Assembly (NCBI GenBank): GCA_016285245.1
Contig: JAEEQH010000005.1
Location: 62,001 to 126,000 of the forward strand
From: Prevotella sp.
GTDB lineage: Bacteria; Bacteroidota; Bacteroidia; Bacteroidales; Bacteroidaceae
Direction of reading: 5' to 3'
DNA length: 64,000 nucleotides
The position numbers were made by a program, and so were the translations under genes. Positions within the stretch are counted from its first letter, which is position 1, and each line of letters begins with the position of its first letter. Below are positions 1-64,000 of this stretch, one piece after another. The notes under the pieces were generated by a model. That model had not been told where the DNA came from and searched no databases. It saw only the letters and a list, made by a program, of their open reading frames with translations.

Positions 1-227
1 TCATCGGTGCCAGGAGCCTGCTGTCCGAACTGGTTACAGGGGAAGTCGAGGATCTCGAAGCCCTGCGCGTGGTATTTCTTGTAGAGCGCCTCCAGCTCAT
101 CGTACTGCGGTGTGAATCCGCACTTGGTGGCAGTGTTTACAATGAGCAGCACTTCGTTGGCATACTCCTTCAGTGATACATCCTTTCCTTTTCTGTCCTT
201 GACAGAGAATTCATAAACAGTTTTCAT
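1..227 (-). CDS. Glutathione peroxidase family protein (N-terminal part, runs off window)
   Basis: The minus strand from the ATG at 227 encodes 75 residues before the window edge. The catalytic motif TATKCGFTPQYDELE, with the peroxidatic Cys at residue 36, and the second conserved motif DFPCNQFGQQAPGT near residues 61-73 identify the thiol (Cys-type) glutathione peroxidase family, which reduces hydroperoxides in the cytoplasm. There is no signal peptide in the visible part. Upstream lies a TTG-N20-TACATTTG promoter and a CAA-rich leader. The C-terminus is outside the window, so completeness cannot be judged. Confidence 0.9.
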   Translation of the reverse strand, partial: MKTVYEFSVKDRKGKDVSLKEYANEVLLIVNTATKCGFTPQYDELEALYKKYHAQGFEILDFPCNQFGQQAPGTD

Positions 228-302
228 TGTGTTTGTTGTTATTGTTGTTGTTGGTAGATGCTTCTATGACGTCTTTTGACAGCCATTTTCGTTTTCCAGC
301 TA

Positions 303-333
303 CAAATGTAATCATTTCTTGGCGAATACACAA
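303..333 (-). promoter_or_regulatory. Bacteroidetes-type promoter for the glutathione peroxidase gene
   Basis: On the minus strand a TTG (331-333) lies 20 bp upstream of TACATTTG (303-310). This matches the Bacteroidetes sigma-ABfr pattern TTG-N19-20-TAnnTTTG and faces the peroxidase start at 227, leaving a leader of about 70 nt rich in CAA triplets. Confidence 0.6.
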
Positions 334-410
334 AAAATTACGGAAAATTAATGTTTTTATCACAATTATAGCCGAAAAAGTCAACAAAATAGAAAAAACA
401 CGTAAAAAGT

Positions 411-441
411 TTTGCAGTTTCGAAAAAAAAACCTAATTTTG
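411..441 (+). promoter_or_regulatory. Bacteroidetes-type promoter for the coiled-coil lipoprotein/OmpA unit
   Basis: TTTG at 411-414 is followed after 19 bp by TAATTTTG at 434-441, a good match to the TTTG-N19-TAnnTTTG pattern. It faces the lipoprotein start at 567, about 120 nt downstream. Confidence 0.6.
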
Positions 442-566
442 CGCGGAATATCCCGTATTGTCAAGCACCGAATCTTTGCGTGCGGGGTGGAGATATGCGC
501 GTACATTATATATAATAGGGAAAGACCTGAACAGAAATCACTAATATATCAATAAAAACAAAAACA

Positions 567-3500
567 ATGAAGAGACATGTTTCGAAAACCCTTCTGGTGA
601 TGGCATTGACACTGTCGTCAGTTGGTAGCTTCGTCGGTTGTAAAGACTACGACGAGGATGTGTATGTGGATCTGAAGTCGAGGATCACCAAGGAGACGTC
701 CCTGCGTGAGGCCCTGCAGATTCAGGTCAACGAGCTGGAGGCTTACGTCAAGACGCTGAAGAGTTGCGAGTGCGACCTCTCTGAGTACCTGACCAAGCTG
801 CAGGCCGACAAGACCTACATGAAGAAGGCTGACTTTGAGGACCAGATCAACCAGATCTCCCTCAACCAGACAGCCATCACACTGATCAACAAGGCCATTG
901 ATGACATCAATTGGAAGCTGGATCAGATTAAGCCCTTTGATGACAGCGACATCCTTAAAAAAATCAACGATCTGAACAATCTGATTCTGAGCGTAAAAGA
1001 GACCGCCAATCAGGCTCTCGAGGCTGCCACGTTGGGCAAGTGCGAGTGTAATCTCAAGCCGCTGGAAGACCGCGTAAAGACCCTTGAGGGTCTGGTAGCT
1101 GGTTGGGGCGAGCGTATCGAGGCTGTCACCAGCACCGCTGAGAAGGCTTTGGCAAAGGCTGAGAAGGACTCCATCCTGCTTGTCAAGCAGCAGAAGACCA
1201 TCGACTCGCTGATCAATGTCATCAACAACATGGACAACACCATCAAGGAGACCGTCCTCAAGCGCATCGAGACTCTGGAGAAGAACACCTATACGAAGGC
1301 TGAGATTGACAAGATTATCCGCGACCTGAACATTCCCGACGTGCAGCCGTTGCTCGACCGCATTAAGAACATCGAGGACAACTACCTGACTAAGAAGCAG
1401 ATCGAGGACATGATCAATGCTATCCCTGTCACCGACCTCTCGCCCATCGAGCGCCGTCTGGCCGCCCTCGAGGGTCATCCCGTGGTTGATGCCTACACGA
1501 AGTCTGAGATTGACCAGATGCTTCAGAACCTTGACATTCCGCAGACAGACCTGACGGAGATCCTTAATCGTCTGAACACTCTGGAAGGTAAGCACTTCTG
1601 GACTGAGCAGGAGATTCTTGACTTGATTGACGATGCTCTCCCCGAGCCATACGACCATCAGGCTATTCTCGACAGGCTGGCAGCTCTAGAGGCCAAGCCT
1701 CATGTAGATGCCTACAACAAGGATGAGATTGATGAAATGATTGGGGACTTGAATGACGCTATTGAAGACGCTCAGGACCTAGCTCAGGACGCTTTTGACT
1801 TAGCTACTGATAACCAAGGACTGATTAGCGGCCTTGACACGAGAGTCGGCGACCTCGAGGATGCAATGACGACCCTTTTGGAGACCACAATTCCTGGTAT
1901 TACGGATAGACTGACAGCCCTTGAGGGGCGTGTTGGTACCCTTGAGACTAAGGTCAATGAACTCGACACGAAGGTGAACAAGCTCGTTCAGGATCTCGAG
2001 AAGCTGCAGAACGACCTCCAGAAGATGATTACCGGTATCATCGTTCAGGGCACCCAGAACCCCGTCATCGGTTACCTCAACACCCCGCTCGACGTCCGCT
2101 CGACCCTCCTCGGCGTGTACTACGGCGAAGCTGCTAGTGACTGGCAATTCCCCTCGGCAAATTCTGCCCACTATGCAAGAAACGTGGAATTCCAGATGCT
2201 GGAGTCTAATTTTGAACGAATTAGTCAAATCCTTGGCGAAAACACCTTCGGCCAGGAGAGTGGCGGTGCAGGTGAGACGCTCGTTACACTCGGCGAAGAT
2301 GGCACTGAGGAAGGCAATGCCGGTACGCTCTACCTGACCGTGAACCCCGCCAATGTTGATTTCGTTGGTGCTGCGCTGAAGCTCCACGACAGCCAGGACA
2401 ATGAGCTGGACATCCTGTCGCCCCTGCAGAAGTCTGACCGTCTGCTGACCATGAGCTACACCCGTTCTGCTGACAACGGTTTCTACGAGGCCGCTGCCAC
2501 CATCACGGCCGATCAGGTTGAAAACATGAAGTTCGAGGTCGACATGGAGAACCTCCAGGAAGACGTGAAGGGTATGTTCAAGGACTTCAGCGATGTCTAT
2601 AGCATCTGTGACTTCGGTGCGAACATCATCAACAGCCTGAAGACCCAGTTGCCCGCTTACGCAGTAATGGCATCCTGGCAGGATGAGTCGAGCGCCAAAG
2701 AGGCTACTGATACTCAGGATGCAGAAGAAGGTACCATTCACAAGCTCTACTCTCAGTACAACATCGGTGCAATGGCCGTCAAGCCGCTGTCATTCTCCTT
2801 CCTGCAGGATGTGAAGCTCATTGACAAGGCTCCGTTCATTGAGGATTTGGAGGATCTGGTTGACGATATCGTCAATGAAATCAACATCAGTATCTCTTCC
2901 GACCTGCCCGACTTCTCGGAATATGGTGGTAAAATTGAGTTCACCGACTTCACGTTGCCTAACATCGACGACGATAAGTTCAAGGTGAAGGTGAAGATCA
3001 CCCTCGACGACATTGAGGAGCAGATTCTCAAGGACTACTTCGGCAGAGACCTCCATCTGGATGCTGGCCGCAACGGTAAGTTCTATATCGTATTCAACAA
3101 GGAGGAGAATGAGTACGTCCTCGAGGTTGAGCAGACCTACAATGACGGTAGCAAGCGCTACAGCACCTTCTGCTATAACAAGGAGACCGGCCAGTTCACT
3201 CAGGACGGCAATGAGATTGCCAATGCCATCCTGCCGCTCGATTTCGAGTTTGAGATTGACAAGGCAGACGATGCCCACGCTGTTCTTGAGCAGATCCTTG
3301 AGTCTGTGAACGCCAAGGTGGGTGCCAATGGCACGCTGTCGCAGCAAGTCACCGACCTGCTGAACGAGGTGGCCGAGATTGGTGACCTGAACGAAAGGAT
3401 CTCCGTCTCTATCAGCAACTCTAAGGACAACATCAAGAGCGTGCTCGACCGCTATGTTACTCGTCTGAACAGCAAGCTGACCAACTGCATCAACACCTCT

Positions 3501-3884
3501 ACGTCCATCATGCACATCGCCCTGATGGCTAACAACGGTAATCGTGTAGGTATCTTGAGCCAGAAGAAGGCCATTCCGACCGTCGCTCCTGGCGAACTGG
3601 ATCTTTACCCGACGACCTACAACCTTGAGCTCCTGGCTCCTGCCTATAAGAAGTTCGTGGCTGTCTCCGATGTGTACAACCTCGACGGCACTCCTCTGGA
3701 CCTCTCAGAAGCCAAGACTAAGGCTCAGGCTGCCAACGGTGGCGAGAACATGAACAAGGTCATCAATGGCAGTGTCGCCTGCAAGTTCAATGGCGAGCCG
3801 GGTTACATCTACGAGGTGTTGTACACCGCCGTTGACTACTTCGGCAAGGTTGCCCTGAAGAAGTACTACGTCAGATTCGAATAA
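567..3884 (+). CDS. Very large coiled-coil surface lipoprotein with fibre-like repeats
   Basis: The 1105-residue product begins with a lipoprotein signal ending SVGSFVGC (Cys25) followed by KDYDED, so it is probably lipid-anchored in the outer membrane. Residues ~30-520 are heptad-rich coiled coil. Between ~230 and ~420 a module of roughly 40-50 residues recurs, each starting like YTKAEIDKI or YTKSEIDQM and ending in a LxRLxxLE heptad; such YTKxEID motifs are typical of trimeric fibre shafts (phage tail fibres, stalk proteins). Residues ~540-1105 look globular, mixed alpha/beta, with several acidic stretches. I recognise no enzymatic domain. It is followed after 21 nt by an OmpA-family gene, probably in the same transcript, suggesting a cell-surface stalk whose base is tied to peptidoglycan by its neighbour. 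Function unknown. Confidence 0.8.
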   Translation: MKRHVSKTLLVMALTLSSVGSFVGCKDYDEDVYVDLKSRITKETSLREALQIQVNELEAYVKTLKSCECDLSEYLTKLQADKTYMKKADFEDQINQISLNQTAITLINKAIDDINWKLDQIKPFDDSDILKKINDLNNLILSVKETANQALEAATLGKCECNLKPLEDRVKTLEGLVAGWGERIEAVTSTAEKALAKAEKDSILLVKQQKTIDSLINVINNMDNTIKETVLKRIETLEKNTYTKAEIDKIIRDLNIPDVQPLLDRIKNIEDNYLTKKQIEDMINAIPVTDLSPIERRLAALEGHPVVDAYTKSEIDQMLQNLDIPQTDLTEILNRLNTLEGKHFWTEQEILDLIDDALPEPYDHQAILDRLAALEAKPHVDAYNKDEIDEMIGDLNDAIEDAQDLAQDAFDLATDNQGLISGLDTRVGDLEDAMTTLLETTIPGITDRLTALEGRVGTLETKVNELDTKVNKLVQDLEKLQNDLQKMITGIIVQGTQNPVIGYLNTPLDVRSTLLGVYYGEAASDWQFPSANSAHYARNVEFQMLESNFERISQILGENTFGQESGGAGETLVTLGEDGTEEGNAGTLYLTVNPANVDFVGAALKLHDSQDNELDILSPLQKSDRLLTMSYTRSADNGFYEAAATITADQVENMKFEVDMENLQEDVKGMFKDFSDVYSICDFGANIINSLKTQLPAYAVMASWQDESSAKEATDTQDAEEGTIHKLYSQYNIGAMAVKPLSFSFLQDVKLIDKAPFIEDLEDLVDDIVNEINISISSDLPDFSEYGGKIEFTDFTLPNIDDDKFKVKVKITLDDIEEQILKDYFGRDLHLDAGRNGKFYIVFNKEENEYVLEVEQTYNDGSKRYSTFCYNKETGQFTQDGNEIANAILPLDFEFEIDKADDAHAVLEQILESVNAKVGANGTLSQQVTDLLNEVAEIGDLNERISVSISNSKDNIKSVLDRYVTRLNSKLTNCINTSTSIMHIALMANNGNRVGILSQKKAIPTVAPGELDLYPTTYNLELLAPAYKKFVAVSDVYNLDGTPLDLSEAKTKAQAANGGENMNKVINGSVACKFNGEPGYIYEVLYTAVDYFGKVALKKYYVRFE

Positions 3885-3905
3885 AAGACAAAGAAAGGAT
3901 TGCAT

Positions 3906-5063
3906 ATGAACGTGAAGAAACAAATATTGTCTGCACTGCTTCTCCTGGCCGCTCTCAACGTGTCGGCTCAGGAGCCGCAGGGCGAGACGGTTTACGACTT
4001 TAAGCCGCATTGGTTCCTGCAGGTGCAGCCTGTTGGTGGACAGTACACGTTGGGTGAGGTAGACTTTAGCCACCTGGCATCCTACAACGTACAGGCAGCC
4101 CTGGGCTACCAGTTCAACAAGATTGTCGGACTCCGTCTGGCAGTCAACGCCTGGCAGAGCAAGGGCGGCATAGAGATTGATAACAGTGACTTCGGTCTGG
4201 TGAACTTCCGTCAGACGTGGAAGTGGAACTACTTCGCTCCCTCCCTCGACGTGCAGTTCAACCTGTCGAACGTAGTGTGCAAGTACAACCCCAAGCGCTT
4301 CTTCAACCTGTATGCGTTTGTGGGTGCCGGTCTGAACTTCGCTTCCGGCAACGACGAGGCTCAGGATGCCGAGAAGGCCCTACAGACTTATCTGGCCAGC
4401 GCCCCCGGCCGTGCCTGGGACGGCAACCAGAATATGCGCTACCTCTGGGATGGCTCCAAGACCTGTGTCTTCGGACAGGGTGGTCTGGTGGGTGACCTCC
4501 GCTTGTCGGACGCCCTCAGCCTGATTCTCGAGGTGAACGCCAACCTGCTGAGCGACAAGTACAACTCTAAGCGCGCCGGCAATGCTGACTGGTATTTCAA
4601 TGCCCTCGCTGGTCTGAAGATCAACCTCGGCAAGACCTATACCGAGCGTTTCATCCCTGCTCCCGTTGTGGAGCCGGCACCTGTTGTCGTTGAGCCCGCT
4701 CCTATCGTTGTGGAGCAGAAGCCGGAGCCCGTTGTCATCGAGCCCATCCGCCGCGATGTCTTCTTCACCATCAACTCGTTCGAGATTGCCGATATCGAGG
4801 CACAGAAGGTGAAGGATATTGCTGACTACATGAAGATGTATCCGAAGTCGAAGGTGGTGATTACCGGCTATGCCGATGCCGGCACGGGTAACGACCGCAT
4901 CAACGACCGTCTGGCCGCCCAGCGTGCCGACGCCGTGGTGACGGCTCTAAGAAACCAGTATGGCATCTCGCCCGAGCGTATCACCTACGACTCAAAGGGT
5001 GCACGTGTGCAGCCGTTTGCTGAGAACGACCGTAACCGTGTCTCCATCTGCATTGCGGAGTAA
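3906..5063 (+). CDS. OmpA-family outer membrane protein with peptidoglycan-binding domain
   Basis: A signal peptide (MNVKKQILSALLLLAALNVSAQ) precedes an N-terminal beta-barrel of ~230 residues, a Pro/Val/Glu-rich linker (APVVVEPAPIVVEQKPEP), and a C-terminal OmpA domain. That domain carries VVITGYADAGTGNDRINDRL and AQRADAV, including the Asp and Arg positions that bind diaminopimelate in this family. I use the ATG at 3906 rather than 3900, because AAAGGA lies 6 nt upstream of 3906 and the signal peptide begins naturally there. It probably anchors the outer membrane to the cell wall and is likely co-transcribed with the preceding coiled-coil lipoprotein. Confidence 0.9.
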   Translation: MNVKKQILSALLLLAALNVSAQEPQGETVYDFKPHWFLQVQPVGGQYTLGEVDFSHLASYNVQAALGYQFNKIVGLRLAVNAWQSKGGIEIDNSDFGLVNFRQTWKWNYFAPSLDVQFNLSNVVCKYNPKRFFNLYAFVGAGLNFASGNDEAQDAEKALQTYLASAPGRAWDGNQNMRYLWDGSKTCVFGQGGLVGDLRLSDALSLILEVNANLLSDKYNSKRAGNADWYFNALAGLKINLGKTYTERFIPAPVVEPAPVVVEPAPIVVEQKPEPVVIEPIRRDVFFTINSFEIADIEAQKVKDIADYMKMYPKSKVVITGYADAGTGNDRINDRLAAQRADAVVTALRNQYGISPERITYDSKGARVQPFAENDRNRVSICIAE

Positions 5064-5137
5064 TGCTTAGAACGGCGTCATCGCCCATTTGAATTATCAT
5101 ATCAGCTCGGTCTTTTTGGTATTAAACCATCCAGAGA

Positions 5138-5166
5138 AAGACTGGGCTGTTTTCTTTAAGCCCATG
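5138..5166 (+). promoter_or_regulatory. Small hairpin touching the start codon of the dockerin-like gene
   Basis: TGGGCT and AGCCCA flank a 10-nt loop just ahead of ATGAGAAG at 5164, so the stem partly covers the initiation region. It could act as a weak terminator for the upstream OmpA gene or limit translation of the downstream one. The stem is only six base pairs, so this is tentative. Confidence 0.25.
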
Positions 5167-6327
5167 AGAAGAATACTACTTATACTATTAACGTTCGTCT
5201 GCACGCTGGCAACTGTGGCGCAGACGAATGGCGCATATTACCGCGTAAAAAACAAAAAGACAGCTCGATTCATCAAGGTGATTGACAACCGCGGAAGCAT
5301 CAACCTGCATACGACGGATGCCGATCTTGGTGCCCTTCTGACCGTCAAGGGTGACGCCTTTTCACATTCAGACCCTTCTACCGTCATCAAATTCGATCAG
5401 ATGTCTAGTGGCTGGAACTTAAAGTGTCAGGGAACGAATACTTATGACATCATCGGATATCCAGTGATGACAGATCAGACATCTAGAGGAACTTGTGCCT
5501 ACGCCCAAAAAGGAACGATAACAAAATATCTGGCCGACTCCTATGATTTACTGAATCTGAATAGCGACTCTAGTAGAGTGAAAACAGCTGGTGGTGGTGA
5601 TCTTGAGAGTTGGTGGGATATTCTCCTTGTCTCGCCCGACGGTGACAACTACTTCGGTCTGGAGCCCACTATTTCTGTTGGCGGTAGCTACTACCAGACA
5701 TTCTATGCCGACTTCCCCTTCACGTTCTACTCGACGGAGATGGAGGCGTACTCTGTCAAGACCATCGATAACAGCAAGGCGGCCGTAGTCATTGAACCCA
5801 TCACGGGTGGTGTCGCAGCAGCGACGCCCGTCATCGTCAAGTGTTCGACAAACACTGCCTCCAACAACCGCCTGGCCATCGGCTCGGGCAGCGGCGCTGC
5901 CACAGGCAACCTGCTGACTGGTGTGTACTTCTGTAACGATGTGTCCGAAGTGTCAGGCCACCGCAACGTCGTCGACTACGATGCCTCGACCATGCGTGTG
6001 CTGGGAACAGCTGCCGACGGTTCCCTGGCTTTCGTCAAGGCAACCTCCCTGCAGTATATCCCTGCCAACACCGCTTACATCACCGTCACCGCCGGTGCCC
6101 CTGACGTCCTGAAGGTCTACTCCCAGGCCGAGTACGACGCCCTGCCTACGGCGAAGACAGGTGACCTGAACGGAGACGGTGAGGTCAGTGGTCAGGACTT
6201 GGTCATCATGGTCAATATGATCTTGGGTAAGAGAGACAAGACAGCTGCAGCCGACCTTAGCGGTGATGGCGATGTCAGCGGTGTCGACTATGTAAAACTT
6301 GTAAATCTGATTTTAGGAAAGAACTAA
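5164..6327 (+). CDS. Secreted protein with C-terminal dockerin-like domain
   Basis: The ORF track starts at 5089, but the signal peptide MRRILLILLTFVCTLATVAQ begins at the ATG at 5164, giving 387 residues. The body (~25-320) is a beta-rich region I cannot assign. The C-terminus has two calcium-loop repeats, GDLNGDGEVSGQDLVIMVNM and ADLSGDGDVSGVDYVKLVNL, the duplicated DxNxDGxxxxxD pattern of type I dockerins. Its stop overlaps the start of the next gene (TAATG). Both following genes begin with a cohesin-like domain, so the three proteins may assemble through dockerin-cohesin contacts at the cell surface. That pairing is inference from domain content and linkage. Confidence 0.8.
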   Translation: MRRILLILLTFVCTLATVAQTNGAYYRVKNKKTARFIKVIDNRGSINLHTTDADLGALLTVKGDAFSHSDPSTVIKFDQMSSGWNLKCQGTNTYDIIGYPVMTDQTSRGTCAYAQKGTITKYLADSYDLLNLNSDSSRVKTAGGGDLESWWDILLVSPDGDNYFGLEPTISVGGSYYQTFYADFPFTFYSTEMEAYSVKTIDNSKAAVVIEPITGGVAAATPVIVKCSTNTASNNRLAIGSGSGAATGNLLTGVYFCNDVSEVSGHRNVVDYDASTMRVLGTAADGSLAFVKATSLQYIPANTAYITVTAGAPDVLKVYSQAEYDALPTAKTGDLNGDGEVSGQDLVIMVNMILGKRDKTAAADLSGDGDVSGVDYVKLVNLILGKN

Positions 6328-6983
6328 TGAGGAGTCCTCGGCTGCTATTTGTCGGATTATTGTCCAGTATGCTGCTGATGCCCGTTACGGCGTCGGCAGA
6401 CAACACGCTCCGTCTTGAACCTCTGGAGATTAGTGCCGGAGAGACGAAGGAACTGACGATAAGCCTCGATAACGACATGGACATCACGCTCGTACAGTTC
6501 GACTTGAAGTTACCGCAGGGATTGTCCATACCCGTCAATAGCAAGAACAGGTTCCGTGTAGCCATTACCGATCGTACGACTCTGGAAGACCACTCTATCA
6601 ATGTCAATGCCATCGATGGTATCTATCGCATCCTTCTAGCATCAATGACAAACACTGTGATTGAGGGCAACGACGGCGCATTATTCAAAGTGACTCTCAC
6701 TGCTGATGAAACTTTCAGCGGCGGGACAATTTCTTTAGAAAAGATTGAGTTGGTGTCGCCCGATGAAATTGCCATTCATCCCATATCCGTTTCCATTGAT
6801 GTTCAAACGTCATCAGCCATACACGATATAACCACCCCACCCCATCCGAAAGGCCAGTCTGCCTATGACCTCGGCGGACGTAAGGTCAGCCGTGCATGGC
6901 AGCGTGGTATTATCATCGTTGATGGCCGAAAGGTGTCCTACTCCCGTAAAAACAAATTATTAGATAAAAATGAAAACCATTAA
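6327..6983 (+). CDS. Secreted cohesin-like domain protein (short)
   Basis: A signal peptide ending TASA precedes a ~140-residue domain of cohesin type: DNTLRLEPLEISAGETKEL, then LVQFDLKLPQGLSI, then a hydrophobic GALFKVTLTA strand, the usual order for cohesin/dockerin-binding folds. The C-terminal ~35 residues (YDLGGRKV ... GIIIVDGRKV) form a short beta motif that recurs on the next protein and is common at the ends of secreted Prevotella proteins. The gene overlaps the preceding stop by one base and its own end overlaps the next start by 14 nt, so translation is probably coupled through all three genes. Confidence 0.75.
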   Translation: MRSPRLLFVGLLSSMLLMPVTASADNTLRLEPLEISAGETKELTISLDNDMDITLVQFDLKLPQGLSIPVNSKNRFRVAITDRTTLEDHSINVNAIDGIYRILLASMTNTVIEGNDGALFKVTLTADETFSGGTISLEKIELVSPDEIAIHPISVSIDVQTSSAIHDITTPPHPKGQSAYDLGGRKVSRAWQRGIIIVDGRKVSYSRKNKLLDKNENH

Positions 6984-9702
6984 GAACTTATACTTTCTTA
7001 TATTAAGCACGTTACTGTTGATGCCTGTCTCTGGTATGGCAGACAACACGCTCGTCATTGAGCCGTTCGACATTAAGGGCGGAGAAACCAAGAACCTGAT
7101 CATTGATCTGGAGAATGACCAGCCAATTACTCTCGTACAGTTCGAACTACAGTTGCCAGAAGGACTGTCGGTCGAGAAAAAGAATGCCACCAAGTATAAG
7201 ATAGGATTAGAAGGTAATCGTACGGACTTGGAGAATCACTCTATCGGTGTCAACTTTCTAACCGATCCCGAGAAGGGAGATTTCTACCGTATTCTGCTCT
7301 CGTCGACTGATAACATTGAATTAGAAGGTACATCAGGCCCTGTGCTCTATATTACCATCGCGGCAGCTTCCACGTTCAAAAGCGGTACGATCAAACTAAC
7401 TGGTATAGAGTTGGTGTCTCCCGACGAGACACCTTATCACCCCGCAGAAGTAACTCTCTCAATTCTCCCCTCTGTGACCGTCACCATCCAGAATGCGGAA
7501 CGCGCTTATGGCGCTGCCAATCCGGACTTTACGTATACCACGTCGGAGGAGATTGACCTGACGGGAAAGGTGACGTTTGCGACGGAAGCCACGGCCACAT
7601 CGGACGTTGGCGATTATGCCATCACAGGCACATCGACGGCAACGGACGTTAACGTGACGTTCGTCTATGGCACGCTGACGGTGACACCCGCTGCGCTGAC
7701 GGTGACGGCCAACGCCAAGGGCAAGGTGTTTGGCGATGACGACCCAGCCCTGACATACGAGACAACAGGTCTCGTCAACGGTGACCTGCTGACGGGCTCG
7801 CTGACACGTGACGAAGGCGAGAATGTCGGCACCTACGCTATCAAGCAGGGCACGCTGGCTGCCACATTGAACTATACGCTCACCTTTAATGGTGCCAACC
7901 TGACTATCGCCGCGAAGACCGTCACAGAGCCGGTCATCGAGTTCGCTGAGTCGACGTTCACGTACAGCGGCGCAGAGCTGAAGCCTGCCATAACGGTGAA
8001 GGACGGCGAAACAACCATCCCTGCTGAGGAGTACACCGTTGCCTACGACAATAATACGAACGTTGGCAAGGCTACCGTGACGATTACCGACAAGGCCAAC
8101 GGCAACTACACCGTCAGCGGCACGACAACCTTCACCATCACACCGAAGACGGTCACCACGCCGACCATCGTGCTGGCAGAGACTTCTGTCGCATACGACG
8201 GCACGGCGAAGGAGCCTGCCGTAACGGCAGTGAAAGATGGCGAGACGACGATTCCCGCTGAGGAGTACACCGTCAGCTATAGCAATAACACGAACGCTGG
8301 CCCGGCTACCGTGACGATTACCGACAATGACGGCGGCAACTACACCGTCAGCGGCACGACGACCTTCACCATCACGCCGAAGGCTGTCACCGCCCCGACC
8401 ATCGAGCTGGCAGAGTCGTCGTTCACCTACGACGGTACGGCGAAGAAGCCTGTCGTGACGGCTGTGAAGGACGGCGAGACGACGATTCCCGCCGAGGAGT
8501 ACACCGTCAGCTATAGCAATAACACGAACGCCGGCACGGCTACCGTCACGATAGCCGACAAGGACGGCGGCAACTACGCCGTCAGCGGCACGAAAACCTT
8601 CACCATCGCTCCGAAGACCATCACCTCACCTGTGGTGACCCTGGCCAAGACGTCGTTCACATACAGCGGTACGGCTCAGGAGCCCGCCGTGACCGTGAAG
8701 GACGGCGAGACGGCCATCCCCACCTCGGAGTATACCGTCACCTATAGCGGCAACAAGAATGTAGGCACAGCCACCGCCACTGTTACTGACAAGGATGGTG
8801 GTAACTATACGTTCGAGGGCTCGTCGGCATCGTTTACCATCACCAAGGCCATGCTGACGGTGACGGCGCGTAACGCCAGCCGTAAGGTGGACCAAGAGAA
8901 CCCGACATTCGAACTGACATACAGCGGCTTCAAGAACGGCGAGACGGAGAATGTGCTGACCGTGAAGCCTGTAGCCACGACGGAGGCGACGGCCGACAGC
9001 CCTGTCGGCGACTATGTCATTACCGTCAGTGGCGGCGAGGACGAGAACTACGACTTCACCTATGTCAATGGTACGCTGACCATCGCTGAGAAGACAGTCA
9101 TCACCATCACCGCCAAGAACGCGACACGCAAGTATGGCAATGCCAATCCGACGTTCGAATACACCGTCTCGGGTGGCGATATCACGGGTACACCCGAGTT
9201 GACCTGTCAGGCTACGGCCACATCGCCCGTTGGCGAGTACACCATCAAGGTGGGCAAGGGCAGCATCACCACCGATGCCAACTTCGTGTTCAATGACGGT
9301 GCACTGACCGTTGCGAAGGCTCTGCTGAAGGTGACAGCGAAAGACGCCAGCCGCGAAGAGGGCGAGGAGAACCCGACCTTCGAGCTGACATATAGCGGCT
9401 TCAAGAACGGCGAGACGGAGAGTGTGCTGACCGTAAAGCCTGTGGCTACGACGACGGCCACGACCGACACGCCGGAAGGTATGTATCCCATTAACGTCGA
9501 AGGCGGCGAAGCCCAGAACTACGAATTCACCTATGTCTCCGGTACGCTGACCATCACCGAGAAGGAGGTCATCGACGGCATCTCCACCCTCTCCTTGGAG
9601 AAGGTACAGGGCACTGTCTATACCCTGAGCGGACAGCGCGTGGAGAAGCCCCGCAAGGGTCGCCTCTACATTGTCAACGGCCGTAAGGTCGTATTGAAAT
9701 AA
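6970..9702 (+). CDS. Large secreted repeat protein: cohesin-like domain plus MBG/Ig-like repeats
   Basis: The 910-residue product has a signal peptide and a cohesin-like N-terminal domain closely related to the previous gene (DNTLVIEPFDIKGGETKNL). From ~165 onward it is a string of beta-sandwich repeats of two types. One has the ARxxxRxYGxxNPxFxYxxS pattern of MBG-type domains (two before, four after). The other is a block of four ~70-residue Ig-like repeats marked by VKDGETTIPAEEYTVSYSNN and DGGNYTVSGT. It ends in YTLSGQRVEKPRKGRLYIVN plus GRKVVLK, the short C-terminal motif seen on its neighbour. This looks like a long adhesive or scaffold stalk. The nearly identical internal repeats (about 8000-8700) are a recombination target and could vary in copy number between strains. 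Confidence 0.8.
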   Translation: MKTIKNLYFLILSTLLLMPVSGMADNTLVIEPFDIKGGETKNLIIDLENDQPITLVQFELQLPEGLSVEKKNATKYKIGLEGNRTDLENHSIGVNFLTDPEKGDFYRILLSSTDNIELEGTSGPVLYITIAAASTFKSGTIKLTGIELVSPDETPYHPAEVTLSILPSVTVTIQNAERAYGAANPDFTYTTSEEIDLTGKVTFATEATATSDVGDYAITGTSTATDVNVTFVYGTLTVTPAALTVTANAKGKVFGDDDPALTYETTGLVNGDLLTGSLTRDEGENVGTYAIKQGTLAATLNYTLTFNGANLTIAAKTVTEPVIEFAESTFTYSGAELKPAITVKDGETTIPAEEYTVAYDNNTNVGKATVTITDKANGNYTVSGTTTFTITPKTVTTPTIVLAETSVAYDGTAKEPAVTAVKDGETTIPAEEYTVSYSNNTNAGPATVTITDNDGGNYTVSGTTTFTITPKAVTAPTIELAESSFTYDGTAKKPVVTAVKDGETTIPAEEYTVSYSNNTNAGTATVTIADKDGGNYAVSGTKTFTIAPKTITSPVVTLAKTSFTYSGTAQEPAVTVKDGETAIPTSEYTVTYSGNKNVGTATATVTDKDGGNYTFEGSSASFTITKAMLTVTARNASRKVDQENPTFELTYSGFKNGETENVLTVKPVATTEATADSPVGDYVITVSGGEDENYDFTYVNGTLTIAEKTVITITAKNATRKYGNANPTFEYTVSGGDITGTPELTCQATATSPVGEYTIKVGKGSITTDANFVFNDGALTVAKALLKVTAKDASREEGEENPTFELTYSGFKNGETESVLTVKPVATTTATTDTPEGMYPINVEGGEAQNYEFTYVSGTLTITEKEVIDGISTLSLEKVQGTVYTLSGQRVEKPRKGRLYIVNGRKVVLK

Positions 9703-9729
9703 GTATTACAGCGGACTTACATAGACGAT

Positions 9730-9766
9730 AAATGGGGGTGTGCCGATGTTGGCACACCCCCGTTTA
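9730..9766. terminator. Bidirectional terminator between convergent genes
   Basis: A strong hairpin, ATGGGGGTGTGCC and GGCACACCCCCGT around a six-base loop, lies between the convergent repeat-protein and beta-barrel genes. A-rich and T-rich flanks on both sides suit termination in either direction. Confidence 0.75.
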
Positions 9767-9780
9767 TGTCCGTAATAAAA

Positions 9781-10875
9781 TCAGAATAGGCGGAACGAGA
9801 GACGGGCGTTGACCATGGGGAACACCTTGGCCTTGCGTACGAGGCTGACATAGTCACCCACCTTGCCGGGGACGTTCTCGACGTCGTGGATGAGGTCCGT
9901 GCCGTCATGGGTCGTCAGGTGGGGTGTGCCGCCCCAAAACATCACACCGGCATCGAAGCCAATCGTCACGCGGTCGTTGCCCTTCAGCAGACGGCCGTCA
10001 TAGCCGATGCCGACATAGGGCTTGAAGCTGTTCACCTTCATGTCGGCCTTCACCATGCTGTTCTCATCGGGCTCCATAATGTAGGCCTCACCCTTCTTGT
10101 GGATGACGTTCCCCTCTTCGTCGACGACATCGTGCTTGTAGGTGCCGATATAGACACCCATGAGGCCGTAGTCGGCAATGTTCTTATAGCCGCGCTTCAC
10201 GAAGTTGTTCTTCGGGTCGAGATACACGTCATCGAGTTCCTCGGGGAAGTCCTTCTCACGGATGATACCCAGGTCACGCAGTATGCCGATGTTCATCAGC
10301 ACCTCCTTCGCCGTGTGGTCGTAGAAGTACCACTCGTCGTTCAGCACGGGACTGTCCAGCACGCGCTGGCGCAGGTTGTTGAAGAGGTTGATGGCCACGA
10401 GCGTCGACATACTCTCGGTCTTGTTGTAGGCCTCGGCGATCTTCGACGGTCCGAGGCAGAAACCGGCAGATACGTGCCAGTGGCGGTTGTTCTTCAGGGG
10501 GAAGACGTCGACCATGACGTTCCAGTTCCAGAACCTGGGCCGTCCCTGGGTGTATACCTCGCTGTTCACAGGCTGACCGGTGAAGTTCGAGAGGGTGTTC
10601 GACAACTTGTCGAACTTCTGCTTGCTCTCGGCGGCATCCTCGCCCACCTGCACACCGAAGGTCATCGGCACCTCGATGCGTGGCACGTAGCTGAAACCTG
10701 TGCGCAGCCTCACACTCTCGCCGACGGGCATGGCCAGATCGATGCCCAGTCCCGTGGTACCCATGGTGACGGCGGCATCCATGTGGCTGAACAAGTTCTT
10801 CTCTTGCTGCTGTTGTGCTCCGGCGGGGATGGTGGTGCACAGTGCCAATAGGCAGATAGGTAGGACGTTCTTCAT
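9781..10875 (-). CDS. Outer membrane beta-barrel protein, function unknown
   Basis: I use the ATG at 10875, where a signal peptide MKNVLPICLLALCTTIPAGA begins; the ORF-track extension to 11079 covers the intergenic region and terminator. The 364-residue mature protein has alternating hydrophobic strands (GIDLAMPVGESVRLRTGFSY, PYVGIGYDGRLL) and ends in an aromatic residue (LSFRLF), as expected for an outer-membrane beta-barrel. No catalytic motif is recognisable. It is preceded on the same strand by rpmE2, from which it is separated by a terminator. Confidence 0.7.
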   Translation of the reverse strand: MKNVLPICLLALCTTIPAGAQQQQEKNLFSHMDAAVTMGTTGLGIDLAMPVGESVRLRTGFSYVPRIEVPMTFGVQVGEDAAESKQKFDKLSNTLSNFTGQPVNSEVYTQGRPRFWNWNVMVDVFPLKNNRHWHVSAGFCLGPSKIAEAYNKTESMSTLVAINLFNNLRQRVLDSPVLNDEWYFYDHTAKEVLMNIGILRDLGIIREKDFPEELDDVYLDPKNNFVKRGYKNIADYGLMGVYIGTYKHDVVDEEGNVIHKKGEAYIMEPDENSMVKADMKVNSFKPYVGIGYDGRLLKGNDRVTIGFDAGVMFWGGTPHLTTHDGTDLIHDVENVPGKVGDYVSLVRKAKVFPMVNARLSFRLF

Positions 10876-10892
10876 TGTAGTTTGTATTAAGC

Positions 10893-10938
10893 AAAAAAGT
10901 GCGGCCAGGCATATGCAACTACCTTGGACGCACTTTTT
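10893..10938 (-). terminator. Intrinsic terminator downstream of rpmE2
   Basis: On the minus strand AAAAAGTGCG ... CGCACTTTTTT forms a stem around an imperfectly paired interior, followed by a T-run. It separates rpmE2 from the next minus-strand gene. Confidence 0.65.
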
Positions 10939-10966
10939 AGAAGTTTCGAAATGTGGGTGAAATATC

Positions 10967-11221
10967 TTATTTCTTCTGAGCCTTACCGTAGCGGCTAAAG
11001 AACTTGTCGACGCGACCGGCGGTGTCGACGAGCTTGCTCTTACCAGTATAGAACGGGTGAGAGGTGCTTGAGATTTCAACTTTTACCACGGGGTAAGTTT
11101 CGCCTTCGAATTCTACTGTGTCATTGGTCTTTGCTGTAGACTTCGTAAGGAACATATCGCCGTTGGACATGTCCTTGAACACGACGGGGCGATAGTTTTC
11201 GGGATGAATACCTTTTTTCAT
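10967..11221 (-). CDS. rpmE2: 50S ribosomal protein L31, type B
   Basis: The 84-residue protein starts [17 protein letters not shown] and contains [20 protein letters not shown] and FFSRYGK, hallmarks of L31. It lacks the CxxC zinc motif of type A, so it is the zinc-independent type B form. Its length matches the family. A promoter with TTG-N20-TAACTTTG lies directly upstream and a terminator directly downstream, so it appears monocistronic. Confidence 0.97.
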
Positions 11222-11261
11222 TTTGAGTGTTTATTTGTAATGATAATTTGCTTTTGGGCTG

Positions 11262-11292
11262 CAAAGTTACTACTTTTTTTTCGTTCCCGCAA
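11262..11292 (-). promoter_or_regulatory. Bacteroidetes-type promoter of rpmE2
   Basis: On the minus strand TTG (11290-11292), a 20-bp spacer and TAACTTTG (11262-11269) lie about 40 nt upstream of the rpmE2 start. Confidence 0.7.
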
Positions 11293-11352
11293 ACTTTTCC
11301 CGCTTTTTTCCATTTTCTCCGTCGAAAATGGTGGCGTTTCAGAAAAATGCTG

Positions 11353-11360
11353 TATCTTTG
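11353..11360 (+). promoter_or_regulatory. -7 element for the EEP-family lipoprotein gene
   Basis: TATCTTTG lies only nine bases ahead of the ATG at 11370, so the transcript would have an almost absent leader unless the ATG at 11382 is used. No clear -33 TTG is present. Confidence 0.45.
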
Positions 11361-11369
11361 TAGCCAATA

Positions 11370-12506
11370 ATGAAGAAGCTTATGAAAGGATACAGAATAC
11401 TGATTGTAGCGCTCCTGGTGGTTGTCGGGTGCGGAGCACCAGCGGCACAGCAGAAGAAGGCGGCTATTACACAGAACCAGAAGGCGGGCATAGTGCAAAC
11501 CCAGAAAGCGGGTGTCGCGCAGGCTGGTAAGGCGGATGTCTACGCCGTGGGGTTCTACAACCTGGAGAATTTGTTTGACACGATTCACGACCAGCGCAAG
11601 AACGACTACGAGTTCCTGCCCGACGGCACTAACAAGTGGACGTCAGAGAAGTATACGCACAAACTGCGCAACATGGCGCGTGCGCTGGCGGACATGGGTA
11701 CCGACAAGGTGGCTGGTGGCTGTGCGGCCATCGGCGTTGCCGAGGTCGAGAACGCGCGCTGCCTGCGTGACCTCTGCGCCCAGAAGCCGCTGAAAGCACG
11801 CGACATCCGCTACATACACATCGAGGGTCCCGACAACCGCGGCATCGACTGTGCGCTACTCTACAACCCGCGGCTGTTCAAGGTGCGCAACGTGAAGCTC
11901 GTGCCCTACGTCTACGTGAAGCGCGAGGATGCCGGCCGTGCCACGCGCGGTTTCCTCGTGGTCAGCGGTACGATGGGTGGCGAGCACGTGACGATCATCG
12001 TCAACCACCTGCCTTCGCGCGGCGCTCCATCGTTCGCACGCGAGGAGGGCGGCCGTCAGCTGCGTGTCGTCAAGGACTCGCTGCTGCGCGACGACCCTGG
12101 TGTGAAACTGCTCATCATGGGCGACATGAACGACGACCCGCAGGACCGCTCGATGGCTGTCGCGCTGGGTGCCAAGCGCCATATGAAGGACGTCGAGAGC
12201 CCCGGCGGACTGTGGAACCCGTGGTGGGACGTGCTGGCAAAGGGTACAGGCACGCTGGTGTACCAGGGGGCGTGGAACCTCTTCGACCAAATTATCGTCT
12301 CGTCGTCGCTGCTCGACCGCGAGGGCACTGCCACGTCGCTGAAGTTGTGGCAGTGGGAGGTGTTCCGTCGCGACTACCTGCTGCAGCAGCGCGGCCGCCA
12401 TCGTGGCGAGCCTTTCCGCACGTTCTCAGGCGGCAACTGGATTGACGGCTATAGCGACCACCTGCCGACGGTGGTGTATCTGAAGAAAGTGAAAAAGTCG
12501 TTATAA
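11370..12506 (+). CDS. Endonuclease/exonuclease/phosphatase family lipoprotein
   Basis: The N-terminus has a lipoprotein signal (LLVVVGC|GAPA). A linker of four 8-residue units follows (KKAAITQN, QKAGIVQT, QKAGVAQA, GKADVYAV). The body carries EEP-fold motifs: FYNLENLFDT, IGVAEVENARCL (metal-binding Glu), VNHLPSRG, LIMGDMNDDP and YSDHLPTVVYL (catalytic Asp-His). These proteins hydrolyse phosphodiesters; the Bacteroidetes lipoprotein forms have no well-established substrate. The start may be 11370 or 11382, since the -7 box is very close. The stop codon sits in an 8-bp tandem repeat that forms the junction with udk. Confidence 0.85.
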   Translation: MKKLMKGYRILIVALLVVVGCGAPAAQQKKAAITQNQKAGIVQTQKAGVAQAGKADVYAVGFYNLENLFDTIHDQRKNDYEFLPDGTNKWTSEKYTHKLRNMARALADMGTDKVAGGCAAIGVAEVENARCLRDLCAQKPLKARDIRYIHIEGPDNRGIDCALLYNPRLFKVRNVKLVPYVYVKREDAGRATRGFLVVSGTMGGEHVTIIVNHLPSRGAPSFAREEGGRQLRVVKDSLLRDDPGVKLLIMGDMNDDPQDRSMAVALGAKRHMKDVESPGGLWNPWWDVLAKGTGTLVYQGAWNLFDQIIVSSSLLDREGTATSLKLWQWEVFRRDYLLQQRGRHRGEPFRTFSGGNWIDGYSDHLPTVVYLKKVKKSL

Positions 12507-12540
12507 TGACATAACGTTATAACGGCATAACGACATATAG
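12499..12540. repeat. 8-bp tandem repeats (xxATAACG) joining the EEP gene and udk
   Basis: The junction reads as consecutive octamers TTATAATG, ACATAACG, TTATAACG, GCATAACG, ACATATAG. The EEP stop codon lies in the first unit. The same octamer family recurs at 22054-22101 and 53879-53929. Confidence 0.8.
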
Positions 12541-12551
12541 TGAGAGAAAAG

Positions 12552-13166
12552 ATGACAATCATTGGAATTGCGGGTGGCACCGGCTCGGGCAAGACCACCG
12601 TTGTGAAGAGAATCGCCAAGGCGCTGCCGCCCCATTGTGCGGCGGTCATCCCCCTTGACTCGTACTACAACGACACGACGGGCATGACGCCCGAGGAGCG
12701 TAAGCTGATCAACTTCGACCATCCTGACGCGTTCGACTGGAAGTTGCTGACAGAGCACATCCGGCTGCTGAAGGAGGGGAAGGCGGTGGAGCAGCCCACC
12801 TATTCTTATATAGAGAGCAACCGCCAGAAGGAGACCATCCACGTAGACCCTAAGCCGGTCATCATCATCGAGGGTATCATGGCGCTGCACTACAAGAAGC
12901 TGCGCGACATGATGGACCTGAAGATATTCGTGGATACCGACGACGACGTCCGCCTCATCAGGAATATCCGCCGCGACGTCGTTGAGCGCGGACGTACCGT
13001 GGACATGGTGCTCGACCGCTACGAGAAGGTGCTGAAGCCGATGCACGAGCAGTTCATCGAGCCGACGAAGAAGTTCGCCGACCTCATTATCCCTTGGGGC
13101 GGCGACAACAGGACGGGCATCCACATCCTGAAGACGTACATCCAGGGTATCGTCACGGGCGTCTGA
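12552..13166 (+). CDS. udk: Uridine kinase
   Basis: The product has a P-loop GIAGGTGSGKTT at the N-terminus, followed by IPLDSYYND, NFDHPDAFDW and a conserved ERGR stretch, all characteristic of uridine/cytidine kinases of the pyrimidine salvage pathway. The ORF track begins at a GTG (12540); I prefer the ATG at 12552, preceded by GAGAGAAAAG. Length (204 residues) is typical. It may be co-transcribed with the upstream EEP gene. Confidence 0.93.
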   Translation: MTIIGIAGGTGSGKTTVVKRIAKALPPHCAAVIPLDSYYNDTTGMTPEERKLINFDHPDAFDWKLLTEHIRLLKEGKAVEQPTYSYIESNRQKETIHVDPKPVIIIEGIMALHYKKLRDMMDLKIFVDTDDDVRLIRNIRRDVVERGRTVDMVLDRYEKVLKPMHEQFIEPTKKFADLIIPWGGDNRTGIHILKTYIQGIVTGV

Positions 13167-13198
13167 ACAGTCGTCCGGAGGTTAAAAGCAGGGATTGT

Positions 13199-13822
13199 CT
13201 ATTCCTTGATTTCCTCGTACGTGTCGAGCTGCGGCTGCTCCTGCTGCTGCAGCCATTGCTTGCGGTCGCGGTAGAACTTCAGGGCATTGACGAGTTCGAC
13301 AACGCCATAGACGACCATACACCAGCCAAGGATGGTCATCGCCACCTGTAGCGGTGCCATCGGCTTGAGCATGACGTAGAGTCCCGTAAGCAGGATGAGC
13401 GACGGCATCACCCACATCCACAGTCCGATATGTCCGTAGCGGCGTCCCGTGAGGAGGCCCATGAACTGGTTGATGGCTCCGAGTACGAGGAGTATGCCGA
13501 TGATGTACATCAGGGCCGTCACGAACGACTTGGCCATGAGTGCGAGTATCAGTCCGAGGATGATACTACCGATGCCGACGATGGGGAACATCGGCTGCTC
13601 GCCGGCCACGAGCCGTCCCTCGGCGTCATAGATTTTGTACTCGCTCGCGTGGCGCCGCGCCTGTATGTAGCTCAGACACGACAGCACGCCCGAGAGCAGG
13701 AACAGTACGCCGATGGCGATGGTGATACCAGTGACGGTGTTGTCGGGAAACTTAATCAGCAGGACGCCGATGACCAGTGCGCAGATGGCGCGGAAGGCCG
13801 TACTCTGAAATATCTTCTTCAT
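13199..13822 (-). CDS. DUF308/HdeD-like integral membrane protein
   Basis: About six hydrophobic segments are arranged as paired helices (AICALVIGVLLIKFP, TIAIGVLFLLSGVLSCLSYI, VGIGSIILGLILALMAK, LMYIIGILLVLGAINQFMGL, WVMPSLILLTGLYVML and a last one near the C-terminus), as in the HdeD/DUF308 family of small bacterial membrane proteins. The ATG at 13822 is preceded by GTGAGAAG, so the ORF-track start at 13852 is moved. The C-terminal tail is charged and Gln-rich (RKQWLQQQEQPQ). Role unknown; HdeD in E. coli is linked to acid stress, which need not transfer here. Confidence 0.75.
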   Translation of the reverse strand: MKKIFQSTAFRAICALVIGVLLIKFPDNTVTGITIAIGVLFLLSGVLSCLSYIQARRHASEYKIYDAEGRLVAGEQPMFPIVGIGSIILGLILALMAKSFVTALMYIIGILLVLGAINQFMGLLTGRRYGHIGLWMWVMPSLILLTGLYVMLKPMAPLQVAMTILGWCMVVYGVVELVNALKFYRDRKQWLQQQEQPQLDTYEEIKE

Positions 13823-13849
13823 CTTCTCACGATTTTTCGTTTTGTGCTG

Positions 13850-13880
13850 CAAAGTTACTAAACTTTTCGTATCTTTGCAA
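13850..13880. promoter_or_regulatory. Overlapping divergent promoters (membrane protein and phosphatase genes)
   Basis: On the minus strand TTG (13878-13880), N20, TAACTTTG (13850-13857) faces the DUF308 gene. On the plus strand TATCTTTG (13870-13877) faces the histidine phosphatase gene. The plus -7 box adjoins the minus -33 box, so the two promoters probably compete for polymerase. Confidence 0.55.
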
Positions 13881-13895
13881 GCAAATTGCGTAAAG

Positions 13896-14408
13896 ATGAT
13901 GAAAACGGTTCTATTTTTAGCGCGTCACGGCGAGACGGTGGACAACGCGAACAAGATTATGCAGGGACAGACGCAGGGGCAGCTCAACGACGAGGGCCGG
14001 CGCCAGGCTGAGGAGTTGGCGCACCAAATGGCCTCGGAGCCGCTGGACGCCGTGGTGGCCAGCGACCTACACCGGTCGGTGGAGACGGCGCTCATCGTGG
14101 CTGCGCCGCATGGTCTGGAAGTGGTCGAGACGCCGCTGCTGCGCGAGCGCGACTGGGGCAGCTTCACGGGACGCTATATCCCCGACTTGAAGGACGCTGT
14201 GTGGCCCGACGACATCGAGACACTCGAGGCGCTACAGTCACGTGCGCGCGCGTTCCTTGATTATATCCGTAGTCATTACGAGGGAAAAACAGTGCTTGCC
14301 GTAGGACACGGTATCGTCAACAAGGCGATACAGGCTGTGTTCTACGGCAAGCAGATGCCTCAGGTGGAGCGTATGACCAACTGCGAGGTACGCAGGTTGG
14401 AACTTTAG
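13896..14408 (+). CDS. Histidine phosphatase family protein (phosphoglycerate mutase-like)
   Basis: The N-terminal LARHGETVDN is the RHG signature with the phospho-accepting His. ASDLHRSVETA, ERDWGSFTGR and VGHGIVNKA (second catalytic His) complete the active site. At 170 residues it fits the small phosphatase branch (CobC/PhoE-like) rather than glycolytic mutase. I chose the ATG at 13896 (MMKTVLFLARHG) because the ORF-track start lies within the divergent promoters. No linked cobalamin genes are present, so the substrate is open. Confidence 0.85.
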   Translation: MMKTVLFLARHGETVDNANKIMQGQTQGQLNDEGRRQAEELAHQMASEPLDAVVASDLHRSVETALIVAAPHGLEVVETPLLRERDWGSFTGRYIPDLKDAVWPDDIETLEALQSRARAFLDYIRSHYEGKTVLAVGHGIVNKAIQAVFYGKQMPQVERMTNCEVRRLEL

Positions 14409-14428
14409 CTGGTATTCTTTCTGGCGCT

Positions 14429-15430
14429 TTAGCGGCGGCCACCGAAGTGTCCGTGGCTGCTGGACGAGCTGCGGCCCACGTTGCTGCTGGAGGAGCGACT
14501 GCCGCTGACAGAGCTGCGGCTACCGATGCTGCTGCTCGAACGGCCACCGAAGCTGCGGGTTGCGCTGCCGATGCTGCCCGTGGTGGGACGGCTGGGCGTG
14601 GTCGTTGCAGGACGGCTGGGCGTGGTGGTCTGCGGACGGCTGGTGCTGCTGCCACCGAAGTTGCGGCTGGGCGTAGCTGGCGTGGTGGTCTGCGGACGGC
14701 TGGGCGTAGCAGGTGTCTGCGTAGCCGTGCCGCTGCCACTGCCGAAGTGACGGTTCGTGGCGGCGCCGTTGTCCTGCGGACGGCCCTCGCTGCCCATGCT
14801 GCGACCGCGGTTGCCGAAGGAGCCGTTGTCATGGCCTCTACGTCCGGCTGTGACACGTGTCGAGCTGTTGCCACGATAGGAGCCGCGGCTGTTGCGGAAG
14901 TCTCCGCGATCCCACTTCGAGCGCATTCCGAAGTGCTGGCTGTTGTCGCGCAGGGCAGGACGGAAGTGGTCGATGCGGCCGTGGTAGTAGCTGCGTCCGC
15001 CGTTCATGTGCCAGGCGTGTCCGCCGCGGTAGGTGGCGTAGAAGTGCGGGCGTCCGAAGTAGAAGTAGTCACGGACAGTATAGCGGGCGTAGATGCCGAA
15101 GTGCCAGTGTCCTGCGCTCCAGTAGAGCGGACGGTAGAAGTAGGTGGCTGCTACGAAGGCGTCCCACTGCCACTGGTAGAGGATGTAGCTCATGTCCAGA
15201 TTGCGGCGCTCCCAGTAGGGGCCGTAGACGTCGTTGTAGCTCGTCACACCCATCAGGTAGTCGAGGTTGATCTCGTAGGCGGCCTCGTACTGTGCATCCG
15301 TGAGGTTCAGCTCGTAGGCCATCTTGTCGGTGAGGAACAGAGCCTCGTTGCGGGCCTGCTCGTAGCTCATTGCACTTGCCGACAGGGTTGTTGTCAGCAT
15401 CACCATCAGTGCGAATATCATCTTCTTCAT
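14429..15430 (-). CDS. Exported protein with Ser/Arg/Gly/Thr-rich low-complexity tail
   Basis: A signal peptide (MKKMIFALMVMLTTTLSASA) precedes a compact ~120-residue N-terminal region containing NEALFLTDKMAYELNLTDAQ and aromatic-rich strands. Residues ~150-333 are low complexity: Arg/Gly/Asn-rich, then TPATPSRP and TTTPSRP repeats, then long Ser runs ending in HGHFGGRR. The N-terminal pattern resembles small periplasmic proteins that sense or bind metal or stress signals (helix with regular Asp/Glu), but I do not recognise a family. The repetitive tail makes spurious ORFs on the opposite strand (14447-15523), which I discard. Confidence 0.7.
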   Translation of the reverse strand: MKKMIFALMVMLTTTLSASAMSYEQARNEALFLTDKMAYELNLTDAQYEAAYEINLDYLMGVTSYNDVYGPYWERRNLDMSYILYQWQWDAFVAATYFYRPLYWSAGHWHFGIYARYTVRDYFYFGRPHFYATYRGGHAWHMNGGRSYYHGRIDHFRPALRDNSQHFGMRSKWDRGDFRNSRGSYRGNSSTRVTAGRRGHDNGSFGNRGRSMGSEGRPQDNGAATNRHFGSGSGTATQTPATPSRPQTTTPATPSRNFGGSSTSRPQTTTPSRPATTTPSRPTTGSIGSATRSFGGRSSSSIGSRSSVSGSRSSSSNVGRSSSSSHGHFGGRR

Positions 15431-15478
15431 GTTCTTGAGTTTTTATCGGTTCGACATTCTGTTTTCTGTTCTCTGGTG

Positions 15479-15509
15479 CAAAGTAACAGCTTTTTCCGAA
15501 CCTGTGCAA
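15479..15509 (-). promoter_or_regulatory. Promoter of the low-complexity exported protein gene
   Basis: Minus-strand TTG (15507-15509), N20, TTACTTTG (15479-15486), about 50 nt before the start at 15430. Confidence 0.6.
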
Positions 15510-15556
15510 AGGATTTTCCCTAAACCCGCGGGGGAAAATCCCTACTTCTTCAAAAA

Positions 15557-16156
15557 CTAGAACTTGTAGCGCAGACCGATGTCGAAGATACCCTGCTCGC
15601 CCGTACCTATTTCAAGGAAACCGCGGAGACGGTTGCCGCCGGCCTCGAGACCCAGGAGCGAAACCTGCCAGTTCACGTGGACCTCCGTGTCGTTGTAGTC
15701 ATCCTTGTCCGAGGCGTCATAGTCGACCTTCTCGTTGCGCAGCGTCGCGCCGATGCCGAGCTTCGAGTACACGCCGAAGTGGCTCTTGCGTACCCAGTCG
15801 AACTTCATGGCGGGCATCAGGGTGAGGTACAGGTTCTTGATCTCACCGTCCTTGCCATTCTTTTTGCCTGTCAGGAAGAGATCCTGGTGCATCTGTCCAT
15901 AGACGCCGATGCCGCCAACGCTGAACCAGGAGTTCAGGTGGTAGAAGTACTCCAGGCCGATGGGGCCCACGAAGTGCTCGTCGCCCGTACTTGCGCCAAC
16001 GATGTTCGTGCCGATGGTCTCGAAGGCATTGATGATGTCAGAGTTCGACCAGACGCCGTAGCTGATGGCCACCTCTTGCTTGATGTTGTCGTCCCACGCG
16101 TTTGCGTTCACCGTAGCCATCATGGCGGCTACTGCCAGAAGTAGAATCTTTTTCAT
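15557..16156 (-). CDS. Small outer membrane beta-barrel protein
   Basis: A 199-residue protein with a signal peptide (MKKILLLAVAAMMATVNANA) and alternating amphipathic strands such as HLNSWFSVGGIGVYG, YLTLMPAMKFDWV and HFGVYSKLGIGATLR, ending RYKF. This is the pattern of eight-stranded OmpW/OprF-like porin-family barrels. No more specific assignment is possible. It has its own promoter. Confidence 0.7.
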   Translation of the reverse strand: MKKILLLAVAAMMATVNANAWDDNIKQEVAISYGVWSNSDIINAFETIGTNIVGASTGDEHFVGPIGLEYFYHLNSWFSVGGIGVYGQMHQDLFLTGKKNGKDGEIKNLYLTLMPAMKFDWVRKSHFGVYSKLGIGATLRNEKVDYDASDKDDYNDTEVHVNWQVSLLGLEAGGNRLRGFLEIGTGEQGIFDIGLRYKF

Positions 16157-16433
16157 AGTGCTATATTTTTTTGATAGAGTTATCTTATCTTGCCGTTCTT
16201 ATAATCTACTTGCAAAGATACTCCTTTTTGTTGAAATCGCCAAAAAATCGCCAGTTTTTTTCTTATTCACACAAAAACCACACAAAACTACACAAACGGA
16301 ACCGTCCCCTTTGTGTACGGTTTTATCAAACAATGCCGCAGTTTTAATAAACATCGTCGCAGTTTTAACTTCTAGACGGCCTCTCGCACACTTTAGAACG
16401 GCACTTCAGATACTTTTCCATGACCTTTTCCAA
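16157..16433. other. Intergenic region between mfd and the beta-barrel gene
   Basis: The region contains a clear minus-strand promoter (TTG 16241-16243, N20, TATCTTTG 16213-16220) for the barrel gene. Further on are three ACACAAA units (16269-16299), a short CCGT/ACGG hairpin around 16304-16333, and a repeated GCAGTTTTAA-type sequence (16331-16369). No open reading frame of interest is seen. Confidence 0.5.
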
Positions 16434-19400
16434 CTAAATAGCGGTGAGGACGGCGACAGCCTCGGCAACGGTGGGGACGTCGGTGACGACCATCGAGCGT
16501 TTGCCGTTCTGCTCGCGGAGGTTACAGCGGCGGAGGTTCTTCGTGGCGTAGTCGATGACGCGTCCGAAGACGTCGCTCAGGTAGTAAGGGCTGTCAGGCT
16601 GTGAGACGAAGTAGAGGAACATCCGTCCCTGCTTCAGCAAGATTTTCTCGCACCCCAGTTGCTTGCCCAGCCGCCGCAGGGGCACCACGCGGATGAGCTC
16701 CTCGCCACAGGGCGGCACGGGGCCGAAGCGGTCGACAAGCCGCTGGCGGTACGCCTCCAGCTCGCGGTCGTCGCGCACGTTGTCCAGCTCGCGGTACAGC
16801 AGCATCCGCTCCGAGTCGCTGGGCACATACTGGTCGGGGAAGTACATCTCGAGGTCGGACTCCAGGGAGCAGTCGGCGACGAAAAGACCCTCCCCCGTCC
16901 CCTCCCTGTATGGAGGGGAATAGATAGTCTCGTTGTCAGAATTGTTGTCCTGAGAGTAACCACTCCCCTCCCTCACAGGGAGGGGTTGGGGGTGGGTCTT
17001 TTCATTCCTCAGTTCCGCCATCGCCTCGTTCAGGATCTTCTGGTAAGTCTCGTAGCCGAGGTCGCTGATGAAGCCGCTCTGCTCGGCACCCAGGAGGTTG
17101 CCGGCACCGCGGATGTCGAGGTCCTGCATGGCGATGTTGATGCCCGAGCCGAGGTCGCTGAAGTTCTCAAGGGCCTCTAAGCGGCGGCGGCTGTCCTGCG
17201 GCAGGGCGGCCAGCGGTGGCGCCAGCAGATAGCAGAAGGCCTTGCGGTTGCCGCGTCCCACACGTCCGCGCATCTGGTGGAGGTCGGATAGTCCGAAGTT
17301 ATGGGCACCATTGATGATGATGGTGTTCGCGTTGGGTATGTCGATGCCGTTCTCGACGATGGTCGTCGACAGCAGCACGTCGTAGTCGTGGTTCGAGAAG
17401 TCGAGAATGATCTGCTCCAGCTCCTCGGGTTTCATCTGTCCGTGACCGATGGCCACACGGGCATCGGGCACGTACTTATGAATCATGTCGGCAATCTCGC
17501 GCAGCTGGTTGATGCGGTTGTTGACGAAGTACACCTGTCCGTTGCGCGACAGCTCGAAGTTGATGGCGTCGCTGATGATCTCGGCACCGAAGGTGTGTAT
17601 CTCCGTCTGTATGGGGTAGCGGTTGGGCGGCGGCGTCTGTATGACGCTGAGGTCGCGGGCGCCAACGAGCGAGAACTGGAGGGTGCGCGGTATGGGCGTC
17701 GCCGACATCGTCAGCGTATCGACGTTCGTGCGCATCTGGCGCAGCTTCTCCTTCGTGGAGACGCCGAACTTCTGTTCCTCGTCGATGATGAGCAGTCCCA
17801 AGTCCTTGAACTTCACCGTCTTGCCGATGAGCTTGTGCGTACCGATGAGGATATCTATCTTGCCGTCGGCCAGGTCCTTGAGCAGCGCCGTCGTCTGCTT
17901 CGCCGTACGGGCACGCGTCAGGTAGTCCACACGCACGGGCATATCCTTCAGACGACTGCTGAACGTGCGGTAGTGCTGGTAGGCCAGCACCGTCGTGGGC
18001 ACCATCACCGCCACCTGCTTGCCGTCGCAAGCCGCCTTGAACGCTGCGCGGACGGCCACCTCGGTCTTGCCGAAGCCCACGTCGCCACAGACCAGACGGT
18101 CCATCGGCTTCGCCTGCTCCATGTCAGCCTTCACGTCCTGTGTCGCCTTCAGCTGGTCGGGGGTATCCTCGTAGAGGAACGATGCCTCCAGCTCCTGCTG
18201 CAGGTAGGTGTCGTGGCTGAAGGCGAAGCCCTTCTCGCGACGGCGGGCAGCATAGAGCTTGATGAGGTCGCGGGCGATGTCCTTGATGTGCTTCTTCGTG
18301 CGCTCCTTCAGCCGTTCCCACTGGCCTGTGCCGAGCGTCGACAGCCGCGGCGCCTCGCCACCGTCCTGCGACTTGTACTTCGACACCTTATATAAAGAGT
18401 GGATCGAGACGTAGATGGCGTCGCCGTGCTGGTAGGTAATCTTGATCATCTCCTGATAGCACTCTCCTCCCTCCTCTCTCCTCTCTCCTCTATTAATAGG
18501 CATCCTCACCAGTCCGCCGAAGCGGCCGACACCGTGGTCCACATGAACGACGAAGTCGCCCACCTCGAATTGTTGTATCTCCTTGAGCGTTAGCGCCATC
18601 TTTCCGCTGCGCGCCTTGTCGCTCTTCAGGTTGTACTTATGGAAACGGTCAAAGATCTGGTGGTCGGTGAATAGGCAGAGCTTCGCATCGTCGTCGACGA
18701 AGCCAGCGTGCAGCGTCTTGTCTACGGGAACAAAAGACAACTGAGAACTTAGAACTGAGAACTGAGAGGTATGATTACCTTCCTGCGATTTCTTCCCGCC
18801 CTGAGAGTAATCATACCTCTCAGTTCTCAGTTCTAAGTTCTCAGTTTTCAGAATCTCCTTCAGTCGTTCCTGCTGCTTAGCACTGTCGGCCAGGATATAG
18901 AGCTGGTAACCCTTGAGACTGTAGTCCTCGAGGGCGGATACCAGGAGGTCAAAGTTCTTGTGGAACAGGGGCTGGGGCCGCGTGGTAAAGGATATTTTCG
19001 AGCTATTCTCCTTCCTCGTTCCTCCTTCCTCGTTCCTCGAAAGCAAAATACGCCTGAATCGCTCGGCATCGGCCATGAACTGGGCGCCGGTCATCAGCTG
19101 GCTCTCGCGGCGCAGTTGCTGTTCAATCTCCGCCTGTTCCATCTCCGTCGCCTCCTCCAGACGCTCCTGGATGGCTTGCTTCGAGAAGCCTTCGTCGTAG
19201 GTGTGGTCAATGACGTCGCGGACGAACGACAGGTCCTTCGCCACCAGCACGGCGTCGTCGGGGAGGAACGTCAGCAGCGACACCTTCTGGCCGCTGCTGG
19301 CCGCCAGCTCCGGCACAATCTCCACCTGGTCGCGGCGGTCGCGCGACAGCTGGTCGTCCACCTCGAAGGTGCGCACGGAGTCTATCTCGTCGCCGAAGAA

Positions 19401-20060
19401 GTCGATGCGGAAGGGGTACTCGCTGTTGTAGCTGTAGACGTCGAGGATGGAGCCGCGCAGGGCGTACTGTCCCGGCTCGTAGACGTAGTCAACCTCGCGG
19501 AAGCCGAAGTCGTGGAGCGTCGTCTCGATGTCGGCAACGCTGATGAGCTGTCCGGTCGTCAGCGTCAGCGTCCGTTCGCAGAGCACCCGCTGGTCGACAA
19601 CCATCTCGGCGAGGGCCTCGGGATAGGTGACGATGTAGAACTGAGAACTGAGAACTGAGAACTGAGAGGTATGATTACCTTGCTGTGGCTTTTCATTTAG
19701 CGTAGTCAGTACTTCGGTACGGAGGATCTCGTTGGCGGCATCGCGCTGTGCATACTTCACGGCACGGCGGTAGCTGCTGGGGAAGAAGAGGACCTGCTTG
19801 TCGCCAAGCATCTGTACAAGGTCGTGGTAGAAGTAGCCCGCCTCCTCGGCATCGTTGAGAATAACAAGGAAGAAACTATTCTCTCTCCTCTCTCCTCTCT
19901 CCTCTCTCCTCTGACCAAGAGCCGCAAACGCCATCGGGGCGGCGGAACCGACAAGTCCCTCGAGGAGAATCGTCTTGGACGACTTCTCCCCGAGGGTCTT
20001 CGCCAGCGCCCGCACCTTCGGGTGCATGGCGTAGAGCTGACACAGTTCCTGTATGGTCAT
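16434..20060 (-). CDS. mfd: Transcription-repair coupling factor Mfd with six in-frame repeat insertions
   Basis: This 1208-residue ATP-dependent translocase removes stalled RNA polymerase and recruits UvrA. The N-terminal UvrB-homology module is followed by the RNA-polymerase-interaction domain (EVGDFVVHVDHGVGRFGGLV). The RecG-type helicase has CGDVGFGKTEVAVRAAFKAA (Walker A, ~658), LLIIDEEQKFGV (~757), SATPIPRTLQFS and QMRGRVGRG. The start overlaps the upstream small gene by ATGA. Six segments look inserted: GQRREERGERREN, QQGNHTSQFSVLSSQF, SRNEEGGTRKEN, a 36-codon inverted repeat, NRGERREEGGEC, and a 41-codon palindromic block with PLPVREG. All keep the frame and appear to lie in linker regions, so the protein is probably functional. 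Confidence 0.95.
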   Translation of the reverse strand: MTIQELCQLYAMHPKVRALAKTLGEKSSKTILLEGLVGSAAPMAFAALGQRREERGERRENSFFLVILNDAEEAGYFYHDLVQMLGDKQVLFFPSSYRRAVKYAQRDAANEILRTEVLTTLNEKPQQGNHTSQFSVLSSQFYIVTYPEALAEMVVDQRVLCERTLTLTTGQLISVADIETTLHDFGFREVDYVYEPGQYALRGSILDVYSYNSEYPFRIDFFGDEIDSVRTFEVDDQLSRDRRDQVEIVPELAASSGQKVSLLTFLPDDAVLVAKDLSFVRDVIDHTYDEGFSKQAIQERLEEATEMEQAEIEQQLRRESQLMTGAQFMADAERFRRILLSRNEEGGTRKENSSKISFTTRPQPLFHKNFDLLVSALEDYSLKGYQLYILADSAKQQERLKEILKTENLELRTERYDYSQGGKKSQEGNHTSQFSVLSSQLSFVPVDKTLHAGFVDDDAKLCLFTDHQIFDRFHKYNLKSDKARSGKMALTLKEIQQFEVGDFVVHVDHGVGRFGGLVRMPINRGERREEGGECYQEMIKITYQHGDAIYVSIHSLYKVSKYKSQDGGEAPRLSTLGTGQWERLKERTKKHIKDIARDLIKLYAARRREKGFAFSHDTYLQQELEASFLYEDTPDQLKATQDVKADMEQAKPMDRLVCGDVGFGKTEVAVRAAFKAACDGKQVAVMVPTTVLAYQHYRTFSSRLKDMPVRVDYLTRARTAKQTTALLKDLADGKIDILIGTHKLIGKTVKFKDLGLLIIDEEQKFGVSTKEKLRQMRTNVDTLTMSATPIPRTLQFSLVGARDLSVIQTPPPNRYPIQTEIHTFGAEIISDAINFELSRNGQVYFVNNRINQLREIADMIHKYVPDARVAIGHGQMKPEELEQIILDFSNHDYDVLLSTTIVENGIDIPNANTIIINGAHNFGLSDLHQMRGRVGRGNRKAFCYLLAPPLAALPQDSRRRLEALENFSDLGSGINIAMQDLDIRGAGNLLGAEQSGFISDLGYETYQKILNEAMAELRNEKTHPQPLPVREGSGYSQDNNSDNETIYSPPYREGTGEGLFVADCSLESDLEMYFPDQYVPSDSERMLLYRELDNVRDDRELEAYRQRLVDRFGPVPPCGEELIRVVPLRRLGKQLGCEKILLKQGRMFLYFVSQPDSPYYLSDVFGRVIDYATKNLRRCNLREQNGKRSMVVTDVPTVAEAVAVLTAI
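16881..17003. repeat. 123-bp inverted-repeat element inside mfd (PLPVREG type)
   Basis: Left arm GAAAAGACCCTCCCCCGTCC... and right arm ...GGGGGTGGGTCTTTTC are near-perfect inverted copies of ~42 bp. Each arm itself folds (CCCTCCCTG / GGAGGGG), around a ~36-bp centre. The element adds exactly 41 codons in the mfd frame. Confidence 0.85.
18463..18499. repeat. GGAGAGA-type 7-bp repeats inside mfd
   Basis: On the coding strand this is a run of GAGAGGA/GGAGAGA units encoding RGERREEGGE between the otherwise conserved MPI and YQEMIKI segments. The same repeat type recurs at 19880-19912. Confidence 0.7.
18739..18846. repeat. 108-bp element with perfect 40-bp inverted repeats inside mfd
   Basis: Arms 18739-18778 and 18807-18846 are exact reverse complements, each made of AACTGAG-type 7-bp units followed by AGGTATGATTAC. 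The spacer is 28 bp. The total is exactly 36 codons in the mfd frame. Confidence 0.92.
19006..19039. repeat. TTCCTCG/TTCCTCC 7-bp repeats inside mfd
   Basis: Consecutive heptamers TTCCTCG, TTCCTCC, TTCCTCG, TTCCTCG encode RNEEGGTRKE on the mfd strand. An almost identical block occurs in the lptD-like gene (43350-43408). Confidence 0.8.
19638..19681. repeat. AACTGAG heptamers plus GGTATGATTACC core inside mfd
   Basis: Four tandem AACTGAG units followed by AGGTATGATTACCTT match one arm of the 18739-18846 inverted repeat. They encode QGNHTSQFSVLSSQ in frame. Confidence 0.8.
19880..19912. repeat. CTCTCTC/CTCTCCT 7-bp repeats near the mfd 5' end
   Basis: Tandem units on the coding strand read GGAGAGA and encode REERGERRE between conserved N-terminal segments of Mfd. 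Confidence 0.75.
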
Positions 20061-20317
20061 CTCACAATCTTCTGTCCATCACGGATCACGAGGCCACGGG
20101 TAGCCTCGGTAGCCGGAGCCCCGTTGAGGCGGTAGCTACGGCCGTCGCCGCTGTCAGTACGGCGCACGCCCTGCACGGCGGTGGTCTGCTCCAGCTGTTC
20201 CGAGAGGTCCAGGTTACGGCCAATGAGACGGATCATCTCATTGCGCAGCTTCTCCACCTCCTCACGCAGCTGGCTGTTCTCCTCCTGAAGGCGTTGCAGT
20301 TCGTTCTTTGTTGCCAT
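20057..20317 (-). CDS. Small coiled-coil protein translationally coupled to mfd
   Basis: The 86-residue protein has no signal peptide. Residues 1-50 are a heptad coiled coil (LQRLQEENSQLREEVEKLRN). The last ~27 residues, SYRLNGAPATEATRGLVIRD plus GQKIVR, resemble the short Y-x-L-x-G...G-L-x-I-x-x-G-x-K motif at the ends of secreted proteins in this window (6983 and 9702 genes). Its stop overlaps the mfd start (ATGA), so the two are probably made together. I do not recognise the family; an oligomerising or adaptor protein is a guess. Confidence 0.65.
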   Translation of the reverse strand: MATKNELQRLQEENSQLREEVEKLRNEMIRLIGRNLDLSEQLEQTTAVQGVRRTDSGDGRSYRLNGAPATEATRGLVIRDGQKIVR

Positions 20318-20347
20318 GATTCTCCGTTTAGCTTTGTCGTATGGTTT

Positions 20348-21085
20348 TTACCAGTCGTCATCGTCGTTACCGACGAGTCCGTTCTTCACGGCCTCCTCGA
20401 TCTTGTCGATGACAGCGTTTGAGTAGGCATGGGTCATCACCAGTGCCTTGGCACAGGTACGCTTCTGTGCATCCTTCTCGACGAAAGGATAGTGGTGGGC
20501 AATCTCCCACTGCTCGTCATAGAGGTTGGCGTTGGTCTTGTCGTCGGCCTTGCGCTTCGAGTCGCCGTAGGTCTTCTTCGCGTCGTCAGTAGGACTGAGC
20601 CAGCCGCCGCTGATGTCGGCCAGCACGTCGTAAGTCTGTACGGTATAGGTGACTCGGATGCGGCCCTCCTTGATATCGATGCGGATAACAGGGGTGATAC
20701 TGACCGAATACTTGTTCAGCGTACCCATATGCTGGGCGATGTTCTTAAGGGTCGACGAGATGATGATACAGCCAGCCTCCTTGTCATTCAGCGTGATGGC
20801 CTGGTTGTCCTTGAACGTCGCCGTGGCCCAGTAGTTCATGGCCACATAGAGCTGCTGCTTGGTCTTACCGGGGGCCTCGATGACCTGCTGGTAGGTGAGC
20901 GACTCGTTCTTGTCGAGCGTCAGGTCCTTGGCGAGGTTGGCAGCGGCGTCGAGCCACTTGTCGCCATAGCGCTCTTTGGCATATTTTTCCAGGTCGGCAG
21001 ACTTCATCACCTGCGCCTGAGCAGTCATGACGCCACCCCAAAAGAGGACGACGGTCATGATGCGAATGATTAAATTCTTTTTCAT
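20348..21085 (-). CDS. DUF4468 domain-containing exported protein
   Basis: The signal peptide ends TAQA. The central region QQLYVAMNYWATATFKDNQA followed by AGCIIISSTLKNI and SVSITPVIRIDIKEGRIRVT is the DUF4468 (TBP-like fold) pattern, common in Bacteroidetes and of unknown function. The protein is periplasmic or outer-membrane associated by prediction. A TATCTTTG -7 box (minus strand, 21116-21123) is 30 nt upstream. Only 30 nt separate it from the following coiled-coil gene, so it may head the mfd transcript. Confidence 0.75.
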   Translation of the reverse strand: MKKNLIIRIMTVVLFWGGVMTAQAQVMKSADLEKYAKERYGDKWLDAAANLAKDLTLDKNESLTYQQVIEAPGKTKQQLYVAMNYWATATFKDNQAITLNDKEAGCIIISSTLKNIAQHMGTLNKYSVSITPVIRIDIKEGRIRVTYTVQTYDVLADISGGWLSPTDDAKKTYGDSKRKADDKTNANLYDEQWEIAHHYPFVEKDAQKRTCAKALVMTHAYSNAVIDKIEEAVKNGLVGNDDDDW

Positions 21086-21216
21086 TGCTACTTTTTAACT
21101 TAATATATAGCGTGCAAAGATAAAGTTTTTTTTTATATAAATGATAAAAAAAGAAAGTATTTTGCCCTTACATGTTAAAGGAAGTTAAAGTACATCCGTG
21201 ATTCGCGTAAAAGCAC

Positions 21217-21224
21217 TACCTTTG
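21217..21224 (+). promoter_or_regulatory. -7 element of the GT2 gene
   Basis: TACCTTTG lies 20 nt before the ATG at 21245. No convincing -33 TTG is present at the usual distance. Confidence 0.45.
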
Positions 21225-21244
21225 CGTGAAAATAATACATATCT

Positions 21245-22051
21245 ATGCATAACAGCGACAGCATCGTCATCATACCGACGTACAACGAGAAGGAGAACAT
21301 CGAGAAAATCATCCGCGCCGTCTTCGGATTGAACGACCCGACGAAGGCACCTGAGGGGAAAGCCCAGTGCTTCCATATCCTCATCATCGACGACGGCTCG
21401 CCCGACGGCACGGCTGCCATCGTCAAAAGCCTGATGGCACAGCCAGAGTTCGGCGACAGACTCTTTCTCCTGGAGCGTAGCGGCAAGCTGGGACTGGGCA
21501 CGGCTTACATCGCCGGTTTCAAGTGGGCCCTGGAGCGACAGTACGAGTACATCTTCGAGATGGACGCCGACTTCAGCCACGACCCCAACGACCTGCCACG
21601 GCTCTACGCTGCCTGTGCCCCGAAGAGCGATGCCAACCCCGAAGGGGGCTACGACGTGGCCATCGGCAGCCGCTACGTCAGCGGTGTGAACGTCGTCAAC
21701 TGGCCCATCGGCCGCGTGCTGATGTCCTACTTCGCATCGAAGTACGTACGTCTGGTCACGGGCTTCAAGGTCCACGACACCACCGCCGGCTTCAAGTGCT
21801 ACAAGCGCCGGGTGCTGCAGACCATCGAACTGGACAAGATACGCTTCAAGGGCTATGGCTTCCAGATTGAGATGAAGTTCACCGCCTACAAGATAGGCTT
21901 TAAGATCAAGGAGGTGCCCGTCATTTTCGTCAACCGCCGCGAGGGAACCTCGAAGATGTCGGGTGGCATCTTCGGCGAGGCTTTCTTCGGCGTCATGCGC
22001 CTCCGCTGGGACGGCTGGACGCGGAAGTACCCACGTCCTGTGGATGCATAA
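21245..22051 (+). CDS. Polyprenol monophosphomannose synthase-like glycosyltransferase (GT2)
   Basis: The N-terminus has IVIIPTYNEKENIEKII and LIIDDGSPDGTAAIV (DDGS nucleotide-sugar binding), then LGLGTAYIAGFKWAL, EMDADFSHDPNDLPRL (the DxD-type metal site) and SRYVSG. These are the signatures of dolichol/polyprenol-phosphate mannose synthases, which transfer mannose from GDP-mannose to a lipid carrier on the cytoplasmic face of the membrane. The protein is 268 residues without C-terminal membrane helices, so it is the soluble Dpm1-like form. The MetH-activation/pyrC run converges on it from the minus strand. Confidence 0.9.
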   Translation: MHNSDSIVIIPTYNEKENIEKIIRAVFGLNDPTKAPEGKAQCFHILIIDDGSPDGTAAIVKSLMAQPEFGDRLFLLERSGKLGLGTAYIAGFKWALERQYEYIFEMDADFSHDPNDLPRLYAACAPKSDANPEGGYDVAIGSRYVSGVNVVNWPIGRVLMSYFASKYVRLVTGFKVHDTTAGFKCYKRRVLQTIELDKIRFKGYGFQIEMKFTAYKIGFKIKEVPVIFVNRREGTSKMSGGIFGEAFFGVMRLRWDGWTRKYPRPVDA

Positions 22052-22053
22052 TA

Positions 22054-22101
22054 TTGTCGTTATCACGTTTTTCTATCATAACATGATAACGACATAACGA
22101 A
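22054..22101. repeat. ATAACG octamer-family repeat between convergent genes
   Basis: Units CGTTATCACG, then ATAACATG, ATAACGAC, ATAACGAA, form an imperfect inverted arrangement between the GT2 and plsC genes. It belongs to the family at 12499-12540 and 53879-53929. Confidence 0.6.
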
Positions 22102-22104
22102 TCC

Positions 22105-22863
22105 TTATTGGTCGGGATTCTCCACAAACCCCTGATACTCAGTCGCAAGGCTTGACATAACACTATCGTACGCCTGACGCATGGTAGCCTCAACATTCTC
22201 AGGCCCCTGCCCTACCGGATAGATCGGCTCGTGGATGGTGAGACTCAGCGGATGCCATGTGATGAAGTTGAAGCCCTTCATGCGCGGCAACACGTCGAAC
22301 GAGCCGTTGATGGTCAACGGCACCACGGGTAGCTGCAACTCGTCGGCCAAGGCAAAGGCACCCTTGCGGAAGTGGGCCATGTGGCCCGTGAACGAGCGGG
22401 CACCCTCGGGGAAGACGGTGACACTGTAACCCTGTTCCAGGATGCGGCGGGCGTCGTCGTAGGTCTTACGAATCTTACTGGGTCCACGCTTGTCGACGAA
22501 GATTTGGTGGGAACGCTCGCAGGCAAAGCCAAGGAACGGCACCTTACGCAACGCCTGCTTCATCATCCACTTGAAGTTGCGGTTCAGGAAGCCGTAGATA
22601 AGGAAGATGTCGAACGACCCCTGGTGGTTGGCGACGAAGACATACGACTGATCCTTGTCCAGGTGTTCGCGTCCCTCGACCTTCACGGGCAACAACAGCG
22701 AACGGATGATGACCTTACCCCAAACATGACCAGGGAAGTAGCCCCAGAAATGGCCGTTGCCAAGAGCACAGCCGGTGGCGACGGTGAGGGCGGTGATGAT
22801 GGTACCCAGGATGACGACGGGCAGGCCGACGATGAGCTGGTAGATGTAGTAGAGGTATTTCAT
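22105..22863 (-). CDS. plsC: 1-acyl-sn-glycerol-3-phosphate acyltransferase
   Basis: An N-terminal hydrophobic segment precedes the acyltransferase motifs VANHQGSFDIFL (NHxxxxD), the KRGP block, VFPEGARSFTG and VVPLTINGS, in the correct PlsC order. The enzyme makes phosphatidic acid from lysophosphatidic acid at the inner membrane. At 252 residues it has normal length. It is the last gene of the minus-strand run that starts with the DUF4369 lipoprotein. Confidence 0.92.
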   Translation of the reverse strand: MKYLYYIYQLIVGLPVVILGTIITALTVATGCALGNGHFWGYFPGHVWGKVIIRSLLLPVKVEGREHLDKDQSYVFVANHQGSFDIFLIYGFLNRNFKWMMKQALRKVPFLGFACERSHQIFVDKRGPSKIRKTYDDARRILEQGYSVTVFPEGARSFTGHMAHFRKGAFALADELQLPVVPLTINGSFDVLPRMKGFNFITWHPLSLTIHEPIYPVGQGPENVEATMRQAYDSVMSSLATEYQGFVENPDQ

Positions 22864-22893
22864 AGGTTTTTTCGTTATTTCTATTGTTTACGA

Positions 22894-23853
22894 CTATTTA
22901 GCCTTCCTCAGATTGATGGCAACCACCTCCGGCGTGGCACCGATACGGACAGGGATACCGCCGGAGAGGCCCTTGGTGACGTGGATATAGCGGCCGCCGA
23001 TCTCGTAGACACCCATGCACTCACGGTAGTGGAGCGACGCCGGTGTCCAGCCGAAGACGGAGAACTGTCCGCCATGGGTATGTCCGCTGAGCGTCAGCTG
23101 GGCATGACAATGGCGCAGAATCTTACGGCGCCATGCCGTGGGGTCGTGCTCGAGCATGACGACGAAGTCATTACGATTGGCACCGTAGAGCGACATCTGG
23201 ATGTTACCGAGTTGCGGGAAACGGCCCTCGCCGTCGTTCTCCATACCGGCGATGACGATGCGCTGGCCATCACGACGGATGAAACGGCGATCGTTCGTCA
23301 GCACATACCAGTCCATGTCCTGCATCAACGTCATCAGGAAGCCCCTGTTGTCAACTTTCGTCTTCTCGTCGTAGAAGGTGTAGTCGCCGTAGTCGTGGTT
23401 GCCGAGGACGGCACAGACGCCATCCTTCGCCTCTAGACGCCGGAGCTGTGGCAGCACCGTCACGGAGTCGAGCTCGCTGGGCTCGGCGTTCTGCATATCG
23501 CCGGTGAAGACGATGAGGTCAGGGTGCTGGGCGTTGATGCTGTCGACGACACGGCGCAGGAAGTCGCCGTCAATGGAGCCGACATGGAGGTCAGAGAACT
23601 GGACGATACGATAGCCGTCGAAGGCTTCCGGGAGGTCCGGGAAGCTGAGTTCCACCGTGCGCACCTCGAGTTGGCGGGCTCCGACGTACTTGCCGTAGAG
23701 GTAGGCGGCAATGGTGAGGCCGGCCAGACAATACATTATAATCCGGAATTTCTTACGGAGGAGGTAGCCTATACCTACGAACAGCAGGGGAACGACGACC
23801 AGCCAGAGGAGGTCGACGAGAAGCGGGTAGTTGATGAGATAACGTGCAATCAT
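22894..23853 (-). CDS. Membrane-anchored metallophosphoesterase (YkuE-like)
   Basis: Two N-terminal membrane segments (residues ~7-55) precede a calcineurin-like phosphoesterase domain with all five metal motifs: FSDLHVGS, FTGDMQN, LGNHDYGD, MLEHDP and LSGHTHGGQ. The arrangement is that of YkuE/YaeI-type phosphodiesterases, some of which act on UDP-lipids or surface lipids. The active site would face outward or the membrane surface. Its ATG overlaps the stop of the upstream MetH-activation gene by one base. Confidence 0.9.
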   Translation of the reverse strand: MIARYLINYPLLVDLLWLVVVPLLFVGIGYLLRKKFRIIMYCLAGLTIAAYLYGKYVGARQLEVRTVELSFPDLPEAFDGYRIVQFSDLHVGSIDGDFLRRVVDSINAQHPDLIVFTGDMQNAEPSELDSVTVLPQLRRLEAKDGVCAVLGNHDYGDYTFYDEKTKVDNRGFLMTLMQDMDWYVLTNDRRFIRRDGQRIVIAGMENDGEGRFPQLGNIQMSLYGANRNDFVVMLEHDPTAWRRKILRHCHAQLTLSGHTHGGQFSVFGWTPASLHYRECMGVYEIGGRYIHVTKGLSGGIPVRIGATPEVVAINLRKAK

Positions 23854-24665
23854 CAGAGATGGGAATTTAGGAATTTACGCATCAGCTCGACGGGAACGCC
23901 ACGGCGACGGGCATAGTCGTGCAACTGGTCGTCACCAATCTTGCCAATACTGAAATAACGGGCCTTGGGGTGTGCCAGCATCAGGCCCGAGACGCTGGCA
24001 TGGGGACGCATAGCACCACTCTCAGTGAGGCGGATGCCTATCTGTGCAAAGCCTAACAAGCTGTCGAGGACGAAGTTCATACTCGTGTCGGGCAGCGACG
24101 GGTAGCCGACGGCGGGACGGATGCCCTGGAAGCGCTCCTGTTGCATCTCCGCCATGGTGAGCTGTTCGTCACGGGCATAGCCCCAGAACGTCTTGCGCAC
24201 CTGCTCGTGGAGCCGCTCGGCGGTGGCCTCGGCCAGACGGTCGGCAACGAGCTGCATCATCATTTTCTCATAAGGGTCGTCCTCGAAGTCGGTCACGATG
24301 GCACCATCGACGGTGGTGGCGAAGAGGCCTATCTTATCACTGTCGGGACTAATAAAGTCGGCCAGACAGAGATACTCGCTCCCTGCCTGCTGTTGCCGCA
24401 GCAGAGGGATCCTCGCAACGCCGTCCGTCTGGTTCTCCGTCCCCCCGGTAGACAGGACGATGTCCTCATCCTCGCTCCGACAGTCGTAGAGTACGAAGAC
24501 GGCACGGGAATGGTAACGGTCGGCATAGCGCGACAGACGTTCCTCAGCCTCACGGCGCAACTGCTGCCGCTCGGTTTCTGGCTTCCCACTCATGCCCCAG
24601 GCATGGTCGAAGTAAAGCCAGTTGATGTATGGCGCCACGTCGGGAATACTATACGTGAGGGTCAT
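23853..24665 (-). CDS. Stand-alone vitamin B12-dependent methionine synthase activation domain protein
   Basis: The C-terminal half carries the AdoMet-binding activation-domain motifs of MetH: IRPAVGYPSLPDTS, GIRLTESGAMRPHASVSGLM and HPKARYFSIGKIGDDQLHDY. The middle DFISPDSDKIGLFATTVD also matches. The catalytic, cobalamin and folate modules are absent, so this is a separate activation subunit. I use the ATG at 24665 (MTLTYSIPDVAPYINWLYFD); the ORF-track extension overlaps pyrC antisense-like sequence with no family support. It overlaps the pyrC end by 17 nt. It probably reactivates a MetH encoded elsewhere; I cannot say whether that MetH lacks its own domain. Confidence 0.85.
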   Translation of the reverse strand: MTLTYSIPDVAPYINWLYFDHAWGMSGKPETERQQLRREAEERLSRYADRYHSRAVFVLYDCRSEDEDIVLSTGGTENQTDGVARIPLLRQQQAGSEYLCLADFISPDSDKIGLFATTVDGAIVTDFEDDPYEKMMMQLVADRLAEATAERLHEQVRKTFWGYARDEQLTMAEMQQERFQGIRPAVGYPSLPDTSMNFVLDSLLGFAQIGIRLTESGAMRPHASVSGLMLAHPKARYFSIGKIGDDQLHDYARRRGVPVELMRKFLNSHL

Positions 24666-26013
24666 GGTCGTGGTTGAAAAGAAGGGGTTCGCCGACATAC
24701 GCACTGTCGACATGGCCATCGGCATAGACGGTATGGCCGTTGCAGAGGGTACGCTCGACGCGCCACTGGTAGGTATGTCCCTCGACGGGACTCCAGCCGC
24801 ACTTGCTGAGGACAGCATCCGCCGTCACCATCCACGGGCTGTGGGGACGGACGACGACAAGGTCGGCACGATAGCCGGGACGCAGGAAACCGCGCTGGCA
24901 GACGCCGAAGAGACGGGCAGGGTTATGGGCCATCAGCTCGACGAGACGCGCCATGGTGAGCACACCGGCGTCGACGAGCTCGAGCATGGCCACGAGCGCG
25001 AACTGCACCATCGGCATACCGCTGGCAGCACGGGCACAGCCACCTTCCTTCTGTGACAGCAGGTGGGGTGCATGGTCGGTGGCGACGGTAGTGATACGGC
25101 CGTCGCTGAGGGCCTGGCGCAGCATGAACTGGTCGACGGGACTCTTGATGGCGGGGTTCACCTTGATACGCGCACCCAACCGCTCATGGTCGAGCATCGT
25201 GAAGACCAGATGGCCGACACAGGCTTCCGCGGTGATGTTGTTTGTTGCGACTGAGTCGCAACCTACGGTAAAGAGCTCCAGCTCCTCGGCCGTAGACAGA
25301 TGAGCCACGTGCAGGCGTGTGCCATACTCTTTGGCCAGCTCCACGGCCTTCCGCGTAGAGGCCAGACAGGCCTCCTCGCTGCGTATCATCGGGTGAAGCG
25401 TCACGGGCGGGTCGTCGCCCCATGCCCCCTTAGCTTCGGCCATGTTACGGTTGATGATATCAGTATCCTCGCAATGGGCCATCAGCGGTAGTGGCGCCAC
25501 GGCTTTGAAGATGCGACGCAGGGAGGCATCGCGGTCGACAAGCATATTGCCCGTCGAGGAGCCCATGAAGAGTTTTATTCCCGGGATACGGTCGGCAGGC
25601 AGCTGTGGAAAGAGGTCGGCATTGTCGTTGGTGGCACCAAAGAAGAAGGCGTAGTTCACATGGCTCTTTGCGGCCGCCAGCTGCTCCTTCTCGGCAAGGG
25701 CCTCGAGGGTCGTCGTCTGCGGCACGCAGTTGGGCATATCGAAGTAGCTCGTGACGCCACCGGCAGCGGCAGCGCGGCTCTCGGTGTCGATATCGGCCTT
25801 CTCCGTCAGTCCCGGCTCACGGAAATGGACATGGTCGTCGATGATACCAGGCAGTACGAAGCATCCCGAGGCATCGACCGTCTCGTCAAACGATGCATCG
25901 GGATGTTGACCGGCAGGAAGGATGGCGGCGATGGTGCCGTCCTCGATGATGATGGAGGCCCGGCGTGTCGTACCTTCGTTGACAAGGGTGCCTCCGTATA
26001 GGAGTGTTCTCAT
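24649..26013 (-). CDS. pyrC: Dihydroorotase
   Basis: PGIIDDHVHFREPGLTEKAD contains the HxH zinc motif. DMPNCVPQTT and an HCED motif (zinc ligand) follow, with ATDHAPH (catalytic Asp) near residue ~310. The architecture is the class I (long, ~450 residue) dihydroorotase that closes carbamoyl-aspartate to dihydroorotate in pyrimidine synthesis. The classical carbamylated Lys appears replaced in the region IPGIKLFMGSST, where a Lys precedes FMGS. It overlaps both neighbours by a few nucleotides, so the run is probably translationally coupled. Confidence 0.93.
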   Translation of the reverse strand: MRTLLYGGTLVNEGTTRRASIIIEDGTIAAILPAGQHPDASFDETVDASGCFVLPGIIDDHVHFREPGLTEKADIDTESRAAAAGGVTSYFDMPNCVPQTTTLEALAEKEQLAAAKSHVNYAFFFGATNDNADLFPQLPADRIPGIKLFMGSSTGNMLVDRDASLRRIFKAVAPLPLMAHCEDTDIINRNMAEAKGAWGDDPPVTLHPMIRSEEACLASTRKAVELAKEYGTRLHVAHLSTAEELELFTVGCDSVATNNITAEACVGHLVFTMLDHERLGARIKVNPAIKSPVDQFMLRQALSDGRITTVATDHAPHLLSQKEGGCARAASGMPMVQFALVAMLELVDAGVLTMARLVELMAHNPARLFGVCQRGFLRPGYRADLVVVRPHSPWMVTADAVLSKCGWSPVEGHTYQWRVERTLCNGHTVYADGHVDSAYVGEPLLFNHDHDPHV

Positions 26014-26825
26014 TCGGCAGGTATGGATTGTATGGAGTCAGGGAGCGACGGGTTCTGGGACAGCGATGGCGGCAGCGGCGACTCCGGACCCTCGGCGGGC
26101 GGCGGTGGCGGCACCGTGCCATCATCGGCCAAGCCGTTCTGCTGGGCCTGTATGTCGTTGGCCGTCTGGTAGTACTCCTTGACATAGGGATCATTCTTGA
26201 ACTTCGACGTGGCCTTGCTCATGATATCCTCTATCTGCGGCGTCAGCACGGGATAGGGATAGCTGCCGGTCATCATCATAAAGACCCCAGGACCAAGGAC
26301 GTTATCGAAGTTGTCGATGATGAAATTCGTCACCAGGCTGTCCTCCTGCTGTGCAATACGGGCGGCCTCGAGACTGAGCTGTTCGTTGATGACGTCCTCG
26401 TCCTCACCTTCCAGCAGCATCTGGCTGTGGCGGTGCGACAGCTCCGAGAGCTCGTTGTCCAGCTGGTCGTGACGTGTCAGGAAGTCGTAGAGTTCCTCAT
26501 TCAGGGGTGTGCCACTGACGCGACGTGACGTATTGTCGATGCGGATGCTGATCTCGCCCTTCTCGAGTACTACGGGCATGATGCTCTCCTCGTCCATGAA
26601 GAGGCTGACGATACGCACGCTATCGAGCAGACCATTGAAATGGAACTGCCCGTGCACGACGTCACAGGAGTCGATGTTCTTCAGGTCGCCCGACTTGATG
26701 GCCTTTAGGTATAGCTTGCTTCCATCGAGGGCGGCAATCGACGAGGTACCCTGCACCGAATAGCTATCGGAACAGGATGTCAGCACGCCAACGACGACGA
26801 GCAGGTAGAGTAGACTTTTGTTCAT
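26010..26825 (-). CDS. DUF4369 domain-containing lipoprotein
   Basis: The lipoprotein signal ends VLTSC (Cys18). Residues ~25-110 have the DUF4369 pattern (LYLKAIKSGDLKNIDSCDVV, FHFNGLLDS), usually found N-terminal to thioredoxin-like domains in Bacteroidetes. Here no thioredoxin domain follows; the rest is helical and charged and ends in a Pro-rich tail. Its end overlaps the pyrC start by 4 nt. A TACTTTTG -7 box (minus, 26844-26851) lies just upstream. Confidence 0.8.
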   Translation of the reverse strand: MNKSLLYLLVVVGVLTSCSDSYSVQGTSSIAALDGSKLYLKAIKSGDLKNIDSCDVVHGQFHFNGLLDSVRIVSLFMDEESIMPVVLEKGEISIRIDNTSRRVSGTPLNEELYDFLTRHDQLDNELSELSHRHSQMLLEGEDEDVINEQLSLEAARIAQQEDSLVTNFIIDNFDNVLGPGVFMMMTGSYPYPVLTPQIEDIMSKATSKFKNDPYVKEYYQTANDIQAQQNGLADDGTVPPPPPAEGPESPLPPSLSQNPSLPDSIQSIPAE

Positions 26826-26910
26826 ATCAATAGATTATGGGCACAAAAGTACAATGTATTCTTGAGGTACGGAAAAAAATTTGCGCAATTTATAATAAAT
26901 GAGCAATCTT

Positions 26911-27312
26911 TTATATTTTTTTTGACTCTCGGCTCAGTTCGCTGTCTATGCGATGGGTGGTATAGAGCTGGAGAATGGCGGCGATGAGGAGTGTCACCAC
27001 CCATTTGTTGTAGACATACTGCAGGTAGGTGAGCTGGTCCAGTCCGAGAAAGTTCGAGCGGTTGGCGAACATCAGCACGCCAGCCACGAGGAACAGCAGG
27101 TCGCTGAGCAGCATGATGCGGCGCAGACGGCGGATGGTGACACTCGGACCGTCGTAGCGCTGGAGCATCTGCATCGACGCAAAGCCCAGAGCACCAAGAC
27201 AGTAGACATAAGGGGCCAGCACCCAATTCAGCAGGCTGGCACCGGCACCGATGACCATCAAGAGGGCGCCGGCGAGGAAGATGGTGGTCTGGAATCTATT
27301 CAGCTGTCGCAT
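26911..27312 (-). CDS. Small four-helix membrane protein, unknown function
   Basis: From the ATG at 27312 (MRQLNRFQTTIFLAGALLMV) the 133-residue product has four hydrophobic segments and little else, ending in SRESKKI. The ORF-track start at 27354 lies deeper in ftsB/divIC and has no hydrophobic lead. The gene overlaps the end of the ftsB-like gene by 17 nt, so it is probably made with it. I recognise no family beyond a generic Bacteroidetes membrane protein. Confidence 0.7.
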   Translation of the reverse strand: MRQLNRFQTTIFLAGALLMVIGAGASLLNWVLAPYVYCLGALGFASMQMLQRYDGPSVTIRRLRRIMLLSDLLFLVAGVLMFANRSNFLGLDQLTYLQYVYNKWVVTLLIAAILQLYTTHRIDSELSRESKKI

Positions 27313-27655
27313 CGGCGGAGTCAGGTAACAGGGTGTTCGTATGGCGGTCGTCACTGCTGAGGACGAAGATGTCCTCGTCGTCGGCCTTCATGAAATAACG
27401 CTCACGGGCAATCTTCTCCATCGCCTTTGGATTGGTGTCGAGGGTACGTATCTGCTTCTCGTCACGCTGGTGACGGCCGTTATAGTCTTCGATCTCGGCC
27501 TCGAGGCTGCTGATGCGGCGCATATTACGCAGATGGGCCCACACGCTGTTCTCGCCGACGAAGCCCACGAGGAGCACGCCGAGAACAATGGCTACGGCAT
27601 ACTTCATAAACGGAAGATGCCAGAACTTCAAAAACGCTTTCTTAATCTTACTCAT
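27296..27655 (-). CDS. FtsB/DivIC-family septum formation initiator
   Basis: The 119-residue protein has a short cytoplasmic start, one membrane helix (YAVAIVLGVLLVGFVG), a coiled coil (NMRRISSLEAEIEDYNGRHQ) and the typical PKAMEKIARERYFMKADDED motif in which the ARE-Y-M segment marks the FtsB/DivIC family. It would act in the periplasm with FtsL-type partners in the divisome. It follows dnaX after an 8-bp tandem repeat and leads into a small membrane-protein gene. Confidence 0.9.
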   Translation of the reverse strand: MSKIKKAFLKFWHLPFMKYAVAIVLGVLLVGFVGENSVWAHLRNMRRISSLEAEIEDYNGRHQRDEKQIRTLDTNPKAMEKIARERYFMKADDEDIFVLSSDDRHTNTLLPDSADATAE

Positions 27656-27688
27656 TATTTCAATCTCTCAATTTCTCAATCTCTCATT
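27656..27688. repeat. 8-bp tandem repeats (TCTCAATN) at the dnaX-ftsB junction
   Basis: The sequence reads TTTCAATC, TCTCAATT, TCTCAATC, TCTCATTA and ends flush with the dnaX stop codon at 27687. Confidence 0.7.
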
Positions 27689-29486
27689 ACGCCAGCTCCA
27701 GCTCAAAGACCTCCTGCAGCTTGCCGATGGCTGGGTTTTGGTTCACCATCAGCTCGAACTGCTCACGGCGCGTCAGCATCTTCTCCTGTTCCTCGCGCTC
27801 GGCCACATGGATGGTCAGGGTGATGGCGTTGTTCTTCAGGTGCAGCTTCAGGGTGTTCACGATGCTGCCGAGGATGCGTTCCATCTCGTCTTTCACAAGC
27901 TGGTTGCCCACGGTCACCTCCACGGCGGGCAACTCTGTAATCTGCGGCGTCATGTTCTTCATGCGCTGGGCGATACCCACGAGATGCTCCGGCATACGGT
28001 TGCACATCGACAGCCACTGCAGCTCTAGCTCGTCCTGCGTGAACGGCTGCTGCTGGTCGACGGCACTCTCGCCGCTGCCCATGCCCGCCAGATTGGTGAA
28101 TTTACTGCTGCCCGCCTGCTGACGGAGGGTGTTCCACGAGGTGCCGATGGCCGACACCTTGATGCGGGGCGCGGGGGCGGCAGGGGTTTGCTGTGCACTT
28201 ACTTCGCTGTTGGCAGGCGACGGACTGCCCTGGGCTGTCCGCGGGAGTCCTTGTGCGCCTGCTGCCGTATGACCCTTAGCCACAGCCGCGGCCACCTGCG
28301 GAGCCGACTGCTTGGGCTGTGTCTGCTGAATCAGTTGTCTAAACAGGGATTTCAATCGTCTGGGCCTACGCCCATTGGCGGGCCCCTCGTCGGGCTGGGT
28401 GATCTGGGCCACCTCGATGAGCGTCAGCTCCACGAGCAGGCGCTTGTTCGACGACTGGCGGTAGTTCACGTCGCACTGGTTCATCAGCCGCAGGGCCTCG
28501 TAACAAAAACGGGTATCCACACGCTGGGCCTGCTCCTGGTAGCGCTGACGCTGCTGCTCGCTGACCTCCAGCAGGGGCAGCGTCTGCGGGTCCTTCGCCA
28601 TGAGTACGTTACGCACGTGCTTTGCCAGTCCCTGGACGAGCAGACCGCCATCGAAGCCTTTGTTGATGACATCATTCAACAACACCATGATGTCGGTCAC
28701 CTTGTTCTGGACGCTGTAGTCCACGATGCGGAAATAGTACTCCGAGTCGAGCACGTTCAGGTCCTCGATGACTTTCTGGTAAGTGATGTTGCCCTGACAG
28801 AACGAGGCTGCCTGGTCGAAGATGGAGAGGGCGTCGCGCATACCACCGTCGGCCTTCTCGGCAATGACGGCCAGCGCCTCGTCCTCGTACTGGATGCCCT
28901 CTTTCTCGGCCACGTGCTTCAGGTGGTTCACGGTGTTCTGCACCGTCATGCGCTCGAAGTCGTAGATCTGACAGCGGCTGAGGATGGTCGGCAGGATCTT
29001 GTGCTTCTCCGTCGTGGCGAGGATGAAGATGACATGTGCCGGCGGCTCCTCGAGCGTCTTCAGGAACGCGTTGAAGGCCGACGTCGACAGCATATGCACC
29101 TCGTCGATGATAAAGACCTTGTACTTGCCCACCTGTGGCGGGATGCGCGTCTGTTCCATGAGCGTCTTGATGTGCTCCACGGAGTTGTTCGACGCCGCGT
29201 CGAGTTCGAAGATGTTCAGCGAGCGCTGCTCGTTGAACGACTGGCACGACTCGCACTGGTTACAGGCCTCGCCGTCGCTGGTGGGGTTCTGGCAGTTGAT
29301 GGCCTTGGCAAAGATGCGGGCGCAGGTGGTCTTGCCCACACCGCGCGGGCCGCAGAACAGGTAGGCGTGTGCCAGCTTTCCCGACTTCACCGCGTTCTTC
29401 AGCGTCGTCGTCAGCGCCCCCTGCCCCACCACCGTGTCGAACGACAACGGGCGGTACTTTCGGGCCGAAACGATATATTCTTCCAT
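27687..29486 (-). CDS. dnaX: DNA polymerase III subunit gamma/tau
   Basis: The ATG at 29486 gives MEEYIVSARKYRPLSFDTVV, the classic DnaX start. FCGPRGVGKTTCARIFAKAI is Walker A, followed by the zinc module CNQCESC, then FIIDEVHML (Walker B) and LATTEKHKILPTILSRCQI (sensor 1 and SRC arginine finger). Domain III is present (KVIEDLNVLDSEYYFRIVDY). A Pro/Ala/Gln-rich linker (~400-470) leads to a Bacteroidetes-type C-terminal domain with ELQWLSMCNRMPEHL. This is the clamp-loader motor. A TATCTTTG -7 box is at 29508-29515 (minus). Confidence 0.95.
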   Translation of the reverse strand: MEEYIVSARKYRPLSFDTVVGQGALTTTLKNAVKSGKLAHAYLFCGPRGVGKTTCARIFAKAINCQNPTSDGEACNQCESCQSFNEQRSLNIFELDAASNNSVEHIKTLMEQTRIPPQVGKYKVFIIDEVHMLSTSAFNAFLKTLEEPPAHVIFILATTEKHKILPTILSRCQIYDFERMTVQNTVNHLKHVAEKEGIQYEDEALAVIAEKADGGMRDALSIFDQAASFCQGNITYQKVIEDLNVLDSEYYFRIVDYSVQNKVTDIMVLLNDVINKGFDGGLLVQGLAKHVRNVLMAKDPQTLPLLEVSEQQRQRYQEQAQRVDTRFCYEALRLMNQCDVNYRQSSNKRLLVELTLIEVAQITQPDEGPANGRRPRRLKSLFRQLIQQTQPKQSAPQVAAAVAKGHTAAGAQGLPRTAQGSPSPANSEVSAQQTPAAPAPRIKVSAIGTSWNTLRQQAGSSKFTNLAGMGSGESAVDQQQPFTQDELELQWLSMCNRMPEHLVGIAQRMKNMTPQITELPAVEVTVGNQLVKDEMERILGSIVNTLKLHLKNNAITLTIHVAEREEQEKMLTRREQFELMVNQNPAIGKLQEVFELELA

Positions 29487-29520
29487 AAGCAATGTCTGTT
29501 GAAAGTGCAAAGATATAAAA

Positions 29521-29551
29521 AAGGAGTGAAAAGCCACGCTTTCCACTCCTT
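29521..29551 (-). terminator. Terminator of the TRL-like gene
   Basis: On the minus strand AAGGAGTG-AAAGC / GCTTT-CACTCCTT is a long stem followed by a T-run. It sits immediately upstream of the dnaX promoter and so isolates the two genes. Confidence 0.75.
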
Positions 29552-29570
29552 ATTTTTCACCTTTTAACGT

Positions 29571-29867
29571 TTACTCACCATAAACGCGGGTGGTGTGCTG
29601 GATCACGATGCCGAGGAGCATGCTCTTGTCGATGTATTCCACCTGCGAAATCTTAGTGATGCCACCGTTCTTGGCTGCCTCCTTGATGTTGTTCTGCTCA
29701 CCCTTCGAGCTCCAAGCGCCAAGGATGATAGTAGAAGTTGCTTCACCAACCTTCTGGCCGATAGCGGTGTTTCCACCAAGTGCTGCACCAGAGTTAATAG
29801 TTGCACAGCTGCTCATGAAGCAGAGAGCGAATGCTGCAGAAGCAGCCATGGTCATAATTTTCTTCAT
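29571..29867 (-). CDS. TRL-like family lipoprotein
   Basis: The 98-residue product has a lipoprotein signal ending FMSSC followed by ATINSGAALGGNTAIG. Its second half, GEQNNIKEAAKNGGITKISQ and VEYIDKSMLLGI, is the characteristic TRL-like domain (small exported proteins of unknown function). It appears monocistronic, with a strong terminator immediately after the gene. Confidence 0.85.
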   Translation of the reverse strand: MKKIMTMAASAAFALCFMSSCATINSGAALGGNTAIGQKVGEATSTIILGAWSSKGEQNNIKEAAKNGGITKISQVEYIDKSMLLGIVIQHTTRVYGE

Positions 29868-29928
29868 AGCGTTCCTTTTTAGTTTGAAGTTAAACGAAAA
29901 ATTACTGTATAAGGTTATATCAATAACG

Positions 29929-30966
29929 TCAAATCAGCGGCATACCCATTGCCTTGCACTCACGGCGCATATCGTCGGGCCATATCGAGGCCTGAATCTC
30001 GCCGATGTGTGCCTTGTGGAGCAACACCATGCAGAGACGGCTCTGGCCGATGCCGCCGCCAATGCTCAGCGGCAGCTTGTCGTTAAGCAGCTGCTGGTGG
30101 AAATATAGCTGCTCGCGCTCCTCCTGATGTTCTATCTTCAGCTGGCGCAGCAGCGACTCCTTGTCGACACGGATACCCATCGACGACAGCTCGAACGAAC
30201 GGCCCAGAACGGGATACCAGATGAGAATGTCGCCATTAAGTCCCTGACGGCCGTCCTCGGCCACCGTCGACCAGTCGTCGTAGTCCGGCGCACGGCCATC
30301 ATGCTTCTCGCCATTCGACAATGCACCGCCTATACCTATTATAAATACGGCACCGTAAGCCTCACAAATAGCATCCTCGCGCTCCTTCGGCGTCTTGTCG
30401 GGATACATCTTCAGCAGCTCGTCGGCATGGATGAAGTGAATCTTCTCGGGCAGGAAGGGTTTGATCTGCGGGTAGGTCTCACACGTCAGGTATTCCGTGC
30501 GACGGATGGCAGCATAGATGCGCTCCACCACATTCTTCAGGAACTTCAGCGAGCGGTCCTCCTTGTTGATGACGGCCTCCCAGTCCCACTGGTCCACATA
30601 CAGCGAGTGCAGGTTGTCCAGCTCCTCGTCGGCACGGATGGCGTTCATGTCGGTATAGATGCCGTAGCCCGGCTCCACCTCGTACTCCGCCAGCGTCAGA
30701 CGCTTCCACTTTGCCAGCGAGTGAACCACCTCGGCACGGGCGTCGCCCAGATCCTTGATGGGGAACGTGACGGCACGCTCCACGCCATTCAGGTCATCGT
30801 TGATGCCCAGACCCTTCAGCACGAACAGCGGCGCCGTCACACGGCGCAGACGCAGCTCCGTGGCCAGGTTCTGCTGGAAAAACTCCTTAATCAGTTTAAT
30901 ACCCTGCTCCGTCTGCTTCATGTCCAGCAGACGGGCATATTCCTTCGGTTTAATCAGTTGACTCAT
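29929..30966 (-). CDS. asnA: Aspartate--ammonia ligase (asparagine synthetase A)
   Basis: From the ATG at 30966 the 345-residue protein has the AsnA class-II synthetase core: LRLRRVTAPLFVLKGLGIND, AVTFPIKDLGDARAEVVHSL, TDMNAIRADEELDNLHSLYV, DQWDWE, and the C-terminal LSIGGGIGQSRLCMVLLHKA. It makes asparagine from aspartate, ATP and ammonia. The ORF-track N-terminal extension lies over the promoter. TTG-N19-TACCTTTG (minus, 30991-31020) is directly upstream. Confidence 0.97.
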   Translation of the reverse strand: MSQLIKPKEYARLLDMKQTEQGIKLIKEFFQQNLATELRLRRVTAPLFVLKGLGINDDLNGVERAVTFPIKDLGDARAEVVHSLAKWKRLTLAEYEVEPGYGIYTDMNAIRADEELDNLHSLYVDQWDWEAVINKEDRSLKFLKNVVERIYAAIRRTEYLTCETYPQIKPFLPEKIHFIHADELLKMYPDKTPKEREDAICEAYGAVFIIGIGGALSNGEKHDGRAPDYDDWSTVAEDGRQGLNGDILIWYPVLGRSFELSSMGIRVDKESLLRQLKIEHQEEREQLYFHQQLLNDKLPLSIGGGIGQSRLCMVLLHKAHIGEIQASIWPDDMRRECKAMGMPLI

Positions 30967-30990
30967 CTTCGTTTCTTTCGATTTTGCGTG

Positions 30991-31020
30991 CAAAGGTAAT
31001 ACAAATATATTAAATCGCAA
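30991..31020 (-). promoter_or_regulatory. Bacteroidetes-type promoter of asnA
   Basis: Minus-strand TTG (31018-31020), N19, TACCTTTG (30991-30998), 25 nt before the asnA start. Confidence 0.65.
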
Positions 31021-31113
31021 GCAAAAAGCCCAAATATTTTTGCAAAACGTCACAATTTATTGATTTCCGCTAACTTTTTGCACCAATCCAGCCGCCGTTA
31101 ACAAATCATAATT

Positions 31114-31157
31114 CTTAATTGTCAATTATCAATTATCAATTAAAAATCGTACCTTTG
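31114..31157 (+). promoter_or_regulatory. AT-rich heptamer repeat and -7 box ahead of tRNA-Arg
   Basis: Units TTAATTG, TCAATTA, TCAATTA, TCAATTA (31115-31142) lead to TACCTTTG at 31150-31157, 43 bp before the tRNA 5' end. The heptamer family recurs at 46572-46602 and 50042-50095. Confidence 0.5.
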
Positions 31158-31200
31158 CAGCCGTTTCACAGATCATCGTCGCTTAGGCACGATTTCTGTT

Positions 31201-31274
31201 GGTCCCGTAGCTTAGCTGAATAGAGCGTCAGATTCCGGTTCTGAAGGTCTTGGGTTTGAATCCCAACGGGATCA
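31201..31274 (+). tRNA. tRNA-Arg (anticodon CCG)
   Basis: GGTCCCG pairs with CGGGATC as acceptor stem (one G-T). The D-arm is GCTT...GAGC. The anticodon stem TCAGA/TCTGA closes the loop TTCCGGT, placing CCG at positions 34-36. The T-arm is TTGGG/CCCAA with loop TTTGAAT. The discriminator base is A and CCA is not encoded. This reads CGG arginine codons. Confidence 0.93.
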
Positions 31275-31280
31275 CGAAGG

Positions 31281-31333
31281 AAAAAGGAGAATTAAATATG
31301 AAAGCGGCTTTCAAGTATTTAAGGCTCCTTTTT
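31281..31333 (+). terminator. Terminator after tRNA-Arg
   Basis: AAAAAGGAG...CTCCTTTTT with an inner TTAAATA/TATTTAA and GAAAGC/GCTTTC pairing forms one long hairpin ending in T residues, seven bases after the tRNA. A 14-codon ORF inside it is probably chance. Confidence 0.75.
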
Positions 31334-31366
31334 ACTTTGTAGGATGGCTGGCGCCAGCCTACAGGG

Positions 31367-31446
31367 ATCGACGAAGTCAATCCCAACGGGACTCCAAATC
31401 GACGAAGTCAATCCCAACGGGACTCCAAATCGACGAAGTCAATCCC
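31367..31446. repeat. 31-bp direct repeats resembling a tRNA 3' end
   Basis: Two full copies and an 18-bp partial copy of a 31-bp unit (ATCGACGAAGTCAATCCCAA...). Each contains AATCCCAACGGGA, identical to the T-arm/acceptor part of the tRNA-Arg 100-170 bp upstream. The unit ends just inside the 3' end of the DUF418 gene region. Confidence 0.85.
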
Positions 31447-31452
31447 TATATT

Positions 31453-32568
31453 TTATATCCACGTCAGTTTTCTCCACAGGCCTTCCAACGGTCCGCGAGG
31501 ATGGCTATTAAACCAATAGCGGGCGAAGAGGTACTGGACGATGACCATGCCGCAACCGACCATGACGGCGTAGGTGATGCCTAAAAGACGGTAGCAGGCC
31601 AAGCCGTAGCCGCAGAAGATGAAACAGCCGATGATGGACTGGAGCAGATAGTTGGTGAGGCTCATGCGACCGAAGATGCACAGATGGTGGAGCACGCGAC
31701 GCACGCCCCCAAAGGCATACCAAGCCGAGACAATGGCCGAGACGATCATCAGCAGGATGGTGAGGTTGTAGATGGGCTTGAGCCAGGAGTCCAGCTGTCC
31801 GAAGTCCACGAAGCTCAGCGCAACGACAGCGATGGCGGAGCTGACGAGGATGCCGTGCCACACCTTCAGATGGCGCCCCTCGTTGTAGAACATCCGCTGG
31901 CGGCCCAACTGCATACCAAGGATGAAGAGGCAGAGCAGCTGCGTCAGTCGGCCGCTGAAGACATTGAACCGCAGATTGAGCTCAAATCCGTAGCGCACGT
32001 TGTTCACCACATTCTCCCAGAACGTGCCATGCTCGTGCAGGGCGATGGTCTGGTTGTAGATCTCGAAGAGCCTGGTGTGGTCGATGGTGGTGCCCGTCAG
32101 CAGGCAGAACAGCTCCACGGGCTGGATGGCTAGCAGGGCGATGATGGCCCACACCCACTTCGACGGCAGATAGCTGACGGGGATGAGCAGCAGGCCGTAG
32201 CAGGCATAGAGCATGAGGATGTCGCCGTCGTAGAAGGCCACGTTGACGATACCGAACATGAACAGCAGGCACATACGCCAGGCGAAGCGACCCGAGAACG
32301 AGTGTCCTTTCTGCTGCTGGTTGTCGTTCATGATGAAAAAGCTCAGTCCGAAGAGCATGGCGAAGATGCCGTACATCTTGCCCGACAGCAGCCATGCCAG
32401 CACGTCGGCCACCGTCTGGTCGCACGCCAGGGTATGGACTATCGGCTCCTTGGTGAAGATGTCGAAGTGCTCAACGGAGTGATACAGGATGATGCCGGCC
32501 ACGGCGATGCCTCTCAGGGCGTCGGCCACATCGATTCGGGTGTTGGGGAGGTTGCGGGTTTTATACAT
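31453..32568 (-). CDS. DUF418/YeiB-family membrane protein
   Basis: The N-terminus RIDVADALRGIAVAGIILYH and about ten hydrophobic segments are followed by the DUF418 C-terminal signature GRMSLTNYLLQSIIG ... ARYWFNSHPRGPLEGLWRKL. The fold resembles acyltransferase-3-like membrane proteins. YeiB-type proteins are widespread but of unsettled function. It has a TATATTTG -7 box (minus, 32588-32595) and appears to be a single gene. Confidence 0.85.
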   Translation of the reverse strand: MYKTRNLPNTRIDVADALRGIAVAGIILYHSVEHFDIFTKEPIVHTLACDQTVADVLAWLLSGKMYGIFAMLFGLSFFIMNDNQQQKGHSFSGRFAWRMCLLFMFGIVNVAFYDGDILMLYACYGLLLIPVSYLPSKWVWAIIALLAIQPVELFCLLTGTTIDHTRLFEIYNQTIALHEHGTFWENVVNNVRYGFELNLRFNVFSGRLTQLLCLFILGMQLGRQRMFYNEGRHLKVWHGILVSSAIAVVALSFVDFGQLDSWLKPIYNLTILLMIVSAIVSAWYAFGGVRRVLHHLCIFGRMSLTNYLLQSIIGCFIFCGYGLACYRLLGITYAVMVGCGMVIVQYLFARYWFNSHPRGPLEGLWRKLTWI

Positions 32569-32732
32569 AATCTATATAATTCGTTTGCAAATATACTGCA
32601 TTATTTTGAGATACCCAAGAAAAGCACTTTCTAATTCTATCTTCCGAATTGTTTTACATCTCTTTACATCTCTTGAACTGTGAAAAACGCCTAAATTCTA
32701 ATGGATGTCTTGCAAAAGGTTCATTCAACAAT

Positions 32733-32762
32733 TGTTTTTCTCGGGGAAAAGCTGTATCTTTG
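32733..32762 (+). promoter_or_regulatory. Bacteroidetes-type promoter of the HU-like gene
   Basis: TTG at 32733-32735 (inside TTGTTTTTC), about 19-20 bp, then TATCTTTG at 32755-32762. The start codon is 24 nt further. Confidence 0.65.
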
Positions 32763-32785
32763 TGGCAAAAATCGAAAATACCACT

Positions 32786-33418
32786 ATGCCAAGGAAGAAA
32801 AGCGGAATGCCCTTTGAGGTTTATCCCACCCCGGTGAAGGGAAAAGACGGACGCAACATCCTGTTTGCCAGACCGGCTGGCGGTCGCAACATGCGCATTA
32901 CCGAGGAGCAGATAGACGCCTACGTGGCCAAATACAGCCTGCTGAACCGCGGCCAGCTGGAACTGATGTTTACGGAGTTCAAGCGCTGGGCAGCCGAGAT
33001 GCTGGCCAAGGGCTACAGGATTGACACGCCCATCGGCTCGTTTGCCCCGAAGTTGCGGATGAAGGGCGAGTTTACCGACCCTTCCAAGGTGGGACACGAC
33101 GACGTGGAGCTCGACGGCGTGGACTACAACCCTGGGAAGATTTGGCATAAGGCCATCGATGAGTGGATGCACGACGGCTTCCGTAAGGTGGACCGTCCCG
33201 ACGCGTCAAAGCTCCTGGCCGACAAAGAGCGGTTGGAGCAGCTGATGCACGACACCATCCAGCGGCACGGCGGGGTCATCACGGCCAACACCTTCAGCAT
33301 CGTCAGCGGACTGACATACTATTCTGCCCGCAAGTTGCTCGACGAGTGGACACAGGGCGACAGTCCCAAGCTGCAGAAGACCCGCTTCGGGCAGTCGTAC
33401 ATCTACACGGAAATCTGA
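32786..33418 (+). CDS. HU-family DNA-binding protein, long Bacteroidetes form
   Basis: From the ATG at 32786 (MPRKKSGMPFEVYPTPVKGK) the 210-residue protein has the Bacteroidetes HU-like N-domain: RITEEQIDAYVAKYSLLNRG, FKRWAAEMLAKGYRIDTPIG and SFAPKLRMKGEFTDPSKV. A second ~70-residue C-terminal region follows with a winged-helix-like FSIVSGLTYYSARKLLDEW. Such proteins bend or coat DNA. The ORF-track 27-residue extension covers the promoter and is rejected. Confidence 0.85.
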   Translation: MPRKKSGMPFEVYPTPVKGKDGRNILFARPAGGRNMRITEEQIDAYVAKYSLLNRGQLELMFTEFKRWAAEMLAKGYRIDTPIGSFAPKLRMKGEFTDPSKVGHDDVELDGVDYNPGKIWHKAIDEWMHDGFRKVDRPDASKLLADKERLEQLMHDTIQRHGGVITANTFSIVSGLTYYSARKLLDEWTQGDSPKLQKTRFGQSYIYTEI

Positions 33419-33470
33419 CGGCTATTACAACTGTTTTTTATGCCGTTTGATTTTGAGTCAAGGCGAGGAA

Positions 33471-33536
33471 ATTTTGCGTTCAGGCACAAGACATTTTGCG
33501 TATAGGCGCAAAGCATTTTGCGTATAGGCAAAATCG
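33471..33536. repeat. Three 22-bp tandem repeats
   Basis: Three contiguous 22-bp units, ATTTTGCGTTCAGGCACAAG.., ATTTTGCGTATAGGCGCAAA.., ATTTTGCGTATAGGCAAAAT.., with the last two differing only at their 3' ends. Confidence 0.85.
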
Positions 33537-33619
33537 AAATAACCCTACCCTTTTACCCGGCAACAATGGTCTTTGAACCGCCAAAGGCCTACCCTGTACC
33601 TCAAAAGCTTAGCTTTTCG

Positions 33620-33764
33620 CTCGACAACATCAACAAAATGGCATTTTGTTTTGTATTGTTCTCGCTTATTCGTACTTTGACGATGTCGAAGGTACTGTCA
33701 CTCGACAATAAAAACAAAATGCGGGCATTTTGTTTTGTATTGTTCTCGCTTATTCGTACCTTTG
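33620..33764 (+). promoter_or_regulatory. Tandemly duplicated promoter of the PP2C-like gene
   Basis: Copy B (33701-33764) has TTG (33735-33737), N19, TACCTTTG. Copy A (33620-33679) shares nearly all of the sequence but its -7 box is TACTTTG, one base short. Copy B lies eight bases from the ATG at 33773, so the transcript is almost leaderless. Confidence 0.7.
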
Positions 33765-33772
33765 TCGGCGAT

Positions 33773-34579
33773 ATGGAAGTAATTGAGCAAAGCTGTATAG
33801 CTAAAGACCCTAAGGGGAAGGGCGAAGACGGGCTGGTGGTGACGCCAGACTTCATCGCCGTTATTGACGGCAGCACGTCGAAGTCGGACTACCGCCACTC
33901 ACGATGGCGTACCAACGGACGACAGGCCATGAAGATTGTGGCACGCCACATCAGCCGGATGCCGAAGGAAACGACGCTGGAGAAGTTTCTGACTGGCGTG
34001 ACAGCCGCCATCCGCAGCCACTACAAACGGCGGATGCTGCCACAGCTACAGGAGCACCCCGAGGACCGTCTAACGTGCTCGGTGGTGGTTTACAGCCGCT
34101 TGTGCCGCGAGATATGGATGGTGGGCGACTGCCAATGCCTGGTGGACGGCGAGCTGTACGACAACCCGAAGCCCTACGAGGCCGAGCTGGCGGCGCTGCG
34201 TGCCGAGGAGGTGCGCCGTCAGCTGGCAGCGGGACGGACACAGGACGAGCTGTTGGACAACGACACGGCCCGTCCCGTCATCATTCCACGAATGCTGGAG
34301 ACGATGCGCGAGCAGAACGTCACGTACAGCGTCGTCGACGGTTTCTACATCCCCCGTCAGCTGGTGCGCACGGTGACGCTCGACTTCCGTCCGTGGGAGA
34401 TTGTGCTGGCATCGGACGGCTATCCGTTCCTCTGCCCCACCCTTGCGGAGAGCGAGCAGCGCCTCAGCCGTCAGCATGAGGAAGACCCGCTGAACATCGG
34501 CACGTTCCAGGCGACGAAGTGCTTCCGCCCGGGCTTCAACGGTTTCGACGACAGGACTTTTATACGCTTTCGCGTATAG
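33773..34579 (+). CDS. PP2C-like phosphatase-fold protein
   Basis: From the ATG at 33773 the 268-residue product begins MEVIEQSCIAKDPKGKGEDG and contains DGLVVTPDFIAVIDGSTSKS, resembling the DGxGG/metal region of PP2C proteins. LTCSVVVYSRLCREIWMVGD (GD metal motif) and a late LASDGYPFL follow. This is a divergent PP2C-type protein, probably a metal-dependent phosphatase, with no linked kinase to indicate a substrate. Its stop codon lies in the GATAAGA heptamer repeat that joins it to the convergent PL9 gene. Confidence 0.7.
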   Translation: MEVIEQSCIAKDPKGKGEDGLVVTPDFIAVIDGSTSKSDYRHSRWRTNGRQAMKIVARHISRMPKETTLEKFLTGVTAAIRSHYKRRMLPQLQEHPEDRLTCSVVVYSRLCREIWMVGDCQCLVDGELYDNPKPYEAELAALRAEEVRRQLAAGRTQDELLDNDTARPVIIPRMLETMREQNVTYSVVDGFYIPRQLVRTVTLDFRPWEIVLASDGYPFLCPTLAESEQRLSRQHEEDPLNIGTFQATKCFRPGFNGFDDRTFIRFRV

Positions 34580-34626
34580 ATAAGAGATAATAGATAAGAG
34601 ATACTAGATAAGAGATAAGAGATTTA
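34577..34626. repeat. GATAAGA 7-bp repeats between convergent genes
   Basis: Six heptamers in register (GATAAGA, GATAATA, GATAAGA, GATACTA, GATAAGA, GATAAGA). The PP2C stop TAG and the PL9 stop (TAA, minus) both lie in the repeat edges. Confidence 0.9.
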
Positions 34627-36840
34627 TCTGATTTTCATGCAAGCGACGGTGCGGCCGCCGTTCTCCACTTTCAGTACGATGAGGGACTGGGTGGCGGGCA
34701 GGCGTAGTGTCGTCGTACGGCCAACGAAAGGATGCTGGAACAGGAGGCGTCCGGCGGCATCGTAGCCCTTGACACAGAAGTCGTTACCCATCGTCTCGCC
34801 GTTATTACCCGTCGTCTCGCCGTTGTTACCTGTCGTCTCGCCGTTGACGGTCAGCAGGAGGAGGCCACTCGCCGTGTGACGGAGGCTGAGGGCACTTGAC
34901 ACCGGCTGTTGGGCGACGGCTGAGAGCGCCGTGACGCTGTGGCTGTGCTCATAGGCGCCGAGGTCGGGAGCAGCGCCGTTATAACTGATGCCGCCCACGC
35001 TGATGCCACGATAGTCGGCAGCGCCGACGGCGGTACCGGCATCGATAAGGAACGAGCCGTCGACGAGGTGGGCGAAGGTTGTCTCCGGCAGGGCATCGTC
35101 AGGCTGGCGCGGGCCAATCAGCTCCTCGTGGTTGTCGACGGCGAGGAACTGTGCGGGAGCCGCTTTCTGGAACTCGCTGCTGACAACCGTCAGCCCCTTC
35201 AGCGTCTCGTCGACCTCGAAACGGCCGTACTGCCCGTATTTCCCATGCTCGCCGTCCTTGATGACGCCGTTCTTGTCGCGCTTGTCGGTGGCGTCGTTGT
35301 CGTTGATGGCGATGCAGTTGGTGAGGCGCACCTCATGGCCGTCGGCTATCTCCTCGTAGATGCGGTAGGAGTAGGTCTTGTCGCTAATGCTCTTCAGCGT
35401 CATGCCCGTGCAGTTATTGAGGATGATGTCGCCGGCATTATGGTTCTGGTCGAAGCCCTTAGCCTTGTTACAGACGGCCAGGCAGCGGTTCATGTAGATG
35501 TTCATCGCCCCTTGGTTCGAGCCACACTTGAAGCCGTTGCCGTTGCCGTCGGGCGCCAGTCTGTCGAGGTCGAGGAATCCGTTCTTGTAAGCGATGCAAT
35601 TCTCCAGGATAACGCAGACATTGTCCTTCTGTCCGCTGTCCTTCTTGTAAAAGACGTCCCAGCCGTCGTCAGAGTTCAGCCACGCCCGACAGCCGTAGAA
35701 GTAGTTGCCGTCGCCGACGGAGAGCTTGGGTGCGAAGCCGTCGGCATCGCCCTCGCCCTCGTCACAGTTCAGGTAGGCGTCGCAGTTCACGACGCTGTTG
35801 AAGGCGGCGAGGTTCTTCATCTGGAGTCCCGTGTCACCGTTCTTGTAGAAGTTGCACGCCTCGATGAGGTTGTCGTGTGCCTGGTATTCCGGGAAGCCGT
35901 CCTTCGACTCGCGCTCTATGAGCAGTCCGTTGTCCGAGGCGTTACAGATATCAATATGGTAGAAGTGCCAGTAGGAGCCCGTCAGACGGATGCCCTGCTG
36001 GGGGTTGTCGGCGTGCTTGTGGTAGGGCATGGCCGAGAAGTCGAGCACCGCCCGTCCGTCGTCACACCTCAGGGTGATGAGCTTCTCGCGGCTGCCGCAG
36101 TTGCTGATGTTCACTCGGGCATCGTAGACATACGTGCCAGAGAGCATGACGATGGTGTCGCCAGCCCCCGCCAGGTTGACTGCCCGCTGCAGCGAGAAGA
36201 ACGGTTTTTCCAGCGTGCCGTCGGCCGTTTGGTCGTCGCCCGTTGGTGAGCACCAGAAGGTCTCGACGATGCCGTTGTCGGCGACAGGTGCCTCCCCTCC
36301 CCCTCCGGCCTCCGGGTCGTAGGGATAGACGGCGAGGTTGTCGATGTCGCAGTCGTTGGAACCGTTGTAGTTCTCCAGCTTCACACGGTTGGCCAGCGGG
36401 TCGTTCACGCTGACGCTGTTGTGCTCGGCCGTCGACTTGCTGAACTCCTGCACCTGCGTCCACGTCAGGCCACCGTCATGCGAGGTGTATACGCGGATGT
36501 ACTTCTTTGTACGGCCCTCGTCGAAGGTCACCTTGCCGATGCCCTCGCCGACGATGGGCGTCACCACATAGGAGCCGCCCTTCACCATACGGAGGTCGGC
36601 CAGCGAGCCGTCCTTCACGTAGTTGGTCTTCATCGAAGCGCCGAGCACGACATAGGCGTTCTTGAAGCGCCACTCGCCTTGTCCCTCAACGTTGGCTGCA
36701 AACTCCGTCTGTGCCTGTTCGCTGCTGACGAGGCCGGTGTCGTCGAATGTCTGTAGGAAATAAGGCTCCTGAGCCCATACTGATACGGATGCCCACAGCA
36801 TGGCCAGGGCAAGGAATGGTTTGCAGATCTTGGTTGTCAT
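34624..36840 (-). CDS. PL9-family pectate lyase with type-IX-like C-terminal domain
   Basis: The signal peptide ends VSVWA. Residues ~25-170 form a carbohydrate-binding-like beta domain. A right-handed beta-helix follows (~190-620) with the PL9 core DADGFAPKLSVGDGNYFYGC and RAWLNSDDGWDVFYK, whose Asp cluster binds the catalytic calcium. The family cleaves polygalacturonate by beta-elimination. A linker of three 7-residue units (GETTGNN) precedes a ~70-residue C-terminal domain (CVKGYDAAGRLLFQ ... LKVENGGRTVACMKIR) like type A type-IX secretion signals. No other pectin genes are adjacent. Confidence 0.88.
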   Translation of the reverse strand: MTTKICKPFLALAMLWASVSVWAQEPYFLQTFDDTGLVSSEQAQTEFAANVEGQGEWRFKNAYVVLGASMKTNYVKDGSLADLRMVKGGSYVVTPIVGEGIGKVTFDEGRTKKYIRVYTSHDGGLTWTQVQEFSKSTAEHNSVSVNDPLANRVKLENYNGSNDCDIDNLAVYPYDPEAGGGGEAPVADNGIVETFWCSPTGDDQTADGTLEKPFFSLQRAVNLAGAGDTIVMLSGTYVYDARVNISNCGSREKLITLRCDDGRAVLDFSAMPYHKHADNPQQGIRLTGSYWHFYHIDICNASDNGLLIERESKDGFPEYQAHDNLIEACNFYKNGDTGLQMKNLAAFNSVVNCDAYLNCDEGEGDADGFAPKLSVGDGNYFYGCRAWLNSDDGWDVFYKKDSGQKDNVCVILENCIAYKNGFLDLDRLAPDGNGNGFKCGSNQGAMNIYMNRCLAVCNKAKGFDQNHNAGDIILNNCTGMTLKSISDKTYSYRIYEEIADGHEVRLTNCIAINDNDATDKRDKNGVIKDGEHGKYGQYGRFEVDETLKGLTVVSSEFQKAAPAQFLAVDNHEELIGPRQPDDALPETTFAHLVDGSFLIDAGTAVGAADYRGISVGGISYNGAAPDLGAYEHSHSVTALSAVAQQPVSSALSLRHTASGLLLLTVNGETTGNNGETTGNNGETMGNDFCVKGYDAAGRLLFQHPFVGRTTTLRLPATQSLIVLKVENGGRTVACMKIR

Positions 36841-36930
36841 TTTTGACTAATCGTAGTTTGTTTTGTTTCAATTCGGCCGCAAAAGTACAGAAAAGTCTGC
36901 AAATGACAAAGAAAAAACAAAAATAATTCG

Positions 36931-36938
36931 TACCTTTG
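36931..36938 (+). promoter_or_regulatory. -7 element of pepT
   Basis: TACCTTTG in a context (TTCGTACCTTTGTCGGCG) nearly identical to the PP2C promoter at 33757. It lies 20 nt before the pepT start. The -33 element is unclear. Confidence 0.5.
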
Positions 36939-36958
36939 TCGGCGCAAAACGCTAAGAT

Positions 36959-38197
36959 ATGGATATTACAGAGAGATTCCTGAACTACACGAAATACGAC
37001 ACGCAGTCGGCAGAGGACAGCCAGACGGTGCCGAGTACCGCGAAACAGCTGGTCTTTGCAGAGTACCTGAAGAAGGAGCTGGAGGCCGAAGGGCTGAGCG
37101 ACGTCGTAATGGACGACAAGGGCTACATCTACGCCACGCTGAAGGCTAATACGAAGGAGGATATCCCCACCATCGGCTTCATCTCGCACTACGACACCTC
37201 GCCCGACTGCTCGGGAGCCGACGTCAAGGCCCGCATCGTGAACAACTACAATGGCGGAGACATTGTGCTGGGGGGATTCGAGGAACGAGATTACCTTATA
37301 ATGTCTCCCAAGAAGTTTCCGGAGCTGCTGAGCCACGTGGGGGAGGACCTCATCGTCACCGACGGCACGACGCTGCTGGGTGCCGACGACAAGGCCGGCA
37401 TCGCTGAGATTGTGCAGGCGATGGTGTACCTGCAGGAGCACAAGGAGGTGAAGCACGGCGACATCCGCTTGGCCTTCAACCCCGACGAGGAGATCGGCAT
37501 GGGTGCCCACCACTTCGACGTGGAGCGCTTCGGTTGCCAGTGGGCGTACACCATGGACGGCGGCGACGTTGGCGAGCTGGAGTTCGAGAACTTCAACGCC
37601 GCGTCGGCGAAGATATATATAAAAGGTGTAAGCGTGCACCCCGGCTATGCCAAGGGCAAGATGGTGAACGCCAACCGGCTGGCGGCGGAGTTTGCCGCCC
37701 TGCTGCCCGCCGACGAGACACCCGAGACGACTGAGGGCTACCAGGGGTTCTACCACCTGACGGCCATCCAGGGTACGGTGGAGCAGGCCACGCTGTCGTA
37801 CATCATCCGCGACCACGACCGCGACCGCTTCGAGGACCGCAAGCGTGCCATCCAGAACGCCGTCATCGCAATGAACGAGCGTTACGGCGAGGGTACGGTG
37901 ACGGCCGAGGTGAAGGACCAGTACTACAACATGAAGGAGAAGATTGAGCCACAGATGCACGTCATCGACGTTGTGCTGCACGCCATGCAGGCCGTCGGTG
38001 TGGCTCCGAAGGTGAAGCCCATCCGTGGCGGCACCGACGGTGCGCAGCTGTCGTTCCGCGGTCTGCCCTGCCCCAACATCTTTGCCGGCGGCGTGAACTT
38101 CCACGGCCCCTACGAGTTCGTGAGCATCCAGTCGATGGAGAAGGCGATGCAGGTCATCGTTAAGATCTGCGAGCTGACAGCCGACTATAATAGATAA
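36959..38197 (+). CDS. pepT: Peptidase T (tripeptide aminopeptidase)
   Basis: The 412-residue product has the M20B peptidase layout: [16 protein letters not shown] (first metal His-Asp), [15 protein letters not shown] (bridging Asp), [15 protein letters not shown] (catalytic Glu-Glu), [20 protein letters not shown], the lid [19 protein letters not shown], and [19 protein letters not shown] near the end. It removes N-terminal residues from tripeptides in the cytoplasm. Its last two codons and stop lie in a GATAAGA repeat that continues to the next gene's ATG. Confidence 0.95.
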
Positions 38198-38210
38198 GAG
38201 ATAAGAGATG
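38188..38210. repeat. GATAAGA heptamers spanning the pepT stop and antiporter start
   Basis: AATAGATAAGAGATAAGAGATGG holds the pepT stop (TAA) and the ATG of the antiporter at 38208. It is the same heptamer as at 34577-34626. Confidence 0.85.
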
Positions 38211-40475
38211 GCGGAGTTACCTGCAATGATACAAGACCTGGCGCTGATACTCGTTGTAGCGGGCATCGTGACGCTGGTGTTCAAGCGGCTGAAGCAGCCG
38301 CTGGTGCTGGGCTACATCGTGGCTGGTTTCCTTGTGTCTCCCCATATGCCGCTGACGGCGTCAGTGGCCGACATGGCGAACATCCACCTGTGGGCAGACA
38401 TCGGCGTGATGTTCCTGCTGTTCTCGCTGGGTCTGGACTTCTCGTTCAAGAAAATCCTGAAGATGGGTGCCTCGCCGATCATCTCGACCGTCACCATCAT
38501 CTTCTCGATGTCGATGCTCGGCATCATCGTCGGCCACCTGTTCGGCTGGACGAAGATGGACTGCATCTTCCTCGGCGGTATGCTGGCCATGTCGTCGACC
38601 ACCATTATCTATAAGGCTTTCGACGACCTTGGTCTGCGCCAGCAGCAGTTTGCCGGACTGGTGATGTCGGTGCTCATCCTGGAGGACATCCTTGCCATTG
38701 TCATGATGGTGATGCTGAGTGCCATTGCCGGCGGCGGCAATCCCGACGGCGGACAGATGGTGGGCTCGGTGCTGAAGATCGGCTTCTTCCTCGTGCTGTG
38801 GCTTGTCGTTGGCATCTTCGCCGTACCGCTGTTCCTGCGCAAGGTACGCCGGCTGATCAATGCCGAGGTGCTGCTCATCGTGTCGCTGGGCCTGTGCTGT
38901 GCCATGGCGGTGTTCTCGACGAAGGTGGGCTTCTCGTCGGCCTTCGGTGCCTTCATCATGGGTAGCATCCTGGCCGAGACGGTCGAGGCGGAACGCATCG
39001 AGAAGCTGGTGGAGCCGGTGAAGAACCTCTTCGGCGCCATTTTCTTCGTGTCGGTAGGTATGCTCGTCGACCCGCAGATCCTCGTCGACTATGCCTTCCC
39101 CATCCTCACCCTCGTGCTGACCATCCTCGTCGGGCAGTCGGTCTTCGGCTCGATGGCCTTCATCCTCGGCGGCGAGAGCCTGAAGTCGGCCATGCGCTGC
39201 GGCTTCTCTATGGCGCAGATCGGTGAGTTCTCGTTTATCATCGCCTCGCTGGGTCTGTCGCTGGGCGTCATCGGTGATTTCCTCTATCCGGTCGTGGTGG
39301 CCGTATCGGTCATAACCACGTTCCTCACACCTTACATGATACGGCTCGCCACACCGGTTTACAACACCCTGGAACCCCGTCTGCCGTCACGGCTCATCAG
39401 CTCGCTGAACCACCTGTCGACGAGCCGGTCGGAGACGACGGCACGGTCGGGTCACAACAGCCTGTGGAAACGTCTGCTGAAGCAGATGACCATCAACACG
39501 GTGGTCTACTCCATCCTCTCGACGGCGGTCATCGCGCTGATGTTCATGTTCGTGCTGCCGCTGACGCGCCGTATGCTGCCCGGCTGGGAGCTCCACTGGT
39601 ATGCCAACGCCATCACCGGCTCGCTCACCGTGCTGCTGATAGCCCCCTTCCTGCGTGCCATGGTGATGAAGAAGAACCGCTCGGAGGAGTGGAAGGCGCT
39701 GTGGGCGGAGAGCAACCGCAACCGTCTGCCCCTGCTGTTCACCATCCTTGTGCGCTTCGTCATCGCGGTGAACTTCATCTTCTACATCTGCAACTACCTG
39801 AGCCGCTTCACCCCCGCCATCATGATCACCATCGGCGTGGTGCTGATACTGCTCATCGTCGCCTCCCGTCGCATCAAGCACAACAGCATCCGGCTGGAGC
39901 GGCTGTTCATCAACAACCTGCGTTCGCGCGACATCGAGGCACAGGTACACGGCCGCAAGCGTCCGCTGTACGAGAACCGCCTGCTGGACCGTGACATCCA
40001 CATCGCCGACTTCGAGGTGCCCATCGACTCGCGTTGGGCAGGCAGCACGCTGAAGGAGCTGGCGCTGGGTCGCAAGTACGGTGTCCACGTGAGCAGCATC
40101 CTGCGTGGCAGCCGCCGTCTGAACATCCCCGACGGCGACTCCATCATCTTCCCCGCCGACCACCTGCAGGTCATCGGCAGCGACGAGCAGCTGAGCCAGC
40201 TGCACCACGCCCTTCAGACGGACATCCTGGGCGACGACCCTGAGCTGGAGAAGCGTGAGATGCGCCTGCGCCAGCTCATCATCGGCACCGACAGCCCGTT
40301 CATCGGCCAGACGCTGGAAGAGAGCGGCATCCGCAGCCATTACAGCTGCATGGTCGTGGGATTGGAGGAAGGCAAGGAGAACCTCTCGACCTTCTCGCCG
40401 AAGCGTCGTTTCAAGGAGGGTGACATCATCTGGATCGTCGGTGAGCAGGAGTCGCTCGACTCCTTACTGAAATAA
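38208..40475 (+). CDS. CPA2-type cation/proton antiporter with two TrkA-C domains
   Basis: Residues 1-~390 contain about 12 membrane helices with the KefB/CPA2 motifs LVLGYIVAGFLVSP, LFSLGLDFSFKKIL and FSSAFGAFIMGSILAET. Unusually a second membrane block of four or so helices (~430-560) follows. The C-terminus has two TrkA-C-like regulatory domains (residues ~605-690 and ~695-755: IDSRWAGSTLKELALG, SPFIGQTLEESGI). No TrkA-N (Rossmann) domain is seen between them and the membrane part. It probably exchanges K+ or Na+ for protons at the inner membrane. It sits 10 nt after pepT. Confidence 0.9.
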   Translation: MAELPAMIQDLALILVVAGIVTLVFKRLKQPLVLGYIVAGFLVSPHMPLTASVADMANIHLWADIGVMFLLFSLGLDFSFKKILKMGASPIISTVTIIFSMSMLGIIVGHLFGWTKMDCIFLGGMLAMSSTTIIYKAFDDLGLRQQQFAGLVMSVLILEDILAIVMMVMLSAIAGGGNPDGGQMVGSVLKIGFFLVLWLVVGIFAVPLFLRKVRRLINAEVLLIVSLGLCCAMAVFSTKVGFSSAFGAFIMGSILAETVEAERIEKLVEPVKNLFGAIFFVSVGMLVDPQILVDYAFPILTLVLTILVGQSVFGSMAFILGGESLKSAMRCGFSMAQIGEFSFIIASLGLSLGVIGDFLYPVVVAVSVITTFLTPYMIRLATPVYNTLEPRLPSRLISSLNHLSTSRSETTARSGHNSLWKRLLKQMTINTVVYSILSTAVIALMFMFVLPLTRRMLPGWELHWYANAITGSLTVLLIAPFLRAMVMKKNRSEEWKALWAESNRNRLPLLFTILVRFVIAVNFIFYICNYLSRFTPAIMITIGVVLILLIVASRRIKHNSIRLERLFINNLRSRDIEAQVHGRKRPLYENRLLDRDIHIADFEVPIDSRWAGSTLKELALGRKYGVHVSSILRGSRRLNIPDGDSIIFPADHLQVIGSDEQLSQLHHALQTDILGDDPELEKREMRLRQLIIGTDSPFIGQTLEESGIRSHYSCMVVGLEEGKENLSTFSPKRRFKEGDIIWIVGEQESLDSLLK

Positions 40476-40480
40476 GCCCA

Positions 40481-43400
40481 TTAGTACCACTGCACGGCGT
40501 TGGAGTAGCTTGAGCGCTTGTCGTACTTCAGCGCGTCGGTCAGTGTGGAGGCGTTACAACGGAAGGTGAAGTTGTAACTGGCGTAGGGGGATAGCACCAC
40601 GGAGCACGACATATTGAAACAGTGTAGGTCGCGTCCCAGCGAGGCGGTGGTCATGGATATCTTCTTGTTCTCGAAGTCGTAACCGCTGGAGAACGAGATG
40701 TTCCAGCCGTCGGAGAGGCGCAGGTTTCCGCTGACGTTCAGGTTCTGCGTGAACTTGTAGGGATAGCGCATCGTCTTGTAGTTGAACTTCTTGACATCGG
40801 TATTCTCGCGCATGGTGATGCCATAGCCGAAGCTGAGCGACCACGGCAGCGAGAACTTCATGTAGCCGTCGCCGTCGACCTCGCCCTTTCCGGCGTTCTC
40901 CTTGCGTGCGCCATGCTTGGCCTTCTCCTGATCATGGTCTACGTTCGACTCGATGTCGTCCAGCTCGTCGTCCTCCTCGTCGTCCATGCGTCGGTCGCGG
41001 CGGTCGTCTTTCTTCTCGACCTTCTCGCCCTTGAGCCACTTGATGAGGTTGCTCACCTTACCGTTGTCGAGGGTGTAGCTGAAGTTCTGCGACATACCCT
41101 GGAAGCGGCCTATCTTACCCATGCCCCAGTAGGTCTTGTGTTCGCTGAGTCTCGGCGTGGCGCCCACGCTGTCGGCCTCGTAGACGTAGCTGGCAAAGAC
41201 GGCGTTCAGGTTCAGCGTGTAGCTCTTCGTCAGCTTCAGGCGTATGCGTGTGCTGAGGTCGCTCCACGGTCGCACCTTCGCCGACATGTTGTAGGACATC
41301 GAGCCTCCTAGCTCGTCGATGATGCTCACCTTCTTGAAGTCCACGGTGTCGCCGTCTGTGCGCAGCTTCATCTCGACGTTGTTCGACACGTCGAACGATA
41401 TGCTTCCCGTCTTTCCCTTGCCGGGCCGTCCGTAGAGTCCGTTCTCGTAGGGCGAGTACTCCACGAGTGTGACGTTGCCGTCGGCGTCGGTCTTCTGGTA
41501 GGTCTTGTAGTAGCCGTAGCGCTTGGCCCCGAAGTCGGGGGCGTAGCTGAAAGAGATGGTGGGTGTCAGTACGTGGCGTATGGCCTCGATCTTGTTGCCG
41601 AAGAGCTTGCGGTTGGGTATGAAGAATCCGTAGAGCTTCGTCGATATGCCCATGTTCATGCTCCAGTTATAGACGTTGTACAGTCCGTTCAGCGTGTCGA
41701 TGACCTCCTTCTGGGCGGCTTCGTCCCACGACTTCTGGATCTTTGTCAGGTAGGTGCGGTCGGTGAAGTTGAACGAGGGGTTCACGCTGATGACGTCGAA
41801 GAAGGTGAAGTTGCCGCTCAGGGGTATGGTGTGCTGCATACCGTTCTTCCAGTCCTTCGTGAAGCTGGAGTGCAGCAGCTGGTCCTCCTTGGTGCTGATG
41901 GAGTTCGAGAAGTGTCCGGTGTACTGCATCGACAGCTTCTCGTACCACCGCTCCTTACCCAACAGCTTCTTGCGCTTGAAGGGGTAGAAGCGCGAGAACG
42001 AGATGTTCAGGTCGGGCAGGGTCATGGCGATGGTGGTGTCACGCATGTTCTGGTTCAGGTTGACGGTAGACGACAGCGACAGTCCTATGCTCGAGAAGTT
42101 CGTGCCCCATGATACCGACGACGTTCTCGTGGACTGCGTCATGGCCTGGGGGTTGTACATCGACGTGAGGTTGTTCTTCTCGTAGCTGCTCGTGGCGAAA
42201 TTGACCGATGCCGAGAGGTTCGAGTAGGGATTGGCCTTCGCGTCCTGTCGGTGGCTCCACTGCACCTTGAAGCTGGTCTGCTTCGTGTAGTCGGGCATGT
42301 TCTTCTCGCCGGTGACGGTGTTCTGGTAGCTGGCGTGGAACGAGCCGCTGTATCGGTAGCGCTTGCGGTAGTTGCTGGCTGCCGACAGTCCCCACGAGCC
42401 CTTGGTGTATATCTCGCCGATGAGCTTCAGGTCTACCTTGTCGCTGATGGCGAAGTAGTAGCCGCCGTCGCGCAGGTAGAAGCCACGGCTCATCTCGTCG
42501 CCGTAGGTGGGCATGATGAAGCCGCTGGAGTAGCTCTTCGAGAAGGGGAAGAAGCCGTAGGGCACGGCCAGCGGCAGGGGCACGTCGCAGACGACGAGGT
42601 ATGCCGGTCCGAAGACGACATCCTTGCCCGGCCGCACCTTGGCGCGTGACATGGCTATGTAGAAGTCGGGGTGCGGCTCGTCGCAGGTGGTGTAGCGTCC
42701 GTGCTGCAGGAACAGCTCGCCTCCGGCGCCGCGCTTCGACAGCTCCGAGGTCAGGAATCCGTCCTCCTGCTGTGTGTACACCTGTGTGATGAGTCCCTTC
42801 TTCGTCTTGAAGTTGAAGGCCATCGTGTCGCTCTGGTACTCGTCGCTGCCCATCTTGAACACCGGTGTGCCGAACTTCACGCCCAGCGTGTCCAGGCTGC
42901 CCGTGGCGTGTACCAGGCTGCTGTCCAGCACCATCGCTATCTTGTCGCTCTGCAGGTCCATGTTCTGGTACTCCACGTGCGACTTGCCATAGAGGTGTGC
43001 GCGCCCCGTGGCGGCCTCGTAGGTCAGCGAGTCGTTGGCCGAGTACTTCACCGGTGCGTCGATGCCGTTCTTGCGTTGGCGATTCAGCGAGTCGAGTGCC
43101 AGCGAGTCGTCTACGAGCTTGTTGTACCTATAGATAGCCAGCTCCAGTGAGTCCATCGTCGTCGTGTCGCGCTTCATCTTCGCCGCTGCCGGTGCCTCGG
43201 CCTCCGCCAGCAGCCCCTCAGCCTCACTCGCTGTAGGAACAGCCGCCGACGCCGTCGCCGCCAACGTATCAGCAGCAGCCACGGCCGTCGCCAGTGTATC
43301 AGCCGTCGTCGCCACAGCCGTCGCCAACGTATCAATGCTTAAACTATCCTCCTTCCTCGTTCCTCCTTCCTCGTTCCTCGAAAAAAATCCTCCTTCCTCG

Positions 43401-43594
43401 TTCCTCTCAATATCCTGCGGCACCTCCTCTGCCTCAAGCACCCTCTGTGCCATGGCCTTCACGCCTGTGGCGTTGGCATACGACTCAGCCTCCTTCACCG
43501 CTTTCCGTCCCTTATGGAGGAGCGACAAAGGGGTACAGGCCCCAAACATGATGAGGACAGAAAGCACGATGAATGCTACCGACTTTCTTTTCAC
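40481..43594 (-). CDS. lptD: Bacteroidetes-type LPS-assembly outer membrane protein LptD
   Basis: The protein (~1037 residues) has an N-terminal hydrophobic lead with FGACTPLS and an Ala/Thr-rich linker. Next comes the OstA-like periplasmic domain (DSLTYEAATGRAHLYGKSHV, DKIAMVLDSSLV) and the conserved YTTCDEPHPDFYI and VPYGFFPFSKSYSSGF. A large C-terminal barrel ends in an aromatic (AVQWY). LptD inserts LPS or LOS into the outer leaflet. No ATG precedes the signal; the GTG at 43594 lies five bases from a perfect promoter, so translation may be leaderless. An in-frame heptamer block encodes RNEEGGFFSRNEEGGTRKED in the linker. Confidence 0.88.
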   Translation of the reverse strand: MKRKSVAFIVLSVLIMFGACTPLSLLHKGRKAVKEAESYANATGVKAMAQRVLEAEEVPQDIERNEEGGFFSRNEEGGTRKEDSLSIDTLATAVATTADTLATAVAAADTLAATASAAVPTASEAEGLLAEAEAPAAAKMKRDTTTMDSLELAIYRYNKLVDDSLALDSLNRQRKNGIDAPVKYSANDSLTYEAATGRAHLYGKSHVEYQNMDLQSDKIAMVLDSSLVHATGSLDTLGVKFGTPVFKMGSDEYQSDTMAFNFKTKKGLITQVYTQQEDGFLTSELSKRGAGGELFLQHGRYTTCDEPHPDFYIAMSRAKVRPGKDVVFGPAYLVVCDVPLPLAVPYGFFPFSKSYSSGFIMPTYGDEMSRGFYLRDGGYYFAISDKVDLKLIGEIYTKGSWGLSAASNYRKRYRYSGSFHASYQNTVTGEKNMPDYTKQTSFKVQWSHRQDAKANPYSNLSASVNFATSSYEKNNLTSMYNPQAMTQSTRTSSVSWGTNFSSIGLSLSSTVNLNQNMRDTTIAMTLPDLNISFSRFYPFKRKKLLGKERWYEKLSMQYTGHFSNSISTKEDQLLHSSFTKDWKNGMQHTIPLSGNFTFFDVISVNPSFNFTDRTYLTKIQKSWDEAAQKEVIDTLNGLYNVYNWSMNMGISTKLYGFFIPNRKLFGNKIEAIRHVLTPTISFSYAPDFGAKRYGYYKTYQKTDADGNVTLVEYSPYENGLYGRPGKGKTGSISFDVSNNVEMKLRTDGDTVDFKKVSIIDELGGSMSYNMSAKVRPWSDLSTRIRLKLTKSYTLNLNAVFASYVYEADSVGATPRLSEHKTYWGMGKIGRFQGMSQNFSYTLDNGKVSNLIKWLKGEKVEKKDDRRDRRMDDEEDDELDDIESNVDHDQEKAKHGARKENAGKGEVDGDGYMKFSLPWSLSFGYGITMRENTDVKKFNYKTMRYPYKFTQNLNVSGNLRLSDGWNISFSSGYDFENKKISMTTASLGRDLHCFNMSCSVVLSPYASYNFTFRCNASTLTDALKYDKRSSYSNAVQWY
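43350..43408. repeat. TTCCTCG/TTCCTCC heptamers inside lptD
   Basis: Two blocks of TTCCTCG and TTCCTCC units flank an A-run. The longer block is almost identical to the mfd insertion at 19006-19039. Confidence 0.85.
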
Positions 43595-43599
43595 GGGTG

Positions 43600-43630
43600 C
43601 AAAGGTACGAATAAGTGAGTGAAAATGCAA
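43600..43630 (-). promoter_or_regulatory. Bacteroidetes-type promoter of lptD
   Basis: Minus-strand TTG (43628-43630), N20, TACCTTTG (43600-43607). The expected transcription start falls at or within a few bases of the GTG at 43594. Confidence 0.7.
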
Positions 43631-43789
43631 ATTTATTTGCGATTTTCCGAACGTGAGTACCTTCGAGCGGAGCTCAAAGTAGTAAAAAGAAATCAAAAAA
43701 GCCATGCATGCCCATGATTCTTTTAATTTTGAAACAATTTTTTTTATAATTTTGAGCGAAGCGACCACATTAAGAGCGTGTGCCGGTAG

Positions 43790-44284
43790 TCACTCAAACA
43801 TTTTTACCCATTGCAGGAACTTCTCCACCCCCTCGTGGCCGAACCTCTCGAGCTCCTCGGCCGTCTCGGCCACCGTCCGCACGTGGTCGGGCGCCGACTT
43901 CGAGTAGAACTTGTCGGCATAGCACACCAGCTGCTCCTCCAGCGTCTCGGGCTCGTAGCCCGGCAGCCCCGTGCCGGTATGGCGCTCTGCCACGCGGGCA
44001 TGGCGCGGGAATCCCTCGCGTCGCAACAGGTCGCCGCCTATGCGTCCGTGGCGGATGTAGGGTTCCCGTCCGTGACAATGAATACTGGGGGCGTCGCATT
44101 GGTAGATACCAATATCGTGCAGCATGGCCGCCTCCTCCAGAAACTGCACGTCGACGGGCAGTTCACGGTGTTTCCTGACTATTTGCAGACAACGGTCGGC
44201 CACCTGGCGGCTGTGCTGCAACAAAACCCTGCGGAGCTCACTGTCCGCAGGGTAGTATTTGTTGATCACTGATAAGTAGTCCAT
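43790..44284 (-). CDS. HD-domain phosphohydrolase
   Basis: From the ATG at 44284 (MDYLSVINKYYPADSELRRV) the 164-residue protein has LLQHSRQVADRCLQI (first His), EEAAMLHDIGIYQ (HD-IG), HGRIGGDLLRREGF and QLVCYADKFYSKS (last Asp). It is the small uncharacterised HD family that hydrolyses phosphate esters or nucleotides. The 22-residue ORF-track extension is not supported. A TACTTTTG -7 box is at 44320-44327 (minus). Confidence 0.85.
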   Translation of the reverse strand: MDYLSVINKYYPADSELRRVLLQHSRQVADRCLQIVRKHRELPVDVQFLEEAAMLHDIGIYQCDAPSIHCHGREPYIRHGRIGGDLLRREGFPRHARVAERHTGTGLPGYEPETLEEQLVCYADKFYSKSAPDHVRTVAETAEELERFGHEGVEKFLQWVKMFE

Positions 44285-44513
44285 CACAGTAGTGCACTCT
44301 TGAATTCTCGTTTTGCCTGCAAAAGTACTATTTTTTTTCCAGTACTCCAAGCGTTCACGGCCGTTTTTTTTTGACTAAATCTCGATACCTTTCTTCGCCA
44401 GCTGATGGATGTCGGCGATGATGGCGTTGAAGTCCCTGGCCATGTTCTCGAAGTTCTCGCGTGCCGTCAGGCTCTTGCCTGAGCCCGAGCCCTAATGAGG
44501 AAGAAGGTGGATT

Positions 44514-44633
44514 ATGAAGCTGAACAGCAAGACCATCGAGGTCGTCATCCGCATCTTCATCGCCGCCCTCACCGCAGCTCTCACCGCTGTCACGACCACA
44601 AGTTGTATGGGGCATGGACCGCTGACTTTCTAG
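44514..44633 (+). CDS. Smalltalk-type small protein
   Basis: A 39-codon gene missed by the ORF track: MKLNSKTIEVVIRIFIAALT then AALTAVTTTSCMGHGPLTF. The charged start, one hydrophobic helix and a TTTSCM lipobox-like end match the Bacteroidetes smalltalk protein family, tiny proteins of unknown function often found near amidase and HU-type genes. GGAAGAAGG lies eight bases upstream as ribosome-binding site and a strong terminator follows. Confidence 0.75.
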   Translation: MKLNSKTIEVVIRIFIAALTAALTAVTTTSCMGHGPLTF

Positions 44634-44655
44634 GCATCGCGTTCAAGTTAAATCG

Positions 44656-44696
44656 CGCCCTTCCGCAGTATATATTGCGGAGGGGCGTCTTTTGTG
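44656..44696 (+). terminator. Terminator of the smalltalk gene
   Basis: GCGCCCTTCCGCA ... TGCGGAGGGGCG forms a strong stem with TCTTTT after it, 22 nt past the stop. Confidence 0.8.
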
Positions 44697-44716
44697 ACTT
44701 GTGACTTGTGACTTTT
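44692..44716. repeat. TTGTGAC 7-bp tandem repeats
   Basis: Three in-register TTGTGAC units follow the smalltalk terminator, before the end of the convergent carboxyltransferase gene. Confidence 0.75.
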
Positions 44717-44737
44717 AATTGTTTCCCCCCATCACTA

Positions 44738-46519
44738 TCACCCTTCTCTTTCTATCCATGCTATGGTGTCGCCCTGTCTTATCATCTGTCCGGGCTTCAC
44801 GCTGACGTCGACGAGCTTGCCGCCCAGGGCAGCGGGAATCTCAACGATCTCGCCCCACTTGGTCTGCAGGTAGCAGAAGGTGTCGCCCTCACGGTAACGC
44901 TGACCGACGAAGGGCTCAAGACACGGAGCGGGGACTCCCTCGCCACCGAAGCTCCACAGCAGCTGGCCGGAGAGCGGCGAACGGACGGCGTCGGCCTTGG
45001 CGTGCTTCAGGGCGTCGATCTCCTCCTGCGAGATCTTCTGCCCGCCACCCAGCTTGGCGTCCTTCGCCTTCTGGATGTCGGCGAGCAGCTGCTTCTTGGC
45101 CTGACCACTCTTGAAGGGACGGTACTGCTCGGGGTGCATGGCCAGCTCGAAGAGCTCCTCGTCGTCGCGGCCGTAGTCCCAGCCATTCTCGTCCATCTCC
45201 TGGCGGAAGCCATCGAGGGCATTGGGGATGAGCGTGTGGGGGTCGACGTCGGTGAACTCGCGCCCCTGCTTCGCCGCCAGCTCCACCAGCTCGGGAGCGA
45301 TGGTGCCGGGAATCTTGCCGCTCTTGCCGAGGATCATGCCCCAGATGGCGTCGTCCATCATCACGTAGCGCCCCTTGCCCTGCTCCATGGTCAGGAGGTT
45401 CATCAGGGCGATGTTCTTCGTGTACTGCGAGAAGGGCGTCACCAGTGGGGGATAGCCCACACGCGGCCACACGTACTCCACCTCGCGGAACAGCCGCACG
45501 AGCATATCGTCCATGGTCAGAGCGGGCTCACCACGCTGCTGGCGCAGCTTGTCGATCATCTTCTTGATACCGCCAAGGTCGGCCATCATGGAGCCCATCA
45601 TGCCGCCGGGCAGTCCGCAGCCCAGCAGGAGGCTGGACATATGCTTGTTGGCAGGATTGATGAAGTAGCCCAGCCAGTCGTCAATGAATTCCTGTGTCAG
45701 CGTGCGCGCCTGCATATAGGCGTTCATATTCAGTTCGGCCACCTCGAAGCCCTCGTTCTTCAGCATCGACTGGACGCTGATGATGTCGGGGTGCACCTTA
45801 CCCCAGGAGAGGGGCTCGATGGCGGTGTCGATGATGTCGGCACCGTTGTTGCAGACTTCGAGTATCGAGGCCATGGACAGGCCGGGGCCAGAGTGGCCGT
45901 GATACTGTATGATGATGTCCGGATGCTTCGTCTTGATAGCCTTCGTCAGCTGGCCGAGCATGGCGGGCTGGCCGATGCCCGCCATGTCCTTCAGGCAGAT
46001 CTCCTCGGCACCGGCTGCTATCACCTCGTCGGCAATCTGGCTGTAGTACTCCACCGTGTGGACAGGACTCGTGGTGATACAGAGCGTGGCCTGCGGCGTC
46101 ATGCCCGCTGCCTTCGCCCAGCGGATGCTGGGGATGATGTTACGCGTGTCGTTCAGACCACAGAAGATGCGGGGGATGTCGACACCCTGGGCGTGCTTCA
46201 CGCGGTACATCAGCTGGCGCACGTCGTCAGGAACGGGATACATACGCAGGGCGTTCAGACCGCGGTCGAGCATATGGGTCTTGATGCCCACCTCGTTGAA
46301 CGGCCGGCAGAAGGCGCGCACCGCCTCGTTGGGGTTCTCGCCCGCCATGAGGTTCACCTGCTCGAAGGCACCGCCGTTGGTCTCCACACGGCTGAAGCAG
46401 CCCATGTCGATAATCACCGGCGCAATGCGCTCCAACTGGTCCTTGCGCGGCTGGAACTTGCCGCTCGACTGCCACATGTCACGATAGACAAGGCTAAACT
46501 GGATTTTCTTCTTTGCCAT
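44738..46519 (-). CDS. OadA/PycB-like carboxyltransferase without a recognisable biotin motif
   Basis: The 593-residue protein (ATG at 46519, MAKKKIQFSLVYRDMWQSSG) has the carboxyltransferase barrel of oxaloacetate decarboxylase alpha / pyruvate carboxylase B: GGAFEQVNLMAGENPNEAVR, ICLKDMAGIGQP (catalytic Lys-Asp), YHGHSGPGLS (metal His residues) and the conserved HMSSLLLGCGLPGGMMGSMM. The C-terminus is a biotinyl-like hammerhead domain, but the usual EAMKM is replaced by YLQTKWGEIVEIPA. It may therefore not be biotinylated. No beta or gamma decarboxylase subunit is adjacent. A TACCTTTG box (minus) is at 46556-46563. Confidence 0.88.
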   Translation of the reverse strand: MAKKKIQFSLVYRDMWQSSGKFQPRKDQLERIAPVIIDMGCFSRVETNGGAFEQVNLMAGENPNEAVRAFCRPFNEVGIKTHMLDRGLNALRMYPVPDDVRQLMYRVKHAQGVDIPRIFCGLNDTRNIIPSIRWAKAAGMTPQATLCITTSPVHTVEYYSQIADEVIAAGAEEICLKDMAGIGQPAMLGQLTKAIKTKHPDIIIQYHGHSGPGLSMASILEVCNNGADIIDTAIEPLSWGKVHPDIISVQSMLKNEGFEVAELNMNAYMQARTLTQEFIDDWLGYFINPANKHMSSLLLGCGLPGGMMGSMMADLGGIKKMIDKLRQQRGEPALTMDDMLVRLFREVEYVWPRVGYPPLVTPFSQYTKNIALMNLLTMEQGKGRYVMMDDAIWGMILGKSGKIPGTIAPELVELAAKQGREFTDVDPHTLIPNALDGFRQEMDENGWDYGRDDEELFELAMHPEQYRPFKSGQAKKQLLADIQKAKDAKLGGGQKISQEEIDALKHAKADAVRSPLSGQLLWSFGGEGVPAPCLEPFVGQRYREGDTFCYLQTKWGEIVEIPAALGGKLVDVSVKPGQMIRQGDTIAWIEREG

Positions 46520-46571
46520 AGTACTGTAATTGTTGTTATTTCCGGATTTCTTCGGCAAAGGTATAAAAAAA

Positions 46572-46602
46572 TTGTGAATTGTGCATTGTGAATTGTGCAT
46601 TA
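46572..46602. repeat. ATTGTGA/ATTGTGC heptamers between divergent genes
   Basis: ATTGTGA, ATTGTGC, ATTGTGA, ATTGTGC in register. One TTG of the repeat provides the -33 element of the plus-strand promoter at 46586-46615. Confidence 0.8.
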
Positions 46603-46615
46603 TTTCATAACTTTG
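46586..46615 (+). promoter_or_regulatory. Promoter partly built from the heptamer repeat
   Basis: TTG (46586-46588, in the repeat), N19, TAACTTTG (46608-46615), 20 nt before the lipoprotein start at 46636. Confidence 0.55.
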
Positions 46616-46635
46616 CACCAAAATTTAGTATTCTT

Positions 46636-47391
46636 ATGAGAAAGAACCTGATTTTCATGGCCACCACCCTGCTCGCGGCAATCGTCATGGGCTGTGGCGG
46701 AGGGGCCGCCGACCGGGGCGACAGCAAGAACGACAGCGTGGGCACCACAATGCCCGGCGACTCGACCGTCTACGGACTGGCGTGCGACGGATGTACCGAC
46801 ACCATACTCGTACTGCTGCGCGACGTCACGCGGGATCCCGACACCTTCGACATACTCGACGCATCGCGCAACCTGCGCGTCTACGGACACCCGCGGATAG
46901 GCGACCAGATGGCCGTGGTGCTGGCGAAGGACAGCACGAACGTCGCCGCGATGGTCGTCGACATCGACAAGATACTCGGCGCGTGGTGCTACACGGTGAC
47001 ACCCACGCTGCGCCGACGGGCCGACATTGACAAGGGGACGGAGCAGGAGCTGCTGAGGAAGCTGCCCGACAGCATCGTGCGCCGACTGCTACAGCCACGC
47101 GAGTACGGCTTCGAGCTGAAGAACGACTTCCAGGCACAGCCCATAGGCATCGTGCGCCAAGGCAACACCACCGACGACCGTAGCCCCGTGGAGTATCCCG
47201 AGCTGAAGCGCTACCGTGAGTGGCACCTACATAACGGGCGCCTCGTGCTCAACGAGACGCGACGCGACTCGCTGAACCGCCAGCAGCTGGTGAGCAGCGA
47301 CACCGCCGACTTCGTACTGCTGCGACGCGACTCGCTGGTGCTACGCTTCCCCGACGGTGAGCACGGCTACTACAGGAAGAGCGAAGAATAA
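46636..47391 (+). CDS. Lipoprotein of unknown function
   Basis: From the ATG at 46636 (MRKNLIFMATTLLAAIVMGC) a lipobox Cys is followed by Gly/Asp-rich sequence. The 251-residue product contains VYGLACDGCTDTILVLLRDV with a CxxC, then two beta-rich halves (ILGAWCYTVTPTLRRRADID; EWHLHNGRLVLNETRRDSLN) that look like lipocalin-type sheet regions. No family is recognised. The ORF-track start at 46579 lies in the heptamer repeat. It converges with queF. Confidence 0.7.
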   Translation: MRKNLIFMATTLLAAIVMGCGGGAADRGDSKNDSVGTTMPGDSTVYGLACDGCTDTILVLLRDVTRDPDTFDILDASRNLRVYGHPRIGDQMAVVLAKDSTNVAAMVVDIDKILGAWCYTVTPTLRRRADIDKGTEQELLRKLPDSIVRRLLQPREYGFELKNDFQAQPIGIVRQGNTTDDRSPVEYPELKRYREWHLHNGRLVLNETRRDSLNRQQLVSSDTADFVLLRRDSLVLRFPDGEHGYYRKSEE

Positions 47392-47406
47392 CTCCTCGTT
47401 CTACAA

Positions 47407-47481
47407 ACAAAAATCTTCAAAAATCTTACACGAAATAAGCCTGTCTAAAGCCATTTTTGTTAGATTTTTGTAGATTTTTGT
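47407..47481. repeat. Long inverted repeat between convergent genes
   Basis: ACAAAAATCTTCAAAAATCT (47407-) and its near-complement ending 47481 pair over 20 of 22 positions around a 31-bp loop, between the lipoprotein and queF stops. It may act as a bidirectional terminator; each arm is itself a near-duplicate of an AAAAATCT unit. Confidence 0.65.
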
Positions 47482-47507
47482 TCAACTTTGCGTATTATGA
47501 TATACTC

Positions 47508-47972
47508 TCAAATAATCTGGTGGCTGAGCAGGCGCTGCTCGGCCATCGCCTCGTACTTCGTGCCCGGACGGCCGTAGTTGGCGAAGGGGTAGATGCTGAT
47601 GCCGCCACGGGGCGTGAAGAGGCCAGTGACCTCGATGTACTTGGGATCCATCAGTCGCACAAGGTCCTTCATGATGATGTTCACGCAGTCCTCGTGGAAG
47701 TCGCCGTGGTTGCGGAAGGAGAAGAGGTAGAGCTTCAGGCTCTTCGACTCCACCATGCGCTCGGCAGGGAGGTACATGATCTTGATCTCGGCGAAGTCGG
47801 GCTGGCCCGTGATAGGACAGAGCGAGGTGAACTCCGGACAGTTGAACTGCACCCAGTAGTCGTTGTCGGGGTGCTGGTTCTCAAAGGTCTCCAGCACCTC
47901 CGGTGCGTAGTCGTCCAGGTAGTCGGTATCGCGGCCAAGGGCCCTCAGGTTTTCTTCCTTTCTTGTCTTCAT
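47508..47972 (-). CDS. queF: NADPH-dependent 7-cyano-7-deazaguanine reductase
   Basis: The 154-residue unimodular QueF has [18 protein letters not shown] (active-site Cys and Asp) and [20 protein letters not shown] (NADPH-binding E-S/L-K-x-K/L-x-Y motif). It reduces preQ0 to preQ1 in queuosine synthesis. It is last in the minus-strand run rplY-pth-S4-antiporter-queF. No other queuosine gene is in the window. Confidence 0.95.
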
Positions 47973-47995
47973 ATTTTAAGTGAAAGCTGAGTAAT

Positions 47996-48958
47996 TTATA
48001 TATTGTATAACAGCCAGGCGAGATAGCCCAGATAGACGGCGGTGAGCACGGCGCCCTCCCAGCGGGCGACGGTGAGCTTCGTGAACGAGAAGAACCACAG
48101 CAGCACCATCGACACCACCATCATACCCATGTCGACCATCGTGATGTCGCCAATCTGCATGGGACAGACGGTGGCCGTGAGACCGAGGATCAGCAGAATG
48201 TTGAACACGTTAGAGCCGATGACGTTGCCAATGGCCAGTGCCGACTGACCCTTGCGGGCGGCGACGATGCTCGTGGCAAGCTCAGGCAGGCTGGTGCCAC
48301 CGGCGACGATGGTCAGGCCGATGACGCCCTCGCTGACACCCAGCGTGGCGGCAAGGGCCGAGGCATTGCGCACGAAGAGCTCGGAGCCGCCGACCAGCAA
48401 GGCCAGGCCCGCCACTATCAGCAGGAGGCACAGCCCGACGTTGGTGGTCTGCTGCTGCCCAGCGACCTCGTCACGCTTCTCGCCCTGACGGGCGACGGTG
48501 AACGTGTAGTACATGAAGGCGGCGAAGCCCAGCAACAGGAGGAGGCCGTCGAGGCGGCTGACGACGTTGCCCCAGAGGCTGACGCTCTGGAAGCGGTCGA
48601 GGGCCAGCACCATAAGCAGCACCGAGGCGACGACGGTGAACGGCATATCCTTGGCAACGGTCTGACGGGCGATGGCGATGGGCGACACCATGGCGGTGAC
48701 GCCGACAATGACCAGCGTGTTCATGATGTTTGAGCCGACGACGTTGCCCACGGCGAGGTCGGGGGTGCCCTTCAGAGCCGACACCAGGCTGACGAACAGC
48801 TCGGGCGCCGAGGTGCCGGCGGCAACGATGGTCAGGCCCACCACCAGTTCAGACACGTTCATGCGGCGGGCAAGGTCGGCCCCACCCTTGGTCAGCACGT
48901 CGGCACCCTTGAGCACCATCACAATGCCAACGACAATCAGTAACAGGTTTATCAGCAT
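47996..48958 (-). CDS. Calcium/sodium antiporter (CaCA family, YrbG-like)
   Basis: Ten hydrophobic segments in two homologous halves. Each half carries the alpha repeat signature: VAAGTSAPELFVSLVSALKG with AVGNVVGSNIMNTL, and VAGGTSLPELATSIVAARKG with AIGNVIGSNVFNIL. This is the inner-membrane YrbG/NCX-type exchanger fold. The 320-residue length is normal. It starts 16 nt after the S4-domain gene. Confidence 0.93.
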   Translation of the reverse strand: MLINLLLIVVGIVMVLKGADVLTKGGADLARRMNVSELVVGLTIVAAGTSAPELFVSLVSALKGTPDLAVGNVVGSNIMNTLVIVGVTAMVSPIAIARQTVAKDMPFTVVASVLLMVLALDRFQSVSLWGNVVSRLDGLLLLLGFAAFMYYTFTVARQGEKRDEVAGQQQTTNVGLCLLLIVAGLALLVGGSELFVRNASALAATLGVSEGVIGLTIVAGGTSLPELATSIVAARKGQSALAIGNVIGSNVFNILLILGLTATVCPMQIGDITMVDMGMMVVSMVLLWFFSFTKLTVARWEGAVLTAVYLGYLAWLLYNI

Positions 48959-48973
48959 CGTTATTTCTATTGT

Positions 48974-49393
48974 TTACTCATCGTCCTCGTCGTCGAAGAA
49001 GCTCCAGTCGGTCTCCAGCGAAGGGCCCACGAAGGCATCCATGGCGCGACGGTCTTTCTTCGTCGGACGGCCCGTGCCGCGCTGGCGGTTGACGAAGCCG
49101 CTGATGCGGTTCATCTCCAGCAGCTCGTACTGGTCGGGGGTGGTGATGTTCTCGTAGATCTCGGGCACGAGCTTAGCACACACGCGCTGCTCGATGGTCT
49201 TCAGGATACGGAACGAGTAGGTGACGGGCGGCTTGCGAACACTGATCGTGTCGCCCACCTTCACCATGCGCGACGGCTTGACATTAACGTCGTTCACCGC
49301 CACGCGACCGTTCTTGCAGGCGTCGGCGGCGATGGTGCGCGTCTTGAAGATGCGCGCAGCCCACAGCCATTTGTCTATTCGTGCTTCGTTCAT
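48974..49393 (-). CDS. S4-domain RNA-binding protein (Hsp15-like)
   Basis: [20 protein letters not shown] and [20 protein letters not shown] form the S4 RNA-binding module; the [14 protein letters not shown] start is typical of HslR/Hsp15, which binds stalled 50S-nascent chain complexes. A basic middle ([19 protein letters not shown]) and an acidic C-terminus follow. The ATG at 49393 overlaps the pth stop (ATGA), replacing the ORF-track start at 49441. Confidence 0.9.
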
Positions 49394-50034
49394 TTTTGCA
49401 CAATAGGGGGTTCTTGCGTCCCGTTGGTAGCAAGCGAGCAAGCTCGAGCGCCGCTGTGCACTTTTCCCTTCCCCAACTTGTTAAACTGGTTCATCGTGAC
49501 GTCGATACCTGCCAGAACAAAGCTGCGGAGGATGTCGACAGCAACATCGACGGCGGGCTGCAGCTCCCGGAGCTCCTCGTCGCTATAGCGGCCCAGCACC
49601 CAGTCTATCTGGCCACCCTGAGGGTAGTCGTTGCCGATGCCCATGCGCAGGCGAGCATAGTTCTGACCGATGAGCTGCTGGATATGCCCCAGTCCGTTGT
49701 GGCCGCCGTTGGAGCCACCGGCCTTCAGGCGGAACTGGCCCAGGGGCAGCGCCACGTCGTCGCTGACGACGAGCAGGCGGCTCTGGTCGATATTCTCCTT
49801 GTTCAGCCAGTAGCGAACGGCATTGCCGCTGAGGTTCATGAACGTCGACGGCTTCAGAAGCACCACCTTACGACCCTTCAGCGACGTCTCGCCGACAAAG
49901 CCGTAACGGCGGTCTTCAAAAACAGTATTGGACGCCTTAGCAAAAGCGTCCAACACCATGAATCCTGTATTGTGGCGGGTCAGCTCATAGTCCGGGCCGA
50001 TGTTTCCCAAGCCAACAAGTAAGTATTTGTCCAA
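49390..50034 (-). CDS. pth: Peptidyl-tRNA hydrolase (non-ATG start)
   Basis: [20 protein letters not shown] (catalytic His), [30 protein letters not shown] (catalytic Asp) and [12 protein letters not shown] are the Pth signatures. The enzyme frees tRNA from dropped-off peptidyl-tRNA. There is no ATG at the N-terminus: the best start is TTG at 50034 (giving [11 protein letters not shown]), immediately next to a heptamer repeat; TTG at 50061, inside the repeat, is the ORF-track choice. The C-terminus has a ~25-residue extension overlapping the S4 gene start. Confidence 0.92.
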
Positions 50035-50041
50035 ATTGTCA

Positions 50042-50095
50042 ATACAATTATGAATTGTCAATTGTGAATTGTCAATTGTGAATTGTCAATTACCC
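50042..50095. repeat. AATTGTC/AATTGTG heptamers at the rplY-pth junction
   Basis: Units AATTGTC and AATTGTG alternate five times between the rplY stop (TAA within the last unit, 50090-50092) and the pth start. Confidence 0.9.
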
Positions 50096-50692
50096 CTCAG
50101 CCTCAGCAGCAGCGGCAGCCGAACGGGAAGCACGCGTAGCCTTGACAGAGCAGACGACAACCTCGGGAGAGGTAGCAATCTTCAGACCATCGAACTGCAG
50201 GCTGCCAACCTTGATGGCCTTGCCCAGCTGGAGCTCGGTGACGTCGATGTCAAGCTTCTCGGGGATGCTCTTGTAGGGAGCGGTAACGTCGATCTTACGG
50301 ATAGAGAGGTTCAGACGACCACCGTCGCGAACACCCTGAGCGTGACCGGTGAGGTTCACGGGCAGACCAACGGTAATCTCCTTCGTCTCGTTAACCTCGA
50401 AGAAGTCGACATGCAGCAGGGCGTCAGTCGTGGGGTGGAACTGCAGCTCCTTCATGATAGCCTTGTGCTCGGTGCCGTCGATGTTCAGGTTCACAACATA
50501 GACGTGGGGCGTGTAGACAGCCTTACGCAGCTCAGCAAACGGAGCGGCGAAAGCCAGGGCCTCGGGAAGGCCGTTCTCACCCTTCTTCTCACCATACAGA
50601 TTACAGGGAACGAGTCCCTCCTTACGCATCTCACGGCTGGCCTTCTTGCCAGTTGCGGTACGTGCTTTACCGCTTACATTGATTTCTCTCAT
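50090..50692 (-). CDS. rplY: 50S ribosomal protein L25/general stress protein Ctc
   Basis: The 200-residue long form (TL5/Ctc type) has GKARTATGKKASREMRKEGL and PCNLYG at the start, HVYVVNLNIDGTEHKAIMKE and LQFHPTTDALLHVDFFEV, then the C-terminal beta domain (VGLPVNLTGHAQGVRDGGRL). It binds 5S rRNA. The tail is Ala/Arg/Ser-rich (RASRSAAAAAEAEG). It heads the pth run. A TACCTTTG -7 box (minus, 50766-50773) and AAAAATTG octamers lie upstream. Confidence 0.95.
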   Translation of the reverse strand: MREINVSGKARTATGKKASREMRKEGLVPCNLYGEKKGENGLPEALAFAAPFAELRKAVYTPHVYVVNLNIDGTEHKAIMKELQFHPTTDALLHVDFFEVNETKEITVGLPVNLTGHAQGVRDGGRLNLSIRKIDVTAPYKSIPEKLDIDVTELQLGKAIKVGSLQFDGLKIATSPEVVVCSVKATRASRSAAAAAEAEG

Positions 50693-50780
50693 AACTCTTT
50701 GTGTTACTCTAAATTAATACTGTTAATTCACCATCACACGGTGTGCTTTTCGCAGAAAGCGGGTGCAAAGGTACGAAGAA

Positions 50781-50818
50781 AAATTGAAAAATTGAAAAAT
50801 TGAAGGATTAAAAATTAA
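50781..50818. repeat. AAAAATTG 8-bp repeats upstream of rplY
   Basis: Three AAAAATTG units followed by decayed copies (AAGGATTA, AAAATTAA) lie in the divergent region between rplY and nusB, upstream of the rplY -7 box. Confidence 0.65.
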
Positions 50819-50833
50819 AAAATCGCATTTTTC

Positions 50834-50864
50834 TTGCATAATCGACCGAAAATTACTATTTTTG
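50834..50864 (+). promoter_or_regulatory. Promoter of the nusB run
   Basis: TTG (50834-50836), N20, TATTTTTG (50857-50864), 45 nt before the nusB start. Confidence 0.6.
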
Positions 50865-50909
50865 CAAGCGAAAACATAAGCATAGACCAAAAATATATAT
50901 AATAAGTAG

Positions 50910-51848
50910 ATGATAAACCGAGAAATCATACGCATTAAAATCGTTCAGTTAACCTACGCATACTATCAAAACGGTAACAACAACATCGATGCCGCAGAAA
51001 AGGAACTGCTGTTCAGCCTCTCGAAGGCCTACGACCTGTATAACTACCTACTGGCGCTGATGGTGGCAGTATCGAGAGAGGCACGACGACGGCTCGAGGT
51101 GCTACAGACACGTGCTGAGCGCGAAGGCAGCGAGATGCCGTCAGGCAAGTTCGCCTATAACCGCTTTGCCGTACAACTGGAGGAGAACAAACAGCTGCTG
51201 GACTTCACCGAGTCGCAGAAGAAGACATGGAACGACAAGCCAGAGTTCGTCGGACGACTGCTGCAGCAGATAGAGGACAGCCAGATATACAAGGACTACA
51301 TGGCATCCGACGAGGACAGCTATGCCAGTGACCGGGAGCTGTGGCGAAAGCTGTACCGAACGCTGATACAGGAGAACGAAGACCTCGACCAGCTGCTCGA
51401 GGAGGAGAGCCTCTACTGGAACGACGACAAGGAGGTCGTCGACACCTTCGTGCTGAAGACCATCAAGCGATTCGAGGAGCAGAACGGCAAGAACCAGGAG
51501 CTGCTGCCGGAGTACGACAGCGAGGAGGACCGGGAGTTTGCACGCAAGCTGTTCCGCGCCACCATCCTCAATGCCAACGAGTACCAGCGCTATATGTCGG
51601 AAGCCTCCCAGAACTGGGACTTCTCCCGGCTGGCATACATGGACGTCGTCATCATGCAGATAGCCATTGCCGAGATGCTCACCTTCCCCAGCATTCCCGT
51701 CAGCGTCTCAATCAATGAGTATGTGGAGATTGCAAAGTTCTACTCCACCATGAAGAGCGGCGGCTACATCAACGGTATGCTCGATGCCATCGCACGCCAC
51801 CTCATCAAGACTGGCAGGATGATGAAGCATATCGAGAAGAAGAATTAA
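50910..51848 (+). CDS. nusB: Transcription antitermination factor NusB, long Bacteroidetes form
   Basis: At 312 residues it is about twice the length of proteobacterial NusB. The N-terminal IRIKIVQLTYAYYQNGNNNI and the C-terminal FSRLAYMDVVIMQIAIAEML ... FPSIPVSVSINEYVEIAKFY, STMKSGGYINGMLDAIA are the NusB fold. The middle (~90-200) is an acidic helical insertion typical of Bacteroidetes. It binds boxA RNA with NusE in rRNA antitermination. It leads the run nusB-yajC-ybbR-coaE-DUF5606. Confidence 0.93.
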   Translation: MINREIIRIKIVQLTYAYYQNGNNNIDAAEKELLFSLSKAYDLYNYLLALMVAVSREARRRLEVLQTRAEREGSEMPSGKFAYNRFAVQLEENKQLLDFTESQKKTWNDKPEFVGRLLQQIEDSQIYKDYMASDEDSYASDRELWRKLYRTLIQENEDLDQLLEEESLYWNDDKEVVDTFVLKTIKRFEEQNGKNQELLPEYDSEEDREFARKLFRATILNANEYQRYMSEASQNWDFSRLAYMDVVIMQIAIAEMLTFPSIPVSVSINEYVEIAKFYSTMKSGGYINGMLDAIARHLIKTGRMMKHIEKKN

Positions 51849-51924
51849 AAAGTCGCAATTAAGCGCTTTTACAAAACGTTACGACTAAAAGCAATAATCA
51901 AATAGTAAATAACAGTAAATTCCA

Positions 51925-52242
51925 ATGACAAACATTATCTTACAGGCACAAAGTGCACAGGGCGGCGGTATGTCAATGATTATCATGATGGTAGCCATCT
52001 TCGCCATCATGTATTTCTTCATGATCCGACCCCAGCAGAAGAAACAGAAAGAAATCCAGAAATTCCAGAACTCACTGGCGGAAGGCACACAGGTCATCAC
52101 AGGAGGCGGCATCTACGGCACCGTAAAGAAAATTGACCTGGCCAACGGCATCATCGAAGTGAAGATTGCCGACGGCGTCGTCATCAAGGTCGACAAGGGC
52201 TACGTCTTCAAGGACAATGCCAGCACACCGATGCAGAAGTAA
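51925..52242 (+). CDS. yajC: Preprotein translocase accessory protein YajC
   Basis: A 105-residue protein with one membrane helix (MSMIIMMVAIFAIMYFFMI) followed by RPQQKKQKEIQKFQNSLAEG and TQVITGGGIYGTVKKID, the YajC signature. It associates with SecDF-YidC at the inner membrane. The 9-nt gap to the next gene suggests shared translation. Confidence 0.95.
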   Translation: MTNIILQAQSAQGGGMSMIIMMVAIFAIMYFFMIRPQQKKQKEIQKFQNSLAEGTQVITGGGIYGTVKKIDLANGIIEVKIADGVVIKVDKGYVFKDNASTPMQK

Positions 52243-52251
52243 ACAGTAGTC

Positions 52252-53235
52252 ATGAGTCATCTGCGCGCGGGACTACGCCTATTCAGGAGCTTCCTGTTCA
52301 GTAAAACGAACAGGGAGTTTCTGATTTTCTTGTTCTTCCTTGCCATCTCCGGCGTCTTCTGGCTGATCATGGCACTCAACGAGACCTACGAGGAGGAAGT
52401 CAGCTTCCCAGTGCACATCACCGGTGTACCGAAGGATGTCATGCTCACCAGCGACGATGTCGACACCGTTCGCGTCACCATCAGAGATAAGGGCACACAG
52501 CTGATCTCCTATCTCTACGACGAGAACATCCGCCATCTGAAAGTCAGCTTCAAGAACTACGATCGTGGCAACGGCACAGGCATCGTACCAGCCTCCGACC
52601 TTCAGAAGCTGGTTCAGCAACGGCTGGGACAGTCAGCGAAGATTACGGCCATCAAGACCGAACGGTTAAACATATTCTATAACACGGGCGCCAGCAAGCG
52701 CGTGCCCGTGCGATGGAGCGGACGCGTCATCCCCGAGCACTTGTATTTCATCTCACATGTAGGCTACTCCGTCGACAGCGTCACCGTCTACGCCGCAGAG
52801 CGTCAGCTCGACAGCATCAAGACCGTCTATACGGAGCCACTCAACTACGCCGGTTTCCGCGACACCCTCAGCATCAGCTGCCGTCTGCAGCGGAGCGAAG
52901 GTGTCAAGGTGGTCCCCGACCGCATCAACGTCACATTCTACACCGACGTCCTTGCAGAGGTGAGCATCGACGACGTACCCGTCACCGGCATCAATATGCC
53001 CGAGGGCAAGGTGCTACGCACATTCCCATCCCGTGTCAAGGTGACATTTGTCACTGGTGTCAACAACTACAAGAGCCTCAAGGCCAGCGACTTCACGGTC
53101 GTGGCCGACTACAATGAGATCATGCAACGGCCTGCCGAGAAGTGTAACCTCTATCTGAAGCGTACACCATCGGGCATCTCCAGGGCAACTCTGCAGCAGA
53201 CACAGGTAGACTACCTCATCGAGGAGGAAAATTAA
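52252..53235 (+). CDS. YbbR-like domain protein
   Basis: One N-terminal membrane helix (FLIFLFFLAISGVFWLIMAL) is followed by several YbbR-type beta domains (residues ~50-320: EEVSFPVHITGVPKDVML, LDSIKTVYTEPLNYAGFRDT). In other bacteria YbbR (CdaR) can regulate the diadenylate cyclase CdaA, but no cdaA is adjacent here. Its stop codon lies in the first unit of a TAAGCAT repeat. Confidence 0.88.
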   Translation: MSHLRAGLRLFRSFLFSKTNREFLIFLFFLAISGVFWLIMALNETYEEEVSFPVHITGVPKDVMLTSDDVDTVRVTIRDKGTQLISYLYDENIRHLKVSFKNYDRGNGTGIVPASDLQKLVQQRLGQSAKITAIKTERLNIFYNTGASKRVPVRWSGRVIPEHLYFISHVGYSVDSVTVYAAERQLDSIKTVYTEPLNYAGFRDTLSISCRLQRSEGVKVVPDRINVTFYTDVLAEVSIDDVPVTGINMPEGKVLRTFPSRVKVTFVTGVNNYKSLKASDFTVVADYNEIMQRPAEKCNLYLKRTPSGISRATLQQTQVDYLIEEEN

Positions 53236-53281
53236 GCATTAAGCATTGAGCATTAAGCATTAAGCATTAAGCATTAAGCAT
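53233..53281. repeat. TAAGCAT/TGAGCAT heptamers joining ybbR and coaE
   Basis: Seven heptamers in register connect the ybbR stop (TAA, 53233-53235) to the TTG start of coaE at 53281. The same heptamer family forms the menC-menE junction. Confidence 0.95.
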
Positions 53282-53898
53282 TGAAAAAAACTGCTATCAC
53301 AGGAGGCATAGGCAGTGGCAAGAGCTATGTGGCACGGCTGCTGAAACGACGCGGTATCGACGTCTACGACTGCGATGCGGCGGCAAAGCGGCTCATGCGC
53401 CACGATTCGGAACTACGCCGACAACTCACCGCCCTCATAGGCCCAGACTGCTACCTCGTCCCGGAGTCCGGCCCAAACTGTTACCTCGCCTCGGAGTCCG
53501 GCCAACAGCCCACTCTCAACAAGGCGGCCGTAGCACAGTTCCTGCTGGCCAGTGAGGAAAATGCCCACGCCATCGACGCCATCGTCCACCCCGCCGTCTT
53601 CCGTGACTTCGAGGAGAGTGGGCTGCTGTGGCTCGAGTCGGCCATCCTCTACGAATCCGGCGCCAACCGTCTCGTTGACCGCGTCATCGTCGTTACAGCC
53701 CCCGAGGAGGTACGCGTACAGCGCATCATGGCCCGCGACGGACTGAGCCGTGAGAGGGCATTCGAGTGGTTAGGGCGCCAGTGGCCACAGGACGAAGTGC
53801 GCCGCCGTGCCGACTTCGAAATTGTGAACGACGGCATCGCTGACCTCGACAGCCAGATAGATGCCTTCCTCAGTCGATATAACGACATCACGTTATAA
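53281..53898 (+). CDS. coaE: Dephospho-CoA kinase (TTG start)
   Basis: ITGGIGSGKSYVARLLKRRG is the P-loop, YDCDAAAKRLM and HPAVF follow, and ESAILYESGANRLVDRVIVV carries the substrate motif. It phosphorylates dephospho-CoA in the last step of CoA synthesis. The only plausible start is TTG at 53281, which is the first codon after (and partly formed by) the heptamer repeat. Residues ~54-73 contain a duplicated 10-residue unit (GPDCYLVPES, GPNCYLASES) from a 30-nt direct duplication. The C-terminus YNDITL and stop lie in an octamer repeat. Confidence 0.93.
   Translation: MKKTAITGGIGSGKSYVARLLKRRGIDVYDCDAAAKRLMRHDSELRRQLTALIGPDCYLVPESGPNCYLASESGQQPTLNKAAVAQFLLASEENAHAIDAIVHPAVFRDFEESGLLWLESAILYESGANRLVDRVIVVTAPEEVRVQRIMARDGLSRERAFEWLGRQWPQDEVRRRADFEIVNDGIADLDSQIDAFLSRYNDITL
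53440..53499. repeat. 30-bp tandem duplication inside coaE
   Basis: Two 30-bp units starting GGCCCA encode GPDCYLVPES and GPNCYLASES, an insertion relative to the usual CoaE spacing between the P-loop domain and the lid. Confidence 0.8.
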
Positions 53899-53929
53899 CG
53901 ACATCACGTTATAACGAAAGAACGAAAGA
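53879..53929. repeat. ATAACG-family octamers between coaE and DUF5606 gene
   Basis: TTATAACG, ACATCACG, TTATAACG, ACATCACG, TTATAACG, AAAGAACG in register. The coaE stop TAA is in the repeat. Confidence 0.9.
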
Positions 53930-53969
53930 AAAAAGACACATAAAAATAACAACATAACGAAAAACAACA

Positions 53970-54410
53970 ATGAAAGAAACAATTCTGTCTATTGCCGGCA
54001 AGCCCGGCCTCTACAAGTTAGTATCACGCGGCAAGAACAACCTCATCGTCGAGGCACTTGACGCCACACACCGTCGCCAGCCCGCCTTCGCCACGGACCG
54101 CATAACGTCGCTCAACGACATCGCCATGTACACAGAGAGCGACGATGTACCCCTGACAAAGATCCTTGAGAGCATGAAGACCCTCGAGAACGGCAAGAAA
54201 GCCTCCGTCGACTTCAAGAAAGCCTCGGGCGACGAGCTGCGCGAGTACTTCACCAAGGTGCTGCCCGACTGGGACCGCGACCGTGTACAGAATAGCCATA
54301 TCAAGAAGCTCATCCAGTGGTACAACATCCTCATCGAGGCTGGTGTCACCGACTTCGTTGACGCTGAGGAGGCCGAAGCTGAGGAAAGCGAGAAGGCCGC
54401 AGAGGAATAA
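53970..54410 (+). CDS. DUF5606 domain-containing protein
   Basis: MKETILSIAGKPGLYKLVSR and GKNNLIVEALDATHRRQPAF, ITSLNDIAMYTESDDVPLTK are the conserved DUF5606 start found across Bacteroidetes, usually downstream of coaE as here. No function is known. The 146-residue protein has no signal peptide and ends in a Glu/Ala-rich acidic tail. Confidence 0.9.
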   Translation: MKETILSIAGKPGLYKLVSRGKNNLIVEALDATHRRQPAFATDRITSLNDIAMYTESDDVPLTKILESMKTLENGKKASVDFKKASGDELREYFTKVLPDWDRDRVQNSHIKKLIQWYNILIEAGVTDFVDAEEAEAEESEKAAEE

Positions 54411-54489
54411 TAAACTACGGAAGCCACAGAGGAACAGATACAACAAAGCGATAGAGGAATAGATACAACAAAAGCCACACAAAACTCTC

Positions 54490-55677
54490 ATGAAAAGGAT
54501 CTCATTGATGTTTGCCTGCCTGCTCACGGCAGGCATAGCAATGGCTGGTGGCCATTGGGTAGGCACATGGGGTACGGCTCCACAACTTGTCGAACGTCAT
54601 AACAACCCGCCAGCACCGGGACTCGCCAACAACTCGCTGCGCGAGATTGTACAGGTATCCATCGGCGGCAAGAAGGTACGTCTGAAGCTGACTAACGAGT
54701 TCAGTCAGGAACCCACGGAGATCAAGGCCGTAGAACTGGCCATCGCCGAGACCTCCGGCATCAGCAGCGACATCGATGAGGCGACGACCATCAGCCTGAC
54801 CTTCGACGGCAAGCCGTCCGTAACTATCCCCGCTGGCGGACAGGTCGTCTCCGACGCTGTCAAGTTCCCCATCGCTGCCCGTGAGAACGTGGCTATCACC
54901 ATCCACTACGGTGCAGCCTCAGCCACTGTCAGCGGGCATCCCGGCTCACGCACCACGTCGTTTCTGAAGGCTGGGAACACCACCGACTTTACCGGTGCCG
55001 TAAGGACTGACCATTGGTACAACATCCAGACACTCGAAGTATTGGCCCCCAGCAAGGCGGGAGCCGTAGCTATCCTCGGAAACTCCATCACCGACGGCCG
55101 TGGCTCGACCACTAACCAGCAAAACCGCTGGCCCGACGTCCTCTCACGCCGTCTGCTGAAGAACAAGGCCACAAGCCAGATCGGTGTCCTCAATATGGGC
55201 ATCGGCGGCAACTGCGTACTACGCGGCGGTCTGGGACCCACGGGAGAGAAGCGCTATCCGCGTGACCTCTTCGGACAAGAGGGCGTGAAGTGGATTATTC
55301 TCTTCGAGGCTGTCAACGACCTCGGCGGCTCATGGAACGGTGTCGAGACAGCAGATCGTGTCATCGACGTCTACAAGCGTATTATCGATGAAGCACACCA
55401 AAAGGGCATCCGCGTCTTCGGTGCCACCATCACCCCGTTCAAGGGCAACAACTACTACTCTGAAGACCATGAGAAAGGGCGTAGCACACTGAACGAGTGG
55501 ATACGTACCACGAATATGCTCGACGGCGTCATAGACTTTGACCGTGCCGTGCGTAATCCCGAGGACCCCGCCGCCCTCCAGCAGCAGTTCCTCTTCGAGA
55601 ACGACTGGCTCCACCTTAACGCCGTTGGCTATGAGACGATGGGCAACAGCATCGACTTGAATCTCTTTGCAAAGTAA
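54490..55677 (+). CDS. Secreted SGNH/GDSL hydrolase
   Basis: The signal peptide ends GIAMA. A ~150-residue N-terminal beta domain (WVGTWGTAPQLVERHNNPPA, LRLKLTNEFSQE-like strands) precedes the GDSL core AVAILGNSITDGRGSTTNQQ (block I Ser), MGIGGNCVL (block II Gly), FEAVNDLGG (block III Asn) and NDWLHLNAVGYETMG (block V Asp-His). Such proteins are carbohydrate or lipid esterases. It is separated from DUF5606 by a 79-nt spacer with an imperfect ~25-bp direct repeat. Confidence 0.9.
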   Translation: MKRISLMFACLLTAGIAMAGGHWVGTWGTAPQLVERHNNPPAPGLANNSLREIVQVSIGGKKVRLKLTNEFSQEPTEIKAVELAIAETSGISSDIDEATTISLTFDGKPSVTIPAGGQVVSDAVKFPIAARENVAITIHYGAASATVSGHPGSRTTSFLKAGNTTDFTGAVRTDHWYNIQTLEVLAPSKAGAVAILGNSITDGRGSTTNQQNRWPDVLSRRLLKNKATSQIGVLNMGIGGNCVLRGGLGPTGEKRYPRDLFGQEGVKWIILFEAVNDLGGSWNGVETADRVIDVYKRIIDEAHQKGIRVFGATITPFKGNNYYSEDHEKGRSTLNEWIRTTNMLDGVIDFDRAVRNPEDPAALQQQFLFENDWLHLNAVGYETMGNSIDLNLFAK

Positions 55678-55678
55678 A

Positions 55679-55737
55679 GACGTTCTTTTTGCTGCCCTTG
55701 CTATAAAGACGTTCTTTTCGCTGCCCTTGCTAAAAAC
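55679..55737. repeat. 29-bp direct repeat after the GDSL gene
   Basis: AAAGACGTTCTTTTTGCTGC... and AAAGACGTTCTTTTCGCTGC... follow each other directly, with one mismatch in the quoted part, between the GDSL stop and the terminator. Confidence 0.8.
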
Positions 55738-55778
55738 AAATCTCCGAGACTACTGAAGTCCCGGAGATTTTTGTTTTT
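55738..55778. terminator. Terminator after the GDSL gene
   Basis: AAATCTCCG-GACT / AGTC-CGGAGATTT forms a long stem followed by TTGTTTTT. A-rich sequence on the other side suggests it may also serve the convergent barrel gene. Confidence 0.75.
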
Positions 55779-55819
55779 ATAATAATCGTGTTTGTGTTGA
55801 TTCTTTCAAGCTGGCTTTT

Positions 55820-58800
55820 TTACATGGGGCCTCCGAAGCCACCGCCGAAGCCACCGCCGAAGCCTCCGCCGAAGCCACCGCCACGGTTGCCGCCGCGGTT
55901 ACCGCCGCGGTTACCGCCGCGGTTGTTACCACCGCCCATCGGCATACCGCCACCGAAGCCGCCCATGCCCATACCCATGCCGTTGCGCATACCGCGACGG
56001 GCTTCACGGGTACCGAAGAGGTTGATGCGGTAGATGACGTGCAGCATAGCATACGAGGTAACGGCATTGTACTCGTTATCGGTACGTGCCATGGCGCTAA
56101 TGGTACGAGAGAAGTTCGACTGCTGTTGCAGGATGTCATAGAACTGCAGCGAGACGGTCAGCGGCTTGCCCTGCAGGAAGCCTTGCGAGATCTGTGCGTT
56201 CCAGATAAGCTCGTTGGTGTTCATCGAAGCATCGCTGTAGCCACGACGGCTGTTCATGCCCATATCGGTAGCAATCTGGGTGCCCCAAGGCATCGTCAGC
56301 GTGGTATTGAAGCCGTAAGCATAAGTCCAGGTGTCGAGGTTCGACTGCGGCTGCAGCTCATTCTTCGTGTGGTTGTAGTTCAACGAACCATTGAGCTCCA
56401 CCTCAACCCAGTCGTTACGGAAGCTGAGTCCGAGACGGCTACCAATCATGTTCTGCTTCGTGACGTTCTTCACCGACTCACCGTTCTGAGTGATATAGCT
56501 CACGCGGTTGTTGAAGTTGTCGTTCAGAGAGACGTTGTAGCTGAAGTAGCCCAGCGAGTCAATAGCCGAACTCCACATCACATTACCACCAGCATTCCAG
56601 TTTCCGTTGATATTCTCAGGACGTGAAGTCTGTCCACCGGTCTTCTCGTCGTAGGTCACCTTGTTAGAGATGCTGTTAGCCGTGGTCGAGAAGTTAGCGT
56701 TGGCGTTGATAAAGCGCTGGTGATTCATGATGTAGTTGTTGAAGCGCAGGTTGAAGCTCTGTGTGAACGACGGCTTCAGGTCGGGGTTACCAGTGGTCTT
56801 GTTCAAGGGGTTCGTATCGTCGTTGATGACAAGCAGCTGGTCGATGGACGGCTGACTGGTGCTACCACGATACTCGAAGCGCAGCTGACCCTGCTGGTTA
56901 AAGCGCCAGCGGAAGTTGGCTGTCGGGCTCCAGTTGATGACCGAGCGGTTCACCACGGTGTCGACACCTAAGTAGCGCTGTGTGTACTCAGAACTCTGGG
57001 GTACCAACTGTACACCGATATTGAAGTCGTAGGTGTTGCGGATGAAGCGCAACTGGATTTCACCCGTATGGATATAGTTCTTATAGGCTGAGTAGCGGCT
57101 CTGATCCTTACTATAGAAGTCATCGCCCGATGACGGGTTGTAACCATTCTGAACCAGATTGAAGTAGTCGCCCCACTGACGGTAAACAGGTGTTATACCG
57201 TTAAAATCATATCCCAGATTAGGATCCTTGTTAGGATTGTTCAAAAGCGGCTTCGAGTAGTCATACGTCTGACGGTCGTTCTCGTTGTAGCGATACTGGA
57301 AGGAGTAGCTGAACTGCAGGAACGTGGCGTAGGCAATAGGCTCGCTGTAGGTTGCACGGGCGCTGTAGTCCCACGACTTGGTGGGCGAGAAGTTGTAACG
57401 GTTGGTCTGGTATTCTGACAGACCGCTGATGCCATTGAAAATGGTTGTTGACTGGAAGAGTTTAGTCTGGTTGCTTGAGAGCTGCTGGTTCTCGTTGTTG
57501 CTGTAGTTGGCGTTCAACTGCAGGGTAATATTACGTCCGCGACCATTGAGCAGGCGGTTAACCATCAACGTACCACCCAGTCGCTTATTCTCTCCATATG
57601 AGAGCGAATTATTTCTGCTACCATTGACAAGAATGCTGTCCAGACTAACGCCGTCATAGCCTTTGTTCATGAGGATTTCCTGCAGAACGGCCGAAGTCAG
57701 CTGGACGTTCAGGTAGTCGTAGGGGTCCTGATTGAACGTGGCCGATGTGCTCCAGCTACGGCTGTCGCTAGTACCGTAGCTCCAGTTTGGACGGAAGTTG
57801 ATGTTCCAAAGTGTATCGGGTGTCCACTCAATGCGTCCGCTGGCGCTCCAGTTGTTCGAGCGCGAATAGTTCTGGTTCACCGAGTTCTGGAACGACGAGG
57901 TGCTACCCACGAAGTTCTCGCTGGAACGGCGTGACCATGAGTCGCCGTCGCGGTGGTTCCAGTTTACACTGGCCTGTGCAATGATTTTGTCGGTCTTCTC
58001 GAAGTTGTAGTTCAGCATGCCTGACTTGGCAGCATTCAGGCCGCCGCCACCCATGCCACGGCCACCGCCGAAACCACGACCGCCACCGCCGCCGAAGCCC
58101 ATGTCGTTGGTATTGTTGGCATTAAGCATGGCCATCAAACGATGGTCGCCGCGCATCATCATGCCAAAGAGACGTCCGGAGTAGCGTTCCTTCGTACCTA
58201 CTGCCACATCGGCATTAGCCATCGTACCACGATTCATGCCGGCACGCAGTCCGAAGTCGATGACTGTCTGCTCGTTGCCGTCGTCAATACCGGTGATACG
58301 TGCCAGGTCACTCTTCTCGTCGTAGGCACGGATACGCTCCACAATGTTCGTCGGCAGGTTCTTCAGGGCGGTCTTCGTGTCGCCGAACTCCTTGCCGTCC
58401 ACCTTAATCTTCGTCACGGACTTGCCGTTAATCTTGATGTTGCCGTCGTCATCGAGCTCAGCACCCGGCAGACGCTTCACCAGCTCCTCAACAACGGAGC
58501 CCTCGGGCGTGCGGAACGCGTCCGCGTTATATATTAAGGTGTCACCCTTCGACTGGACCTTGGCCAGATGAGCCGTCACCGTGGCACCCTTCAGCATGAT
58601 GGCGTCAGGGGCAATAGCGATGGTTCCCATGGACACAGCCTTGCCCTGAATGGTGACACGCTTCGTGTAGGGCTTGAAGCCCACATACGTGATGCGGAGG
58701 ATATAAGTGGCGTTGGAAGGGGCCTTCACCGTGAACTGTCCCTCCATATTGGTGACAGCATTGGTCACTACCGTCGAGTCGCTCCTCAGCAGGCTCACCG

Positions 58801-58918
58801 TGGCCTGGATGACGGCATCCTGAGTATCTTTCTCTACTACTTTACCCGTAATGTTTCCTTGGGCAAAAACTGAAACGGTTGTCGCCAGGACAACCACTGC
58901 AAGAATGAGTCTTTTCAT
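55820..58918 (-). CDS. TonB-receptor-like outer membrane protein with glycine-rich tail
   Basis: The signal peptide (MKRLILAVVVLATTVSVFA) is followed by a carboxypeptidase-D-like beta domain (residues 20-105: ITGKVVEKDTQDAVIQATVS) and a plug-like domain (LVKRLPGAELDDDGNIKING). A large ~24-strand barrel follows. No TonB box is obvious and no SusD-like gene is adjacent, so it is the stand-alone, outer-membrane beta-barrel type rather than a SusC. Two glycine-rich stretches stand out: GFGGGGGRGFGGGRGMGGGG (~285) and a ~60-residue C-terminal tail with NRGG and GGGF repeats ending GPM. Start moved to 58918. Confidence 0.85.
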   Translation of the reverse strand: MKRLILAVVVLATTVSVFAQGNITGKVVEKDTQDAVIQATVSLLRSDSTVVTNAVTNMEGQFTVKAPSNATYILRITYVGFKPYTKRVTIQGKAVSMGTIAIAPDAIMLKGATVTAHLAKVQSKGDTLIYNADAFRTPEGSVVEELVKRLPGAELDDDGNIKINGKSVTKIKVDGKEFGDTKTALKNLPTNIVERIRAYDEKSDLARITGIDDGNEQTVIDFGLRAGMNRGTMANADVAVGTKERYSGRLFGMMMRGDHRLMAMLNANNTNDMGFGGGGGRGFGGGRGMGGGGLNAAKSGMLNYNFEKTDKIIAQASVNWNHRDGDSWSRRSSENFVGSTSSFQNSVNQNYSRSNNWSASGRIEWTPDTLWNINFRPNWSYGTSDSRSWSTSATFNQDPYDYLNVQLTSAVLQEILMNKGYDGVSLDSILVNGSRNNSLSYGENKRLGGTLMVNRLLNGRGRNITLQLNANYSNNENQQLSSNQTKLFQSTTIFNGISGLSEYQTNRYNFSPTKSWDYSARATYSEPIAYATFLQFSYSFQYRYNENDRQTYDYSKPLLNNPNKDPNLGYDFNGITPVYRQWGDYFNLVQNGYNPSSGDDFYSKDQSRYSAYKNYIHTGEIQLRFIRNTYDFNIGVQLVPQSSEYTQRYLGVDTVVNRSVINWSPTANFRWRFNQQGQLRFEYRGSTSQPSIDQLLVINDDTNPLNKTTGNPDLKPSFTQSFNLRFNNYIMNHQRFINANANFSTTANSISNKVTYDEKTGGQTSRPENINGNWNAGGNVMWSSAIDSLGYFSYNVSLNDNFNNRVSYITQNGESVKNVTKQNMIGSRLGLSFRNDWVEVELNGSLNYNHTKNELQPQSNLDTWTYAYGFNTTLTMPWGTQIATDMGMNSRRGYSDASMNTNELIWNAQISQGFLQGKPLTVSLQFYDILQQQSNFSRTISAMARTDNEYNAVTSYAMLHVIYRINLFGTREARRGMRNGMGMGMGGFGGGMPMGGGNNRGGNRGGNRGGNRGGGFGGGFGGGFGGGFGGPM

Positions 58919-59022
58919 AAAATATTTTGGCTTTTTCTGAACTTTTGACGCCGAAATGTCTAAAACGTTTAATCTTATTTGAGAAAAAAATGTGTAATTA
59001 ATACATTTTATCATTTATTTTG

Positions 59023-59053
59023 TTGCATTTTCAGAAAAATTCAATTATCTTTG
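59023..59053 (+). promoter_or_regulatory. Bacteroidetes-type promoter of aroB
   Basis: TTG (59023-59025), N20, TATCTTTG (59046-59053), 19 nt before the aroB start. Confidence 0.7.
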
Positions 59054-59072
59054 CACCGCAAACCGTAAACCA

Positions 59073-60140
59073 ATGAATACCCAAAAGGTCATTATCTCCC
59101 GAAATCTGGAGGAAGAACTGTCTGCCGCCATGGTGGATTGTGAGCGTGACCGTCTATTCGTACTCGTTGACGAAAATACAGAGCGACTCTGTCTGCCACT
59201 ACTGAGCGACATGGACTGCATGAAGGGCGCACAGGTCATCACCATTGGTGCTACGGATGCCAACAAGACGGTCAACACACTGCAGCAGGTGTGGACAGCA
59301 CTCCAACAGGGCGGTGCCACACGCCACTCGCTGCTGGTGAACCTCGGCGGAGGAATGGTGACCGATCTCGGCGGCTTTGCTGCCGCAACGTTCAAGCGTG
59401 GACTGAACTACATCAACATCCCGACAACGCTACTCGCCATGGTCGACGCCTCGGTAGGCGGAAAGACGGGGGTGAACTTCGGAGGACTGAAGAACGAGGT
59501 TGGTGTATTCTCGAACGCCAGTGCCGTGATTCTCGACACTACGTTCCTCAAGACGATGGACCACGAGAACCTGCTTTCCGGCTACGCCGAGATGCTGAAG
59601 CACGGACTCATCAGCGACGACCGTCACTGGGCAGAGATCCTGAAGCATCAGGAGACGCTGGAGAACCTGGAGAGTACGGATAATCTGGTCAAACTCTCCG
59701 CTTTGCTGGCCGACAGCGTTGCTGTGAAGCAGCGCATCGTCACGGAGGACCCAACGGAGCAGGGACTGCGTAAGGCTCTGAATCTGGGACACACCGTGGG
59801 TCACGCCTTCGAGTCGCTGGCTCTGCAACGCAAGCCCATTCTTCATGGCTATGCCGTAGCCTACGGACTGGTCTGCGAGCTCTACCTGAGCTGTGTCAAG
59901 ACGGGATTTCCCACGGACAAGATGCGGCAGACGGTCAGTTTCATCCGCGAGCACTACGGGCAGATGAGCATCACCTGTGACGACTACCCCACCCTGCTCC
60001 AGCTGATGACGCACGACAAGAAGAACGTTGCCGGCAAGATTAACTTCACGCTACTGGGTGGTGTCGGCGACATCCGCATCAACCAGACGGCGACAGAGGA
60101 AGACATCAAGGAGGCTCTCGACTTCTACCGTGAGGGCTGA
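59073..60140 (+). CDS. aroB: 3-dehydroquinate synthase
   Basis: LLVNLGGGMVTDLGGFAAAT (NAD-binding GGG), INIPTTLLAMVDASVGGKTG and VNFGGLKN, GYAEMLKHGLISD (zinc Glu), and LNLGHTVGHAFESLAL (zinc His) are diagnostic of AroB. It converts DAHP to 3-dehydroquinate at the start of the shikimate pathway. The 355-residue length is normal. It stands alone, with its own promoter and terminator. Confidence 0.97.
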   Translation: MNTQKVIISRNLEEELSAAMVDCERDRLFVLVDENTERLCLPLLSDMDCMKGAQVITIGATDANKTVNTLQQVWTALQQGGATRHSLLVNLGGGMVTDLGGFAAATFKRGLNYINIPTTLLAMVDASVGGKTGVNFGGLKNEVGVFSNASAVILDTTFLKTMDHENLLSGYAEMLKHGLISDDRHWAEILKHQETLENLESTDNLVKLSALLADSVAVKQRIVTEDPTEQGLRKALNLGHTVGHAFESLALQRKPILHGYAVAYGLVCELYLSCVKTGFPTDKMRQTVSFIREHYGQMSITCDDYPTLLQLMTHDKKNVAGKINFTLLGGVGDIRINQTATEEDIKEALDFYREG

Positions 60141-60243
60141 CAACGATAGAGATAGAAAAAGCCTATATTACCAATAATACTTTTTAACTAGATTGCTCTT
60201 TTATCAATCAAGAAAAATCTAAAACCATTATTACACTAACCAC

Positions 60244-60285
60244 AATCGAGGCGTTCTTCGTGAGAAGCGCGCCTCGATTCGTTTA
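60244..60285 (+). terminator. Terminator of aroB
   Basis: AATCGAGGCG / CGCCTCGATT is a perfect 10-bp stem enclosing a second TTCT/AGAA stem, followed by CGTTTATT. A further GGAAAG/CTTTCC hairpin at ~60292-60330 may serve the convergent kinase gene. Confidence 0.75.
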
Positions 60286-60370
60286 TTGTCGGGAAAGACC
60301 TTCTGTTGCTTTAAGGACTTTCCGCTGTCTTTGTTGTAAGAGTCTTCAGGGGGACTGTCTGCCGTTCCGT

Positions 60371-61873
60371 CTACGAGTGGAGCTCGAGCACGAAGCGGGT
60401 ACCCTTGGTGTACTGTCCGTCAATGTCGAGATCACCGTTCATCTTCTGGGCCATTTGCTTGCAGATAGGCAGTCCAAGACCGTCGCCGGTAGTCAGGTCG
60501 CGGATTTCGAGGAACGGCTTGAACACGTCCTCGCGCTTCTCCTCGGCTATGCCTTCGCCGCTGTCCGTCACCAGGAACTGGTGAGTGTGAGGACCACGCT
60601 TCTTGAACTCCAGGGTAATCGTGCCGTTCTCGGGGGTGTACTCCGCAGCGTTCTTCAACAGATGGCGCAGGATGTGCGACACGTACTCCTTGTTGATCTC
60701 GGCACTCATCTTCGGCGCCGTCACCGTCAGCTTCACACCACTCTTCACCTTCGGACGGATCTCTTCTATCAATGCTTCGCAGAAGGGTGTCACCTGTGTA
60801 TTCTCCAGTTCCACAGGGGCATCGGAGTTCTCCAACTCCGAGAGTGTCTGGATGTGGCTCGAGAAGTCCAGCAACGCCTTTACCTCGGGCTGACGGGCAT
60901 CGAGTTTCTGCAGCGTGGGATCAAGCTGCGCCGAGATGTTGCTGATGAACTTCGCCTTCAGGGCGTTGTTCTCGTTGGCCAACTTGATGGTCTTCTTCTG
61001 CTTACGCGTCAGCAGGATGAAGCGCATCAGCACGATGGCACCGAGTACCAGGGCGGCAGCAAGGATAGCAGCGAGCACAGCTAGTCCGATGATGATGGCC
61101 TGACGCGTGGTCAGCGAACTGTCCTTCTCGGCTATCGTCGCCTCGTTATCAGCAATCTGCTTCTTCAGCGCTGCTCGCTCGTCAGCCACCTTGATGGCGT
61201 CCACAGAGTCCTTCCAGGCTATGTAGCTGCTATACGACTGTGCCACGAGGCTGGCGCTGTTGCTGCGGCGACCGTTGGCAATGAGCGTCTTGTAGGCCTC
61301 CTCCACCTTGTCGTACTCCTTATCGGCCGTGAGTTTCGCTGCCATCTCCTTGAATACGGCATTTCCCTGAGCCGTCAGTCCGAAGGTGTAGTAGTAGACG
61401 GCTTTGCTGTAGAGCAGGTCGTTACTGACAGCATCGTCGTGGGCCGTGGCGGCAAGGTTCTCCATCGTATTGAGGAATTCCTTGGCGTTGGCGGCGCGCT
61501 TCATCTTCATGTACATCTGCATTCGCTCCTTGGCGGTGTAGTAGCGCAGAGCGGCGTTCTCAGAGGCCGACGGACGCGAGTTGCTAATAGCCTGATCCAC
61601 ACGGTGGAGGAACTCAAAGGCCTCGTGGTAGAGATTCTCGCGGTAGTAGAGAGCCGTAGCTTTCGCACCACACTCCACGCTCTGTCGCATCTGTCCCTTG
61701 CTGGCATAGTCCTCAAAGGCACGGATATACAAGGAACGGGCGTTAGCCACCTTTCCGCTCGATGCCTCCTCCTCGGCACGCTGCTGCAGCGAACTCTTTG
61801 CCGACTCCTGTGCACTAACCAGCACACAACTGAGGAGCAGACTCATGATAATTGCAAAAAACTTTCTGTTCAT
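60371..61873 (-). CDS. Sensor-kinase-like protein with TPR domain, lacking the phospho-acceptor His
   Basis: The signal peptide ends VLVSA. Residues ~25-240 are helical TPR-like repeats in the periplasm (ARSLYIRAFEDYASKGQMRQ). A coiled coil and one membrane helix (AIIIGLAVLAAILAAALVLG, ~265-290) follow, then a cytoplasmic histidine-kinase core. The HisKA-position helix reads KAKFISNISAQLDPTLQKLD: the SHE/SHD His is replaced by Ala. The ATPase domain keeps the N-box (HLLKNAAEYT), G1 (DSGEGIAEE) and G2 (GDGLGLPICKQ). No response regulator is adjacent. It is likely a non-autophosphorylating sensor or a partner of another kinase. Confidence 0.8.
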   Translation of the reverse strand: MNRKFFAIIMSLLLSCVLVSAQESAKSSLQQRAEEEASSGKVANARSLYIRAFEDYASKGQMRQSVECGAKATALYYRENLYHEAFEFLHRVDQAISNSRPSASENAALRYYTAKERMQMYMKMKRAANAKEFLNTMENLAATAHDDAVSNDLLYSKAVYYYTFGLTAQGNAVFKEMAAKLTADKEYDKVEEAYKTLIANGRRSNSASLVAQSYSSYIAWKDSVDAIKVADERAALKKQIADNEATIAEKDSSLTTRQAIIIGLAVLAAILAAALVLGAIVLMRFILLTRKQKKTIKLANENNALKAKFISNISAQLDPTLQKLDARQPEVKALLDFSSHIQTLSELENSDAPVELENTQVTPFCEALIEEIRPKVKSGVKLTVTAPKMSAEINKEYVSHILRHLLKNAAEYTPENGTITLEFKKRGPHTHQFLVTDSGEGIAEEKREDVFKPFLEIRDLTTGDGLGLPICKQMAQKMNGDLDIDGQYTKGTRFVLELHS

Positions 61874-61945
61874 ATACGATCTGTTTTTCTAGTTTCTTTA
61901 CTTGTTAACCTCTTGATGACAGGCATTACTTGCACAATGTTGGTG

Positions 61946-61976
61946 CAAAGATAGCAAAGATAATTTATTCCACCAA
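61946..61976 (-). promoter_or_regulatory. Promoter of the sensor-kinase-like gene
   Basis: Minus-strand TTG (61974-61976), N20, TATCTTTG (61946-61953), about 75 nt before the start. It overlaps the region just after the menE stop. Confidence 0.6.
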
Positions 61977-61992
61977 ACTTTTTCCGCTCTTT

Positions 61993-62970
61993 TCACTTTT
62001 CATAGGACTTTCTCAGCGGTTTTCCCGTGGCTGTCCGTGGAAGACTCGCCACATGGATCACCTGGCGCGGACGCCAATAGCGGGGCAACACCGCGTCGCA
62101 CACCGCCCGTGCCTCAGTCTCGTCACCTTCGGTCAGCAGTACTACGGCCTCGCCAAGTCGTGAGTCACGACACTTAGTAATAAGGAACGGTGCGGTGAGT
62201 TTCCCCTCCAGTCGCCGTTCCACCTCTTCTGCCTGTATCTTAATGCCACCGGAGCAGATGACATTGTCCTTCCGTCCCAGCACGCGGAACCTCTTTCCAC
62301 CCGATTCAAACTCCACGATATCATTGGTGACCAACCGGCCCTCATGCACCGCTGGCGCGTCAATCACCAGACAGCCCTCATCCGTCTGCGACAGCGTGAC
62401 GCTCTCGAAGGGAGTGTACCACTCTGTCGCTTCGGGGCCGTTAAGTCGTCGTAGGGCAATGTGGCTGAGTGTCTCCGTCATGCCATAGGTGCTCCAGACG
62501 GCGTTGGGAAAGTCCTTCAGCTCCTCAGCCAGCGATGCATCGATGCCACCTCCTCCTATAATAAGGTGGCGGATGGCCATCAGCCGTTCGCGTTCCTCGG
62601 CCACCTGCAGCGAGTTCCATACCTGTAGTGGCACCATCGCCGCGAAGTCGATACAGGGGTCATTGAGCATTATGCATTGAGTATTATGCATTGAAAGAGG
62701 ATGTCCACTGGGTTCAACGGCTATGAGCCGCAGTCCGCAAGTCAGCGCCCTCACCACCATCATCTTGCCGGCTATATAGTCCAGCGGCATACAGAGCAGG
62801 GCGGTGTCGCCCTCACGGAGTCCCAAGAAACGGCAGGTGATACGTGCCGAGGCCTCCATGCGCCGTTTCTCCACGAGCATGGGCTTCGGCAGTCCCGTCG
62901 AACCGCTGGTATGCACCAGCACCGTCGGGCTCTCGCTGTGCCACTCCTTCAGGAACTCCTCTATCGTCAT
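61993..62970 (-). CDS. menE: o-Succinylbenzoate--CoA ligase with an in-frame repeat insertion
   Basis: HTSGSTGLPKPMLVEKRRME is the AMP-binding motif, WSTYGMTETLSHI and GRKDNVICSGGIKIQAEEVE are the later adenylate-forming motifs, and LPRTATGKPLRKS holds the catalytic Lys. The enzyme activates OSB in menaquinone synthesis. At 325 residues it is a short MenE, as in other Bacteroidetes. PLSMHNTQCIMLNDP is encoded by in-frame TCAATGC heptamers between otherwise conserved segments. Its ATG sits directly after the menC-menE repeat. Confidence 0.92.
   Translation of the reverse strand: MTIEEFLKEWHSESPTVLVHTSGSTGLPKPMLVEKRRMEASARITCRFLGLREGDTALLCMPLDYIAGKMMVVRALTCGLRLIAVEPSGHPLSMHNTQCIMLNDPCIDFAAMVPLQVWNSLQVAEERERLMAIRHLIIGGGGIDASLAEELKDFPNAVWSTYGMTETLSHIALRRLNGPEATEWYTPFESVTLSQTDEGCLVIDAPAVHEGRLVTNDIVEFESGGKRFRVLGRKDNVICSGGIKIQAEEVERRLEGKLTAPFLITKCRDSRLGEAVVLLTEGDETEARAVCDAVLPRYWRPRQVIHVASLPRTATGKPLRKSYEK
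62661..62694. repeat. In-frame heptamer repeat inside menE
   Basis: On the coding strand TCAATGC, ATAATAC, TCAATGC, ATAATGC, TCAATG in register; it encodes SMHNTQCIMLN. Confidence 0.8.
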
Positions 62971-63027
62971 CAATGCTTAATGCTTAATGCTTAATGCTTA
63001 ATGCTCAATGCTTAATGCTTAATGCAC
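62971..63027. repeat. TTAAGCA-type heptamers joining menC and menE
   Basis: Eight heptamers (TAATGCT/CAATGCT on the plus strand). The last codons of MenC (CALSIKH, stop at 63005) are read from the repeat, and the menE ATG follows it directly. It is the same family as 53233-53281. Confidence 0.92.
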
Positions 63028-64000
63028 AATTCTTCACCCTCCACAGTTTGTCGCCACGAATTTCCAGTCCCATATCGATATTGTCCGTAAACAGCTGGCC
63101 CGTGCCGAGTCCCTGGGGCATCGTGATCTGTTCGCCATAGACGTCGCTGCAGAACTGTGCGATAGCGTTCAACCCGACATTGCTCTCCAGCGCCGAGGTA
63201 ATCCACGAGCCGATGGCCCTGTCGTGTGCCTCAGCTATCCACTCACGACAGCCCGCCATACCACCGTGTAGCGACGGCTTCAGGATGATGTACGCAGGAC
63301 AGATGGTGTCCAACAGCTCGCGTTTACGGTCGGGAGCATTGATGCCAATCAGCTCCTCGTCGAGGGCGATGGGCAGCGGCGACTGTCGGCAGAGCTCCGC
63401 CATCTGTTCCCACTGTCCGGCACGGATAGGCTGTTCGATGGAATGCAGGGCATAGTGTGACAACTGCTCCAGCTTTCCCAGAGCCTCATCGGGGGCAAAG
63501 GCGCCATTGGCATCGACGCGCAGCTCCACGTCTGATGGGCCGAAGCGCTGGCGTATCTGTTTCAGCAGCGCCAGCTCATCGTCAAAGTTGATGGCCCCGA
63601 TCTTCAGCTTCACACAATGGAAACCCTGCGCCAGTTTCTGCTCAATGCGCCTGCTCATCTCCTCGTACGTACCCATCCACACCAGTCCGTTGATGGGGAT
63701 GCCCACCTCGCCACGAGTAAACGGTGTATCGAAGAGTGTAGAGTGTAGAGTATAGAGCGCCGTCTCCAGTCCGAAGAGCATCGACGGATAGTCGCGCAGA
63801 GCATCAAAAGGAAGCTGTCCCGTCCGCTCCACCTCGTCGCAGTAGCCCCGCAGTACCTTCACGTACTGCTCCGGTAGCAACGCGTCGCAGCTCAAGTCGG
63901 GCAGCGGTGCACACTCTCCTGTTCCGACGGCAGAACAGTCGGACGCTCTAAGCAGCCATATTCGCCGTTCGGTATATACGCCACGCGATGTTCCCGCCGG
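63005..64000 (-). CDS. menC: o-Succinylbenzoate synthase (5' end outside window)
   Basis: The enolase-superfamily motifs are present: GTGECAPLPDLS, GIPINGLVWMGTYEEM, CVKLKIGAINFDDELALL (catalytic Lys), ELRVDANGAFAPDEA and LDEELIG (metal ligands), and IILKPSLHGGMAG (second Lys). It makes OSB from SHCHC in menaquinone synthesis. The frame stays open from the ORF-track start to the window edge (AGTSRGVYTERRIWLLRASD), so the gene is partial. Heptamers TGTAGAG encode LYTLHSTLF at 63730-63757, and the last seven residues come from the junction repeat. Confidence 0.93.
   Translation of the reverse strand, partial: PAGTSRGVYTERRIWLLRASDCSAVGTGECAPLPDLSCDALLPEQYVKVLRGYCDEVERTGQLPFDALRDYPSMLFGLETALYTLHSTLFDTPFTRGEVGIPINGLVWMGTYEEMSRRIEQKLAQGFHCVKLKIGAINFDDELALLKQIRQRFGPSDVELRVDANGAFAPDEALGKLEQLSHYALHSIEQPIRAGQWEQMAELCRQSPLPIALDEELIGINAPDRKRELLDTICPAYIILKPSLHGGMAGCREWIAEAHDRAIGSWITSALESNVGLNAIAQFCSDVYGEQITMPQGLGTGQLFTDNIDMGLEIRGDKLWRVKNCALSIKH
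63730..63757. repeat. TGTAGAG heptamers inside menC
   Basis: CGAAGAG, TGTAGAG, TGTAGAG, TATAGAG in register, coding LYTLHSTLFD between conserved blocks. Confidence 0.8.

Follow-up and report, generated by a model that had tools for sequence, protein, structure and literature searches.

The window, meaning the whole 64,000-nt stretch of Prevotella DNA that was analyzed, carries two arrays of a GATAAGA-type heptamer at gene junctions 3.6 kb apart (Table 1). The first lies between two convergent genes, one PP2C-like and the other encoding a polysaccharide lyase. It consists of the units AGATAAG, AGATAAT, AGATAAG, AGATACT, AGATAAG and AGATAAG followed by the 4 nt AGAT, in agreement with a sequence-only reading of the locus that had described six in-register GATAAGA-type units between convergent genes. 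The same reading had placed both stop codons inside the array edges. This is correct for the PP2C-like gene, whose TAG overlaps the array, but the lyase stop marks the edge of the array and is not inside it, because 0 nt separate the stop from the array end. Among the gene names proposed at that time, pepT, antiporter and PL9 (Pel9A-like beta-helix) were supported, while PP2C is a weak assignment, with a Pfam match below the cut-off. In relatives, the PP2C-like genes end at the equivalent codon, after an RFRV-like sequence, with no array there, and a period-7 array at this junction, (AATTGTC)n, was seen in one other genome (L227). A hairpin, ATACGCTTTCGCGTAT, precedes the array; it was rejected as part of the element because array-free relatives encode the same IRFRV-like end. 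Other repeats were seen in these two genes and near them. Tandem repeats of 22 nt occupy window positions 33450-33780, the N-terminal residues 2-33 of the PP2C query match many unrelated places in relatives, as a further dispersed repeat read as protein would, and the 3' portion of the lyase gene contains a 21-nt repeat (34783-34846) that encodes NGETTGN-type repeats three times.

At the second junction, the array (ATAATAGATAAGAGATAAGAGAT) contains the pepT stop TAA at positions 38195-38197, and its last two bases are the AT of the antiporter ATG at 38208-38210, confirming the placement of the GATAAGA unit at a second junction with the pepT stop and the antiporter start. The closest relatives of the antiporter were found in rumen Prevotella and in Prevotellaceae metagenome-assembled genomes (MAGs). 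A period-7 array was present at the pepT/antiporter junction in 19 of 78 relatives, with differing units, and arrays of period 4, 5, 6, 9, 11 or 13 numbered zero in the same 78. The unit was GAGATAA in the closest relative (L142) and GATAGTT, AGTGAAT, GAGGTAA, AATTGAA and others elsewhere. The majority of orthologous junctions in relatives were free of arrays and at several of them the genes overlap, as pepT and the antiporter gene do in G007. Upstream of the antiporter in one genome (G003, L028:1390-1500), two copies of a CTCCTCCCTTGGGGAGGAGCTGGAGGTGGGT palindrome were observed where other species have heptamer arrays. The 3.6-kb gap between the two GATAAGA arrays was considered as a meaningful distance and rejected, because 27 loci in 2.77 Mb lead one to expect about one pair that close. 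A promoter/terminator scan found no intrinsic terminator at either GATAAGA array, and Rfam reported a tRNA and nothing else over the window.

Table 1. Genes, stop codons and heptamer arrays in the window
Feature	Position	Strand	Remarks
mfd (transcription-repair coupling factor)	16434..20060	-	six in-frame heptamer arrays
(AGAGGAG)n array in mfd	18464..18491	-	in frame
Left arm of 40-nt perfect inverted repeat in mfd	18739..18778	+	(AACTGAG)n array + GGTATGATTAC core
Right arm of 40-nt inverted repeat in mfd	18807..18846	-	28-nt loop; in frame; array runs on to 18851
(CGAGGAA)n array in mfd	19008..19039	-	in frame
(AACTGAG)n array + GGTATGATTAC core in mfd	19637..19678	+	single
(AGAGGAG)n array in mfd	19881..19912	-	in frame; 32 nt
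(AATTATC)n array	31109..31142		intergenic
PP2C-like gene	33683..34579	+	gene call; Pfam PP2C_2 E = 0.023, below cut-off
Stop TAG of PP2C-like gene	34577..34579	+	overlaps first 2 nt of array
Heptamer array (AGATAAG)6.6	34578..34623	+	between convergent genes; TRF, direct reading
Stop TAA of polysaccharide lyase (Pel9A-like) gene	34624..34626	-	abuts array
Pel9A-like beta-helix gene, polysaccharide lyase	34624..36840	-	
pepT, peptidase T	36959..38197	+	NCBIfam TIGR01882 E = 3e-159
Heptamer array (ATAAGAG)3.3	38187..38209	+	holds pepT stop and AT of antiporter start
Na/H exchanger-TrkA_C antiporter gene	38208..40475	+	
(CGAGGAA)n array	43347..43380	-	inside LptD gene
(TTGTGAC)n array	44692..44714		intergenic
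(AATTGTG)n array	46570..46601		intergenic; 32 nt
(AATTGAC)n array	50046..50091	-	overlaps a gene's stop codon
(AAGCATT)n array	53231..53282	+	overlaps a gene's stop codon
(AAGCATT)n array	62972..63025	-	overlaps a gene's stop codon
(AGAGTGT)n array	63733..63757		inside a gene

The window holds 16 period-7 arrays, compared with 0.0 per run in first-order Markov simulations of it, and these arrays are not due to chance. A census was made with a lag-match detector (lag-7 score 13) over stretches amounting to 1.19 Mb (43%) of the source genome, a rumen Prevotella MAG of 2.77 Mb that is 81% complete, with genes called by a simple codon-usage caller; the array statistics thus come from one MAG and from several tests on one shared array set, with multiplicity uncorrected. 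The census found 151 period-7 arrays, against none of period 4 or 5, four of period 6, and one each of periods 10 and 11. The genome as a whole carries several hundred short heptamer arrays. Periods 8 and 9 were likewise raised, to 32 and 36 arrays, without a length peak. The length of period-7 arrays, detectable from 17 nt up, had its mode at 32 nt both inside and outside genes. About 47 units occur among the 151 arrays, and seven of them, AAGCATT, AACGAGG, AATTATC, AGAGAGG, AACTGAG, AAGAGAT (the GATAAGA family) and AAGAGTG, account for about 90. The GATAAGA pattern AGATAA[GT]AGATAA is found at 27 loci across the 2.77 Mb, two of which, one at the end of contig C3 and one at the end of C59, are duplicates of each other. 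In 80 relatives, 1.04 Mb yielded 96 period-7 arrays, whose lengths peaked more broadly, at 29-34 nt, and 291 kb taken from eight additional families in the order yielded one.

Within genes, 67 of the 151 arrays lie in frame, among them those of mfd. Its six arrays include the two arms of a perfect inverted repeat (Table 1). Most relatives have no array in mfd; one (G008) has five different ones, and the same mfd loop holds inverted pairs of different units in the two genomes. Peptides encoded by such arrays (SQFSVLSSQF and RREERGERRE, for example) are met by annotators as unexplained low-complexity insertions. Mfd also has an in-frame insert specific to its lineage at about residues 1023-1055, HPQPLPVREGSG...SPPYREGTGEGL. 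The insert comes with two similar motifs, PVREG and PPYREG, and has the look of one more dispersed repeat that has entered a protein. Elsewhere in the window, a 234-bp unit is repeated 3.5 times at 7935-8748, inside the ORF at 7036-9702.

Stop content sorts the arrays between sites. When neither strand of the unit carries a stop, 36 of 44 arrays lie inside genes; when both strands do, 1 of 24 is inside a gene. For one-strand-stop units inside genes, the open strand was sense in 25 of 30, a figure obtained by scoring the sense strand for G over C, a criterion that coincides with the open strand for most of these units but not for all. Another 37 one-strand-stop arrays lie outside genes and were oriented by their stop strand. 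In 22 of these the stop strand was sense and the array either overlapped a codirectional gene's stop or followed it by no more than 25 nt (about 4 expected): 8 overlapped the stop (2.5 expected) and 14 followed it (1.6 expected). In the opposite orientation, 0 overlapped (2.4 expected) and 2 followed (1.6 expected), a total of 2 versus about 4. The overlap class is partly mechanical, because an array with stops in all frames supplies the stop itself when it lies in the last codons of a gene. The 14-versus-2 sense bias after an intact stop is not mechanical, and the reading-frame filter alone does not explain it. Among the 27 GATAAGA loci, 13 contain or abut the stop of a gene, with the stop-bearing strand sense in all 13.

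The sequence-only reading had named enrichment at stop codons in advance as the deciding point, and for stop-bearing units this enrichment is present. Its suggestion that the TAA in the unit suits the arrays to stop sites survives as a sorting rule for those units, not for heptamer arrays as such; with all units pooled, 22 of 84 non-coding arrays contain a stop, compared with 17.8% by chance. Arrays as such are not stop-codon elements. Contact with starts was not enriched: 4 of the 84 touched a start compared with 15.6% by chance, gene starts being especially approximate because the gene caller was simple. Seeding of arrays in register from a gene's own stop was considered and was not supported, since 1 of 19 after-stop arrays was in register. 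At the pepT junction, array and stop were in register in 6 of 20.

A bias of this kind could point to selected intercistronic elements, acting as terminators or leaders between codirectional genes through all-frame stops and an unstructured run to the next ATG, with the in-gene copies as by-products. In line with this, the one-strand-stop arrays described above lie sense rather than antisense at codirectional stops, the next codirectional start is within 25 nt in 8 of the 37 (1.8 expected), mostly at junctions where the array also follows a stop, and in many cases the array itself makes the stop or start. However, a large share of the arrays is inside genes, most orthologous junctions are array-free, several with overlapping genes, and the units change completely between species. 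We regard selection for such elements as an unlikely explanation of the arrays.

The surroundings of the arrays bear on a second explanation, in which simple-sequence repeats are born in place by local replication slippage, with a polymerase slipping in 7-nt steps. Period 7 dominates the census, many bacteria have heptamers as their most frequent long-repeat unit, with slippage cited for them, and variant units are mixed within arrays. The variant units [GT]AGATAA, found in mixed order within arrays, also fit local slippage after arrival. On the other hand, slippage in place does not lead one to expect the same unit at unrelated loci, as at the 27 GATAAGA loci, nor the same flanking core outside the repeat. 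An (AACTGAG)n array is followed by a GGTATGATTA core in 10 of 11 cases and an (AAGAGTG)n array by a ATTTGCTNCCGC core in 5 of 8, and all 11 genome sites of GGTATGATTAC adjoin heptamer arrays (reversed control, 0). Also against slippage, different loci share the same composite neighbors, lengths peak at 32 nt and do not simply fall off from the detection limit, and array pairs within 250 bp of each other are more often inverted (17) than direct (3). The composite, present at five loci, runs from a GATAAGA array through a short hairpin, whose sequence varies, to an AAGCATT array. Birth in place by slippage is unlikely in our judgment. Hairpins flanking arrays were only weakly enriched overall (10 of 84 versus 5.8%) and were rejected as a general feature. 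Four further places in this genome (L119:17013, L128:10459, L130:9719 and L133:7790) have an AAGCATT array enclosed in a larger inverted-repeat element with repeats of 9 nt (CCCGCTTAT, for example); these are palindromic elements of a second class.

Comparison with known systems helps to place these arrays. Direct repeats of the heptamer TAACTGA have been described in marine Beggiatoaceae, some Cyanobacteria and a few Bacteroidetes (MacGregor 2015, PMC4679880), with the remark that coding potential will restrict where, and in which orientation, the repeats are tolerated. Like the arrays studied here, they are short tandem heptamers, usually of two to six copies, scattered over the genome, species-specific and mostly intergenic. 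Unlike them, they have one dominant unit, with related heptamers rarely repeated, in place of some 47 units, and they lie just upstream of starts, whereas here arrays touching a start are depleted, 3' ends are favored and nearly half of the arrays are in frame inside genes. TAACTGA itself was absent among the units of the 151 arrays. Binding of a sequence-specific protein, as suggested for the TAACTGA repeats of Beggiatoaceae, might be read from the constant spacing of 7 nt and from a favored length close to three turns of the helix, but that precedent is itself only a proposal, and the number of units in one genome, many of them in unrelated coding sequences, their rapid turnover between species and the depletion of arrays at starts, where the Beggiatoa arrays lie upstream of them, make binding sites a very improbable account.

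The arrays also fit the description of prokaryotic long simple sequence repeats, with a unit of 1-11 nt and a length above chance, for which slippage was proposed (Mrazek et al. 2007, as cited in PMC4679880 and PMC4692102). As far as those citing accounts describe them, such repeats and the heptamers of Xanthomonas and Nostoc share with our arrays the heptamer excess and the rapid change at the same junctions between close species; the flanking cores, the in-gene inverted pairs and the strand rule are features of the Prevotella arrays. Rickettsia palindromic elements, which are short palindromes of about 100-150 bp found in frame in unrelated metabolic genes (PMC10969869), resemble only the (AACTGAG)n-GGTATGATTA subset, whose pairs lie in frame in mfd and other genes. 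This likeness is one of manner rather than of membership and implies no common descent. The arms here, by contrast, are heptamer arrays plus a short core, the loops mostly vary, and single arrays predominate over palindromic ones. A RAYT/Y1 transposase was rejected as mobilizer, and the arrays thereby differ from REP/RAYT elements, as the best PF01797 match in this 81%-complete genome fell below the family cut-off. Of the features of MITEs, inverted arms were present, and a target duplication was not recognized by eye in two pairs. Over-representation of heptamers in bacteria is known, without an accepted reason. In the open-access literature searched, we found no description of such arrays in Prevotella, nor of many-unit cassettes with cores, in-gene inverted pairs and a strand rule.

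Collectively, we consider it probable that the arrays are dispersed heptanucleotide cassettes with fast turnover between species, whose site of survival is set by reading frame and some of which act as intercistronic spacers. The observations behind this reading are the period-7 excess, the families with shared units, the flanking cores, the inverted pairs, the array-hairpin-array modules and the species-specific presence at orthologous sites. The GATAAGA arrays would be one of several cassette families, most often about 32 nt long, that spread by copying, possibly through gene conversion, template switching or a mobilizing enzyme. Purifying selection would then sort the copies. Units free of stops on both strands would persist in frame in proteins and units with stops on both strands outside genes, while units with stops on one strand would mostly persist in one of two settings: immediately at a codirectional gene's 3' end, oriented so that the stop strand is sense, or inside genes, oriented so that the open strand is sense. 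Since 7 cannot be divided by 3, successive repeats fall in different frames, and about 21 nt of a GATAAGA array in sense orientation are enough to present a stop in each of them. Such an array may therefore provide a neutral-to-useful spacer at a gene junction, which would end upstream translation and lead to the next ATG. The remaining orientation bias may reflect selection at the level of the mRNA. A single genome with so many kinds of unit allows them to be compared for coding filter, strand, length and flanks. Some arrays have come to lie in frame in genes such as mfd and lptD, and in this way they would supply new protein loops in a genus that is dominant in the rumen.

A bolder proposition, which we hold to be doubtful, is that Prevotella possesses an unrecognized dispersal system of cassettes of about 32 nt, with family-specific cores, placed singly or in inverted pairs in coding and non-coding DNA and written in each species' own words. 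If true, such a system would reshape protein loops without disturbing the frame and would alter the wiring of gene junctions.
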